NCBI GenBank assembly: GCA_963924555.1
Contig: OZ004585.1
Location: forward strand, 2,803,488 to 2,867,487
DNA: 64,000 nucleotides
Origin: Crambe crambe
Taxonomy: Eukaryota > Porifera > Demospongiae > Poecilosclerida > Crambeidae
Direction: 5' to 3'
The position numbers and the translations under genes were made by a program. The notes under the pieces are model-generated. The model made no database searches. It was not told the DNA's origin and saw nothing but the letters and a program-made list of their open reading frames with translations. How positions within the stretch are numbered: the stretch's first letter is position 1; every line of letters starts with the position of its first letter. Shown piece after piece: positions 1 to 64,000 of the stretch.

Positions 1-1516
1 GTCCTTAGCTACTGTTCATACAATGATTTTCAGAGATTGCTGCAAGTTGAATAGAGCAGGACATAATTATTGGAGGTAGCTAGCATGCTCATCTGTTCCT
101 CTGATGAAAACCTGTCCAAGTTTCACCAAACTATTCTTATGAAACCTGTCCAAGTTGTACCAAGCATTTCCTCCATAGTAGCTATGCATGGCCAATGAGA
201 ATAAAGCATGTAGTTGTACCCTCATCCCTAGGTGATTCCACATGCGTTATTGCCATATCATGTAGCTGGCCAAGAGAACTAGCTATGCACTAGCTATGCA
301 TATTTGAGAAACTTCATGCAGAGACAGATGAACCACATGCTTAATGTGCTGGTTTATACTTGCGCATCATCATCTATTGTATTATAATCAGCAATAACAA
401 TGATAAAGTTGCTAGCAATAATAGCTAGTTATTTTGTATGCTCTGAGATCAATTTTGATTTGTAGATCTATGTAGTTGGTGGCTTCTTGATAACAAATGG
501 TAGAACAGAAACCATGATGCCCTGTAGAACAAAAGGTGTGTTTGCAGTTGTATAACCATGCAAGCCAATCAGGTTGCATTTGGGGTGTTTAGAGCTTGCC
601 CCAGCACACACTCTAAAAATGAAAGTGTGTATTGAAGGAATACTCTCTCTGTAAACTTGTTTTTAGAGTGCAGCCCATTATATATAGCTATATAGCTAGA
701 TTCAGGCTATCCCCTCACAGTAAAAACACTTATGTCATATGAGATGCATTTCCGGTATTCTTTGTTACATTTAACAGCAAAGGTTTGTCACAGGTTAATT
801 TGACATAAGATAAATAATAATGATGCATCATGATTATAATCTGTTATTTTGACAAAACTGTTTTTACTGTGCTCCAGTGGGCCTTGGGTGGAATAATTAT
901 GAAGTGCTGGGGCCATCATTTTATCATGTGCAGGAAAAAAAATTGTATGCACAGGGTTCTATAGCTAAATGCCTTGCACATGCTCAGTATACAGTGTGAG
1001 ATAACTCGAGATATGGACAGTTATTCATGCTGTGCCTGTGGGAAGATAACGTAATTATACATACCTGACTTTTCATTATAAGTAATGCTCCAATTAAACC
1101 CACAACTTGAGATGGATGAATGCTAGAATTATGACTGTTAGCATTAGCAAACGATGTGGCCCAAAATTGTATGATGGGTCCACCAAGGGAAAATGAAATA
1201 CTTGCAGAAATTCGGGCCTAAAAAGCTGTCAAGGATAATAATAGAATCAGTAATACTAGCTCTATAGCTAGCTAACTTATGGAGGATACAATGACACCGA
1301 GTTTCACATTATCAGTAGCTGCATATAGGCCTATGAAGATATTCGATATTGGTACTGCAAATACAAATAGCCAAAAAGGGACCATTTGAAGGACAGTCTG
1401 CTCACTATAATTATCATTATAGAGTAATGATTAATTTTTGGCCAACTTATCAGCTATAGCTACAGGGCTTTTTATAATAGACCTGTAGCTATAAGTAATT
1501 GTACAAGTACAGTAGC
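1..1516. other. Gene-free stretch
   Basis: AT-rich sequence with scattered TAGCTA-type words. I see no open frame with a recognisable protein, no RNA gene and no clear inverted repeat. Confidence 0.5.
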
Positions 1517-1887
1517 TAAGGGAAAAACATTTCCAAGGAGTGAAAAAAAAATGTAGTGATGACCATTGCTCAAAAAAGTAAGGAAACAAGGGTAGGGATG
1601 AAGGATGGAAGTGGGATTAATCTTTGTTCTGTATATCCAGCCAACAATCCCTAGGTATGTATCTTCAGATTATAGTGCAGTAATGTACGTATAGCTATAT
1701 ATATGTAGGGATTGTTGGCTGGATATAGCTACAGAACAAACCCGTTTCCATCCCTCATCCATTTCCATCCTTCATCCAGATGAAGGATGGAAATGAGATC
1801 AATCTCCCAATCCTTGTTTCCTTACTTTTTCGAGCAATTGCAATCTCTGCATTTTTTTTTTATTTCACGGAAATGTTTTCCCCTTAT
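1517..1887. mobile_element. MITE with long terminal inverted repeats
   Basis: The left arm (from about 1517, through the poly-A run at 1542 and the word AAGTAAGGAAACAAGG near 1578) reappears inverted at 1815-1887. The inner arms carry CCAGCCAACAATCCCTA at 1639 and its complement near 1708. The arms are over 100 bp with small differences, and there is no coding capacity. Half of a related element lies at 8555-8640. This is a non-autonomous DNA transposon; the superfamily was not determined. Confidence 0.75.
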
Positions 1888-3307
1888 AATAACAACAATA
1901 GGGATGAAGAAGAATCCAGCGACTTACCTGCTTGCTGTATTTCTAATAAGTTAGTCTTTTAAAAAGACTAGGAATGCCTCGGCACGACTTCAGTGACTGC
2001 AACCTTTATTATTAAACTTTCTAAATAATGAGCACTGAGCAACATGGCTTATTGTAGTAAGGTTTGTATTTACACAGCTAGTATTCTTGCTGTTCAATGC
2101 TTTCAAACTGCTGTTTTGAATGATTCTCACGCATAGCTTGATTGAGGTATGTGTACTGGAATTCTCCTTCAATATGGCTCTCTCTTTCGCACGTCAAAAT
2201 TAATGATCACCTAGTTCGTGTACATTGCAATCTCTGTTGTTTTTGTTCATTGCTGTCTTTTAGTCAGTTCTCTGCATGGGCTTAATTTGTTGGCAAAGAC
2301 GGCCAAGAAGCATCAGCACTCTCTTCATGGTGTAGCATTACTGCGTAGTGACTGCAAGCCTGAGCCTGAGCCTGTCTTTAGTACTGTAGAGCTTGAAGTT
2401 GTGTTGGCTTAGCTAGCTAGTAGCTAGTGCTAATAATGCACGTGCTCGATACGCATGCACCACGCATCATTGCGTGCACTATTAATACGTACCATCATAG
2501 ATAATTATAGATAGTCGCCTTTGGCACTGTGCCTCGGCACTCCGGTGCCGAGGCAAAAACGGTAAGCTCTCTGGTCCAGAAACTTGGTCTGCACTTTGTA
2601 GTACTGTAGGCTGGATAATCATTTCACAGTAGCTTTTGTTAAGTCTACTGAGCTAACACTTTTGTATTAGTCTATATGCGGTGCGTGCCAGTGTTTGCGT
2701 CATTCCTAGCTACATAGCTACCGTAGAGAGAGCTACTGCTCTCTCTGATAGCCTATATGTTGTTCTGTCACTTCTTTCATTCAGCAGCTAGCTACATAGC
2801 AAGCTGCTGCATGCTTGCATACATGTATACATAGAATTGCAGCAAATTAATGTATAGACTAATAGCAAAGCTGTAGTATAGCAACTGGGTTCATGTTATA
2901 TCTACATAATTATATACATGATGTTTGCTGCATACATACTTACATGGAGGATCTCTATAGCTTGCTAGCTTGTTAGCTATTAAGCAATGAAAATGGTCTT
3001 ACAAGCTGTAGCTATTTAATACAGTAGCTACTATACACACACACACACACACACCTTAAATCTCCTCTTACGTCATTTGCCAAAAAGCCAAAACCAACCA
3101 TGTAAAGAATCCACCCAACAACCGATGCTATGATCCATGACAGAGTAATCTGGATTGGTATTAAGTGCATGCAGTGGCTATAATTATTGCTTCACATACC
3201 ACATATATCAGTAAAGTTTTATTCATGATTGAAATTCAATTAATTGACGGACTGATAAACTTGCAACTTGCAGCAAAATGAATCTTTGATCTCTATAAGT
3301 TATCCTA
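1888..3307. other. Gene-free stretch with a short (AC)n
   Basis: Contains an (AC)n tract at about 3034-3054 and a palindromic dispersed repeat at 2735-2756 (separate entry). Short open frames here show no recognisable domain. Confidence 0.45.
2735..2756. repeat. Dispersed 22-bp palindrome, copy 1
   Basis: A perfect 9-bp stem (AGAGAGAGC / GCTCTCTCT) around the 4-base loop TACT. Read on the minus strand it is flanked by ATC, as are the other copies at 15540, 38262, 41161 and 46133. Confidence 0.6.
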
Positions 3308-3368
3308 TAAAGAGTGTGAAAGTCACGCGCATAGTACACCGCAGTACAGTGCAGTATAGGCATGCGCG

Positions 3369-3376
3369 TGACGTCA
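3369..3376. promoter_or_regulatory. CRE-like palindrome upstream of transposase
   Basis: TGACGTCA lies 83 bp before the transposase ATG. It is the consensus site for CREB/ATF-type bZIP factors. The same octamer occurs twice upstream of the convergent YqaJ gene, so both promoters of the element share it. Confidence 0.4.
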
Positions 3377-3458
3377 CATTGAAAGCCTGCTGTAGCTGCA
3401 GCTGCATTGTGGTTTTTAGCTCGTTATTTTTCCTGTAAGTATACTCCAGCTAGTTGAA

Positions 3459-5009
3459 ATGGTTATTTGTATTGTTCCTGGGTGCTCCAAGCGTTCGGAC
3501 AGAGATAAGGATGTAGCTTTTTTCAGACTTCCCACCATTAGAACTGGAAAGAATGAGGAGGAGTTGGAGCTGAGCAGGAGAAGAAGAGCTGGCTATTTGG
3601 CTGCAATTGGTAGAGACTTAAGTAGTCATGATTTAAGAAATGTCAGAATTTGTTCCAAGCATTTTATTTCTGGAAGGCCAGCTTATTTGTTCGACCAATT
3701 CAATCCTGACTGGCTTCCCACACAAAATATGAGGTCTAGATGCAACATGAAAGCATTACATCAGTGTCATGATTGCTATCTCCGAAGAAAGTCCAGAAAT
3801 GCACGCATTCATGCACCACCAACAGAACCAGTTAAATCATCAATAACACCAGTTACTTCCATTGATTCAGCACACATTCATGCAGCACCAACAGAAACAG
3901 TAAAATTAACACCAGTTACTTCCGTTGATTCAGTTAATGTATTGATTGAAGCAGATGAGCCATCAACTGATGATATACCTGCTACCGAAGTCAGCAGATA
4001 CTCAGATGCACAGAGCCAAACTGAGGATAATATTGCACAATTAAGAACTGAACTGAACAATGCTTACGAAACCATACACACTTTAAGGACCAAAGTTAGT
4101 AAGATTACTCCCTTCACTGAATTAACTCTACAGGATCAACAAAAGAAATTTATTAAGCACTACACAGGGTTACCTAATTTTGAAGTACTTAAGGCAGTGT
4201 ATGACTTTGTCTCCTCCAGTAGCAAATTTGGAAACACAAAATTGGAACCATTTAGAGAGTTTGTGCCTTACACTGGTGAAACTACGGCATAATTTCACTT
4301 ACCAAGACCTTGCATATCGTTTTGATGTACACTATTCTACTGTATCAAGGATTTTTTTGAAGTGGTTAACCATTATGAATATTAGGCTCGGTCCTTTGAT
4401 TATCTGGCCCACAAGAGAGATACTGTGGAAAACTACACCAGAGTGCTTTCGTGAAGAATTTGGGTGTAAAGTGTGTGTGATATTGAAGTATTTATTGAAA
4501 GACCATCCAACCTCCTTGCTCGTGCATGTACATGGTCCTCATATAAACACCACAATACCGTCAAATTTCTCATTGGCATTGCTCCTCAAGGTACTGTTTC
4601 TTATATTTCTGCTGCCTGGGGTGGAAGGGTGAGTGACAAGTATTTGACTGAGAATTGTGGAGTTCTGAACAAATTGCTACCTGGTGATATTGTACTAGCT
4701 GATCGGGGATTTGACATTGCTGATTCAGTCAGTGCATTTCAGGCCAGGTTACACATTCCAGCATTTATAAGAGGGAAGGACCAATTATCAGCAGCAGAAG
4801 TTGAAGAGACCAGATCTCTGGCTAATGTACGCATACATGTAGAAAGAGTTATTGGTGCAGTACGCCAAAAGTTCTCCATTTTACAGGGAACACTTCCCAT
4901 TGATATGATCACAATGAGAGCTGGAGAGGAGTGTCCAATCGTTGATAGGATAGGCAGAGTTTGTTGTGCCCTCAGCAATATTTGTGACTCAGTTGTGCCA
5001 TTTAATTGA
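3459..5009 (+). pseudogene. THAP-domain DDE transposase (ISL2EU type), two frameshifts
   Basis: This would bind the element ends and catalyse cut-and-paste transposition in the nucleus. The first frame (3459-4292) starts with a THAP zinc finger, roughly residues 1-90: CIVPGC near the start, then C-x2-H in ICSKHF, then the WLPTQN end. A Thr/Val-rich linker and a short coiled coil follow. The protein then changes frame near 4265 (LTLVKLRHNFTYQDLAYRF, a helix-turn-helix of the HTH_Tnp_4 kind). It changes again near 4470, in a TG-rich run, into a DDE_Tnp_4 catalytic domain: [12 protein letters not shown] with the first Asp, LADRGFDI with the second, and HVERVIG with the Glu. It ends VVPFN. All three catalytic acids remain, and only single-base-scale frame slips disrupt it. 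Introns at the breaks are unlikely, because the conserved motifs run straight through them. Confidence 0.85.
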
Positions 5010-5108
5010 CTAGAGATCATGTATCCTCATCATTATTAGCTACATTAAAACATGATTACATAATAATATAATGATAATCTGTTAGTAGCTATAGTGTACA
5101 CGATGTTA

Positions 5109-7070
5109 CTACTCTTCCCTCTTTCTCCTCTTTCTTGAATATTCAGGAAGTAATCTGCAATCAGGGCAGTACCATCTACACTTTGGAACTGACTTTAGCT
5201 TCAAACATTTGGTATGAAACCATTCAATTGAGCATTGAGGATTGTCGCACCCAATCATTTCTGACGAGGCAGAGCCATCTGTGGGTTCTGGCTGTCTACA
5301 GTAGCAGTAAAGATGTTTTGTGGGTTCTGTAGTTTCGCTGACTGAAGCTGAGGTACTAGCTGCAGATGTGCAGGTTCTTGGAGTGGCATTTTGGATTGGT
5401 CTTGTGTACCACTTTCCAATAAGTTCTGGTAAAATGCAGACCTTAAAGAAATGTTCTGCTTTGCTGACACAGACATGCCAAAATTCAGGATCAGGGTAAA
5501 TCCTTTCAATATGCATGCTAGGACTACTTTCAGGAAATGTGCAGACACAAAAATCGCAGTATGGTACTTCGCAAACAAAGATCTGTGTTTGCACTTGGTA
5601 ATAGTAGGCATGCTTTTTATCGAGATGAATTGAACCATCCACAACTATTAAACATGACTTGCTATTCAAAACAGTTGCTTCAATATCTTCATCTTTGTTG
5701 CAAAGTGGACACTTGATCTCAACTGCACCCTTTCCACAACAATCACATGCAACGATGCTATCTGGGGAGGCACCAAGGTGTGGCCATTTGGGATTGAGAA
5801 ACAGGCCACAATTTTTTACTGAAAAAACTTGATGCTTACTTGACTGACTGCTAGTATACTGCTCCAGTGCAAAAGTCTCATGTTGACAACCCCACTGTGT
5901 GGCTTGGGTGCATATCTTGTATGCCTCTGGATAACAGATGGCCTTGACCAATGATTGTGATGGCATAGCTGGATCAGTATGGCAGGCTTGCTTCATACGA
6001 GATGCAGTAATTCTCCCTGCTCTGAATTTAAACCACAATTTAGATTCAGTTTGCTTCACTGTTTCTTCTCTGACAGCTTTAGCCATATCATTAGTAATAT
6101 TGATAGTAACAGAATCACAAACCAATAGTAATTCTGAGTAGGTAAGAGCAAGATATTTTGATTCATAGAGAGAATGGAGGGGTGAAGGAAAATTGCATGC
6201 CATTTCTGGTTTTCGGAATATACCTAGCTATCACAGAACTTCGGGACTACATGTAGAAAGAATTGCTGGATTATTATCCGACTGAGAAAGAAGACTAAAG
6301 AATGATTGAAGTTCAGATATATCTGGTGGGATTGCACTTTGTTTGGTGGATGGAGTGGATGAGGATGCTGATAAACTGCCAGTTGTAATAGAATTGTCGA
6401 TCTTATTTTTTTTACTATTCGGGGAGGAAAAGTCTAACCTGCAAATAAGGAATCTTATTTTGAAAAGCAGGAATAAGCCATTGACATTCTTGCTGTGTGC
6501 AAGTAGGCTTGCCAGCAATCCTCACCACAGTCTCCAGGTGGAAGAGAATAGCAGCTATGTGAGTACAGACCTCACCGAGACCAGCCATGCACTTGCAATG
6601 AGCGCAGCAAACCTCTCCAGTTTCTTCCATGATGATCCAGCACATTAGAGGTGGTTCATTACAAGACTGAGAATGTCTAACCTATTATAATTAAAGCTCT
6701 ATATTAATTTTTATGGGGCAATGATAGCTATATACATTATACATACTTTTCCAGTGACAACATACTTCTCTTCTAACTTCCAAGTAGCTACATTCTTTAT
6801 CCAGCCACTAGTAAACTGGTTGTATGCTTCCAGTGATTTATAAGCCTTGAATTGCTTTGCAGAGATGTAGCTAGTTTGGAGCACCAGGTAAGAAACTAAG
6901 TCTGCAGAAGTAAAGGGAGGAGGTGTGGGAGACTCTTTGTACTGATGCAGAACGGATCTATTCCTCCAATCAGTTGCAATCTCTGCAAATATCTTTGTTT
7001 GGCTTCTAGCGGAAGTTTCTGAGCGTAGCAGGACATGGTGTGTGGTTAGACCTAGACAGACATACCGCAA
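5109..7070 (-). pseudogene. SWIM / YqaJ-nuclease / PHD-finger protein of the ISL2EU element
   Basis: This is the second protein of the element; YqaJ domains are lambda-exonuclease-like nucleases. Reading leftward: an N-terminal part at 7070-6747, an intron at 6682-6746 with GT/AG ends and matching phase, then a SWIM zinc finger (CCAHCKCMAG, GEVCTH; 6650-6540) and a Ser-rich linker. The YqaJ core (6140-5420) shows RAGRITASRMK, LGASPDS, the catalytic-type VEIKCP and YYYQVQTQ. A C-terminal PHD finger (C4-H-C3; YCYC, CDNPQC, WFHTKC, WYCPDC; 5310-5130) follows. It is broken by a frame change near 6430 and by two adjacent in-frame stops at 6226-6231. No in-frame ATG is seen at the 5' end, so the true start is unclear. 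Confidence 0.8.
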
Positions 7071-7116
7071 AAATGCAGCTGCAGTAATTGTGCACCAAAA
7101 TGGCCGTGCACGTTCA

Positions 7117-7139
7117 TGACGTCATCATTCGTGACGTCA
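7117..7139. promoter_or_regulatory. Two CRE-like palindromes upstream of the YqaJ gene
   Basis: TGACGTCA occurs at 7117-7124 and 7132-7139, spaced 15 bp start to start, just outside the 5' end of the minus-strand gene. It mirrors the single site before the transposase gene. Confidence 0.4.
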
Positions 7140-7411
7140 CTGCAAACGCTTTATCTAATATAGCTTTCTCTCTTGATGTTGGTCTCTCGATAGGGACTGG
7201 CACATTATGCTTTTTTGCTTCCCTATTATTCTATTCTATAATTCCAGCTGTACTAGAGATGCTCGTATAGCATTAGTTGGGCGAGCAAGTAGCCAGTGGT
7301 CATTTCAATGTGCTCCTCCCTCACTTATGATTATATAGCCCCAACAGTGATTTTCGATATCTAGCTATTCAGATTATTAACTGACTTGGTGCATTCCCAG
7401 TTAGCATTAGA

Positions 7412-7760
7412 GTGTCTTCTCTGAACCCAGGCTACCACTCCTGTTCAGACTCAGTAGATAGTCTCTCAAATAATGAGCCCTCATATGCTCTAATCTGGCA
7501 GCTCTGTGTTCTGCTGACTCTGCTCTCCTTCTGGCTCTCATTTGCTCTGCTCTTGCAGCATTATCTTCTGCTGACTCTGTACATTCCCTCCTCCTGGCTC
7601 TATCTGTCGCATTTCTTTGCTAGTCTTGTTTTTCTCTGTTCCTTTGACTCTGTTCTCCTTCTAGCTCTGTCTCTTTCATTTCTTTCATTCTTTGCTGGTC
7701 AGTTTCTAGAGGGTGTTCTGGGGCCCTCCTTCGCTTGTTTTCTGGTTCTCTGGGTTCCAT
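7412..7760 (-). pseudogene. Fragment of an Arg/Glu/Ala-repeat transposon-type protein
   Basis: The minus strand from an ATG at 7760 reads as a basic, Glu-rich peptide (MEPREPENKRRR). After a stop and frame change it continues as two copies of a motif like MRARRRAESAEHRAARLEHM. Such charged repeats occur at the N-terminus of Helitron-like and other transposon proteins; I cannot name the family. The opposite strand looks hydrophobic only because it is the complement of this. Confidence 0.4.
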
Positions 7761-7770
7761 AATACTCGCT

Positions 7771-9260
7771 ACAATAGTGTTTCAACTTCAAGCTTAACGA
7801 AAATGATTGCTTATTATGACGTTGCTTAGTAGCTATTTCACGCATGCGCATTTTGAGTGACGTACGTGTAACATATAAATATCGCAATTTTCCATTTTGA
7901 CCAATTAGTGTGGGGCTTCGCTCGCTTCGCTCGCTCGCCAATAAAGTCATTATTCTTTTTTTACTGACTTATTATTCTTTGATTATGCTCGTACCTGATG
8001 TCATATGTATTTGAAAGACTACATAAATAGTTATTAGCAGACAAGTTTGGTCAAGCTAGGCTAGCTAGTGTAGGCACACATGATAAATACATTCAAGATC
8101 AACCATGAAGTTCACTTTCAATAGCCTATTATGCCAGCATTATGCTTCCTGCTCTGATAGACCTATTATTCCCAAAACTATGCTGGCAGAATGTGCCAGT
8201 CCCTATCTCTCGATGCTCATGCTCAAAGCGTAAACCCTAGGCACTAGTCTGGTCATGAATCAAGCCTTGATGCAACAGAATATCAGGTACATATCAGTAA
8301 AAGCCTTAAAAATTATATACAAAATTAGGTCAATGGCAATCTTATTATAAACTATAGCATTAGTCCTTCATTTTGGCTCATACAATATTATGATGAAACC
8401 TCCAGTGAACTACATAGCTACAATACGTGAACTTTAACTTTAGATAGCAGGATCACAGCATCCAGTTGCCTATAATAAAATAATAGAGCAGGATCACAGC
8501 ATCCAGTTGCCTGTAATAAAATAATACAGCATTACATCATGAAGCTACCCGACATATATGTAGGGATTGTTGGCTGGATGTACAGAACAAAGATTGATCC
8601 CATTTCCATCCTTCTTGTTTCCTTACTTTTTTGAGCAGTGCGGTCATCCCGCTATTCTGTGATCTCTTATACTTTATTTTATCCTAATAATCATTCACAG
8701 TAGCTTTTGTTCTTGTGTTACTGATATTTACATAGCATGTTTTCCCACACATGATAGCTATAATGTGCAGCAAGGAGTTATAGCTACATAGGTATACATA
8801 TAAGTGATTGTTCATAACGTTAAGATGTGTACATTATATCAGTTTGCAACTGTTCATCTGTTTTGATTGCTGTGCTTAGTTCTCTTGTGGATTGCCTGTG
8901 TAGGCAAGAGAACTAAACACATGCAGCTATCAAATCACAGGCAAGAGAACATAATATAAACACAGCTATCAAATCACAGGCAAGAGAACTAAACACATGA
9001 TGATGTATACATCTAACACAAACAGTGCTCTTGAGCCATTCAATGCTGTGATATTATTGTAGTTCTCTATCACAATTATAATCGAAAATCTAAATCTAAA
9101 AAGTTGTCATGAAAATTGAATGCACAAACAGCTAGCTAGCTAGTTATTAGCATAAGCAATGTACGTATAGAATAAAGCTGTGAGGCAAAAATGAATTGAA
9201 AAAAAGCTATAATACATAGCTATAGTTATGATCTACTACATGTTATAGTATAGTCTTCAG
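7771..9260. other. Repeat-rich spacer
   Basis: Holds a half copy of the 1517-1887 MITE (about 8555-8640), a 42-bp near-duplication around 8450/8490 (CAGGATCACAGCATCCAG), and a tandem repeat (8901-8999). The stretch 8240-8440 resembles 17780-17900, pointing to an old dispersed repeat. No gene seen. Confidence 0.45.
8901..8999. repeat. Tandem repeat, about 37-bp unit, near three copies
   Basis: Units contain AGGCAAGAGAACTAAACACA followed by GCTATCAAATCAC. The same array is found downstream of the paralogous gene at 20199-20292, so it was duplicated together with that gene. Confidence 0.65.
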
Positions 9261-10904
9261 TCAATTTCTGAGTCTACTTAGTTTCTGTGGAAAGCATTTC
9301 CTCATAAAAATATATAAATAGAATATAAGAATTAAGAATGCACAAACAAATGCTCCAAGAACAGTAAAAGGCAAACTATGTGTCATGAACAATCCACTCA
9401 TATACCTGAAATGTCCTATTGAAAGCAGTGCAAAGCAAAGAGTAGCAGATCTATTGTAGAAGTCTATTTTGTAAGGACGGAAAGTCCCAAATAGAATAGT
9501 AGCCATTAAAAGAGAAAGGAAATTAACTACTTTAACATGTAAAGTATTCCTTATGAATCCTGAAGTTAGATTCAGGAATCGGATCAGTAAATATACTCCA
9601 GCAAAGCAGCGATAGTCCAGTGTGTTGTTAGTTCCATTCTTGAAGCAGCCTTGAAAGTAGTCCATGAATATGTGAAGGTAATCCCAGCGAACTCTAGGAA
9701 AGCAACCAAGTAACTTCTGGAAGATTTTGATGGGATATACAAAGAAGAGAACCATTGGAAGGATATTAAAGACTATGAGAACAAGAACAGCTAGTATGAA
9801 GTAAGGTTTGTGTTCTTCACCAAGGTATGGCACTGAAGCATTATACAGAGTAAATTGGGTAGTATTTTGTGCTACTAACAACGAACCATCATTTTCTGAA
9901 ATTTGTGTATGACTTATGAGAGCATGACTCGTATACAGGATTTTGGAATAAGACAAGATGAAATAAGTAGTAAATGCATTGATGATACCAGACTTAGCAT
10001 CTTCAAAATGAAGGGAAGAGTATTTTTGAATGCAAGCTAGACACTTTTTGAATGGTTTCCACATAAGCACTAAAAGTTTGTAGTCTTTATCGTATAATTC
10101 TATGGAAATATACGTCAATATGATCAGCATCAGAGGATAGAATGCTATAATGTACTCAAAGGATAACACTTGTAGAGTGGAATAGTGATTGCTAATGCAG
10201 AAGGGAGGATAGACGTAACGAAAGAAATCCAAATTCCAAGTACCTGCTATAGTTATGAGAAACAATGTCAATGACCTATGCTTGTACACAGACAAACCTG
10301 GGTGAGTATTAATTCCATAGAGCACGAGTTGACTACAGCATATCACTGCATTCATGTGCGCTTCTGTTGCATAAAAATTGCAAAAAATGACTATCAGGAA
10401 GAAAACTGTTAATGGAGTCAGTGCTAAGGTGAAGTAAAGAAGCCATCCACGGAGAATCCCCAAGCATTCAGTACACTCGTAGCTGTAGGACAGTACTGCA
10501 ACTCCTTTTGACGAATTGTCACAATGGCTACACAGGAGACCATTGCGATTCAACCAGCCACAGGTAAAACTGTTTAAACTCTTTGAATCCTTTGGTTGTG
10601 GAATATACATTCTATCCACTGCCTGACTATCATTGATATCTCTTGCATAAGGACACAGACCAACCATTACAACATCTCTGGATTTCTGATAGGTCATGCA
10701 AGATGAGGCTTGTAGTTCTACTCTTTTTCTTGACTCACACAATATAACTCCTCCAAGATCACTGCCACACTCACATCCTCCAAGAGAGCTGACAAGATAC
10801 CATGTTGGACATATTCTATTTCTTTTTTCTTGGAGTAAATCCTGTGCAGAATCCAAACTCACTAGGGCCAAAATAACCAAGAGTTTGAATTTAATAGGTT
10901 CCAT
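9261..10904 (-). CDS. Multi-pass membrane protein with Cys-rich ectodomain, paralog 1
   Basis: One uninterrupted 547-residue frame from a true ATG. Residues 1-21 form a signal peptide (LLVILALVSLDSAQ). Residues 30-150 are a Cys-rich ectodomain with NRNGLLCSHC and ECTEC, an EGF-like tail typical of this family. About seven or eight hydrophobic spans follow, the first from residue 149 (GWLLYFTLALTPLTVFFLI). Conserved family words are NLDFFRYVYPPFC, FILSYSKI and IFMDYFQGCFKNGT. I know such modules as the membrane end of large uncharacterised sponge and cnidarian proteins; ligand and function are unknown, and a sensory or adhesion role is a guess. The paralog at 20502-22187 is nearly identical. 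A TGA here replaces an AGA there, so this copy lacks 11 C-terminal residues. Confidence 0.85.
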   Translation of the reverse strand: MEPIKFKLLVILALVSLDSAQDLLQEKRNRICPTWYLVSSLGGCECGSDLGGVILCESRKRVELQASSCMTYQKSRDVVMVGLCPYARDINDSQAVDRMYIPQPKDSKSLNSFTCGWLNRNGLLCSHCDNSSKGVAVLSYSYECTECLGILRGWLLYFTLALTPLTVFFLIVIFCNFYATEAHMNAVICCSQLVLYGINTHPGLSVYKHRSLTLFLITIAGTWNLDFFRYVYPPFCISNHYSTLQVLSFEYIIAFYPLMLIILTYISIELYDKDYKLLVLMWKPFKKCLACIQKYSSLHFEDAKSGIINAFTTYFILSYSKILYTSHALISHTQISENDGSLLVAQNTTQFTLYNASVPYLGEEHKPYFILAVLVLIVFNILPMVLFFVYPIKIFQKLLGCFPRVRWDYLHIFMDYFQGCFKNGTNNTLDYRCFAGVYLLIRFLNLTSGFIRNTLHVKVVNFLSLLMATILFGTFRPYKIDFYNRSATLCFALLSIGHFRYMSGLFMTHSLPFTVLGAFVCAFLILIFYLYIFMRKCFPQKLSRLRN

Positions 10905-13413
10905 GCTTGCAGACTGCCAAAGTTATAGCTAGCTAGCTAGCTATAGCTAACTATAATATACTAACAATTTCAGCAGACCTCATAAGTAGCCTAAATTAAT
11001 AGCTCGGGGGTGCAAGGAAGTCCCCCAGCCTCCCCCCGCTAAGATTGAAACTTCTGGATGAAATAGAAACTATTCTGAAGCTAGATTTCAGCACTATAAT
11101 ATAACTAGTCATACCAAAATATTGAAAGTTTTTTTCTTTTCTGTTAGTTTTAAGTAGCTATATTTTTCCACTGTAAAAATGAAAGTATATACTGCAGACC
11201 TATAATGTGTGTATTGGGACTTTTAGTGTGCATTGTGTGTATTGAACGTGCATAGTAACGCTTCTGTATTTACGATGTATAGCTTTGTGCATTAGTATGA
11301 ACATAGACTAAAGTTGAACAAATTAATGACTGTCCAATGGTCTCACAAACCACACCCATTCTTTCCTGAACGAGAGAACAGGTGTGGCTTGCAAGACTAG
11401 GGTAGGGTGAATCACAGGGGGGGGGGGGGGGGGGGGGTGCACTCATGCCCCCTTTTCTAGCTATGATAAATAATGTGAACACACACCCAATAGTTCCACA
11501 TGATTGGACATGTACAAAGTTATCAACTGCTGACATTCAATCAGAAGTCAAGAGTTAGACTCATTGTTTAAGATAGAACCTACATATGGCAAGCAGGGCT
11601 ATTCTGAACAGCGGGTAATTCTGAACAGCTCAAATAAGTTCTAAGACTTCTGAGCTCAATGTTGGTGGCTATAATGGTAGCTTTCCAAATTGAGATCATA
11701 AGCTTGAGGAGTTTTGACCATTCAGAATAGCCCTGCCGTTCGTAATAGCCACGCTTTACCTTATAAACATACTAGCTACCTACATGCACATACCCCCCAC
11801 AGATTTAAGCTAAGAGGAGGTATAGGCTCAAAAATTTTCCTGGGAAACAGACCCCCTAGATGGTGCACTTCATAAATATCCCAAAAGTCTGTGTACGGAT
11901 CTGCAAGTGCAGCAAGGTTGTTCACCAAACTTTTATTAATATAAAAGAAACAAAGTAGCTACCATATGTGTAGCTAGCAGAACCATGCAAAAACACCAGG
12001 AAAGTGATGATGGGATGACTTGAACTGAGCAAGATAAATGAATGTGAGTACATCGCATAGGTGCCATTGGTTTTGAAGATGCAAACCAACCATACCCACT
12101 AACCTCACCCATTATTATTATGTCAACATCAACAAATGACAGGGTCACAGCTTTAGTAATTCTGTGAGCAATTCCTCAGCCAGTTCATAATCTCAAGCTA
12201 ATAGCAATTAGCTTATTAAATGACACTCATTACCAGATCATGAACTTCCACGGAACATGGAGGCAGATCTGTGCGTGAGCTCAGCGAAGTGAAAGTGTTG
12301 TATGAACCACATTGGCCAGCGTATCATTTCGGGCCAGAGAGAAACCCACTTATGAGCAATATGCTTACTGACCAACTGAGTAGTGAAGTATGAAGACTGC
12401 AATGCTGTCTTTATAAAGGACATTGCATTATTTCTGGTATTCTAAACATGTAGAAGGGAAATTTTCTGCTTTTAAGCACACCTTTTTGATAAGGAATCCT
12501 CGTCTGCCATCTACCATAATAATAATGATAAAAAGATGCTCACCTGGTCACCTGGAAGTGGCACTGGAATGCAATGTAGCCAAGGGTGCATCAAGCCGCG
12601 AAGCGGTGAGAGGGCATGCAACTGCCAATGCTCTATACATGGACAGCATAGTGTAAAATGTTAGCTTAGCACATGTTAGGCTCTGTCCGCATATGTCTGT
12701 TTACTGTAGCTAAATAATTTTTATAGTAACAATTTACATTTCACCGTCTACACTACTTGCATGCCCTCTCGCCACTTCACGGCTCAATGCACGTACCCTT
12801 GATGTAGCTACAGTTCCAGAAAAGAGAGTGCTGAAGATTCTTCTGTTGAGAACAGTTCCACGGACTGCAATGCCTTTTATCATGCACAAGTTTTGTACTA
12901 ATGTTTGGGAGACCTAATCCATATTAGCTAGCTTCTAATGATAGTGCAATTCGCAAGTAAGTGCATGCACAGTATAGTACAGGTGATTGTCAGTAGCACG
13001 CGCACGTACGTGGTAGAGAGACCCTTTACCAGATAAACTAAAAATTGTTCTTTCGGGAATAGCTAATAAAAAAAGAGTTTATTTTAAGCACAGTTGGCTC
13101 CTTAAAAGTATTGGAGTAGCTGGGATCATTTCTCCTACCAAACATGATGATATTTCTTGGAGCACTGCAAAAGCCTCACCTCCAGAATTTATCGTCCAAA
13201 GAGAGTGCATCAACCATCAGTTGTATACTTTGCTAGCTATACATAGTTATGTGCATGCAGTTATAATGGTACAATGAAGGATAATTATTCATATCAAAAC
13301 AAATTTCACTCAGAGCTATAAAGTCGTTTAATAGCTACTAGCTAATCTTATAGCTAATATATCTAGGTAAACAAAAGTTCATTTTCCAATCATTAGAGTT
13401 ACATTCTCCCACT
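10905..13413. repeat. Upstream arm of the duplicated block, copy 1
   Basis: From 10918 onward this is nearly collinear with 26823-29700, and more loosely with 22200-24600. It contains a poly-G run at about 11418-11438 that is only a short G run in the copy at 27319. Small open frames here are not conserved between copies as protein, so I treat the stretch as non-coding. Confidence 0.7.
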
Positions 13414-14192
13414 TCATGCGACAGCTCTGATTTCATTCAAATTTTTAATCTTTTTATAAAAGTCGTATGCTGAATTCAGTGCCAAAACGATCTTGGCAAT
13501 GAGAGCAAGGCCATCTGTTGCAAATGCTGCAATAAGCTGTGCGGTAATCAATGCTCCAGCCTTTATCCAATCCCATGTGCTCATATTTGAACACAGACTT
13601 TTGATTATTTTCCACAGAATGCCAAGGGAAAAGGTATCCTTCAAAAGATAAAAGAGAGCTTTTGCCTGAGGCACTATCTCACGATTCCACGAACTTTTCA
13701 CAAGCCTTTCTAAAAACACTGGATGATTCGAGTGCCTCCACAACTTCAGTGGTTGTTTTTTAAAGCACTGCATTGGATGTGGGTACTTTCAAACCAATGA
13801 CTGTGAAGATAAGCATCACTCCTTCAATTACGATACTGGCCATTTGTACATACCAAGAATAATCAGGATTGTCTCGGATGGTCATAAACTCAGTGCCATC
13901 TGTGAACGTAAACTTTGCCATTTTGGGGGTAACTTCACCCCTGTAAGTGGCCATCTTTAGTCCTTGGTCAATGGTATCTAACTTGTCTTGATGCAAGCCT
14001 AGTTTAGTAATGTCTTGACCATTGAGTTTAAGTTTTTCACCTTGAGTAATTTCATCTTCAGCAACTCGTCTAATTTCCGCGATTATTTCGTCCTTTTTGG
14101 GAATATCAGCATTGAGCTTTTGAAAACATTCGGGGTCATTCTTTTGAATATATCCCAACACTTCATCCACAACCTTCTTAAGTAGCTGCCAT
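13414..14192 (-). pseudogene. Broken paralog of the 29800-30603 gene
   Basis: Aligned to the intact copy it has three lesions. An 11-bp deletion after codon 4 turns MAAT into a stop. A T-to-A change makes TAA directly after SNAVL, where the intact copy has AAA. A 14-bp deletion between two TTGCCTGAG repeats shifts the frame before QAKALFYLLKD. Most remaining codons are unchanged, so the inactivation looks recent. Confidence 0.85.
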
Positions 14193-15084
14193 TTCTGAGA
14201 GAGACTTGAAGATAAGCTTTTTAGGCTGAATCCAGTCAATGTGATAAATCTTTGCCAGAGTTCTGCTTTTATATGTTGCTACAGGAAGTATAATCCATGC
14301 ATGCTAGGTTGACCTCCATGCAAGTGGTCTCTAAGCACAACGTATACTGGAATGGAATGGAATGGAACAATTGAAGTGACCTATGAACTCTTAAGACATT
14401 TTTTACACTTTTTTATACATCCAGATCTAGCTGTGGATAAGTGCATGAAAATAATGTGGTAGCCTCCCTACTTGTCTGTTTTATTTTTAATTATGCATAG
14501 TCCTATCTATTGGGGAGCTACAACTGGTTATTCAATTGTGTATGCTACTCCAGCCACTCCATACTCTACTATCTGGTTTCAGTATGTACTGCATTGAGGG
14601 CTGAAATAGGGTACGGCAATAGCCATATGCCGGAGACTCTGGCCATGAGTGCATGCAAGCGTTATAGGGTTCTCTGGCCCCTCTTTCCGAAAACTCTGGA
14701 TCAGCCCCTGACTCAAGTTTGGGAAAAGAAGAACTTTCTTTTTACTACACTATAAAAGAAGCCGCCTTCAAGTCTCGAAGGTGTTGAGCTTTACTTGAGC
14801 AGGTGAATAGTTGCTAGTCGCTTTTATGAGAGTTGATACACATGAAATCCTTGTTTGGTTACATCATGCAGTTGCATGATTCTTTGCTCTTTAGTACTTA
14901 GCTACCCTTCTAATGATCATTAAGTTGTTTACTGTTTGGAATTAGAAAATCAAGCACGATTTCCTCATATTCAGTGAGGCAGTCATGAAACTCGGTTAAC
15001 CAACTTGAGTGATTTATTTTTTACAGAGTACATTAAACCTCTAGGTATATTTCTTGGTATAGGTTTCATGTCCATAACTTTCTA

Positions 15085-15416
15085 AGGACTCTGTATAGAA
15101 AAGGTTAAACATCTAGGTAAGTCCCGCCTCAATGTCAGAAGGTAGAGTAGAGTAAAGCAGTGCACGGTCACAAGGTTAAACCTCTAGGCAAGCCCCTAGT
15201 TTCAGCCCTAAATGCAGTCTGAAATCAGAAAGTAGAGTAAAGCTGTGGTCACATGCATTATAGGTTAGTTTCAGCCCTCAATGCAGTCTGTAAAGCAGTG
15301 GTCACATGCACTATAGAAAGGTTAAACCTCTAGGCAAGTCCCTAGTTTCGCACTATAGAAAGGTTAAACCTCTAGGCAAGTCCCTAGTTTCAGCCCTCAA
15401 GCTCAATGCAGTGGTC
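15085..15416. repeat. Minisatellite, copy 1
   Basis: Degenerate tandem units of about 60-100 bp built on GGTTAAACCTCTAGGCAAGT, CCCTAGTTTCAGCCCT and GGTCACATGCA. The array in the other block copy (31318-31868) has more and more regular units. Confidence 0.75.
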
Positions 15417-15539
15417 ACATGCATTAATTCCAGTCATTAATTTTAGAGAACTAGATACATGTATAATATGTACCATGTGTGTAGCTGACAGGTTTCACTA
15501 GGAGTGAGACAGTACACACATTACACATCATTCCCTATC

Positions 15540-15561
15540 AGAGAGTGCGGTAGCACTCTCT
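15540..15561. repeat. Dispersed 22-bp palindrome, copy 2
   Basis: Perfect 9-bp stem AGAGAGTGC / GCACTCTCT with loop GGTA, preceded by ATC. Confidence 0.65.
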
Positions 15562-15997
15562 AGTCCAGAACGGGCGTGGCTTCTCTCATAGAACAATACG
15601 ACTCTCTGTATCTCTTAGGCTGGACTAAACTGCTTACATCTAGAAAACAATGCAGACGATGATGATATGTCCGCTCAAACTCATCCAGAACAGCATCAAC
15701 AATTGGCACCAGCCGCTGTCTAAATATCTTCTTAGCAGGCTGTAACTCCATGATCCTTTCACATACGACAATCAAATTCATATCAACTTGTACAGTTATA
15801 ACCACATATTGTGCTTTTACTTTATCCACACTCCAAAATAATCAGTCATATCGAACGACTTTTCATTATAAACGATACTATGTCAGCCATTTTAAAATTA
15901 AAATGACACCATTTGCACATGCGCCTGTCACTACCATGTGCACGTGCAAGGCAACATTAATTTTTACAGCGAGCAAGCAAGTATTTTATAGAGCCAA

Positions 15998-16430
15998 TAT
16001 TCATTTGTGCTTCAACTCCTTAGATTTGCTGATGAGTAATGTAAGTGGCAGGCAGCTGCATACATAAAAAGCTTACCACAAAGCACTTAGATAAGCCTAA
16101 GCCCAGAGAGGCTATAGAAATCAATATAGTAATTGCAATTGGAGCATGGCATTATGCATGTGTAGGGTGCTATTATATATGTACGCTGGGGTATTTTAGA
16201 GTGTATAGACCTAGGGTGTGTTCGTGTAACATATTCAATTGGCAAGCGAAGCAGTTGGTGAAAGTCATTTGTACTTCAACTTCTTAGATATTGCAGTGGT
16301 GGTGGCAGCTGCTTACACAGGAGGCTGTATAATTAAAGACAATCACTTTGGTAAGCCTAGGCCCCTGTGACAAAAGGCTGTAGAAAACAATCTAGCTTGA
16401 TTACAATTGGAGTATGCGCTATTTTGCACA
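15998..16430. repeat. Diverged tandem duplication, unit about 270 bp
   Basis: 15998-16175 and 16266-16430 share ordered words: CATTTGTGCTTCAACTCCTTAG with CATTTGTACTTCAACTTCTTAG, then GGCAGCTGC, then TAAGCCTA, then ATTGGAG. Related pieces occur near 36420-36480 and 40800-40920, so this is a dispersed repeat family. Confidence 0.55.
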
Positions 16431-16642
16431 TGCCAGTATTTTACCCTCAGGGCTTGTCGTATGTACGTAAGCTTACCATAGCCACTATCCAGTTTGTACA
16501 CCATAGAGAGGGGCTCGCTTCACTCGCGATTATATATATTTTTTACAATTTCAATAAGTCATGACCTGAGAGTCAGCTCGCTCGCTGAATTATTCAAAGG
16601 AAGTAAAGATCATAATTATAAAAAGTAAACAAACAAGTGAAG

Positions 16643-16909
16643 GGAAAAAAATTAATGAAAAAGGCCAAGTAGGGTTAGTCTATACTTTTACCTGTAGTTG
16701 TATCAAAATTATGCTGCCTTCAATAATAATCTTCCTAAACCAAGCAAAACACTTTTTACACTGACACGAACAATTAAAGCAGCTTGCAGTGATGTAGGGA
16801 TTATTATTGAAGGCAGCATAATTTTGATGTTTGTTCACAGAAACTGCTAGCTATAGGTAAAAGTACAAACTATAACCCTACATGGCCTTTTTATTTAGCA
16901 TAAATTTTC
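16643..16909. mobile_element. MITE with inverted ends
   Basis: The left arm (AAGGCCAAGTAGGGTTAGT, then ACTTTTACCTG, then ATGCTGCCTTCAATAATAAT) returns inverted on the right at 16797-16905. A truncated relative sits at 26345-26530, exactly at a duplication breakpoint. Confidence 0.75.
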
Positions 16910-19533
16910 ATAATATAGCTATAATTGTTATAGCATGCCTTCAAGGGCTGCGTCAGCCCGAGGGCAAAGGTGATAAATTACATACTGCCTGAGATAAAGT
17001 AGGCAAAGACTGTCAACAAACCAATTCACCATCCATAAATTTCCAGGGCTGATATAAAGCATCTAGACAGGCAGGCCTAATACATTCCAGGAAACAGTTG
17101 TTACATAGAGATGTACCAATTAGATATGTAATAAAAGTAGGCACTTCATATCAACTGTCTGGCCTTTGAAGTAGCCACAATGTACTAGAATTAAAACTGG
17201 TGGCTTCCCTTTGATATAGCACTCAAATTAAATTATCACTAGCTATGGCTGAAATGCAATTCTCTCTGTTATTACTACTAGATCATGCACTATCACTGAC
17301 TAACAGAAGGGTTCAGCCATTTTTTGTTGCTAGAATGTACTGCTGTGCTCTACACTATAATATTTGGCAGCTGGTTGAATCAACACCACAACTATAATAT
17401 TATCAGAGAAAACGATAGTACTCTCTAAGTAGGGATGGCATGGATTGCCCCATTGCACCAATACAAAGCATTTTTTTTTCATTATGCAGGAATGCTTCTC
17501 TTCTACTATCAACAACTCCTATCTTGAAGACAGAACACCTTCGACTCAAGTATGAAGAGCATAAGATAATTAAAGCAGTGTCATTTTACAGCGATTTCTG
17601 AAATCACTGGTTGTTCATCATCATCATCATCATCATCGTCGTCGTCATCATAATCATCAAACAACTTATAGAATCACGTGCACGGAGGTGGGGCATATTT
17701 ATAGAAAGCTAGCAGGTTGGAAAATGACGATTTATTTTTGATCAAAGGTAAAGGATTATAGCGCAGTCATTTCTGAATAAATTGGTCTGGTTATGAATCA
17801 GCAACTCTGATATAAGGTACTACAACACAAGGCCTTAAAAATGACAATCAACTGCTTCCTTTTGGCTAAAACCTCTGATGAACTGCATAGCTAAAATACA
17901 TGTCTGGAATGGTACTTCCTGTAGCTACTGTCTTAATTCTGTGATGTTTTAATTCTGGTGAATATATAAAAATTACATTGAAGTAATAATTATATGTCAT
18001 GTATTAATTTATTCCTCTGACTTTTGACCCTCTTCAGAGATGTGACCTCATTAATTTTAGGTAGCTAGCTAGCTATGTTTTGCTTCTTAGACAGACACCT
18101 CAACCTAGACAATTTTGATTAAAGCCTGATAATTCAGTGGAATAGCTGTAATTCGAACCAGCTGACATAATTCAGGTCTAGTATAGTGTTGGGTCATGCG
18201 AGGACAGTCCAGTACTAAAATAAGAGCAAGACTAGGAGCATGCCCTTGGGTGGAGTCTTACTGTCTTCTTAAATACTTATGCTGTAAAGGTGAATTGCAA
18301 TTATATAAGGCCAGATCCATTTAGCCTGAAAAATCTCCTTTTGTACTATCTTGGCCTATCATGGGAGTGAAGTAGGAATAGTTAGCTTGTATAGTTTGTG
18401 ATGGGTAAGGGGTTACTCGACTGAAGTTCACTCCCTTGTTGCTGAACCTTTTTGAACCGCACACAGCCATCCCTACTTCTCCTTTATATTTAGAATAAAT
18501 ATCTTTTCCCTTTACTTGTTCATCACCTTTTTTGATGTAAGCAGATAGCCATAATGAAAATATGGTACATGTATCTAGGATAATTGTAGTCTCAGAGATA
18601 CTAATTTCTATTGTTTATTTTATTATTATAGGCAACTGGATGCTGTGATCCTCGTGCTTAGCTATAAGTTACTTAGCGATAGAAAGCTACCATAATTAGT
18701 AGCTTGCTTAACAACTTGCCTATGTAGATTTGCATGGACTTACATATTATATTACAGTGTTATTAGTCATGCAAACTGCATGCTAGTAGCTAGTTAGGAC
18801 ATAATAGCTATAGCTACTCACCCCAGGAGAATTATTAACATCAGACACTGCATACATACAGACATCTTGCACCAACTTTTCCAAATGCTGAAAATTTTTG
18901 AATTATTATAGCTCTAAATCTGTGGATTCATGTACATGACCAGTAAATAAAGCAAGTTATGGTTTATGACCATTGTAGCCATGGACATCTGCCATGACAG
19001 CATGCATATTGCACTCAGTTTGAAGCAGAATAACAAGGCTTGTTGTTCTGCTGAGGCTTTGAGTGAAAGTAGAGAGTGAGGCAATTTCTGGATACTGCGA
19101 CTGCAGACACTCACGTACACATAGATCAACTTCGCTTTTGTTGAGTAGTTGCAAAGCAGTGGGATGTTTAATATATCGGAGTGATGGAGAACAGCCACCA
19201 TCGTGGATCTAGTCAGCCCCAACCATGACTTGATACATTTTATATCAAGGATATTTGCCTTCTTGATGCTGTGAAGAGGAGGAAGGGGGAGGAGGAGGAG
19301 GAGGAGGAGCTAGGAAAAAAATTCATGCGTCCACTTCTTCATATACTTTATACTTGAACTCCAATGACTCATGATTAGCTACAGGAGGATCCACGGGGGA
19401 TGGGCAACCTCCCCTGAAATTTCAAGTAAAGCAACTTGGCTGAGTGTAGCTACAACTTTTTAATAATTGTAGCTACTAGCAATTAATAAGCAAAATTGCA
19501 GGTGCACTGAGACCCTCCCCCCATCCACCCACC

Positions 19534-20501
<968 letters not shown>

Positions 20502-22187
20502 TTATGATCTACTACATGTTATAATAGTCTTCAGTCTATTTCTGAGTCTAATTAGTTTCTGTGGAAAGCATTTCCTCATAAAAATATATAAATAGAATAT
20601 AAGAATTAAGAATGCACAAACAAATGCTCCAAGAACAGTAAGAGGCGAACTATGTGTCATGAACAATCCACTCATATACCTGAAATGTTCTATCGAAAGC
20701 AGTGCAAAGCAAAGAGTATCAGATCTATTGTAGAAGTCTATTTTGTAAGGACGGAAAGTCCCAAATAGAATAGTAGCCATTAAAAGAGAAAGGAAATTAA
20801 CTACTTTAACGTGTAAAGTATTCCTTATGAATCCTGAAGTTAGATTCAGGAATCGGATCAGTAAATATACTCCAGCAAAGCAGCGATAGTCCAGTGTGTT
20901 GTTAGTTCCATTCTTGAAGCAGCCTTGAAAGTAGTCCATGAATATGTGAAGGTAATCCCAGCGAACTCTAGGAAAGCAACCAAGTAACTTCTGGAAGATT
21001 TTGATGGGATATACAAAGAAGAGAACCATTGGAAGGATATTAAAGACTATGAGAACAAGAACAGCTAGTATGAAGTAAGGTTTGTGTTCTTCACCAAGGT
21101 ATGGCACTGAAGCATTATACAGAGTAAATTGGGTAGTATTTTGTGCTACTAACAACGATCCATCATTTTCTGAAATTTGTGTATGACTCATGAGAGCATG
21201 ACTCGTATACAGGATTTTGGAATAAGACAAGATGAAATAAGTAGCAAATGCATTGATGATACCAGACTTAGCATCTTCAAAATGAAGGGAAGAGTATTTT
21301 TGAATGCAAGCTAGACACTTTTTGAATGGTTTCCACATAAGCACTAAAAGTTTGTAGTCTTTATCGTATAATTCTATGGAAATATACGTCAATATGATCA
21401 GCATCAGAGGATAGAATGCTATAATGTACTCAAAGGATAACACTTGTAGAGTGGAATAGTGATTGCTAATGCAGAAGGGAGGATAGACGTAACGAAAGAA
21501 ATCCAAATTCCAAGTACCTGCTATAGTTATGAGAAACAATGTCAATGACCTATGCTTATACACAGACAAACCTGGGTGAGTATTAATTCCATAGAGCACG
21601 AGTTGACTACAGCATATCACTGCATTCATGTGCGCTTCTGTTGCATAAAAATTGCAAAAAATGACTATCAGGAAGAAAACTGTTAATGGAGTCAGTGCTA
21701 AGGTGAAGTAAAGAAGCCATCCACGGAGAATCCCCAAGCATTCAGTACACTCATAGCTGTAGGACAGTACTGCAACTCCTTTTGATGAATTGTCACAATG
21801 GCTACACAGGAGACCATTGCGATTCAACCAGCCACAGGTAAAACTGTTTAAACTCTTTGAATCCTTTGGTTGTGGAATATATATTCTATCCACTGCCTGA
21901 CTATCATTAATATCTCTTGCATAAGGACACAGACCAACTACCACAACATCTCTGGATTTCTGATAGGTCATGCAAGATAAGGCTTGTAGTTCTACTCTCT
22001 TTCTTGACTCACACAATATAACTCCTCCAAGTTCACTGCCACACTCACATCCTCCAAGAGAGCTGATATGATACCATGTTGGACATATTCTATTTCTTTT
22101 TTCTTGGAGTAAATCCTGTGTAGAATCCAAACTCACTAGGGCCAGAATAACCAAGAGTTTGAAATAATAGAATTCAATTGGTTCCAT
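20502..22187 (-). CDS. Multi-pass membrane protein with Cys-rich ectodomain, paralog 2
   Basis: Intact 561-residue frame from ATG. Same layout as paralog 1: signal peptide, Cys-rich ectodomain to about residue 155, then seven or eight membrane spans with NLDFFRYVYPPFC, FILSYSKI and DYFQGCFKNGT. It differs from paralog 1 by scattered substitutions, a four-codon difference in the signal peptide (EFYY) and an extra C-terminal tail (RLKTIITCSRS) where paralog 1 has a stop. Flanks on both sides are also duplicated, so it arose by DNA-level duplication, not retrocopying. Function unknown; the position suggests a plasma-membrane protein. Confidence 0.85.
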   Translation of the reverse strand: MEPIEFYYFKLLVILALVSLDSTQDLLQEKRNRICPTWYHISSLGGCECGSELGGVILCESRKRVELQALSCMTYQKSRDVVVVGLCPYARDINDSQAVDRIYIPQPKDSKSLNSFTCGWLNRNGLLCSHCDNSSKGVAVLSYSYECTECLGILRGWLLYFTLALTPLTVFFLIVIFCNFYATEAHMNAVICCSQLVLYGINTHPGLSVYKHRSLTLFLITIAGTWNLDFFRYVYPPFCISNHYSTLQVLSFEYIIAFYPLMLIILTYISIELYDKDYKLLVLMWKPFKKCLACIQKYSSLHFEDAKSGIINAFATYFILSYSKILYTSHALMSHTQISENDGSLLVAQNTTQFTLYNASVPYLGEEHKPYFILAVLVLIVFNILPMVLFFVYPIKIFQKLLGCFPRVRWDYLHIFMDYFQGCFKNGTNNTLDYRCFAGVYLLIRFLNLTSGFIRNTLHVKVVNFLSLLMATILFGTFRPYKIDFYNRSDTLCFALLSIEHFRYMSGLFMTHSSPLTVLGAFVCAFLILIFYLYIFMRKCFPQKLIRLRNRLKTIITCSRS

Positions 22188-22532
22188 GCTTGCAGACTAT
22201 GCCAAAGTTATATCTAGCTAGCTACAATTTCAGCAGACCTCATAAGTAGCCTGAGCTTAGCTTAAATCAATAGCTTGGGGGGGGGGGGTGGGCTTGGAGG
22301 GGGGTGCAGGGAAGTTCCCCAGCCCCCCCTCCCCCCCAAGATTGAAACTTCTGGGTGAAATAGAATCTATGCTGGATTTCAGCACTAGCTATACAGTAGT
22401 CATATTGAAAGTTTTTTTCTTTTCAGTTATTTTTACTGAGCTACCTTTCAGTAACTATACATTTCTACTGTAGTGTATACTGCACAACTATACTGTGTGT
22501 ATTGGGACTTTTCTAGTGTGCATTACACATAC

Positions 22533-22632
<100 letters not shown>

Positions 22633-23740
22633 GAGCTGTGTATTGAGTGTGCATAGTAACGCTTCTGTTTTAGCTATAGCTAACGTAACTACGTAAGTTA
22701 AAAGTTTACACAATGTTAGCTACATCAAGCGCTTAGTATGAACATAAACTATATTAAAGTTTATGCATGGTATGAACTGCCCAATAGTCTCACAAACCAC
22801 CAAAGCGGGTGTAGATAAGTTGTTTGTTTTTTTTTTTGGGGGGGGGAGGGGGGGCTGAATATGCATGCATGAATGCATATAATGTGTGAAATGGCAGACC
22901 TGCATTATCTAGGGGGTCCGGGGCATGCTCTCCCGGGAAAATTTTGAATCTCAGGTGTTCTGAGATTGCTTCTGGTGTGATATGAGGTGATTATATCACT
23001 ATTCATTTACTATTATTATAACAGTACATGCACAATCAATTAATTAGTCAATAATGCACTACTAAAACATGTACTGTACAAGCTCAAATTAGTGGCCATT
23101 AAACACTACATGTACACAAGAATAAAACTAACCATTCCTTTACTTACAATTGCACAATGAGTTCATGCTAAATATTTGACAATAGCATAGTTTCATTCTA
23201 ATAATAGCTACTGTCTTGATCAAGGAAGAATCGCGCGATGACATTTGTTTGAGAGCTATTAAAAGGACAGGCTGGCATGGGCCCGCACATGGTAATGGGC
23301 ATGCACAGTGCGCTTTTATTACTAGAAATGCAAGGACATGTTGATCAAGCCTCTGCCCCCTAATACAATCCTGAACAGAATTTAGCCATATTGCAGCCAT
23401 AGCCATTTAGCTATAATTGTAACTTTTAAAATAGAGCTCATAAGCTTGAGGAGTTTTGACCCTAGCTACAGGTAGGCTGGGGAACAGACCCCCTACAGGT
23501 AGGCTCCTGGGGAACAGACCCCCTAGATTGTGCTCTTCACAAAATAGCTAGCAACGTACCCAATTTTCAACCGCAAACGTCTGTGTACGGACCTGCAAGT
23601 GGTTCACCACTTTTATTAATATAAAACAAAGAAAGTACCGTATGTATAGCTAGCAGAACCATGCAAAAACACTAGGAAAGTGATGAAGGGATGACTTTAA
23701 CTGAGCAAGTAAATGAATGTAAGCACATTGCATAGGTGAG

Positions 23741-24055
23741 GTGTTCATAGTAGAATTAACAGTCCCCTTCAACTCACTGAAGTCCATGAAGAAGGCCCAC
23801 GACATCAAGACTAACAAATATGAACTTCTTCTAAGTGACCTAGAGGCCCATGGCTATGCTTCTAAGTTCCTGGCAATGGAAATTGGGGCTTTGGGGCACC
23901 ACCAACCTGGAACTCTGTCCCGCAAACTGTTCCCTTCAATTAACAAAGGTCCATTTAAATCATTGTCTGCAGAGAAAATCGCCATCTCCACCTCCCAGAG
24001 TATTTTTATGGCTAGGAGCCTAGGGAGCTTGGAATGCTTCTCAACCCCTCCTTAA
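23741..24055 (+). pseudogene. LINE reverse-transcriptase C-terminal tail, fragment
   Basis: The frame contains VELTVPF, then a Lys-rich helix with NKYELLLSDLEAHGY and EIGALGH. This resembles the segment just after the reverse-transcriptase domain of non-LTR retrotransposons (the ELTVP...K...KY..L...G pattern). No RT core lies upstream, so this is a 5'-truncated remnant. The family is recognised by motif only. Confidence 0.45.
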
Positions 24056-25090
24056 TCATACTTGTTCATTATTTCATTTTACTCTTGCTATATTTAGCCC
24101 TTGCCGAGGTCCACAGTATCACATGGGTAGATGGTATTGGTTGTTCAGTGGAAGTTCATAATCTGGTAATTAATAAGTGTCATTTCATAAGCTAATTTGA
24201 TCTGAGGAATTGCTCAAAAGCTATGACCATGTCATTTGTTGATGTTGATAATAATGGGTGTGGTTAGTGGGTATGGTTGGTTTGCATCTCCAAAACCAAT
24301 GGCCTTGTTATCACCCACAAATACGATATCAGGTCGGGCTGAGGTCGTCAGAATATTCTGGGGGATGGTCGTTGGTGGATTATCAGTGGCCCTGCATCCA
24401 TCTAGGTCACCGTGCCATATAAGCGACTCCAGCTGGAAAGATGCTGTTGCAGGAATGACAGAATCTTCTGCAGTACACTAGCTATTACACGTAGCTACGT
24501 ACTGCAGAAGTACATCGCATCAGTGATTGCTGAACTCACGCACAGAGATCTGTGCATGAGCTCAGCGAAGTGAAAGTGTTGTACGTATCATTATGAACCA
24601 CATCAGATGGACAAAGCTCTAACTCCAAAAAAAACAAAACAAACAAAAACAGAATAATTGTGAAAGCTATACATGTAGCTAGCTACTTGATCTTAATAGT
24701 GGTTGGTCTAAAGGGAGGAACTGGAAATGAGAAAATAGGAAATGAATATGGCTATTATGAGTTGTGTAAAAAGTATAGCTATAGCTAGCTAGCTATTTAG
24801 CAGAGCAGCATTTTAAAAATCTTAATTGGCAAAAAAACAACAACAAAAAAACAAAACACATGACGTAAGGAATTTTTAGATGAATGGCTTAGAGCTCAGT
24901 GAGGCAGGATAGAAAAAAATGGTATATATGTAAGTGCATGACCCAGTGATTTCCATTTCCATTTCCTTCCAGTTCCTCCAACCTTAACATAGCTAGAAAA
25001 TCACCTCTTTGAGCTGAGTGTAGACTGCTGTATTGTTGTTCACCCAATTCACCTCTCTTCTCCAAGCAGGCAATGAGAGAAGACCCATCC

Positions 25091-25431
25091 CTAGCTCTCT
25101 TGGTGGGTAAGAGTGGATCCACCTTGGGCTTTGGGAGAGGGTCCACTAATTCGGCAGGTGAATCCATCATTCTCCTGGTGGGCAGTGCAGTACTTATTTT
25201 GTAGTTTCTCTGCAAGGTGTAGTTCATCCACACTCGAGTCCTCCAGAGCTGAGACCAGTGACTCCCAGGAACATTCTGAGGTAGTTTCCGACCAAGAAAT
25301 AAGACATTTCTTCAATAGAGCTTTTTCATCGCTACATTTGGATTTAGTTTGTCATTATCAATACCCAATTGCTTGCCAATCAGGAACCACTTGTCATTCA
25401 CGTCAGTCAGTTCATTGTAGAAAGTCTCCAT
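25091..25431 (-). pseudogene. Death-domain remnant
   Basis: Minus strand from ATG at 25431: METFYNELTDVNDKWFLIG then KQLGIDNDKLNP. The frame then shifts near 25335 to KCSDEKALLKKCLISW, CSWESLVSALEDS and LAEKLQNKY. The spacing and the W...W..L..AL...LA..L pattern fit a Death-fold domain of the animal apoptosis/innate-immune type. A second frame change after NKY is likely. The missing base argues for a pseudogene; an unusual small intron is the alternative. Confidence 0.5.
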
Positions 25432-26344
25432 CTCATCTAGCTATAATTATATTATTATAGATCCTGTAATGTTTCCTGCTCTATAATTATACAGAGCAAT
25501 CATATTGGATAGAAACATGGGTCCCAATTAAGTGTTCTGGAAGTTTTCACTGTAGCTAGTCTTATCAAACTTTAAGTAAAGGCTTGCATTTAATACTAAT
25601 TATTTATTGACTGCAATTGCTTATTTCTACTGCTAGTACCTTGTATGATACTTCTAACAATTCCTCTTTGGCCAATTTTGGTGAGTGCTCTCTTTAAGCT
25701 TTCCCAGGTGGGATCACAACTCTCTTCAATAGCATCATCTTGCTGATTCAACTAAGCCATAATCATATCTTCACATACGTAAGTGGCTCATGATACTTAA
25801 TTTATGGTAGTGGAGACCCAACCTCAAAAGATCATCTGGACTCATCATCCTCAGATATTCAGTGACTTTGAAATGATCTTCACATAGTTAGTTGATCGAG
25901 CTACATGCAATGAAAAATTAAAAATGATGTCTGCTGGCTAAATAAAATTGGACAGTCCATAGGGTGGCTGTGAATAAGCCTGCATGCCTTTGTGCCCATA
26001 TGTATTGTATAATGTGTAGCTATAATGTGATAGGATAATGAATGGGCATGCTTACATTGAGATATGTGATTGAATTGGTACCATGAAATATCATGAGTCT
26101 GTTGGCCAAGAGTGCTGCAGACACAAGTGTGAATACCAGCCAATCAGACAAGTGATATTTCATGATATCTAAGTACCCAGTGAGCATGTGTGGTGCCTTT
26201 ATATATTATAGGCCAATGTGTTTATTTAGTGAGTGTCAATTGATTTCCACAGAGTTTCTGATTGTTGACACTATAGGCTTATCTATTGTAGGCCTAAGAC
26301 TATACGTAAGTGCTTTATACATGGCTAGTATTACTATTATATGA
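25432..26344. other. Gene-free stretch
   Basis: AT-rich. An inverted repeat lies around 26080-26165 (GTACCATGAAATATCATGA and TGATATTTCATGATATC). No supported gene. Confidence 0.4.
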
Positions 26345-26530
26345 AAGGGGAAAAATTTATGCTAAATAAAAAGGCCGTGTAGGCCTAGGTTAGTCCGTAC
26401 TTTTACCTGTAGCAGTTTCTGTGAACAAACATCAAAACTATGCTGCCTCCAATAATAATCCCTACATCACTGCCTTCCACCAAGCTACTTTAATTCATGT
26501 CAGTGTAAAAGTGTTCTGCTTGGTTTAGGT
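26345..26530. mobile_element. Truncated MITE at a duplication breakpoint
   Basis: Matches one arm and the centre of the element at 16643-16909 (AAATTTATGCTAAATAAAAA, TTTACCTGTAGCAGTTTCTG, CAATAATAATCCCTACATCA). It stops where the truncated third copy of the membrane-protein gene begins. Confidence 0.65.
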
Positions 26531-26537
26531 TAGGTTT

Positions 26538-26821
26538 GCTAAGGTGAAGTAAAGAAGCCATCCATATCCCCCCAGCATTCACTGTAGGACAGTACTGCAA
26601 CTCTCTTTTGATGAATTGTCACAATGGCTACACAGGAGACTATTGCGATTCAACCAGCCACAGGTAGCTAAAACTGTTTAAACTCTTTGAATCCTCTGGT
26701 TATGGAATATATATTCTATCCACTGCCTGACTATCATTAATATCTCTTGCATAAGAACACAGACCAACCACTACAACATCTCTGGATTTCTGATAGGTCA
26801 TGCAAGATGAGGCTTGTAGTT
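26538..26821 (-). pseudogene. Third, truncated copy of the membrane-protein gene
   Basis: Homologous to codons about 47-155 of the paralogs (the NRNGLLCSHC region is recognisable as complement at 26600-26650). It has short deletions, lacks the signal peptide and ATG, and lacks all later membrane spans. At 26822 it jumps directly to the paralogs' 5' flank. Confidence 0.85.
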
Positions 26822-29035
26822 CCAAAGTTATAGCTAGCTAGCTATAGCTAACTATAATATACTAACAATTTCAGCAGACCTCATAAGTAGCCTAAATTAA
26901 TAGCTCGGGGGTGCAAGGAAGTCCCCCAGCCTCCCCCCGCTAAGATTGAAACTTCTGGATGAAATAGAAACTATTCTGAAGCTAGATTTCAGCACTATAA
27001 TATAACTAGTCATACCAAAATATTGAAAGTTTTTTTCTTTTCTGTTATTTTTAAGTAGCTATATTTTTCCACTGTAAAAATGAAAGTATATACTGCAGAC
27101 CTATAATGTGTGTATTGGGACTTTTAGTGTGCATTGTGTGTATTGAACGTGCATAGTAACGCTTCTGTATTTACAATGTATAGCTTTGTGCATTAGTATG
27201 AACATAAACTAAAGTTGAACAAATTAATGACTGTCTAATGGTCTCACAAACCACACCCATTCTTTCCTGAACGAGAGAACGGGTGTGGCTTGCAAGACTA
27301 GGGTAGGGTGAATCACAGGGGGGGTGCACTCATGCCCCCTTTTCTAGCTATGATAAATAATGTGAACACACACCCAATAGTTCCACATGATTGGACATGT
27401 ACAAAGTTATCAACTGCTGACATTCAATCAGAAGTCAAGAGTTAGACTCATTGTTTAAGTTAAAACCTACATACGGCAAGCAGGGCTATTCTGAACAGTG
27501 GGTGATTCTGAACAGCTCAAATAAGTTCTGAAACTGCTGAGACTTCTGAGCTCAATGTTGGAGGATATAATCTACTAGCTATAATAGTAGCTTTCCAAAT
27601 TGAGATCATAAGCTTGAGGAGTTTTGACCATTCAGAATAACCCTGACATTTGTAATAGCCACGCTTTACCTTATAAACATACATACTAGCTACATGCACA
27701 TACCCCCCACAGATTTAAGCTAAGAGGAGGTATAGGCTCAAAAGTTTTCCTGGGAAACAGATCCCCTAGATGGTGCACTTCATAAACATCCCAAAAGTCT
27801 GTATACGGATCTGCAAGTGCAGCAAGGTTGTTCACCAAACTTTTATTAATATAAAAGAAACAAAGTAGCTACCATATGTGTAGCTAGCATAACCATGCAA
27901 AAACACCAGGAAAGTGATGATGGGATGACTTGAACTGAGCAAGATAAATGAATGCGAGCATGTCGCATAGGTGCCATTGGTTTTGAAGATGCAAACCAAC
28001 CATACCCACTAACCACACCCATTATTATGTCAACATCAACAAATGACAGGGTCACAGCTTTAGTAATTCTGTGAGCAATTCCTCAGCCAGTTCATAATCT
28101 CAAGCTAATAGCAATTAGCTTATTAAATGACACTCATTACCAGATCATGAACTTCCACAGAACATGGAGGCAGATCTGTGCATGAGCTCAGCGAAGTGAA
28201 AGTGTTGTATGAACCACATTGGCCAGCGTATCATTTCGGGCCAGAGAGAAACCCACTTATGAGCAATATGCTTACTGACCAACTAAGTAGCAAAGTATGA
28301 AGACTGCAATGCTGTCTTTATAAAGGACATTGCATTATTTATGGTATTCTAAACATGTAGAAGGGAAATTTTCTGCTTTTAAGCACACCTTTTTGATAAG
28401 AAATCCTCGTCTACCATCTACCATATGATAAAAAGATGCTCACCTGGTCACCTGGAAGTGGCACTGGAATGCAATGTAGCCAAGGGCGCATCAAGCCGTG
28501 AAGCGGTGAGAGGGCATGCAACTGCCAATGCTCTATACATGGACGGCATAGTGTAAAATGTTAGCTTAGCACATGTTAGGCTCTGTCTGCATATGTCTGT
28601 TTACTGTAGCTAAATAATTTTTATAGTAACAATTTACATTTCGCCGTCTACACTACTTGCATGCCCTCTCACCACTTCAGATGTAGCTACAGTTCCAGTT
28701 TCAATAGAAAAGAGAGTGCTGAAGATTCTTCTGTTGAAGTCCCACCCATAGTGGAGGAAGAAATTCAGACTGCAATGCCTTTTTATGAGATCATGCACAC
28801 GTTTTGTACTAATGTTTGGGAGACCTAGCTGCATGCATATGCGCAGTGATTGTCAGTAGCACGTGCACGCGCATACGTGTAGAGAAACCCTTTACCAGAT
28901 AAACTAAGGACTGGACTCGCTTGTTTTACTGTAGATAGAGTAAACTAATGCGGGCGGGGTATGAGAAACTTGTAGGCAGATGGGGGGGCATTGCCCCCTC
29001 ACTTTCCAGCTGCTACTGTACTAATGCATTTGGAT

Positions 29036-29108
29036 ACATGGGACTGCATGCACTGTCAGCAAGGACTATAATTTATCGTCCTTGCTGACAGTCCATGCAG
29101 TCCCATGT
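29036..29108. other. Strong 31-bp-stem hairpin
   Basis: The arms 29036-29066 and 29078-29108 are complementary over 31 bp with one mismatch, around an 11-base loop (TATAATTTATC). The arms contain CATGGGACTGCATG and GTCAGCAAGGAC. It lies in a segment with no counterpart in block copy 1. It could be a very short palindromic insertion or a transcribed hairpin such as a small-RNA precursor. Confidence 0.65.
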
Positions 29109-29799
29109 ACTATTAAAGCATGGCTTCTAGAAAGCATCAGAGGCAAGCTAGTTTGCTTGGTTATCTTGGAAAATATGTAGCTACCTAGTTTTGCAAGGTG
29201 CATGCACACTTGTTATAGTCTCACAGTATTACACTTGCCCCCAATAGTGGCCAACTTTCTTTTGGGGAATAATAATAGTAGCTATGTCAAAAATAAGGAA
29301 TAAATAAAGAGTGAATTAGCTAGCTATTCTCAATTATTTTAAGCACAGCTGGCTCCCTGAAAGTATTGGAGTAGCTGGGATCATTTCCCCTACCAAACAT
29401 GATGATATCAATGTCTTTATCATAAGTCATAGCACCGTGTTCACATAACCTCCCAGTCAACATTTTCATTCATTAACTTCAATGAAGATGTTACCGGCCC
29501 AGCTGAGGAAAATCCTTGTTGTATAAAAACATCATAGCCCGTATGAATTTCTTGGAGCACTGCAAAAGCCTTACCTCCAGAATTCGTCGTCCAAAGAGAG
29601 TGCATCAACCAGCAGTTGTATACTTTGCTAGCTATACATAGTCATGTGCATGCATGCAATCATAGCTAATGGTACAATGAAGGATAATTATTCATATCAA
29701 AACAAAAGTCGTTAATAGCTAGTAGCTAATCTTATAATATAGCTATCTAGGTAAATAAAAGTTCATTTTCCAATCATTAGAGAGTTACATTCTCCCACT

Positions 29800-30603
29800 T
29801 CATGCGACAGCTTTGATTTCATTCAAATTTTTAATCTTTTTATAAAAGTCATATGCTGAATTCAGTGCCAAAACGATCTTGGCAATGAGAGCAAGGCCAT
29901 CTGTTGCAAATGCTGCAATAAGCTGTGCGGTAATCAATGCTCCAGCCTTTATCCAATCCCATGTGCTCATATTTGAACACAGACTTTTGATTATTTTCCA
30001 CAGAATCCCAAGAGAATAGGTATCCTTCAAAAGATAAAAGAGAGCTTTTGCCTGAGCAAATTTGCCTGAGGCACTATCCCACGATTCCACGAACTTTTCA
30101 CAAGCCTTTCTAAAAGCACTGGATGATTCGAGTGCCTCCACAACTTCAGTGGTTGTTTTTTTAAGCACTGCATTGGATATGGGTACTTTCAAACCAATGA
30201 CTGTGAAGATAAGCATCACTCCTTCAATTACGATACTGGCCATTTGTACATACCAAGAATAATCAGGATTATCTCGGATGGTCATAAACTCAGTGCCATC
30301 TGTGAACGTAAACTTCGCCATTTTGGGGGTAACTTCACCCCTGTAAGTGGCCATCTTTAGTCCTTGGTCAATGGTATCTAACTTGTCTTGATGCAAGCCT
30401 AGTTTAGTAATGTCTTGACCATTGAGTTTAAGTTTTTCACCTTGAGTAATTTCATCTTCAGCAACTCGTCTAATTTCTGCGATTATTTCGTCCTTTTTGG
30501 GAATATCAGCATTGAGCTTTTGAAAACATTCGGGGTCATTCTTTTGAATATATTCCAACACTTCATCCACGACCTTCTTAATGATATCACCAGTAGCTGC
30601 CAT
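29800..30603 (-). CDS. Uncharacterised 267-residue helical protein with two hydrophobic regions
   Basis: Intact frame from ATG. The N-terminal 90 residues are charged and helical (KKVVDEVLEYIQKN, KKDEIIAEIRRVAEDE). A middle motif, AKFTFTDGTEFMTIRDNPDY, precedes a hydrophobic stretch (SIVIEGVMLIFTVIGL, about residues 130-145). A second hydrophobic hairpin near the C-terminus (AGALITAQLIAAFATDGLALIAKIVLAL) is followed by a basic end. No signal peptide. I do not recognise a named family; the pattern suggests a helical protein that can associate with membranes. Both copies lie upstream of a copy of the membrane-protein gene on the same strand. The copy at 13414-14192 is broken, so this is the functional one if either is. 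An unseen intron or extra 5' exon cannot be excluded. Confidence 0.7.
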   Translation of the reverse strand: MAATGDIIKKVVDEVLEYIQKNDPECFQKLNADIPKKDEIIAEIRRVAEDEITQGEKLKLNGQDITKLGLHQDKLDTIDQGLKMATYRGEVTPKMAKFTFTDGTEFMTIRDNPDYSWYVQMASIVIEGVMLIFTVIGLKVPISNAVLKKTTTEVVEALESSSAFRKACEKFVESWDSASGKFAQAKALFYLLKDTYSLGILWKIIKSLCSNMSTWDWIKAGALITAQLIAAFATDGLALIAKIVLALNSAYDFYKKIKNLNEIKAVA

Positions 30604-31317
30604 TTCTGAGAGAGACTTGAAGATAAGCTTTTTAGGCTGAATCCAGTCAACGTGATAAATCTGTGCCAGAGTTCTGCTTTTATATGTTGCTACAGGAAGT
30701 ATAATCCATGCATGCTAGCTTGACCTTTAAGTGGTCTTTAAGCACAACGTATACTGGAATGGAATGGAATGGAACAATTGAAGTGACCTATGAACTCTTA
30801 AGACATTTTTTTACACTTTTTTATACATCCAGATCTAGCTGTGGATAAGTGCATGAAAATAATGTGGTAGCCTCCCTACTTGTCTGTTTTATTTTTATAG
30901 TCCTATCTATTGTGGAGCTACAACAATTATGTATGCTACTCCAGCCACTCCATACTCTACTATCTGGTTTCAGTATGTACTGCATTGAGGGCTGAAATAG
31001 GGTACGGCAATAGCCATATGCTGGAGACTCTGGCCATGAGTGCATGCAAGCGTTATAGGGTTCTCTGGCCCCTCTTTCCGAAAACTCTGGATCAGCCCCT
31101 GACTCAAGTTTGGGAAAAGAAGAACTTACTTTTTATTACACTATAAAAGAAGCCGCCTTCAAGTTTCGAAGGTATTGAGCTTCTCTTGAGCAGGTGAATA
31201 GTTGCTAGTTGCTTTTATGAGAGTTGATACACATGAAATCCTTGTTTGGTTACATCATGCAGTTGCATGATTCTTTGCTCTTTAGTACTTAGCTACCCTT
31301 CTAATGATCTAAGGACT

Positions 31318-31868
31318 CTGTATAGAAAAGGTTAAACATCTAGGTAGCCCTCAATGCAGTCTGAAATCAGAAGGTAGAGTAGAGTAAAGCAGTGCACGGT
31401 CACATGCATTATAGCAAGGTTAAACCTCTAGGCAAGTCCCTAGTTTCAGCCCTAAATGCAGTCTGAAAACAGAAAGTAGAGTAAAGCTGTGGTCACATGC
31501 ACTATAGAAAGGTTAAACCTCTAGGCAAGTCCCTAGTTTCAGCCCTCAATGCAGTCTGATGTCAGGAAGTAGAGTAAAGCAGTGGTCACATGCACTATAG
31601 AAAGGTTAAACTTCTAGGCAAGTCCCTAGTTTCAGCCCTCAATGCAGTCTGATATCAGAAAGTAGAGTAAAGTAGAGTAAAGCAGTGGTCACATGCACTA
31701 TAGAAAGGTTAAACCTCTAGGCAAGCCCCTAGTTTCAGCCCTCAATGCAGTCTGATATCAGAAAGTAGAGTAGAGTAGAGTAAAGCAGTGGTCACATGCA
31801 CTATAGAAAGGTTAAACCTCTAGGCAAGTCCCTAGTTTCGCACTATAGGAAGGTTAAACCTCTAGAGT
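31318..31868. repeat. Minisatellite, copy 2
   Basis: Five to six units of about 95-105 bp containing AGGTTAAACCTCTAGGCAAG, CTAGTTTCAGCCCTCAATGC and AAAGCAGTGGTCACATGCAC. Internal AGTAGAGTA sub-repeats vary in number between units, which suggests slippage. Confidence 0.85.
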
Positions 31869-31870
31869 AA

Positions 31871-33146
31871 GTGATCAATCATCAGACGGATCAATTACCG
31901 GACACTTTTTCTGACATTTGGTTTATACCAGTACCTATAATTTAGGTATCAAAAGATAGCCCATTGAAAACTGATTCAGAATCCTGACTTTCAGTCATAG
32001 TTGTTAATTCATATAGATTTTATACATCATTAAAGCAGGTGTCCGAAAAAATCAATAATCAAAAAAAGTTATCATATTTCAGACGGCTACCAATTTATGG
32101 CAGAGTTTTCTATATTGACTGTATGTTAGCTAAGTGTTAAATTTGAAGTTCAACCAAAAAAAAAAAAAAAAACAAACAAAAAAAAACAAACAAAAAAACC
32201 ACCATAATAATTATACAATTAGAATCTGATCTACAGTACTTTTATGTGAGACATTCAGAATGGGGCAAACCAGAATCTGATGGGTGGAATGATTACTTGG
32301 AAAGTGCACACAGGAACATTGATGGCACATAAGCAGGGTTCAATCTGTAAAAAAAAAATTAAAAAAAGCACTCTCTTTTCTTATTTCTCTCATGGTACAC
32401 TTATGAAAACAATCAGAGGGAATCAAGAACTAAAAATCTCCATGCTTAACCTAGCTAGATAATAGCATTCCTAGCCTAATACGTTTGGCAACGAGAGAAA
32501 TGGATTTGGGAAATGAAAAAACCTTAACAAGAGAGACCCACCCAAAGGAAATGACAGCATGAAGGCCCAGACAAAAATCCTGTAATTAGTGGAAACCATA
32601 AAATCTTGCTGGATCAATTGAATCCAAAGTAAACAATCATAGTGAAGACAGAAATGGCCAGCTTCATAGACAAACAGCAGAGGTAGTCAAAGTGGATCCA
32701 AAGCAAAAAGGTAAACAGCATGGCTGCATGACTCAGCATGCCAGAGTTATGAGGGTGGAGACCAGACAGAGCGGGAAGAAAAGACCACAGCTCAAAGAGA
32801 AAAAGAATGAAGAGAAACAAGAGTAATCTACACTTCAGTCTGTATGGATTGGGTGAACTTAGCACCCTTCTGACACAATATTATGCATGTGCATGGTTAT
32901 ACATTAATAACAAAGTATCATCACACTGTAATTAAAACAAAATTATTGACAAAAACAACAAAAAAAAGTACAATGATAAACATGATTGTAATATTAAAAT
33001 TGCAATAATTGTGCTTTTTCCCACGCTATAGCTAAAAGAAACTAATTTTTAGTATTGACAGAAAAAAATGACACACAATAAAAAAACAACAAAAGAATAA
33101 GAATAACAAAAATTAATTATTAATTACAATCATAAAAAGAACATGT

Positions 33147-33207
<61 letters not shown>

Positions 33208-33262
33208 AACAAACAAAAACATTTTTAAAAAGGAGAAAAGATAGAAAATAATACAAAAATAA
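31871..33262. other. Gene-free, A-rich stretch
   Basis: Includes an A/CAAA run at 32155-32205 and an (AC)n tract at 33147-33203. It probably contains the 3' UTR of the minus-strand gene ending at 33263. No other gene seen. Confidence 0.45.
33147..33203. repeat. (AC)n microsatellite
   Basis: About 28 AC units followed by a short (AAAC)n run, just downstream of the large minus-strand gene. Confidence 0.9.
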
Positions 33263-36200
33263 CTAAAGGTGAAAAAATGTGAGATAATCTGCAATACTTT
33301 CACAATTGAGTGCCTTCATGGAAGTGTTCAGAATCGGAAATACTTTAGATCGTAGTTCAATGGCTGACTGCATCAAATCAGCTTTCATAGATTGGATGAA
33401 AATCAAATTGAGGGGAACACAATCTTTTGTGATACAGAAGCTCATATTAAACTGAAAGTCTATTGAACGACTCTGCCAGAGGATGTAAGGTTGTCCATGT
33501 GGGATATCTTCAGAACCATCCCCAAGACCGATATGGATGAACTCAATGGCGTTAAAAAATTTGTCATCTTTATTTCTGTGGATTTTTATGACATCTAATA
33601 CCGAAGGACCTTTGAATTTTCCAAGCAAGAATTCTTCACGATGATCGATAACAAACATGCTTTGTTGCATGTCGATTGGATTGAAGCAGAACATACTCAT
33701 GCATTTTTTACTGCAGAACCTGTGCTCTGTTTTATGCTGATCTTCTTTGCTGCTAACCGGAAAGGTCTTCTTCATGCAACAATGACATAAGTCACAACAA
33801 TACCAACAGCCTTTAGTGGAGCATTTTCTCCCAAGGGAAAGTATGTCATCAGCTCCTTTCATAGATTGGCGGAATCTCAAAAACATTATAAACTGGAGGA
33901 GAGAGAGGAAGCCATTTATCAGTAGCATCTTTTCTGTCAAGAGTCTTGCACCGTCGTGTATTTCCTGCAGTTCGCATCTAATAGAGGTGTTTATAGAATG
34001 CTCAAGAAGGAACTGATTGAAACAGATCTCACCATTAATACATGTAACGAAGCTACCGTCAAGGTAAGTTCCTTCCTTTCCATTCCAATAAAAGATGACA
34101 TAAGGCTGATCAGGAAGAAACCCGTCAGAACTACCAATGGCAAGGAATACAGTGAGGCTGCATGAGTCCAGGTCTTCTACGAGGTGGAGCACGATTTTGT
34201 GTCCCTTAGGAAGCTCAACAGACTTGCCAAACTGTGTGTTTGGTGGTGGTTGGATGATGTTGAAACTAGGCGGTAAGAGGCTGAGCCTTGGTTTATTACT
34301 TCTAGGATGAAATTGAATGATTGATTCACCACCTTCAATTTTTACACGTGTACTGGAACAAGGATTATCGTTTTCATTAAGAATACTCGTTGGAGCATTT
34401 CCATGTTCCTCTGAAAGATTTGTTCCAACTCTGGTTTCCGGATCACTAACTTGTGATACATTGGAAAGCATTTCACTGGCTCTTGTGAAAGATAATTGCC
34501 CCTTTGACAGTATCTTCTTCGCTCCAATGGTAGTTAGTTGCTGTAACATCTCTGTAAGATCAAGGGAATTTTTCAATGCACTGCGATGGTATAGAACCAG
34601 CAAGCCTTTAGGTATGAGCTTCATAGATTCACTTTCGTCTGGAAGAACAAAAGTTCCACCAAAGGGTGACACAAGACTATTAGTCGGTAAATTGCATTGG
34701 ATTGAGGGCTGAAATTTCAGCAAGATACTTATAGAATCAGCATAGACCACAAAGAAGTGGGATAACCCAGCTAAATCTCTGTGACCATCAATTAATCTGT
34801 GAGGAGCAAGCCAAGGTATCGCTAAAGGAAGTGTACTTTCTGTTAAAGTACCGTCTTCTGTTACAAACTTCATAGTTGAAGGTGTCTTGAAGATATACGG
34901 TTGTAGACCTTTAGTAGCAATCTTGGAAAGCAATTGATATTGGTACTCCTCACTCTCAGCAGACCTCAACAGAGAACCACCACTTTTGACCGACAAAGCT
35001 AGAAGGTGCTTCCGACAAGAGAGAAAGGTTTCATAGACTTCTTCATCATTGAATGCACGGGGGAACTTTACACAGGAGAGTGTTCGGAAAAGGAGAACAC
35101 AGCAGTAGTTATAGAGCCATGAAGAATATTCCACACTACCACTAGAAGGAAATTCTTTATAGAAATCATTTTCAGCATTCTGAGTCATGATACCTTCACA
35201 CCTTTTACAGCACAGCCATAGAAAACATTCACCAGGTGATTTCATTCGGTATTTATCAAGCCCAAATGTCATAGATGAAGCAGGTGCATTTTTGAGAATA
35301 AATTTAGGAAATATGTGACTTCTACAGAGTTTTACATTCTGATGTCTACATAGCAGACATCTTTTACACTGGTCCAAACAGTTTGTTTCACGGACACAGT
35401 CCATCATTGCCCAGTCTAGGAGTTTCGAACCTTCTTCATCTATATAGAGGTTGTCAAGGGCTTCTCCCAAAAGAGCAATGGTTTCTTTTATAGCTATGAG
35501 ACAATCTTTAATCAACGTTTTCTCCTCAGCTTTGGACATTGTAGGCTTTTTTTCCATCAGATAGAATATTTTTCGCTGATACTGATAAAAAAGTGCTTTC
35601 CCTTTGAGAAGTGTGGCCTGTTGCTTAAGTTCCTTGTGGCATTCATTTTTTGCATTTTCAATTATCTTGGAACATATAGCAGCTGCTTCTGAATAGGATC
35701 CAAACATATAACATCCTCTGGCATACTTTAAACTTCTATCATGATCTATGTGACATAGTTTAATTATCAAAATTATAACATGCAAGATGGATATAAATTC
35801 TAGCAGATATATACCGTATTTCCTTGAATAATAGCCCGGGCGTTTATTTCTTACAGAGAATTCTCATACCCGGCTACAAAACGAGGCAGGCTTCTATATA
35901 AGGCCGGCGTCTATTAAATTAATGTACTGCGGGCCGGCGCGGGGCATATGCACAAGGTGGCGTGTGCATTATTAATGGCGAGTCGAGCGTTATCCGAGGA
36001 TATAGTTAGTATTGCTGCATCATACATAGCTGAAAGTAGGTTCATTAACTGATCTTACCTGCTTCTTAGACTTTTATCTGTCGTTTCTACAGCTTTGATT
36101 TTGGTTATGCTACTGTAGCAAGATCTTTTCGACACAAACTTAGCAGCTGCTTCATGCACGTGGCAAACTGGCATGCGCGCGCGGTTTGCAGCTATTAAAC

Positions 36201-37634
36201 TTTGAACTTTGACCAGGCGTCAATTCGAGGCCGGCGTGTATTTCTTATGTTGCTTGAAGTTTCCCGGCGATTATATGGGGCAGGCGTTTATTCAAGGAGG
36301 GCTATTATTCAAGGAAATACGGTACTTTTCGTCTGAGTATTGCTGGTGTTTTAAGTAGTCACAGTCACACAGATAAGGCTTGGTTAACTTCATGAGTAAC
36401 TAAGATAGTGTATAGCATTTGACAGCGAGTGAGCAAGCAAGTATTGATGTACCACAGCACTCAGTTAAGCCTCCCAGTGTATTTCTTATAATACTATACT
36501 AAATCTTCTGCAAAATTACAGAGAAGCTTTCATTCATGTGATTTCCATGACACCACTTGGCTTATGAGAATCTAGGTGAGGTATGCACTAATTGAACTAA
36601 ACTGAATAAGACTATAATTCTCAAACAAATCTTGATTATCATTGAAGAACAGCTATATTTCCCATGTGGTGTTTTACATTTATCATTTGGAACAAGCATG
36701 CAGTTATAGAGCATCATTATTGTATATACACCAAAATTATGATTTGCAAGAGGGATGTTATAAAGCAAATGAGCCAACTTAATCATGCAGTACATTACAT
36801 CTCATCATTGGAAAGTGCTTTATTAGCAAATGTGAAAGAGGGATGGTATAAAGAAAATGAGCAAATGCTTTCCAACTTAATCATGCAGTACATTACCTTT
36901 CTCATCATTGCTTTCAAGAAACCACAGGCAACAGTAAATTGCATACTCAGTATCTTGGTGAGAAGTATTTTCCAATGCCTTTAATACTCCATGTGTGTTA
37001 TTCGTTACAATGCTTTCTACACTCGGATGATGGAGGAGGTTCCAAAGAATCTTACAAGCCAGTGAAATAAATTTTCGCCCCGGATCCATCACCAACTCTT
37101 CAAGAAGAGAAATGATGCCATAACTTATTAATTTGAGGCAATTATTAGTCAATTCTTTGGAAGCCATGATGAACTTTTGATCAAAGGAGTCTGGGACCGT
37201 TGACTTTTCCAATGATAGAGTGATGGATGTAGAATGAGACGGGTGAGTCAAATTTGAGAGTATGTACAGGATCTCATGAACTGCATAGCCATCAGCTGTT
37301 AAGTCAGGGGATTTCAGTGCATTTCTGAAAGTAGCAATACAATATTCGGCCTCCTTGTCGTTAAGTACCAGAGCATGAAGCTGCTCACAATCCAAGTGCA
37401 TATGCATACAGCTTAGTGTGAACTTAGCCATGGTGATAAGCTCTAACTGCGATGGTAGACTGACATACTTTAAAATCTCAACAATGGCTTCAGTGAAAAA
37501 GAAAGCAGGGTAGTTTTCGGGAGTATATGAAAGATTGAGAAGTGCAACAAAAGCATTAGTGACAATCACCTTCGATTCCTAAAGGTAAATAAAAGTAAAA
37601 CAGGTTGGACTACAAAATTATGATATTTTTTACA

Positions 37635-37720
<86 letters not shown>

Positions 37721-40700
37721 AAAGTCTATTTGCATACACCTGGCACTTCGATCATATTTCAGAAAGACTCTGTAGAAGAATTGAGAAAGTTGTACACTCA
37801 GCAATTTTGACCAGGCCCTGCTTTTTTCATGGGGCAGTGGAAAAGCAAAAGGGTCTGGTATAAATTGCATGTGACAGTAAAGTACGTAGCTATTCCTAGA
37901 GCTGATAGGCTAGCTCCCTACCTTTGAAGAAGTGTTCATATAAGCTCCTGATTGTAGACAGCCTAGAAATAGCTGGACATATCCAGACTTGGCCAATTCA
38001 TATCCAAGCTCACGGCTCTGATCGGATAATATCACTGAAATCTGTAAAATCTCTGATATTGTCTGTGGCATGAGTATACTGGGCAATCCTGCAAGAGGAA
38101 GAGGATTGTTTGCCATGTTAGTAGTACACGTCATTCATCAAAACTGCATGTTATTATATTACACGAGTCACTATATTATTATTATCATAAAGGTTCATAT
38201 TAATTTGTGTGATTTATGAAAAGAGCCTCTGGCTAGAGGCTCCATTTTTTATCCTCAAATCAGAGAATGCAGTAGCACTCTCTATATTATGTAAGAACTG
38301 TGACAGAGCTCTCACCCTCCATAAATCATCCACAGATTTTGCCTTTCCCCTCAACCCCAAGCCTACAATAACACCGAAACTAATGAACTAATGAAATTAC
38401 CTTCATCACTGGCCAAAGTTCCCATATAAAAGGCCAAATGTATTGCTCTGCAAGCATCTGGTAGTACTTTAAAGCATTGAATTATCGTCTTTTTTATTGA
38501 GCAACTAGATTCATTCAATATCAAAGCAAGTAGGAAAAGGCATTCACTAAGATCAAACCATGTTTCCTCTGACAGGTCCCTGATGCCATCTTCAAGGGAA
38601 ATGTTTTCATATGGCAAAATTGTTTTCGTTAAATATTTCAGAAGGAGCTCTGTAAATTCAGTTGCTGCTTCATTGCTTGGTATTGTGTCAAGACCTATAC
38701 ATTAGGAAAAGATATTCTTTACTTGTAGCACACAAGCATATGCACCTATAATACCTTCTGAAAGCTTCATACTCTGATGAATATTAGCAATTTCTCCAGC
38801 GTCATCTTTAATTTCAGCAAATTCATCTTGGGCATCACCTTGCATCAACATCCAAATAAGTCCTGTGATTTTTTCTCCTAACTTCTCACTTTCAACCTTC
38901 TCACTAAATTCAGCTAACATGGGTATGACTTCTCCTTGCATAAAGAGCAGAATGTTTCCACAGTCTCTAGCCAAAGATGCTAAAATGGAAACAAGAATAC
39001 AATTAGATAACCCATGAAAAGAGAACGGCTCTGAACCATCAGAATTCTGTAGCATGCTCTTCACTCGGGTGATCTCCTCATCTGTAAGCAACTTGACTGA
39101 AAGTCCTGGATTACTTGATGGTAGCTCACACTTTGGAGCTAAATTTAAGAACAAAGCCTTGATAAGCATTCTTAATTCCACATCAGGGACATCTTGTAAA
39201 TGAAGTAGTTCTGACAAACAGTCATGCTCATTACATAGCAATTGGAGTCTCTTGCTTTTAATGGCACATTGAAATAGTATACGAACAGTCAGCCAGACAG
39301 CTTGAGTTATACTCTTATCCTATAGATGGTTCATAGGTGAAATTAATTTTTTAAATTGTCACATAATAATGCATTTAAATAGGGAACATAAAAGTAATTA
39401 TCCTGTGTACTGTCCCCTGATTGGTCAATAGGTAGTCCTACATCATGGGTGTTTAGTGCAAAACTCTGGTAGCATTATAACAACTACCTATATGGCAGGG
39501 GTGCATGGATTTAAGGAAAATTAGTGACTGGTTTCGCTCTCTGGCCAGTTAGCAAAAATATTTTAAAAACTGGTTATGGTAAAATACATTATCTATGGCC
39601 TTTGGCTCTTTCTTGCACAAATTTCAAAGCTCTAGCTTCTATGATACCTTAAGCAGCGTGAATATTATTTCCGGACATGCCCATGCACTATGGGGGTTTC
39701 AAACTGTAGTTAGTAAGAAGCTAGTCTCTTGCCTTTTGGCTCAAGAAAGGTCCAATCAAAGCTCCTAGAAGAGAAGCAAGGTACTGAAGGTAGCGCAGAT
39801 AGCTTAGTAAGATTATGCATAAGCTGGAAAGCCTGCCTAAAGTTCAATGAATTTCAGCCTGACTCTCTGTCATTAGAATCTCCATGCATGAAGCTTCAAT
39901 AGCTGACTAGCTAACTTTAGTGCTTCATTTGTACTTGTAGTCCAAACTCCAAATTATTCTTTGTAAATTTGATGATTATACATCTTTGTAAACTTGTTGA
40001 GAAGCTTATAAATTATCTCTCTCGGCCTCTGCAGATTAACAGAAACAGCAGATTCTTGACTGCATCTGCACCTTGATTGCATTCAGAATCCTTCCAAGCA
40101 TCCTTGAATCCCAGATATATTTGTGGCGGGCAAGTCCCTTAGCAATTAGCCTTGGATCAACAGCCCAGTCTGTACTTAAGCCCAGCTAAGCTGGGGGAAC
40201 TAGTGGCTTGTCCAGCATCTTCAGAACTGTCCATTTTTCTATGTCGTCCCTAACCAATGTGTGTAGATAATTCTTGTTGATTGACATATGTGGTTCAGCC
40301 ATGAGGCTCTGTGATTGAATGTGGCTGTAGCTGTTTATATTAGCAGTGTGGTACAGTTACTCAATTGGTCTCGAGTTTAGAAGCCCCCTGAATCCGACAC
40401 TATAATATGATGGAATGCAGTTATTATAGGGCATGTGCAGTGTCTAAAACTACAGTAACTGCATGTATAGCATTCTATTTCGGAGGTTTTTGTTGATCTT
40501 GCCCAAAACATTAAAAAGTACCACATCCAGGTGAATGAATGCCCCCCCCCCCCTAAATTGGGGGGAATGAGGGGCACTACTATACTGCTATAGTTTATTT
40601 TTTGCTTGTAGTTATGTAGTACGGTTGCAGCTTCCATTTTCACTGTAATAGTAAATCAAGGTTAGCTTATCCTTAACCTGATCACATGGGTTGCCTATAG

Positions 40701-42431
40701 GGCACCTTTTCAAGCTCACTATAGGGTATGTTCTTATAACATCAGTGAATATAAAGTACCAACTCATTTATAGGCTAAGACATGTAAATGGTTTCAAACA
40801 GTATAATTTATAAGCACTTGGATAAGCCAAGTGCCTTAAATTCTGCCAGGCCTCTAAGAAAGCAATCAAGCTCTAGTCCATTCTAATTGTTGCCAAGCAT
40901 TGTGGGCATGCATAATTATTTGTAGGGTCAAAATGAATGTATGATAAAATATATAATTATACGAATTTCCATTGGTAGATCTAGGCACACTTATACGTAC
41001 CTCACCAATTAGTACTTGACTAAGCATTACCAAAGGTAAAAAATAGTTTTTTTCAGGGGGATCTTTTATGAATGGTGCTGGTTCAGAGTTCAAATTTAAT
41101 GGGTCTAAATTAATCAACAGCATATCAACCTGAAAATTTTCTCCATAACTGATACATATCAGAGAGTGTGATAGCACTCTCTATTGCAGGGATGACCAAT
41201 GACCTTCCATTGAACTAATAGTATTATAAAGAGGTTGGATTTTATCAGAAAACAATAAGTTGCAGCTGCTATGACCCTATATTTTATGCACATTCTTATC
41301 ATGCAGGTGAATTTTGGAAGCTGAAAGACTCAAAATGGAAGAACAATAATTATAAGCATAGTTCTCTTCTATAGTAAACGACCTCCTCTCTATGCAATCA
41401 GACTCATATCGCATACCTACTGACCAATCACTACGTATGCACAGTAGTTGTGTGATAATATTATTACGTATACATTTTTTCATACCTCTGTGAGAGTCTG
41501 TACTGTTTCTGGTGACAACTGTTTTAGCTGATTTATTATTTGCATCAATAGACCTTGCTCCTCCAACTGAGACCTGGGTTCATCATTCGCATCTAGAGAC
41601 CATGCAACCAACCCTATGAAACCTGTAGCTGGTCCCAACCATAAACGGACCACAGGATCACCTATATATATATACCAGTTATATACTATATAATATCCGC
41701 ACTGCATTGCTAGGATACCATGAGATTAATTTGAAGACAGTGACTCGCACTCTTGACGTACAGCTAAATATCCTATCCTGATGGCAACCATGAATTAAGT
41801 GAATACTATTATCTCTGGTCTTGGCACCTAATAAAGTGCCAACCCCCCCACAGTGCTACAGCCACGCATAAATACAGCAAACCCATTTAGCAGTGCAGTG
41901 TTAAAGGATGTTACCCCTCTCATGGAAAATGGATAGACTGAGCTAGATTAGCAGCTAGAACTTACCATAAAGAGCTACAACTTTACAGATCAGCTGAATG
42001 GTAAAATAAACAAATCCTCTTTCTTTTACCAAGACATTAAGAAACGAATTCTTTTTAGTTTGGTCACCAGCACAGTTATACATCTTCAGGAGGGCAGTTG
42101 AAGCATTTAACAACTTGAAAACTGTAAATTCTTGTGGAATATTCTCCGGCAGTGGTGGCAATCGAGGGGCTGAGAAATCAATATCAGATAAAATAGAAGT
42201 TACTCTTCTTAAAAAACAGCGGAAAACAAGGCATGCCATTTCTCCACTCATGTAGGGTAGATAAGCTAGCCATCTTTCAGTGTTACTTGAGTCTGTTCTA
42301 ACTTGAGGGTTTATGGAGTCTGATGTCAACTCTCGTATCAGCAAATCCATTGCTTGCTCCCTATGATATCGATACGGTCTAGTCGTGACCGTGATAATCA
42401 CATGACTCATGCGATTTATTTCCGGTTTCAT
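33263..42431 (-). CDS. Armadillo-like / TPR-like / HNH-like zinc protein, 8 exons
   Basis: Exons rebuilt from GT/AG sites: 42431-41966, 41661-41486, 41129-41001, 39319-38755, 38694-38401, 38088-37922, 37578-36897, 35745-33263. All phases agree and the total is 4962 bp, 1653 residues. Residues 1-830 are helical with armadillo/HEAT-like repeats (AWSLDANDEP, KILWNLLHHPSVESIV, CLWFLESNDEK). About 830-900 is TPR-like (YARGCYMFGSYSEAAAIC). About 945-1010 has CKRCLLC, CRSHIFPKF and CCKRCE, resembling a bacterial HNH-like zinc fold with an SHxxPK core. A Ser/Pro-rich linker follows, and about 1465-1510 is a dense Cys cluster ending RFCSKKC. I know no named protein with this order. A nuclease, ubiquitin-related or immune role would be guesswork. 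The 1.7-kb intron 3 could hide another exon of length divisible by three. Confidence 0.75.
35812..36324. mobile_element. TA-flanked inverted-repeat element inside intron 7
   Basis: Begins TACCGTATTTCCTTGAATAA and ends with its complement (TTATTCAAGGAAATACGGTA), giving roughly 26-bp inverted ends that include the TA. The inside is GC-richer than its surroundings. It carries an ATG frame at about 35973-36030 (MASRALSEDIV then SIAASYIAES) ending at a good donor (GTAGGT), perhaps the first exon of a parent transposase or a captured exon. Confidence 0.75.
37638..37717. repeat. (AG)n microsatellite in intron 6
   Basis: About 40 AG units lie between exons 37578-36897 and 38088-37922. On the transcribed strand it is a CT tract about 60 bp upstream of the acceptor, so it is not the polypyrimidine tract itself. 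Confidence 0.9.
38262..38283. repeat. Dispersed 22-bp palindrome, copy 3
   Basis: AGAGAATGC / GCACTCTCT around AGTA, one stem mismatch, inside intron 5 of the large gene; preceded by ATC. Confidence 0.6.
41161..41182. repeat. Dispersed 22-bp palindrome, copy 4
   Basis: AGAGAGTGT / GCACTCTCT around GATA, one G-T wobble, inside intron 2 of the large gene, 31 bp upstream of exon 3; preceded by ATC. Confidence 0.6.
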
Positions 42432-42907
42432 TCATTGCATTGAGGCACATCTAAAAGGTAGCTGTACTTGCTTCACACTTGCTGTCAAATGTTTTTACTT
42501 GCTTTACTTGTCAAATGTTGCACGTTGCCATAGTATAATTTAGCTGCTGGATTTTATTTCCTAGGAGTTCAGCAGAATGTTTTTTTTTGTTGTTTTTTTT
42601 TAACTCTTGAAAAGGAAGTAAAGTCTAGTTATACACTTATATATTATCGTGGCTATAAAATAAATCATTATGCAAAGATTGCCTAGGGGGACATTATGAC
42701 TATGCGATATGACTACACGATATGGTAAAATATCACCCTAGTTGTGATACTATGGGACATGCTCAGTAGCCGCTATAATAATAATACAGCATATTATTCA
42801 AAACTGCATCTAGCTATAGCTACTGTTTCATAAAGAGAACAACAAGAACAAGGCAACACAGAATCAACGAATAGCTATTAATTCCAATAATAGTGTCACT
42901 ATCAAAA
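42432..42907. other. Short spacer between two minus-strand genes
   Basis: Holds the 3' flank of the VioB-like gene and the 5' flank of the armadillo-like gene. No TATA box I can assign; a T-rich run at 42580-42600 is the only marked feature. Confidence 0.4.
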
Positions 42908-45900
42908 TCAAGGCCATGTATAGTCCCATACAGGACCACATGTAGTGTTGTTATTAGAATCATATTTTGTCCACATTAGCCTCTTGGCATGAATTATTAA
43001 AGACTCCATTATCTCCAGAGCGATAAAGATATCTTCAGGATGGCCACTGAATATTTCTTGTAGTTTGCGTAGGAGTCGCCGATATGCACCATGAAAAGCT
43101 CTCGACTCAATGTAACAGTTACTGGTTTCTGAAAGAATGGTTGTTACAGTGGGATTGGAACGCATGGGCCAGACCCCACTGGGATCAAATGGTATGGGAG
43201 GACCACTGTAAGCATAGTGAAAATCACTCACTTTGTCCAGGTGCTTCTGACACACTATCTCCTCAAACTTATAGAAATGTGCAAGCGTGTTGCTGCCTAT
43301 TTCATCAGGGTCTAGAATCCCTTCCCCTTCTCCTTGAGAAGTGATGATGTCGATAGCTTCCAGAGCAGAAACCACACTCGTAACTTGAATGATCTTGCCT
43401 ACTGATTTCTCCATACTCCAAGGCCACTGCACTTGCAGATCCACTGTAGATACATTGAAAATCTCATCACCAAACTGTTCTATGCATTTTGTAACTTCAT
43501 CATAAAATGCACCGATAGTCCTCTTTTCATTCAAAATGGGAGGGTTGGCCACAAAACTTCTTTGCGGTACTTCTATCCCCATAAACACCTTGTAAACATG
43601 TTCCAGGGAGAGCTTTTCCAAGCTTACCTTGAGACTAGGTAAGACACCTCCTGGCAGTCCTGTCACAGGATAGGAAGGTGTGGTAGAGGGAGAATCAATG
43701 AGTGGTGATCCATTCACAGCAATGAGTATATTTGCAGCTTGCACCATGTGTAGCATTTCTTGGACAATTACTGTTCTGATCAAATGATATATTTCAGTGT
43801 TGTAGCCATCAATTATAGAGTACAGTGATGTCAAGTAGACTGGTATTGTAACCCACTCAAGTTCAATAGCTGTTTGCAGTTGCCTTTTCAGTTCTGACAT
43901 TGAGCAAGTTTTACTTCCAAGTGGCCGTACAGACAAGTTTGGTAGCTTCTCTTCAGCAGCAACGTATGGCGAATAAGTGAGAATTTCCTTAAAGAAGGCA
44001 TCGTGTTGATAAGGAGCTTCTTGAAAGAGAAGTGCCGAAGCTCTACATCTTGGTGGCACAAAGGATGATGTTATTTCTGGAGCATTGAAAGAAGGGATAG
44101 CAGTTGTTGGTTCTCTGATCCATACATCATATATGGGATCTTCTATCCATTCCAGAATCATCTTTCTCTTTGCAGGAGACAAATCACGTGTTGCTGGCAT
44201 GTAAGAAGGATTATCAAAGTCCAGTCTGAGAGTAAGGTTTAAGAGGTTAAGATTGTCTGACTTTGTTACCTCGTTATAGCTACTCAAGTCTAGAATTTCT
44301 TTCATTGCAGGTGCTATTCGAGCATAAAGCATGAAAATTGGACTCACATCTTTAACCCAAGTATACGGATGAGTGAAAGAAACATCGGCAAAAGCAATTA
44401 AGTAGGTAGAAACATAACTATGGTACTTACACACGTGAGGGTTCACTTTTACGCAATAGTTGAACAAGTATTCTTGATTGTCCATGGGAATTGTTTGTGT
44501 GGTTCTAGAGCCAGTAAAATTGCACATCGGATGGGTGAAGTGGCGAAATGGTGGAATTGTGACACTTGGATTGATACTGAAGGTGAAACCAGCAAGGCCC
44601 TTCTCATCAGTTATAGCACTCCAAGAGTGTGGTATCACTCCAGCATGAGTTGCATTGTACATTACAACATATTCACTTTTATAGTCGCGCTGGGTGTGAA
44701 CTTCCAACCCCTGGACTGGCTCTCCGTACTTGGTAACATACACTGTGTCCCTGCTTTCAGGACGGTTATGTCTATCCAGGAAATGTTTGTTTAAGCCGGT
44801 GGGACGTATATAATACAGCTCCTCTTGGAGTAGGATCTGAACACTCTGCTCAAATTGCAGTGGAAGAAAACTCTCGCTGCAGATAGTGGTATTTCCTTCC
44901 TGAGTATCCAGTACCTGTGCCAAGACCAGAGGATTGCTGGAGACAGTGTGCATGAGAGAAGGGTCCACAGGAATTGTGTATATGCCACTATTGATGGGGA
45001 TATCTTCCATGCGTGTGTAGGAAAGACCTGAGTCCTGTCCAAGAAGGTAGACACATGAATTCTTGAGGATGCCAAGCCTTAGCTTCCCCAAATTGCGTAT
45101 TGAATAAGACATATCGACAGAAAGAGAGTTGCTCAGGTCTAACCTCACCTCATTTCTTGTTTTATCAACTTCAAAGGGTGCTACAAATGTCCATGGATCA
45201 AACAAAGAGAGATCCATTCCATAACAGTTATCATCCCTGTCAAACTTTAGTCCAACAGGCCGATCTTTGATGTACATTGCTCTCTCCCCAGGCACATTTA
45301 GAGTGTCAGATGGGCTTGGTACTCCAATCACGCCTATAATATTGCCGTAAGTGTCATTGGAGGGCAAATAATCTCTTGGGTGATGGAACATAGTTCCTCT
45401 CAATGCAAGAGTACCTTCTCCAACAGCATTCTGTAGCTGATTCAGTACTTCGGAGTCCCTTAAATCGTGCCAGTGAATGTTAGTCACAGTAGTGGTGAAT
45501 TGACTTGAATAGGGATAATGTGTTGACTGAAGAGAGTGTTGCAGATCGTAACACTTCAGCCGTGGCCAAGCAGACTGCCCAATAATGTTAGGACTCCACT
45601 TTCCTCGAAATGCTGGAGAATTATCACTCCAGTGTATTCCTATTTCCATGCCATGAAGAGTAGCAAGATGATTATTACTACTGACTATTTTCGCAAGTGG
45701 GCAATCGATGTTTCCAACAATATATTGACCCACCACACTGTCTCTTAGAGACATAGTGCCATCTTTGTAGTAAACTGACATGACTTTCACATTTACGATC
45801 TCAAGCTCATTTGTCCCATACCTGTCATAGTCCATATCTATTATATCAGGGTTTAAAGGCTCGTTCATGCGGTAATTGCAATAGTCATTGTTTGTGGTGC

Positions 45901-45960
45901 TAGCATCAGCACGGTACTCTCCAGCGAAGTGAATCCGAGGGTAGCCCAGGTAGGAAGCCA
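42908..45960 (-). CDS. VioB/RebD-like protein with ferritin-like domain
   Basis: One open frame of about 1016 codons, the length of bacterial VioB/RebD/StaD, which couple two tryptophan-derived imines (iminophenyl-pyruvate/chromopyrrolate-type dimer synthases). The N-terminus, YPRIHFAGEYRADASTTNND, matches the start of that family. The C-terminal third has the ferritin-like helices: QLQTAIELEWVTIPVYLTSL near residue 690, then VQEMLHMVQAANILIAVNGS near 735, with Glu and Glu-x2-His ligand-type residues. The frame has no ATG. The first codon in phase is GTG, and CATTTAGCAG directly before TGGCTTCC is a good splice acceptor. A short upstream exon therefore probably supplies the start (A joined to TG would make ATG). 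So the gene is spliced and belongs to the host, not to a bacterial contaminant. Substrate in animals is unknown. Confidence 0.8.
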
Positions 45961-46132
45961 CTGCTAAATGGAACCTAGGTGAGATAAGGGAATAGCATGT
46001 CTAAATTCAGAGATGAGCATGGGTGAAACCTGAGTTTCTTTTTATGGATCACTTCACTAGTATATGTAAAGTTTAAAGTGCAACTTTGAAAGTATGGCAG
46101 CACAGCTCTATGTAGGGATGGTGACGGCAACC

Positions 46133-46150
46133 AGAGTGCTACTGCACTCT
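46133..46150. repeat. Dispersed 22-bp palindrome, copy 5 (shorter)
   Basis: AGAGTGC / GCACTCT around TACT, in reverse orientation; on the minus strand it is again preceded by ATC. Adjacent GTAGGGATGG at 46112 recalls the GCAGGGATG next to copy 4. Confidence 0.55.
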
Positions 46151-46462
46151 CTGATTATTATTATATTACAAAATGTCGATTTTATGAATTGCTTTCTTGA
46201 AGCGTGTTTTGAATTTTCTGTACTTTTCTTTCTCCTCTATGGTGATGTATAGACTCACTCTAGTTGCTTGAGAACCTGTGTCTCAGACAAAGAAGAAGAA
46301 TTTTTGAGTTTATACTGACTTATGACCTTTGACCCCATTACATGAGTGTGCTGATGTTTATGCCGCCTGTGAACATTGAAATCACCTCAGCTAACGTATA
46401 CAATATTCGGATGTTAAAGGCCTATATAAATGGTATCGGAAGGTCCTGAAGCATTGTGCGAT

Positions 46463-46612
46463 GGCTTTGTATGAACATAATGTGTCATGTAACTATGTAG
46501 CTTTGTATGAACACAATGTCATGTAACTATGTAGCTTTGTATGAACATAATGTGTCATGTAACTATGTAGCTTTGTTTGTATGAACACAATGTCATGTAA
46601 CTATGTAGCTTT
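46463..46612. repeat. Tandem repeat, 33-40-bp unit, four copies
   Basis: The unit GCTTTGTATGAACATAATGTGTCATGTAACTATGTA alternates with a shorter form lacking GTG (ACACAATGTCATG), so units differ in length in an alternating way. Confidence 0.85.
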
Positions 46613-47574
46613 CTTATACATAGCTACAACTGGCAGACTTATTACAGTCTGAAAACTGCACGCTGTTTTATCATTCCATTATTAGCAAGGAGCGACATAT
46701 TATAGCTATTATAAATTCAACCAATAGCTAGCTACTTACCCCAAGAATATGCAGAGAATTATCAGCATCAGACACTGCATGCATACAGACATCATTGTTA
46801 CCAAACAATTATACCTTCAGCAGTCATTCCAAAATTTAATGCTGGCAATTGCATATAGCTACTATAGCTACCTGTGGTCTAGCTATTATACTAGCTATAG
46901 CTATACCATCTCTAAAGGAAGCCTTGTGGCTTCATGACCATTGTATACTTGCATGGACATCTTTCACTTCCCAAATACTGGTAAGAAACTTGCCTGTGAA
47001 TTCCAAGCAAACATACCAAAGTCTTTGTTAAAGTGAAGTACGTAGCTATTGTGTTAGTATTGCATGATTGTAAAAATCTATTGATTATGTGATACTTCCT
47101 AAAAATCAATAGGCAAACAACAAACTGTCCATTGAATGAATCTTTAATGCTGGAGAGTGTTTGGAGGAAGTGAATGTTTATTAATTTTGTATAGCTAGTA
47201 TAGTGTGGTGGCAGAATGGATCTGGCAATTCACCTTTAGACAGTAAGACTCCACCGAATCTAAATAGTCATTATGTGCCCATCAATAATCCAGTAGCTAC
47301 ATACTATCTCATGCTCATTGCTGCCACCAACTTAGAAGAGACATTGGACTTGCAGCAAAAATGTGCTGAATACAATAGAGTGAGGCTCTAATAGAGAGGC
47401 GGAGGTCAAAATAGCTGCAGTTGGGAAATTAGCAAATTGCATGGTTGTAATAGTGTAGTGGTCTCATAATTATTATGGTCAGACAGGACAGGCTTCACAG
47501 TGGACCATAAAGAAGAATCTTACAATGAGTTTGCAGTTCCTGCATGACAATGCAAACATAGCTAGCTAGCTACC

Positions 47575-48125
47575 TAAAATTAATGAGGTCACATCTCTGA
47601 AGAGGGTCAAAAGTCATGAGGAATAATAATATATATTACTTTAATGTAGCTATGCATATTTTTATATATTCACCAGAATTAGCTAAACATCACAGAATTA
47701 AAACAGTAGCTACAGGAAGTACCACCATGCTTAGCTATAGCTAAGTTACATAGCAATAGAAAGCTACCATTATTAGTAGCTTGCTATAACAACTTGCCTA
47801 TACAGATTTGCATGGACTTACATATTATATTACAGTGTTATTATTCGTGCAAACTGCATGCTAGTAGCTAGTTAGGACATAATAGCTATAGCTACTCACC
47901 CCAGGAGAATTATTAACATCAGACACTGCATCTTGCACCAACCACAATCAATTTTTGAATTATTACAGCTCTAAGTCTGTGGTCTTCATGTGACCAGTAA
48001 ACAAAGCAAGTTATGGTTTTGTGGCTTCATGACCATTGTATTACTTGCATGGACATCTGCCATTATACAGCATGCATAATTATTATACCACTTGCACTCA
48101 GTTTGAAGCAGAATAACAAGGCTCT
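47575..48125. repeat. Dispersed repeat shared with 17.9-19.0 kb
   Basis: 47575-47730 is the reverse complement of 17897-18062 (shares AATGAGGTCACATCTCTGAA). 47730-48125 runs in the same direction as 18655-19035 (shares AAACTGCATGCTAGTAGCTA). The two halves are adjacent here but about 600 bp apart there. Confidence 0.65.
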
Positions 48126-49420
48126 GTGATAAAGGACCTACTTCAAAGGGCAATTAGCTACTAATAATCCCTACGAGTACTATCCTGTATCACTCCTTTG
48201 AAGGGGGACAAAAGGCTGGTCCCAAAATGTGACTTAAATACGAGTTGGCTGCTGCACAATTATGGCTATATAGTTCCTAATAACTCTCATCACTCTAGTT
48301 AGGATCTACAGTGGAGATGAAGGCCAGTTCACAATGGAAGTTAATGGAGAGGGCTGGAAACGGAATGGTATTGTGAGTTTTTATAAATTAATATTACCAA
48401 GACGGTGAATATGAAATGACTCACTATGGTCACAATTATACGTTCATTGCAAGATATTAATTTTTGTGGTAGCTACCACCTAAAAATTAATTTGAATAGA
48501 CTTTAACTAGCACAACATAAGCCTGAAATTCTACCCTAAACCATATATACCACAGACTGATTGGAAACACAATATCACGAAATTGCCCGACCACTCCCAT
48601 GTCCACATTAATAAAGAAAGAAATAAAAGTGTGCAGCCATTGATCCTTCCTTCGGTTTCTTCTTCATCTCTACACCATCTTATTCTCTGCCCAAACTATG
48701 AGTGAAGATGCTGGAGCCTCTCTCTCAGTTGATCATTCCGAAGAATATAATTATATTCTCATCATTGAGCTTTTTCTTGGCAAGGGAATACACACATTTG
48801 AAAAGCATAGGTGGAGGACATGAATGTTATGAATATAAATCAGGGAACAGCTTACCTTTTCAAAAGAGGTATACACAAAGACACACCCATGCAGCTAATG
48901 TATGGCTAAAGCTGTTGAATACATGAAAAATCCACTATATACATTTTAAGTACCTATAGGGCATGAAGTAGGGTGTGTACTAAACTCTAAAACTGTAATT
49001 TGCAAACTTGGTCTTTCATGTAGCTAAGGGGATATAATATTATAGAGGTAGCTACACAAAGTCAAAACAGGCTAAAGCTGGCTGGTATGGCTGTCTTAGC
49101 AGCAAAAATTGTGTTTTTTTTTCATGAGTAAGGTAGCTATGCTGTGGATGGATTTACCTAAGGACTGTTGATTGGTTTCTCATTATATGTCCAGTCTATC
49201 CTCCAGAAATTAAAGCAATTAGCTATCACACTTCACAAATTTTCTTGTAGGTAGGTACATAGCTAGCTACCTGCAATTTTCTCCAATCTTTTTGTACATG
49301 CAGTAGCTAGAATTCCTACAACAGAATTTCATACAACAAGCAATTTAGCTAGTTTTAAAAGTTACGTACATAGCTATTATAATTCGAAACTTAATTCGGC
49401 TCATAAAACTTGATCGAGTT

Positions 49421-50680
49421 TCAGAATATTTCCCCAAGCTTTGAGTTCACATGCATAATTTCATTTTTCATATCAGGCTTGGAAGGCTCTTTCACAAATC
49501 GAACATTGACACCACGCTCGAAAACAAGGCAGTGGGAGGAGCCACCATAATGAAACATTCCAATTTCATCGCCTTTCTTTACCTTTTCTCCTACTTTTGC
49601 AGTAATGTCACAACTAGAGACCTCTGTCAATCCAATTCCCACAAATACAATCATACCAATGAGAGGGTTATCTGCTTGGATAAAAATCAAGCACCTGGTG
49701 GCCATGGAAGAGACGTAGCACTGCGAATAAGCAAGTAAAACTGCATGATAACCTTCTGGCAGACACACAGCAAAGTAAGATCCATCTACATTGTAGGCTT
49801 TGACAATCGTTCCGTCTATTGGGCTATGCCAGTGATGATAGCTGAATTGATTGAGAAAACCCTGATAAACTGTGCCACCTATGAATCTATCAGTGAGAGA
49901 ATCACCTGCTAGCATGAAGCCAAGACAGTATGGCTGCTCCTTGATCCAGAACGTCTCACGAAACTGAACATCCCTCCTGACAACCAAGGGAGATGCCTCA
50001 CAGGCATTGATAATTACATTGTCTCCGGTCACAATTGGACGAGCATTTTCCTTCAATTTCCTAACAAAAAAATCATCCCAAGAAGTGAATCCCCAGTGAG
50101 GGAGTTCAGGATCACACACGTAAGTTTCCTTGAAGCCAGGCATTAATCTCATAGCCTCTTCACACAGCCACCCATTATCCGTGTTTAGAACATCTCGTGA
50201 GTTGGGTGACTTGAGATACATGCACCACACATTAAGAATCTTTTTGAAGGTTTGATTGACCTTATCATTCTTGAAAGCATTGTGTCCTGCAGGCGTCAAC
50301 ATGAGATGTAAGAACATGGCTGCCAGTGGAATACCGACTAGCTCTGATGAATAAAATGGTGGAGCCATTGTTAAAGTGAAATTTAATAGACGAAGCAACA
50401 CATCATGATTCGGTATCTGTTGATGCTCCAGTGGAACTTGAGTGAACATAAGGGTGAAAGACTCAAAGATTTTAGGATCTGTCTCAATAAGTACCTTTAA
50501 CTCCTGGAGTGAGGAATGAAGGGGAAATAAATCGTATGCATTTTGTTCAATGTTGGCTATTTCCTTCATGTCATCTGTTTTGTAGACTTGAAGAATGAGT
50601 CGGTTCAGGAACCTGTCCACAGCAGCTGGATCTTTTGGAAGCCAACCACCAAACTGACATGCAGTGAATCCATCTGTCAT
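49421..50680 (-). CDS. PsiD-like phosphatidylserine-decarboxylase-family enzyme
   Basis: Intact single-exon frame of 419 residues from ATG. Residues 1-150 match the N-terminal helical domain (PSDC type) found in fungal PsiD-like enzymes. From about 200 the catalytic PS-decarboxylase domain runs: WDDFFVRKLKENARPI, HHWHSPIDGTIVKAYNVDG, TRCLIFIQADNPLIGMIVFV, EVSSCDI. The self-cleavage motif GGSSHCLVF lies near residue 383; in this family the Ser becomes the pyruvoyl cofactor. No mitochondrial presequence or membrane anchor is seen, unlike housekeeping PSD. Family members of this shape decarboxylate free amino acids such as tryptophan; that substrate is inferred, not shown. It lies 3.5 kb upstream of the VioB-like gene on the same strand. 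Confidence 0.88.
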   Translation of the reverse strand: MTDGFTACQFGGWLPKDPAAVDRFLNRLILQVYKTDDMKEIANIEQNAYDLFPLHSSLQELKVLIETDPKIFESFTLMFTQVPLEHQQIPNHDVLLRLLNFTLTMAPPFYSSELVGIPLAAMFLHLMLTPAGHNAFKNDKVNQTFKKILNVWCMYLKSPNSRDVLNTDNGWLCEEAMRLMPGFKETYVCDPELPHWGFTSWDDFFVRKLKENARPIVTGDNVIINACEASPLVVRRDVQFRETFWIKEQPYCLGFMLAGDSLTDRFIGGTVYQGFLNQFSYHHWHSPIDGTIVKAYNVDGSYFAVCLPEGYHAVLLAYSQCYVSSMATRCLIFIQADNPLIGMIVFVGIGLTEVSSCDITAKVGEKVKKGDEIGMFHYGGSSHCLVFERGVNVRFVKEPSKPDMKNEIMHVNSKLGEIF

Positions 50681-50776
50681 TTTTGCGTATATAGCTAAAA
50701 GAGCTAACTGTACGTAGCTGATTTACTTTCCAGCAAGCAAGCAAATATAAACATAAGAAATGTAGCTAAAGTGACT

Positions 50777-50983
50777 GTCTTGATGTCCAACAATGACGGG
50801 TCTTAAAATTTACTTTGTTCAATAGGTAACTTGCATGCCCAAACCTATATAGCTATAATTAGCTATGTGACAGTCACGGGTAGGAATCGTGCACGACTGT
50901 CAGATAATAGGTTCTTAGGTTTGGGGAAATTACATATTGAATAAAGTAACTTTTAAGACCCATCTATTGTTGAACATCAAGAC
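50777..50983. mobile_element. MITE with inverted ends
   Basis: GTCTTGATGTCCAACAATGA and GGGTCTTAAAA with TTACTTTGTTCAATA return inverted at 50936-50983. An inner GTGACAGTCAC / GACTGTCAGA pair sits in the middle. Confidence 0.75.
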
Positions 50984-51623
50984 ATTATGCTTTAATTGAT
51001 GCAATTCTTGTCATGTGTTCTACACCAAATTTCAGCCCTATAAGACCACTAGTAGCTATAGTCATGAGTTAATATGAAAATGTGGCCAAAAATGAATGTG
51101 TCTAATACAGGAGATATACTCTTAAGCATCTCAAGTGATTTTTTGGAGTTCCTTAACACACCAATCAGATACACCTCTAACTAAGTGAACAATAATTTAA
51201 TATGTGATAGTTACAGGTAAAAATCAAAATAGCTACTTTTACTTGTTTTATCTAGATTAATATTATTACTGTAGCTACATCATTTTTTTTTCCTACTTGG
51301 TAGCTATAGCAATGCAAAGTTATTGTTTTTTATTTTTGTTTTTGTTTTTGTTTTTCAAGTGCAACCGACATACCAATTTGGTATACATCTTACATGTAAG
51401 TCGAGTTGGCTGACTTAGCTAATTTCATCAGAAAAATTGCCCATCTCTGAATTCTTCTGGCTGGCCGGCAGAGAACTTTGCTTAGTATTGTCAATGGCTT
51501 ATGATCTGTCACTCACGTGATAGAGGAAGTCCTATAGCATATGCAAGACTTGCAGCTCTATCCATCTCTAGAGGATCAGGAATACAAAATTCTAAGCTAG
51601 GGCCGTCATCAAACTTTTATTAT

Positions 51624-51820
51624 AGTCTATTTGCACTCACCTTGCCCCCTGATCATTCACTATAACTGCTATAACTTTCTCAATTTCTTTATCAACTTTC
51701 AGAGCTGATTATCCACTCTCTCTGTTGGTGTTTGAAATTTGAAATTTGGATAAAAATTGAGAAAGTTGTAGCAACTATAGTGAATGATCAAGGGGCAATT
51801 TTTATGAATCCAAATAGGCT
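51624..51820. mobile_element. MITE with inverted ends
   Basis: TCTATTTG, CCCCCTGATCATTCACTATA and TATAACTTTCTCAATTT on the left return inverted at 51757-51820 (AAATTGAGAAAGTTGTAGCA, ATAGTGAATGATCAAGGGGC, CAAATAG). Confidence 0.75.
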
Positions 51821-52697
51821 TTAGCATTCATGTGGTACTAGCTACTGACTACTCCTCAGAATTATATTGCAGAAGAGTGGAGCTTTTACTTTCTCAATGA
51901 AATACGTGGTGGATATTAGTTTCTTCCCACTAGAGTGGAACCAAACCTCATCCCCTTTGCATGGTTATGTGCGAAAAATATCTGGCAGAATCATGGAACA
52001 TGACAGCAGTGTCCATCACTCTCAGTATGTAAAGTGCAAAGATCCAACTAGCTAGAGGGAAGCAGATGTGAAAAACACATACATAGCTATATAGCTGGCA
52101 TGAGAAGAAACCCAAATAAAGGAAGCCGAAAAGACAGCATTTGTTGGCAGATAGCTATAGCTACTAGGAATGGCTCACTGGAAGGTCCAAAAAATTCACT
52201 AACAACATCACCCCTTACCATCACCTAAACATTCAACTAGCTACTCCTAAAGGGAAAGAATAATCTAGTATAATTATATAGTTTATGAAGTATGGTAATG
52301 TGTATTCAGAGCTGAGAACTACCTGAGGCACTGAATTTATAGTGCTACCAGTGTTAACAGTTGAATTGACTAACTTTCGTCACTAGTAGCTAGGTAGCTA
52401 AGAAATTCTACATAGGCTTAATCTCTGATATCTTGCACCATAATATATTTACGTAGCTACACCTGAAAGCGTGCAAAACATCATTCATGGGATCAATGGA
52501 TCGTTTGTGACCACAAGATGAGCATTCTACATTGCAGTCTGACAACCAACTTGCAAATTACAGTAGTCATTTCTTGGGAACTATGTAGCAAACGAACTCA
52601 CTGCCAACTTACTGAAGATTTATATTACTTCAGGAAGAGAGTTTGGAACATTTTGCATGTAATGAACAGAAGTGTTGTTTTTTTTTGTGTGTGTTTA

Positions 52698-52705
52698 GCC
52701 CCCCC

Positions 52706-52736
<31 letters not shown>

Positions 52737-52738
52737 AA
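52698..52738. repeat. Poly-C then poly-A run
   Basis: About 28 C followed by 12 A. Similar C runs occur at 58443-58457 and 61231-61261; the poly-G at 11418 is the same on the other strand. Confidence 0.85.
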
Positions 52739-52937
52739 GACAAACTGGCTGGTATTGCTACATGTAATTAATGGAAATTATAATACGTAGCTACATATAT
52801 CCTTTGTACTTGTTTTATATCTTAGTCATTGAATGACAACTAACTATGAGAGATGAGGCAAATAAGACACTAGCTAGCACCACATGAATGCTTATACAAA
52901 AGTTTGGTGACAGCCCTAGCTTAGGAAGTGGTGCATT

Positions 52938-53124
52938 TTGTATTCCTGATCCCCTAGGGATGGATAGAAGTCTTGGATGTGCTGTAGGACCTCTTCTATA
53001 CTCCCGTCCATGCAAATATTCTCTTGTTGTTCAGTTGGGTGGGTTCAAAGTACTATTCATTTCTGTTGGAGACTCCCTCCCCTGTGAGCCAAAGATCGAC
53101 TCCTCCTTGTGTCACCATGCTACC
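52938..53124 (+). pseudogene. Fragment of the SLC18B1-like transporter
   Basis: Matches the last visible part of the transporter at 62938-63220: intron end TGTATTCCTGATCCCCTAG, exon start GGATGGATAGA, then the next acceptor TTGTTCAG with TTGGGTGGGTTCAAAGTA. Parts of the exon and intron between them are deleted. Because intron sequence is included, it is a DNA-level duplicate and not a retrocopy. It lies between the decarboxylase and the methyltransferase. Confidence 0.85.
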
Positions 53125-53508
53125 CCATAAATTTTAAATCTGATCTAAGTCAAAATGTTAATTGAATTTGCATAGTTAGCTATTTTGTAGAGAAGTAGGG
53201 TGGGCTCCAGGAGTTCATGGTTGGGGGGCATACATACCAACCATCCAGATTTCCCTGGATTATTAAGGGATTGGGTATCAAATCCAGACATGCAAGGAAA
53301 CAACAGAAAAATCCAGGGAACATTCATCATTATGCCTACGTAGGTGCTCTTTAATGGGTTAGATAATGGCTATATACATTACCAGATTCTGCCTCGAAAT
53401 CTATGTTTGCATGTACGTATCCAACATAACATCATAACAATTTCATCCAGGGATAATATTAATATTAATATTATTATGAATATTATTATATCAGGGACAA
53501 AAATCATA

Positions 53509-54801
53509 CTATGCATGACTCATCTTTTCAGCAAGAATCATGTGCAAATGAGTGAAATCAGATTCATTGCTTTCTGTAGGATCATCAGCAGAGGATGTAT
53601 AGATGCTTTCTTTCTTGATCATGAGCCCAGCTTCGGTCAATGATTCTCTGTGCTGTTCTTTGGTAAGTAATTGTGATGGAATAATTTGAGTATCTACTCT
53701 GTAGAAGGTCATCCCTAACATAGTTCCTATGATCAAATGTCCCCCAGGTTTTAGGACCTGTACAAGTCTCTTCATGTTGGCTTTGAAACCTTCAAAATCA
53801 CTAGAAACACAGTTTTCCAAACATAAGGTTGTAATTATGACATCAAACGGCTGATTACAATGCTTGGAAATGACCGGCTCTTTCAGTACATCACAAGGAA
53901 TAACATCTTTTGTGGCTGATCGAGCTCTTTTTTCAAGTGCTTCCCAATCAGATTCTCTAGAATTTAACGATGATAATAAATTATCAACTTACTGCAAGTT
54001 GACTTCAAATTATTGGACCCGATGGGAAAAAATATTAGGTGCACCTTGAATTGAGCACAACAAAGCATTTACTCAATATCAGTATAAAGAGGTGAAGTTG
54101 TCAGTTCTTCATATGACATGAATATTTTATTGGTGGCTAGGATATCTATACGTAGGTGAATGCACCATGATAATATACACACCAATTTCAAGCTTTGAAT
54201 GCAAGGACATTAAATTTACTATGCAATCCCCTTTGCAAGCTTAAAATAATGTGTCTTGATCCCAGTTTGTATGTACTAGAGATTGTAGCTTTTACTATTT
54301 GCTACTTACTTCTTTCCCTCAAGCACAGCAACATATTTAAAGAACACACCCCAGTCAAATTTGTGCTCATCATTCGAGACCCATTTCTTCACTTGGTTCC
54401 TGTTTGCCTCTGTGTACTCTGCACAGATGATGTTCTTGAACTTAGCACTGGCACTGATGTTGGCATGAATAGTTGGTCCTGTTCCAAAAATCAGTGACGA
54501 TTCTCCAGCGGGAACTATATTATGAGGAACAATTCAACCATTATTATTCCGTAGCTATACTAAAAATTAGAGAGCTGAAGCACTGCAAAAGGTTGATTAT
54601 ATATTTTATAGCTATGTAGTTTCAAAATAGCAGGTAGGCTGATTTTACTTAGCTACTGTGTGTACTTTCTTGCAGGTATTCATGTAATTTATTCAAAATA
54701 AACTCCATCAATAAAGGCTCCTCGTCTGGTTTCTTATTCAAATAGGAATAGAAGATCTGTAGGTATTTCTTTGCATCAAAAGTTCGCGTGCTGTCCTCCA
54801 T
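53509..54801 (-). CDS. NNMT/PNMT/INMT-family small-molecule N-methyltransferase, 3 exons
   Basis: Exons 54801-54666, 54514-54310 and 53956-53509. Splice sites and phases agree and give 789 bp, 262 residues, the usual length of this family. The N-terminus MEDSTRTFDAKKYLQIFYSY fits the family's helical lid. Exon 2 gives the SAM-binding motif GESSLIFGTGPTIHANIS and the acidic AEYTEANRNQVKKW, followed by FDWGVFFKYVAVLEG. Exon 3 gives VIPCDV, DVIITTLCLENC and LKPGGHLIIGTMLG. The acceptor TTCTAG at 53957 was chosen because an acceptor 45 bp upstream breaks the frame. Known relatives methylate nicotinamide, phenylethanolamine, indolethylamine or thioethers; which one applies cannot be read from sequence. 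Expected to be cytosolic. Confidence 0.88.
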
Positions 54802-57800
54802 AGCTAACTTGCACTAAGTTTTTTTTTAAATGAAGCAGACAAGGCCTCTGTATTTAATGGCCCTTGTTAACAATAATTATTATGTTGCACTTGTTGGAGC
54901 TATATTTAGAAAGTTAAAAATAACACCAGTAGCTATGCATTTAAAATTTGACAGTTCCTATAGCTAACATTCAGTCCTTTGTCGTTCTTTTGTCGTTCTT
55001 CTATTGATTTTTAGGAAGTTCCCAATAATCACTCACCTGCACATCCAGCTATAACAGAGAAGGGCATGCATGCATGCAGGAAGCTTTAATTAAATGTCTA
55101 GGCTGAGGGTCTATACTACATGTATTAACAAAGCAAATCCATCCCAATTGTGTTTTTATTTTTGGTCCTTGCTCTAAATAAGAGATCTTCATGCGAGCCC
55201 TTAGTTGTGCCCTCACTATGCTTAGGAACTTAGGGTTTAAGACAGTGAGACCTAGGGTTCTAACTAAGTTATTTAGAGACCCAATGGATCTGGGGTGCAG
55301 TATCTGAGCTTGGATGTGCGTTTCTATCTCTCTCCCCAAGGTTCTATAGCTACTGTATTATTGATTGCACAAAAAATGACTATAGCTAAGTTGCTACTAC
55401 ATAGGGTAATAATTAAGAGTTTCTAAAGAAGGGTTAAACAACAATATACACCGATCGAATTCGAAATAGTGAAGAATGTACCCAATGTTCTGGGACCATA
55501 ATATTTATACAAGCAGAAACGTGAAACATCACTAGCATATAACACATCATACCAAGATTGACTGGGGTCTCTCAAACACCATGTTCATACATAGTCATTA
55601 CCTGATGGACAAACCCTTAGGAGGAACCACAAATATTTATCCAGGACCACATAAAAAAGGAGTCACTCTGATAGCGAAGTAGACTTTGACAGTGGGGATG
55701 AATGCCATGATTATGAACCCAACAGCAGAACCAGATAAATCCTGGAACCTCGAATGAGTCTGAGCCTAGAACTCCAGTCATAAATGATCCTGAACCAACT
55801 GATGGTAATCACCTTGAATATGAAACATTGTGTCGATCAACTAGAGTAACTGGAAAACCAGATGAGTACGGTGACGCACTATATTATTTCTGAGCACCGT
55901 TGTACCAAACAGCCAGCTTATCCCCTATTGAAAGGGGGATGTAACATTAACTTTATCATCAATCATTACATCACCACATGCAGATCACATGATTCAATTC
56001 ATGCCATGCTTAGGACGCCAAAACGGAAGAGTGCCACTTTTTAAGACGGCTGATTTAAATGAAAAGGTACAGTGATAGAGGCTAGAAAGCATAGAAATAA
56101 TTTATAGTGTGCAGAGAATTGTGTACATGTATGTTGAGGTGCTATTGGTTAAAAGTAATTGTCAGGGCATCAGAGAGAGTCAATTTTTGGTGTGTGTGTG
56201 ACACAATTGGTGTAGACTTATAGAGTGACGAGAGAACAGATTGGTGACTACTGATGGTAGTTGAGAGCGAGACGATAGTGTTTAAAAGCTATCTTATTAC
56301 AATTTGTCTACTTCAGTATGTATGATGTGAATCAGATCATAAGCACCTTCATCTGGTGGTCTGTTAGGGTTTAGGGTTCAATCTAGCACTGTCCACAGAC
56401 TATGGGTAGCATGAGAAATTCAGCAGTCTATAGCTGATAATACACCTACAACCCTACATGCACTACAAGTGTGTGGTTGAAAAGCTAGGTATATACCCCA
56501 AGAATGATAATTCTGAAAAGTTTATCACTGATGCATGAGAAAAAATTTTACCCTACCATCTCTTATTTCTAGGTATAACTCAGTGTAAATTGAGAAAGAC
56601 CTCGGCAACATGAGGAAGAAGGAGTGTCCTATACTGCTGTAGCTTATTGGCAACATACATGGCAGTTATAAGGACCTCTCTGGCAAGTTCTAAGGTAGTG
56701 GCTATCTCTCTTCATAAAGTCACATTATTTTTCAAATCAGGTTTATCCTGCTGATGCTGTTGTTTCCGGGATAATACTGTGGACTGGTGATATACTACTG
56801 CTGTTCAGCTGTTGGGCTAGAGGTGTGAGAGTACCGAGGCTGCTTCTATCCACACACACACACACACGATGGTTTCATGAAGTGACCCTTGGGCCACTCT
56901 TTGCTGGAAGTCATGTCTATTTTTCTGATATTATATACACTACTGTTACTACTAAAAACTGGTAATGGTTATTTTGTCAACAATAATGTGTTAGTACAAA
57001 AAAATAACGGTAATGGTTGATTATTTACATACCTTTATAGTGTTAAAATCACTTCCATAGAAAACGACGCAGTCTACATCGCTGACTGGTCAGACAAAAC
57101 CAGAAAGCTGTCCGAATGTCCACCAAAACAAGCTCTAGGAACTAAGCACCTTCACTCAACCGTTAGTGCGCCGAAACGGAAGAGTGCCACTTTTTGGCAG
57201 CTGCACTCTAAACTAGGTTTTGGACGTTTTGTGGAGTGCAGCAAGCGATCAGTAGGTGCTGTATTTTTAGAACATCGCTTTTTTGCTACTACTGAGCTTT
57301 CTTTGTATGCTACCACTGTTTGCAAGGATTAACAAGCTTCAGCTTTTGCGGTAGAGCTAAAAATTTGCAGTGGGTACAAACTAAGAAAATTTCATTTCTT
57401 GTGGTGTGCGTTAATTGGGGGAAATTAAAATTAAACTGCACGTTTAATTGAGTTTCAGGGACAGTTGCGGTCCGCCTGAAAATTAGCACCATGATTATAG
57501 ACAGCATGTAATGTGGCATGTTTGGTAAACCACAAAATTATAATGATAAAATAAATAACTTTGCAGCTAAGCAATAAGGTAGTATGGGTAGCTTTGGCAA
57601 CTACACTGAGACATCAGGAATTCTTCCGAAGACGAATACAGGAGTGCCTTCATCTGTGTGTGTGTGGGGAGAGAGAGAAATTATGGAATATCAACTATTA
57701 CTAAATTACACAGGAAACACTCTCACTTACACTGGTAAAACACCCAGGTCCATGTGGACAATGTGGCTTATGTAAGAGGAACACATACACCACCCATCAG

Positions 57801-58538
57801 ACTTGGAAGGATGATGTTCAGAAAAAGTTATCGGAAATTTCTACAATTCCACTGAACAAGTTGGGGAGTACAACAAGTTGAATAGTGGCTACATAATTAA
57901 CTAACTTGAAACAGCAGACCTCTCCCGTTAGCTAAGATGTGACTATAGACAGTGTGCATCATTTAGAAGACTGCTCAAAACAATTTAGCTAATAATAATG
58001 TACATGTACAGAACTGCACATTACAGGTATTTTATTAGTCTGTACACTCTGGTCTTGCAAAATATAGTAGACTTCCAGCCACCTTTAGGGCTGTGGACTC
58101 ACTTTAGGGAACCCTGGATATGCCCTGAACACAGGGGTGGCCTCATTTCAGGGTTCCTGGTACCATGTGATAAGCGATGAACATCATATTAACGACTCTT
58201 ACTGTAGGTGTGTGTGCAGTGATGGCGGAGTACATGGCAAAAAGCAACAACCATATCAGACCGCACCTGAGAGCAGGTCAAAGGGTATACATCAGTGGAA
58301 ACGAAGAACGCACAGGATACTCCGGCTGACACCCTAGTGTGGTTACATGCTTACTCAAGATTCGGGAAAAATGTTTTAGTGATCTCCCCTGACACAGACT
58401 CTAGAAAAAACGGTAGTCATCAAAATTAATGCTTTGGGGAAGCCCCCCCCCCCCCCCAAGTACCTTGACCTTACTGCATTGCAAAGGGCAATAAACTCAG
58501 TGTCACAGTGATCTTTCCTTAGTGACAACTGACAAAAG
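54802..58538. other. Transposon debris, no intact gene
   Basis: Contains the LTR remnant below. The words CGGAAGAGTGCCACTTTTT at 56024 and again at 57178 mark a shared repeat. The minus frame at 55049-55339 is not recognisable, and short (AC)n lies near 56855. Confidence 0.45.
55560..56350 (+). mobile_element. LTR-retrotransposon 3' end, remnant
   Basis: A + frame ending about 55893 reads RSTRVTGKPDEYG, like the basic tail after an integrase. 45 bp later a purine run AAAGGGGG precedes TGTAAC at 55937, the expected polypurine tract and LTR start. The presumed LTR runs to roughly 56350, and its 3' end is not clear. Upstream frames are broken. Confidence 0.4.
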
Positions 58539-59140
58539 ATGCAAAATCATCAGATCAGTGTACACACGAATGCTCCTGAAACTCTTTCAAGAAAAGTTTT
58601 ATATGTGGCACAACTTCACTACCAGGAAGTCCAGCAGACAGACGATGGATTCCTAGTAGGGTCTATTTCAAAAAAAGTCTGTTCTGCTTTTGATACAAAA
58701 GAGACCCCTCATTCGTACTACCTCTCTCTTATTAAGGACCCTATAGATGCACAAACACGGCATGAGCAATGGATAGCAGCAATTAGGGATGCTACATGGG
58801 AGAGAACATATTTCGAAGAAAGTTCAGTTGCATCTCTTGACGCACTTTGTTACCATTTCAAAAGAGGTTTAACTATTGGAGTCAGGCTATTTCTGCTGAA
58901 ATGAATACATTACCAGTAACAAAATGTGGATGGGAAGTGAATGGAAGTCAACTGCAAGTGGGATTCGGCTCAAAACATAGCTGAGGTGAAGAAACGTGTT
59001 CATTACCTCTTGAAAGGTTGCAATTGTAAAAAATCACAATGCCTCAATGGAAGATGCAAGTGCTACAGCAATGACAACACTTGCAGACCAGGGTGCAACA
59101 AGGTACATACCATTTGTATACTCAGTCTATCCATCATTAT
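58539..59140 (+). pseudogene. CXC (tesmin/TSO1-like) repeat-family gene, frameshifted
   Basis: The first frame (58539-58904) contains HEQWIAAIRDATWERTYFEE and LDALCYHFKR. The protein then moves one frame near 58865 (RFNYWSQAISAEMN, LPVTKCGWEVNG) and again near 58965 to WDSAQNIAEVKKRV. A CXC-type zinc region follows, GCNCKKSQCLNGRCKCYSND then CRPGC. I associate such endings with multi-copy, transposon-linked genes in animal genomes. Confidence 0.55.
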
Positions 59141-60213
59141 AGACAGAGAAAATTGAAACTGAAATCATAACTATGGCTGACATATTTCACCAATTTCTTC
59201 TCCATAATAGCTAGCCTATTCACAGTGAATTGTATGTAATGATTCTCTTATACTTGCCTCATATACTTGCTCAAATCTGTCACCAGTCTCTGCCACACTT
59301 TATCTATGCTGCCACACTGTACCCTACAAAATACACCATGTTTCAGGCATCCTATTGCAGCAAGGAAAAGTCTGTCAGGAACTATATTTATTCAAGCAAT
59401 ACTACAGGGCAAGCTCACTCTAAAAGCAAGCTGGCTAAGCCGTAAATTCTGGCTGGACAAAATGAGCACAAGTCTCCCATACCAACTTACCACGTGGTCC
59501 ATCTTTATATCCCTTCTGGTAAATGATCAATATTTATCATGTACTTGTTCTATCATAGTTCCTTTTAAATGTATGGTAGTTTAAGAAGTCTTCTTACCCT
59601 CAAACAGAAAGTTATAGGCGATAAAAAATCAAGTCCCAATCGCGCCATTTTGAAAAAAAAAAATTTTTTCTTGCTGATTTCAGCGTTTTGGGGAGTTTTG
59701 TATTACGGTCAATACGAAATTGATGACGCCACAGAACGTGGAACTAGCTAACTACTGCTATTTAACGAGGCGCTCGCGCGCGCGATCCCGGATTTTAGTA
59801 GGCGGGACCGGGACGGGACAGAACATCCCGCGCTTCCCGGATTTTACAGCGGTTTTCCAAAATCTTGCAACTGCAGAAAGCGAGTCACATGATCGATATG
59901 AGCAATCTGACCAACCAGTTCGCTCCAATCACTTCCGCTTTCCACTTTCCTGTTGCAAGGTTTTGGAAAACCGCTGTAGTAGGCGGGACATCCCGCGCTT
60001 GTCCCGTCCCGTCCCGGATTTTAGTAACAACCGCTATAGCTATATAGGTGGCGACGAAGATTTCGTCGCCGCGACCCAGCGGCAAAATAAACTGTTAACA
60101 AGCAGGATATCCTTGGAAGCTCACTCGCCCAATAACTGTACACAAGTGATTCCTAACAATAATTATTATAAAGGCAGCATAGCTATAATATAGTTAGAAG
60201 GCTACAGCCAATA
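59141..60213. other. Spacer and 5' flank of the transporter gene
   Basis: Holds the GC-rich inverted repeat at 59785-60028 and a short ATTTCGTCG hairpin near 60050. The promoter of the transporter should lie here. No other gene supported. Confidence 0.45.
59785..60028. mobile_element. GC-rich inverted-repeat element
   Basis: ACAGCGGTTTTCCAAAATCT at 59846 returns inverted at 59958-59978, with outer CCCGGATTTTAGTA and GGCGGGAC blocks on both sides. It stands out by GC content and lies about 190 bp upstream of the transporter ATG. Confidence 0.6.
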
Positions 60214-61230
60214 ATGGAAAGTGAAGATAAAACTGAAAACATACCACTACTGCAAATAAATCAAGCAGAAGAAGACTTGGACAGTAATTGTGACAAAAAT
60301 CTAAATGATAATAGACCAGCAGCAGAGCAGGACTTGGACACTAATCATGACAAAAAATATACTGGACCAACAGATAATGGACCAGCAGCAGAGCAGGACT
60401 TGGACATTAATCATGACAAAAAATATACTGGACCAACAGATAATGGACCAGCAGCAGAGCAGGACTTGGACACTAATCATGACAAAAAATATCATACTGG
60501 ACCAACAGCAGAGGAAGACTTGGAGAGTAAGAAAAGGTTCTTGGGCACTAGATTTTCCTAACCTGTAGCTACCTATTCCCATAGAACAGCTAAGTCAGTA
60601 ATAGCTATGATATATACATACTCTAATACATGCATGTACTCCAAACAACAGTGCTGATCAGCTCTCTCTAGTGTGGAGCCTCATGTATGTAGACATCTGC
60701 TTTGGAGGTGGTACGAGGTACTAGCTACAGATAGTTATATATTGCCTCAATTGCTGTTATCATGAACCCAAGGGGATGATATACTATAGCTATAGCCAAG
60801 CAAATTAACTGTATTACTATTGTGCATGGTTATTTTTGTTCCTTGCATGAATACCATGCATGTTCTAAACACTTTGATGGGATCAAAGTAATTTAGAGAC
60901 CCTATTGGTGTCATGACTCGAGTGCACTTGCATGGGACCAAGTGCATGGGACACACTAGCTTATAAACCAAAGGCGGATCCAGATGGGAGGAATGGGGGC
61001 GATTGCCCCCCTATAGAAATGGGTGTGGCATTTTATCCACAAGCTGAATGACTTTCAAAAACCTTAATATAATTATAGCTATAGCTTTAAGCCAACTCTA
61101 GGTTTCCAAAAGTATGGCATTTTTTGCTTTGCAGATGTGCTTCCCTCCCTCCCTCCCACACCCACCCCCAAGCTTGCCAGCCCACAGCCTAATTAACAGC
61201 CACATGATCATCAATTTCTCCAAAGTTGCC

Positions 61231-61261
<31 letters not shown>

Positions 61262-63327
61262 TTCTCAAAATCCTGGATCCACCACTATAAAACACTGAAT
61301 GGCCATGCAGGTGTTGCACAGTCATGCATGCATGTCCTTTTTGCAGATCATGTGAAAGAGAAATGGAGAAGGGCTGCAACATTTATTTGTCTGTGGCTGA
61401 CATACTTGATGTGCAGCATGGCATATTCCTTACTTGCTCCTTTCTTTCCTGCAGAGGTACAGCTAGAAACAGGAGCACATTAATTATTATAGCTAGCTAC
61501 ATTGAAGCATGACATGATACTATTTTGGTAGGTATGTAACTAGCTAATGTGTATCAGTAGCAGTTAGCTACTTTACAACCCTTTAGGCACTACTGTTAAG
61601 TAACTGTAAGTTCTTAAGAACAGTCTTATAGCCATTATGGATACTCAATAGTTCCAGTAGGATTTTCATTGGTATAACCCTTTGGAATCAGTCTTATAGA
61701 ATTAATGCTGAGCTAAATCTCATCACATTATGTGTAGCTATGACCAAACTAATTCAGTTAACTAATAGTCTATGTATGTTCATTATTACAGGTTAAGAAG
61801 AAAGGGTTTAGTTCTTTCTGGACAGGTGTGATTGTGGGATGTGCTCCTTTGTCTGTTGTGTTCCTCTCTCCACTATTTGGCTACATTGTAATTAGTACAA
61901 TAATTATACTCTACCCATTTCCCTGTATACCTGCCAAAAATTGTTCTTTTTGTTGTTTCAGCTTCCTTTATTTAGAGGAGTGAAGTGCATGATGTTTTCA
62001 GGTTTAGTGATCATTGGTGGCGCATACATCTCACTAAGGTATGGTGCTCATGTGGAGTGAAGGAAGTGTAGAATTAAGACATTAACATGCACTGAATTAT
62101 TACCTTAATAAACGGGTATTAATTTTGGCGATCATTAGCGAGCATACAATAAACTCTACCCTCTAATGAATATAGTTAGCTTTACTTTATAATAGAAGAA
62201 ATGCAAAAAATCACTACGTGTAAATAATAAGGTAATCAATAATTAAGCACATTATTTCAGAAGTGACTCCTACTGTTAGCAAGCACATGTAGCTATGTGT
62301 ATGTGTTACAGTGGATTTACGCTCCATTCAAATATTCCGTACACGGAAAGTGTAAGCTTTATGCGTGCATACATTTATATTGAAAAATAAGGCCAATTAA
62401 GGCATAAGCTTCCCGTGTACGGCATATAAATCCACTGTATCAAGCTTATAAGTTTATATACTACTTAAGAGTCACTTCAGAATAATTCAGTGTTAATGTC
62501 TTCATTCTAAGGCTTCCTTCACTCCTTCTTTCTCTGCCTGCTACTGTACACAATTAATCAGTATGTTAGTTTTTCAGATCTGCTTCCCTCCAGTTGGATC
62601 TTTGTGCTGTACGCTAGCATAGCGAGAGTGATTGAAGGGGTAGGCACTGGTATGTTCACTACTGCCATCTTCTCAATCCTGCCAGATCTTTTCCCCAACT
62701 CAGTTGCAACAATCATGGTATGGCAAAAGGGGAGGGAACACAGAAAAAAAAAACAAATAATAATCATGTTATCTGAGATACAGTTTTATGTCACATTGAT
62801 AAACTTTTGTGCTGAATTAACAAACTGTTATGCTGTTATGTTATTTTAACATAAAAATATGATGATGCATCTCATTGATTCACTCTAGTGTCTGTAGAGC
62901 AATATAGCCACCACAGCACACACAATAATTTTTTTTGTATTCCTGATCCTCTAGGGATGGATAGAGGTTGCTGGAAGTCTTGGATATGCTATAGGACCTC
63001 CTATTGGGGGAGTCCTCTATCACGTGAGTGAATCTTATGCTTGCGACTTCCTCTATACTCCTGCATGTCCATGTGAATATTCTCTCTTTGTTCAGTTGGG
63101 TGGGTTCAAAGTACCATTCATTTCTGTTGGAGTATTGGTGTTGATACTTGCCCTCCCCTGTGTCTTGCTGATTAAGAAAAAAAAAGAGCTAAAAGGTTAA
63201 CTCCTCCTTGTGCAGTCACCTTGTTATATAAAGTATGTGTGTTATCATACAGATTCTTCCAAAAAATCTACCATTTCTTGTAAGATTCTCCTCTCAGTGT
63301 TCACTGATCTCGTGTTTATCCTACTAG
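60214..63327 (+). CDS. SLC18B1-like vesicular amine transporter (MFS), 3' end beyond window
   Basis: Exons 60214-60526, 61347-61456, 61792-61887, 61962-62038, 62594-62717, 62955-63023, 63096-63195 and 63253-63327, with GT/AG sites and matching phases, give 321 residues. An unusual acidic N-terminus (residues 1-105) carries 22-residue repeats. Then come TM1 (FICLWLTYLMCSMAYSLLAP with FFPAE), TM2 (WTGVIVGCAPLSVVFLSPLF with G), TM3 (MMFSGLVIIGGAYISL), TM4 (ASIARVIEGVGTGMFTTAIF), TM5 (GWIEVAGSLGYAIGPPIGGV) and TM6 (VPFISVGVLVLILALPCVLL), the N-half of a 12-TM protein. The LAPFFP, SPLFG, R-x2-EGxGTG and GPPxGG motifs fit SLC18-type H+/amine antiporters, closest by memory to the polyamine member. 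The 63253 exon (ILLSVFTDLVFILL) would be TM7. A small exon may be missing in the 62039-62593 intron. Confidence 0.8.
60318..60510 (+). repeat. 66-bp in-frame tandem repeat in the transporter N-terminus
   Basis: Three units encode PAAEQDLDTNHDKKYTGPTD with small changes, plus a shorter flanking relative on each side. All changes keep the frame, so the array is translated as an acidic, probably disordered cytosolic tail. Confidence 0.85.
60584..61346. other. Intron 1 of the transporter
   Basis: Contains a poly-C run at 61231-61261, within CTCCAAAGTTGCCTCCCC and TCTCAAAATCCTGGATCCACC, words typical of an inserted dispersed repeat. No exon seen. Confidence 0.45.
62054..62525. mobile_element. Nested inverted-repeat element in a transporter intron
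   Basis: GGAGTGAAGGAAGTGTAGAA and GACATTAACATGCACTGAAT at 62054-62100 return inverted at 62477-62525. Inside lies a second pair at 62308-62438 (ACAGTGGATTTA, CCGTACACGG, GTAAGCTTTATGC). This is either one element inserted in another or a single compound MITE. Confidence 0.75.
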
Positions 63328-63471
63328 GTTAGCAATGATGAGGAAAGTAACCAGACATAAGTAGTGTCAAATGTAGCTTCTTTAGGGATAGAGCCTTCAA
63401 ATCAAGTGAAGCTTCTATCTACTCCTCACCCCATTTCCCACTTCACTTTATTTTCTAGTAGTGACATAACT

Positions 63472-63728
63472 AGCTATACTTATACAAGTGAGTGCAAAAC
63501 CTTTCTTCCAAATGAAAAGGTTATGTAGGGATGGCCTAAAAATCTGGCTGGATTTACTGCCTCACATCAAACCAATCCCTACATTTGCATCTACTGCCTA
63601 TTATATGAAATGTAGGTCTTAATCGATTAGATAATGCTGCAGTAAATTCAGCCAGATTTTGGAGCCATCCCTACATAACCTTTTCATTTGGAACAAATTT
63701 TTTCACTCACTTATAGATAAGTATAGCT
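63472..63728. mobile_element. MITE with about 115-bp inverted ends
   Basis: The left arm (AGCTATACTTAT, AAGTGAGTG, CCAAATGAAAAGGTTATGTA, GGGATGGC, CTGGCTG) is matched by its inverted complement at 63615-63728, with few differences. It lies in the intron after the last visible transporter exon. Confidence 0.8.
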
Positions 63729-64000
63729 TACTGCTGGGAGGCCTTACAGAAAGCCAAAAATATGAAATTCACATGTTGATAGGTTAAGCTAACAAGTAGC
63801 TTACATGGCTGTTGCCACTATGCTATCTAAGCTTACAAGACTTGTTTTCAGCACTATAGACTTCTTGTTTTCAACACAGCTGCTTCATTGCTAAGCAAAA
63901 GATTCATGAAATTAACGATCTTGTAATGGCAGAATAGCTGTAGCAGCACTATATTTTTTAAGCAAAACTTTGGTCAAAAATAATTTAGTCTCTACGTATA

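Follow-up and report, generated by a model that had tools for sequence, protein, structure and literature searches.

Four neighbouring genes of the sponge Crambe crambe, among them a probably secreted VioB-like protein, are probably separate in function

VioB is a cytosolic partner of an amino-acid oxidase, and RebD is grouped here with the VioB-type dimer synthases. Sponge genomes hold loose biosynthetic bundles (PMC12833800), and the oro bundle is kept across producers, has been tested in vitro and consists of animal-type enzymes (PMC12833800). For Amphimedon queenslandica, PMC4784904 reported three PSD genes of bacterial type as putatively acquired. Neither the occurrence of such PSDs in a sponge nor that of sponge biosynthetic bundles is therefore new to the literature. 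The locus described here resembles oro-type bundles in that small-molecule-type enzymes lie near one another in a sponge, but two of its four genes are bacterial in type. A title- and abstract-level search with few subscription journals turned up no publication that treats a VioB-like protein of sponges or the four-gene set; the words VioB and ferritin are absent from the main text of PMC4784904, and ferritin and violacein from that of PMC13342648. Within that search, what is apparently unpublished is the VioB-like family, whose members are rich in cysteine and probably secreted.

The window, a stretch of 64,000 nucleotides, was analysed with gene models built by hand from splice signals and reading frames, and genome-wide searches covered the 143 Mb animal genome. 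As shown in Table 1, four intact genes with open frames are present. All four families named in a preliminary description were confirmed, namely a PF12902 VioB-type ferritin-like protein, a PSDC decarboxylase, an NNMT-family methyltransferase and an SLC18B1-like transporter. Their positions and frames also held, with two corrections: the VioB-like gene gains an upstream exon and the end of the transporter gene lies outside the window, at 66710. Three genes stand in a row on the minus strand, namely those for the VioB-like protein, the decarboxylase and the methyltransferase, the first two being separated by 2.6 kb, and the transporter follows on the plus strand. In the two gaps among the three minus-strand genes, stop-to-stop frames do not exceed 107 aa, a scan that a gene with very short exons might escape. 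The gene structures, the families, the kept residues and motifs and the positions of other copies were observed directly, and we infer that the genes share no pathway: they are probably four functional sponge genes that work separately and became neighbours by chance, rather than one dedicated pathway.

Table 1. Positions of gene parts and transporter-derived fragments, numbered from the first letter of the window
Feature	Position	Strand	Basis or remark
VioB-like exon 1, probable signal peptide MMSVCMQCLMLIILCIFLG	46740..46795	minus	GTAAG donor, CCTAG acceptor, frame kept
VioB-like exon 2	42908..45974	minus	beta-rich N-terminal and ferritin-like C-terminal parts
PSDC/PsiD-like pyruvoyl-type decarboxylase, 419 aa, single open frame	49421..50680	minus	PF12588 E 2.5e-35, PF02666 E 5e-34
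Transporter fragment, exon 6 start region (62933-63002)	51524..51589	minus	89% identical
Transporter fragment, exon 5 region (62561-62635)	52012..52082	minus	75% identical
Transporter fragments, exon 6 and 7 region (62933-63000, 63045-63132)	52936..53071	plus	81% and 86% identical
Methyltransferase exon 3 and stop	53509..53956	minus	PF01234 E 9.5e-22
Methyltransferase exon 2, GTGPT segment	54310..54514	minus	hand model and alignment
Methyltransferase exon 1	54666..54801	minus	hand gene model
Transporter exons 1-8 of 15	60214..63327	plus	frames and splice signals, MFS_1 E 1.1e-38, SLC18B1 9d7u E 9.6e-48
Transporter exons 1-4	60214-60526, 61347-61456, 61792-61887, 61962-62038	plus	
Transporter exons 5-8	62570-62717, 62955-63023, 63096-63195, 63253-63327	plus	
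Transporter exons 9-15	beyond 64000, to 66710	plus	

The VioB-like gene appeared as a minus-strand open reading frame at 42908-46000 (PF12902, E 2.3e-49, domain profile search), and its likely start is the upstream exon, spliced to position 45974 across an intron of 765 bases. The peptide of exon 1 runs on as FHLAVA in exon 2, and several homologues, among them the one assigned by name to A. queenslandica, likewise have a hydrophobic leader ahead of SYLGYPR. The protein has 15 cysteines, of which 13 are kept in 43-50 of 50 aligned rows; C28 is kept in 36/36 rows present and C87 in 1/44. Since a probable signal peptide, assigned by eye, is combined with 14 widely kept cysteines, the protein is expected outside the cytosol, and judging from its sequence it is probably secreted. 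In this respect it would differ from VioB. No partner oxidase was found in the searches made: LodA_N gave no match in the whole genome, and none of the scanned ORFs of the window encodes an amino-acid oxidase.

In P0001 numbering, a beta-rich N-terminal part (about 1-610) is followed by a ferritin-like C-terminal part (about 683-1013), a VioB-like order of parts. The protein scores above the cut-off for the PF12902 ferritin-like domain and fits the six-residue ligand pattern E, ExxH, E, E, H. The domain, with E702, E735, H738, E797, E878 and H895, is one that the protein shares with VioB/RebD-type dimer synthases and PF12902 ferritin-like proteins (TIGR04492, 3hl1). Among rows present in the 50-row alignment, which spans the source genome, A. 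queenslandica and 48 further sequences, E702 and H738 are kept in 47/47, E735 and E797 in 45/47, E878 in 42/42 and H895 in 42/44. The presumed metal ligands, six in number, thus hardly vary among the aligned rows that cover them; the family would be expected to bind metal, and the sponge protein would most likely be a secreted di-metal oxidoreductase. Three PF12902 genes are present in the genome.

A more specific function had been suggested in the preliminary description, which proposed one pathway to an aromatic amine or tryptophan-derived compound; in its full tryptophan form the VioB-like enzyme would couple two indole-pyruvate imines while the PsiD-, INMT- and SLC18-like proteins handle tryptamine. 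The PF12902 domain, the VioB-like order of parts and the six ferritin-type residues are consistent with such coupling, but the match to the VioB equivalog TIGR04492 reaches only 17 bits (E 0.00095) against a curated cut-off of 1250, and the signs of secretion and the missing oxidase, within the scopes given above, also speak against it. The long N-terminal part is common to bacterial relatives, as are a SYLxxPR start and a YMPxTRDLS-type segment, and these relatives also match TIGR04492 weakly (L035, 26.7 bits; L037, 10.3; L041, 6.6; L036, none). Three aligned full-length bacterial relatives have 5, 6 and 5 cysteines, compared to the 15 of the sponge protein. The ancestor was most likely a bacterial VioB-like protein, in which a beta-rich N-terminal part was joined to a ferritin-like part.

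The decarboxylase carries PSDC and PS_Dcarbxylase domains and the segment FHYGGSSH; both domains and the GGSS segment are common to PsiD-type decarboxylases (8x4q, 9jer). Its top solved relative is the L-tryptophan decarboxylase 8x4q (E 7e-64), a point in favour of the tryptophan route, and in the tree fungal PsiD stands beside the eight-row group of the window protein, with weak support (80/70) and a very long branch (3.09 changes per column). By its sequence the window protein is a member of the bacterial-type PSDC family. A housekeeping PSD, a grouping that the preliminary description had named as evidence against its proposal, was rejected because the PSDC domain is present and the protein is placed among PSDC proteins in the tree, as a derived branch inside the group that holds sponge rows. 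Another match, on C44, is without PSDC, and its branch in the tree is very long. Three PSDC genes were found in the genome and three PSD genes are reported for A. queenslandica (PMC4784904). The C-terminal GQxP segment, seen as HGQTPGL in C12, RGQEPSL in C10 and HGQVPGL in a Cellulomonas row, is lost in the clade of the window decarboxylase, and this loss would fit a new function. Most likely the enzyme would cleave itself between GGS and S, yielding a pyruvoyl group, and would act in the cytosol on an amino acid or a serine-type compound.

Since many members of both families are bacterial and the two genes lie so close together, the VioB-like and PSDC genes might have arrived jointly as one bacterial operon and remained neighbours. 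The bacterial set comprised 15 genomes with VioB-like relatives, and tblastn of the 15 loci with flanks of up to 10 kb gave no decarboxylase, methyltransferase or transporter match. PSDC was found in 0/7 bacterial genomes searched (all five with both VioB-like parts and two with the N-terminal part), a search in which no control matched there and the same model matches in the sponge genome. Profiled neighbourhoods of full-length relatives were two: that of L037 holds a GoxA/LodA-type oxidase together with a maturase-like gene, while a flavin halogenase occurs along with an adenylation-carrier protein in that of L035. Moreover, the other copies of the VioB-like and PSDC genes lie apart in the sponge genome, and the window PSDC branches from within a group with other sponge rows. 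On the bacterial genomes and loci, we think a joint origin unlikely, and hold it to be the least probable of the readings considered here.

The methyltransferase has three exons with GT..AG borders and 262 aa. Its top solved relatives are NNMT 2i62 (E 8.6e-32), INMT 2a14 (E 9.3e-28) and PNMT (E 1.2e-24), with which it has PF01234 and the GxGPT, FDW and LEG segments in common, and the SAM segment is present. However, MVDAL of NNMT 2i62 aligns with IGTML, so that the substrate-binding acidic residue of NNMT, presumably Asp197 of the human enzyme, is replaced, which counts against tryptamine methylation as proposed. Six other aligned copies from the same genome also lack this Asp, and the family has at least 14 exon matches in about nine loci. 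The enzyme would use SAM to methylate a small amine or an N-heterocycle.

The transporter gene ends 2.7 kb past the window and encodes 522 aa in 15 exons, with no internal stop. Among solved SLC18 members, SLC18B1 (9d7u), aligned over nearly the whole length (residues 125-519), is far ahead of VMAT2 (E 1.6e-11), and the sequence thus appears nearest to SLC18B1 (polyamine type) and not to the monoamine carriers. It does not fall among unrelated MFS sugar carriers, the other grouping raised beforehand. It shares MFS_1 with SLC18B1, but adds a repeated acidic N-terminal tail and has many genomic relatives: at least 57 SLC18B1-like exon matches were counted, 14 in the window gene, 31 at C3:8.84-9.05 Mb and 7 at C19:5.77-5.79 Mb. 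The transporter is a member of large arrays. Transporter-derived pieces do lie inside the cluster, as had been described, but in place of a broken copy there are a few exon fragments of 58-84 bp, the two on the plus strand being 52936-52993 and 52988-53071. As a putative proton antiporter, the protein would move polyamine-like cations into vesicles. With secretion signs in the VioB-like protein, a methyltransferase without the NNMT acid and a carrier nearest SLC18B1, a single tryptophan-derived pathway is not supported, and we regard its full form as very improbable.

A sponge amine bundle does not depend on tryptophan. The decarboxylase would make an amine, the methyltransferase would methylate it, the SLC18B1-like carrier would load it into vesicles for storage and, once released, it may be oxidised by the secreted VioB-like protein. 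The consecutive order of three genes on one strand with the carrier next, and the documented loose bundles of sponges (PMC12833800), favour this reading. So does the expectation of about 1.7e-6 VioB/PSDC/NNMT triples within 11.9 kb (3, 3 and 9 loci entered), a figure for pre-set families, whereas the four families here were picked post hoc. When 2.7% of genes, the share of sponge genes passing a biosynthetic filter (PMC12833800), is applied to an assumed 15,000-40,000 genes, 0.3-0.8 runs of three biosynthetic-type genes are expected per genome post hoc. Outside the locus, no two-family pair is nearer than 415 kb among the genome-wide matches listed (the NNMT and SLC18 lists being lower bounds), and this, together with the arrays of the carrier, counts against any one-pathway claim. 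An amine bundle is, in our view, possible but rather unlikely. A mixed version, with two proteins acquired from bacteria and two of animal type, seems more doubtful still: in it the decarboxylase, neofunctionalised and of pyruvoyl type, and the methyltransferase would yield a methylated amine, the carrier would bring it into vesicles, and the secreted VioB-like di-metal enzyme would oxidise or couple the released amine in the extracellular space. Points that run against separate genes are the consecutive same-strand trio, the low pre-set chance, the known sponge bundles and the loss of GQxP in the decarboxylase.

Separate functions remain our preferred reading, and the VioB-like family matters even without a pathway, as it preserves the presumed metal site on an enzyme base of bacterial natural-product type. 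If the mixed bundle were true, VioB-type coupling chemistry would take place outside the cells of an animal; a real bundle would mean that animals lacking neurons had united genes of their own and acquired bacterial genes in a single amine pathway that includes storage in vesicles. Sponge compounds are often credited to symbionts, and the VioB-like family is a candidate for oxidative or defensive chemistry made by the host.

All four genes in the window, as claimed in the preliminary description, have intact frames, and they lie in DNA that also contains introns and transposon-like open reading frames (ORFs), within a genome of 143 Mb in 119 contigs. The decarboxylase gene is a single open frame, the methyltransferase gene has three exons, and the SLC18B1-like transporter gene has 15 exons and a product of 522 aa. 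The VioB-like gene is present as described, but it is longer than had been proposed owing to an extra exon, and the leader of its product ends in FHLAVA, ahead of SYLGYPR. Elsewhere in the window, two almost identical ORFs with many hydrophobic stretches appear to be a recent local duplication.

Coordinates of the features described (window positions unless a contig or locus is named)
Feature	Position	Observation
Window	C8:2803488-2867487	
VioB-like extra exon	46795-46740	encodes MMSVCMQCLMLIILCIFLG; spliced in frame to 45974
Transporter gene, end	66710	
ORF pair, ~10 kb apart	9261-10922; 20502-22196	553 aa; 564 aa, no Pfam match for the latter
ORF pair	13414-14278; 29800-30714	one intact ORF (304 aa, no Pfam match), second copy split over two frames
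DNA transposon-like ORFs	3420-6227	THAP-type and exonuclease-type parts, judged by eye
Sulfotransfer_5 matches	74393-75220 (L021); 73980-74261 (C8:2877467-2877748)	~7 kb beyond transporter, apparently two tandem genes
Other Sulfotransfer_5 matches	C8 near 3.84-3.85 Mb; C11	
SLC18B1-like arrays	C3:8.84-9.05 Mb; C19:5.77-5.79 Mb	31 and 7 exon matches
PSD-like ORF	C44:22302-22892 (L004)	hydrophobic stretch near start; 23.5 kb contig; no PSDC match
Short bacterial ORF	L046:13354-13719	partial PF12902 match, 20.1 bits vs cut-off 22.3; 2.5 kb from N-terminal-part gene

The window's VioB-like protein (P0001) was aligned with 49 homologues. At least 12 residues precede the N-terminal pattern in 18 of the 50 rows, fewer than 12 in another 15, and in 17 it is unmatched, through a later start or different residues there. 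Among the 18, clear hydrophobic leaders were seen in P0037, P0039, P0013 and P0048, so the leader is visible in only part of the aligned set; most rows seem to have been predicted without allowing for introns. P0048 and another protein, P0074, are the homologues named from Amphimedon queenslandica; taken with the introns and transposon-like ORFs, they point to a sponge as the most likely source of this genome.

The genome holds three genes with the PSDC domain of PsiD-type decarboxylases. Our decarboxylase tree comprised 59 rows: P0052, standing in for the window protein with two residue differences, 53 of the 119 other homologues listed, three paralogue rows and two PDB rows taken from printed alignments. 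P0052 falls in a six-row group (100/99) nested in an eight-row group (99/96), outside which lie the copy on contig C12 and the Amphimedon protein. The fungal PsiD row adjoins the eight-row group, a placement that favours the preliminary description, but its support is 80/70, its branch length is 3.09 and the bootstrap had not converged. In the window clade, processing segments of the FHYGGSSH type are retained but the C-terminal GQxP segment is missing, which the rows from C12, C10, Amphimedon, Cellulomonas and Myxococcaceae have in common. The designation "L-tryptophan decarboxylase PsiD-like domain-containing" refers to a domain, not an assayed activity, and, because PLP decarboxylases of family PF00282 (five matches), which covers aromatic decarboxylases but also others, exist in the genome, a PSDC enzyme may be dispensable for making aromatic amines here. 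Three PSD genes of A. queenslandica are listed as putative transfers in the portion of PMC4784904 consulted. The PSD-like ORF on C44 is possibly a contaminant.

Among solved structures, the methyltransferase is nearest to NNMT, followed by INMT and PNMT. The Asp of the NNMT motif MVDAL is replaced in it and in all six other aligned copies; the genome contains 14 NNMT-family exon matches over about nine loci. SLC18B1-like exon matches number 57, of which 14 belong to the window gene and five lie outside both it and the C3 and C19 arrays. These arrays appear to reflect an expanded family of vesicular carriers of the polyamine type; according to the part of PMC6927659 consulted, SLC18B1 transports polyamines in mice.

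Loose bundles of neighbouring biosynthetic genes have been published for sponges, oro among them with five proteins tested; the main text of that source (PMC12833800, seen in part) does not contain the term transporter, tryptophan, ferritin or phosphatidylserine. We consider a true bundle at this locus unlikely. Three window genes are consecutive on one strand, and for families fixed beforehand only 1.7e-6 such triples would be expected; however, the families were chosen after the window was seen, and 0.3-0.8 runs of three biosynthetic-type genes are expected per genome (from a published share of 2.7% for genes of this type and assumed gene numbers). Moreover, the closest other matches of two different families are at least 415 kb apart, match lists being lower bounds, and the VioB-like protein is probably in another compartment than the decarboxylase. 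The single tryptophan pathway of the preliminary description is not supported and seems very improbable. Sulfation, suggested by the Sulfotransfer_5 pair, would fit a bundle.

One scan of GTDB genomes gave 15 bacterial loci with relatives of the VioB-like protein. Both parts are present in five (Amycolatopsis, an Acidimicrobiia bacterium and three Streptomyces), and the N-terminal part was matched in the other ten. The decarboxylase, methyltransferase and transporter had no tblastn match in any of the 15 loci, and PSDC was found in none of the seven genomes searched. Neighbourhoods were profiled at two loci of full-length relatives. The Streptomyces locus (L037) carries an oxidase of the LodA/GoxA type, which has a haem-oxygenase-like domain, and a maturase-like gene of the GoxB/LodB type. 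At the Amycolatopsis locus (L035), 2.6-5.7 kb from the relative, are a flavin halogenase and an adenylation-carrier protein. All these matches are below NCBIfam equivalog cut-offs, the adenylation domain alone passing its own domain cut-off. LodA_N had no match in the sponge genome. In fungi, PF12902 genes near lodA/lodB-like genes appear in a published survey (PMC4417212, seen in part). PF12902 itself is common: in the order to which L037's host belongs, 80 of 245 genomes have it, in many cases within open frames of ~360-460 aa. In five of the 11 bacterial loci with ORFs listed (L042, L043, L045, L046 and L047), a gene for the N-terminal part is directly followed by one for a protein of 500-532 aa, with two N-terminal-part genes in a row in L042. 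Four of these five proteins have a "..LxGFxIxG.."-like segment near the start, and the one scanned, from L042, had no Pfam match. The short PF12902 ORF of L046, lying apart from the N-terminal-part gene, suggests that the two parts can exist as separate genes.

No report of a sponge VioB-like protein was found among titles and abstract beginnings from a limited range of journals. The interest of the locus lies chiefly in this VioB-like family, and less in the gene cluster.
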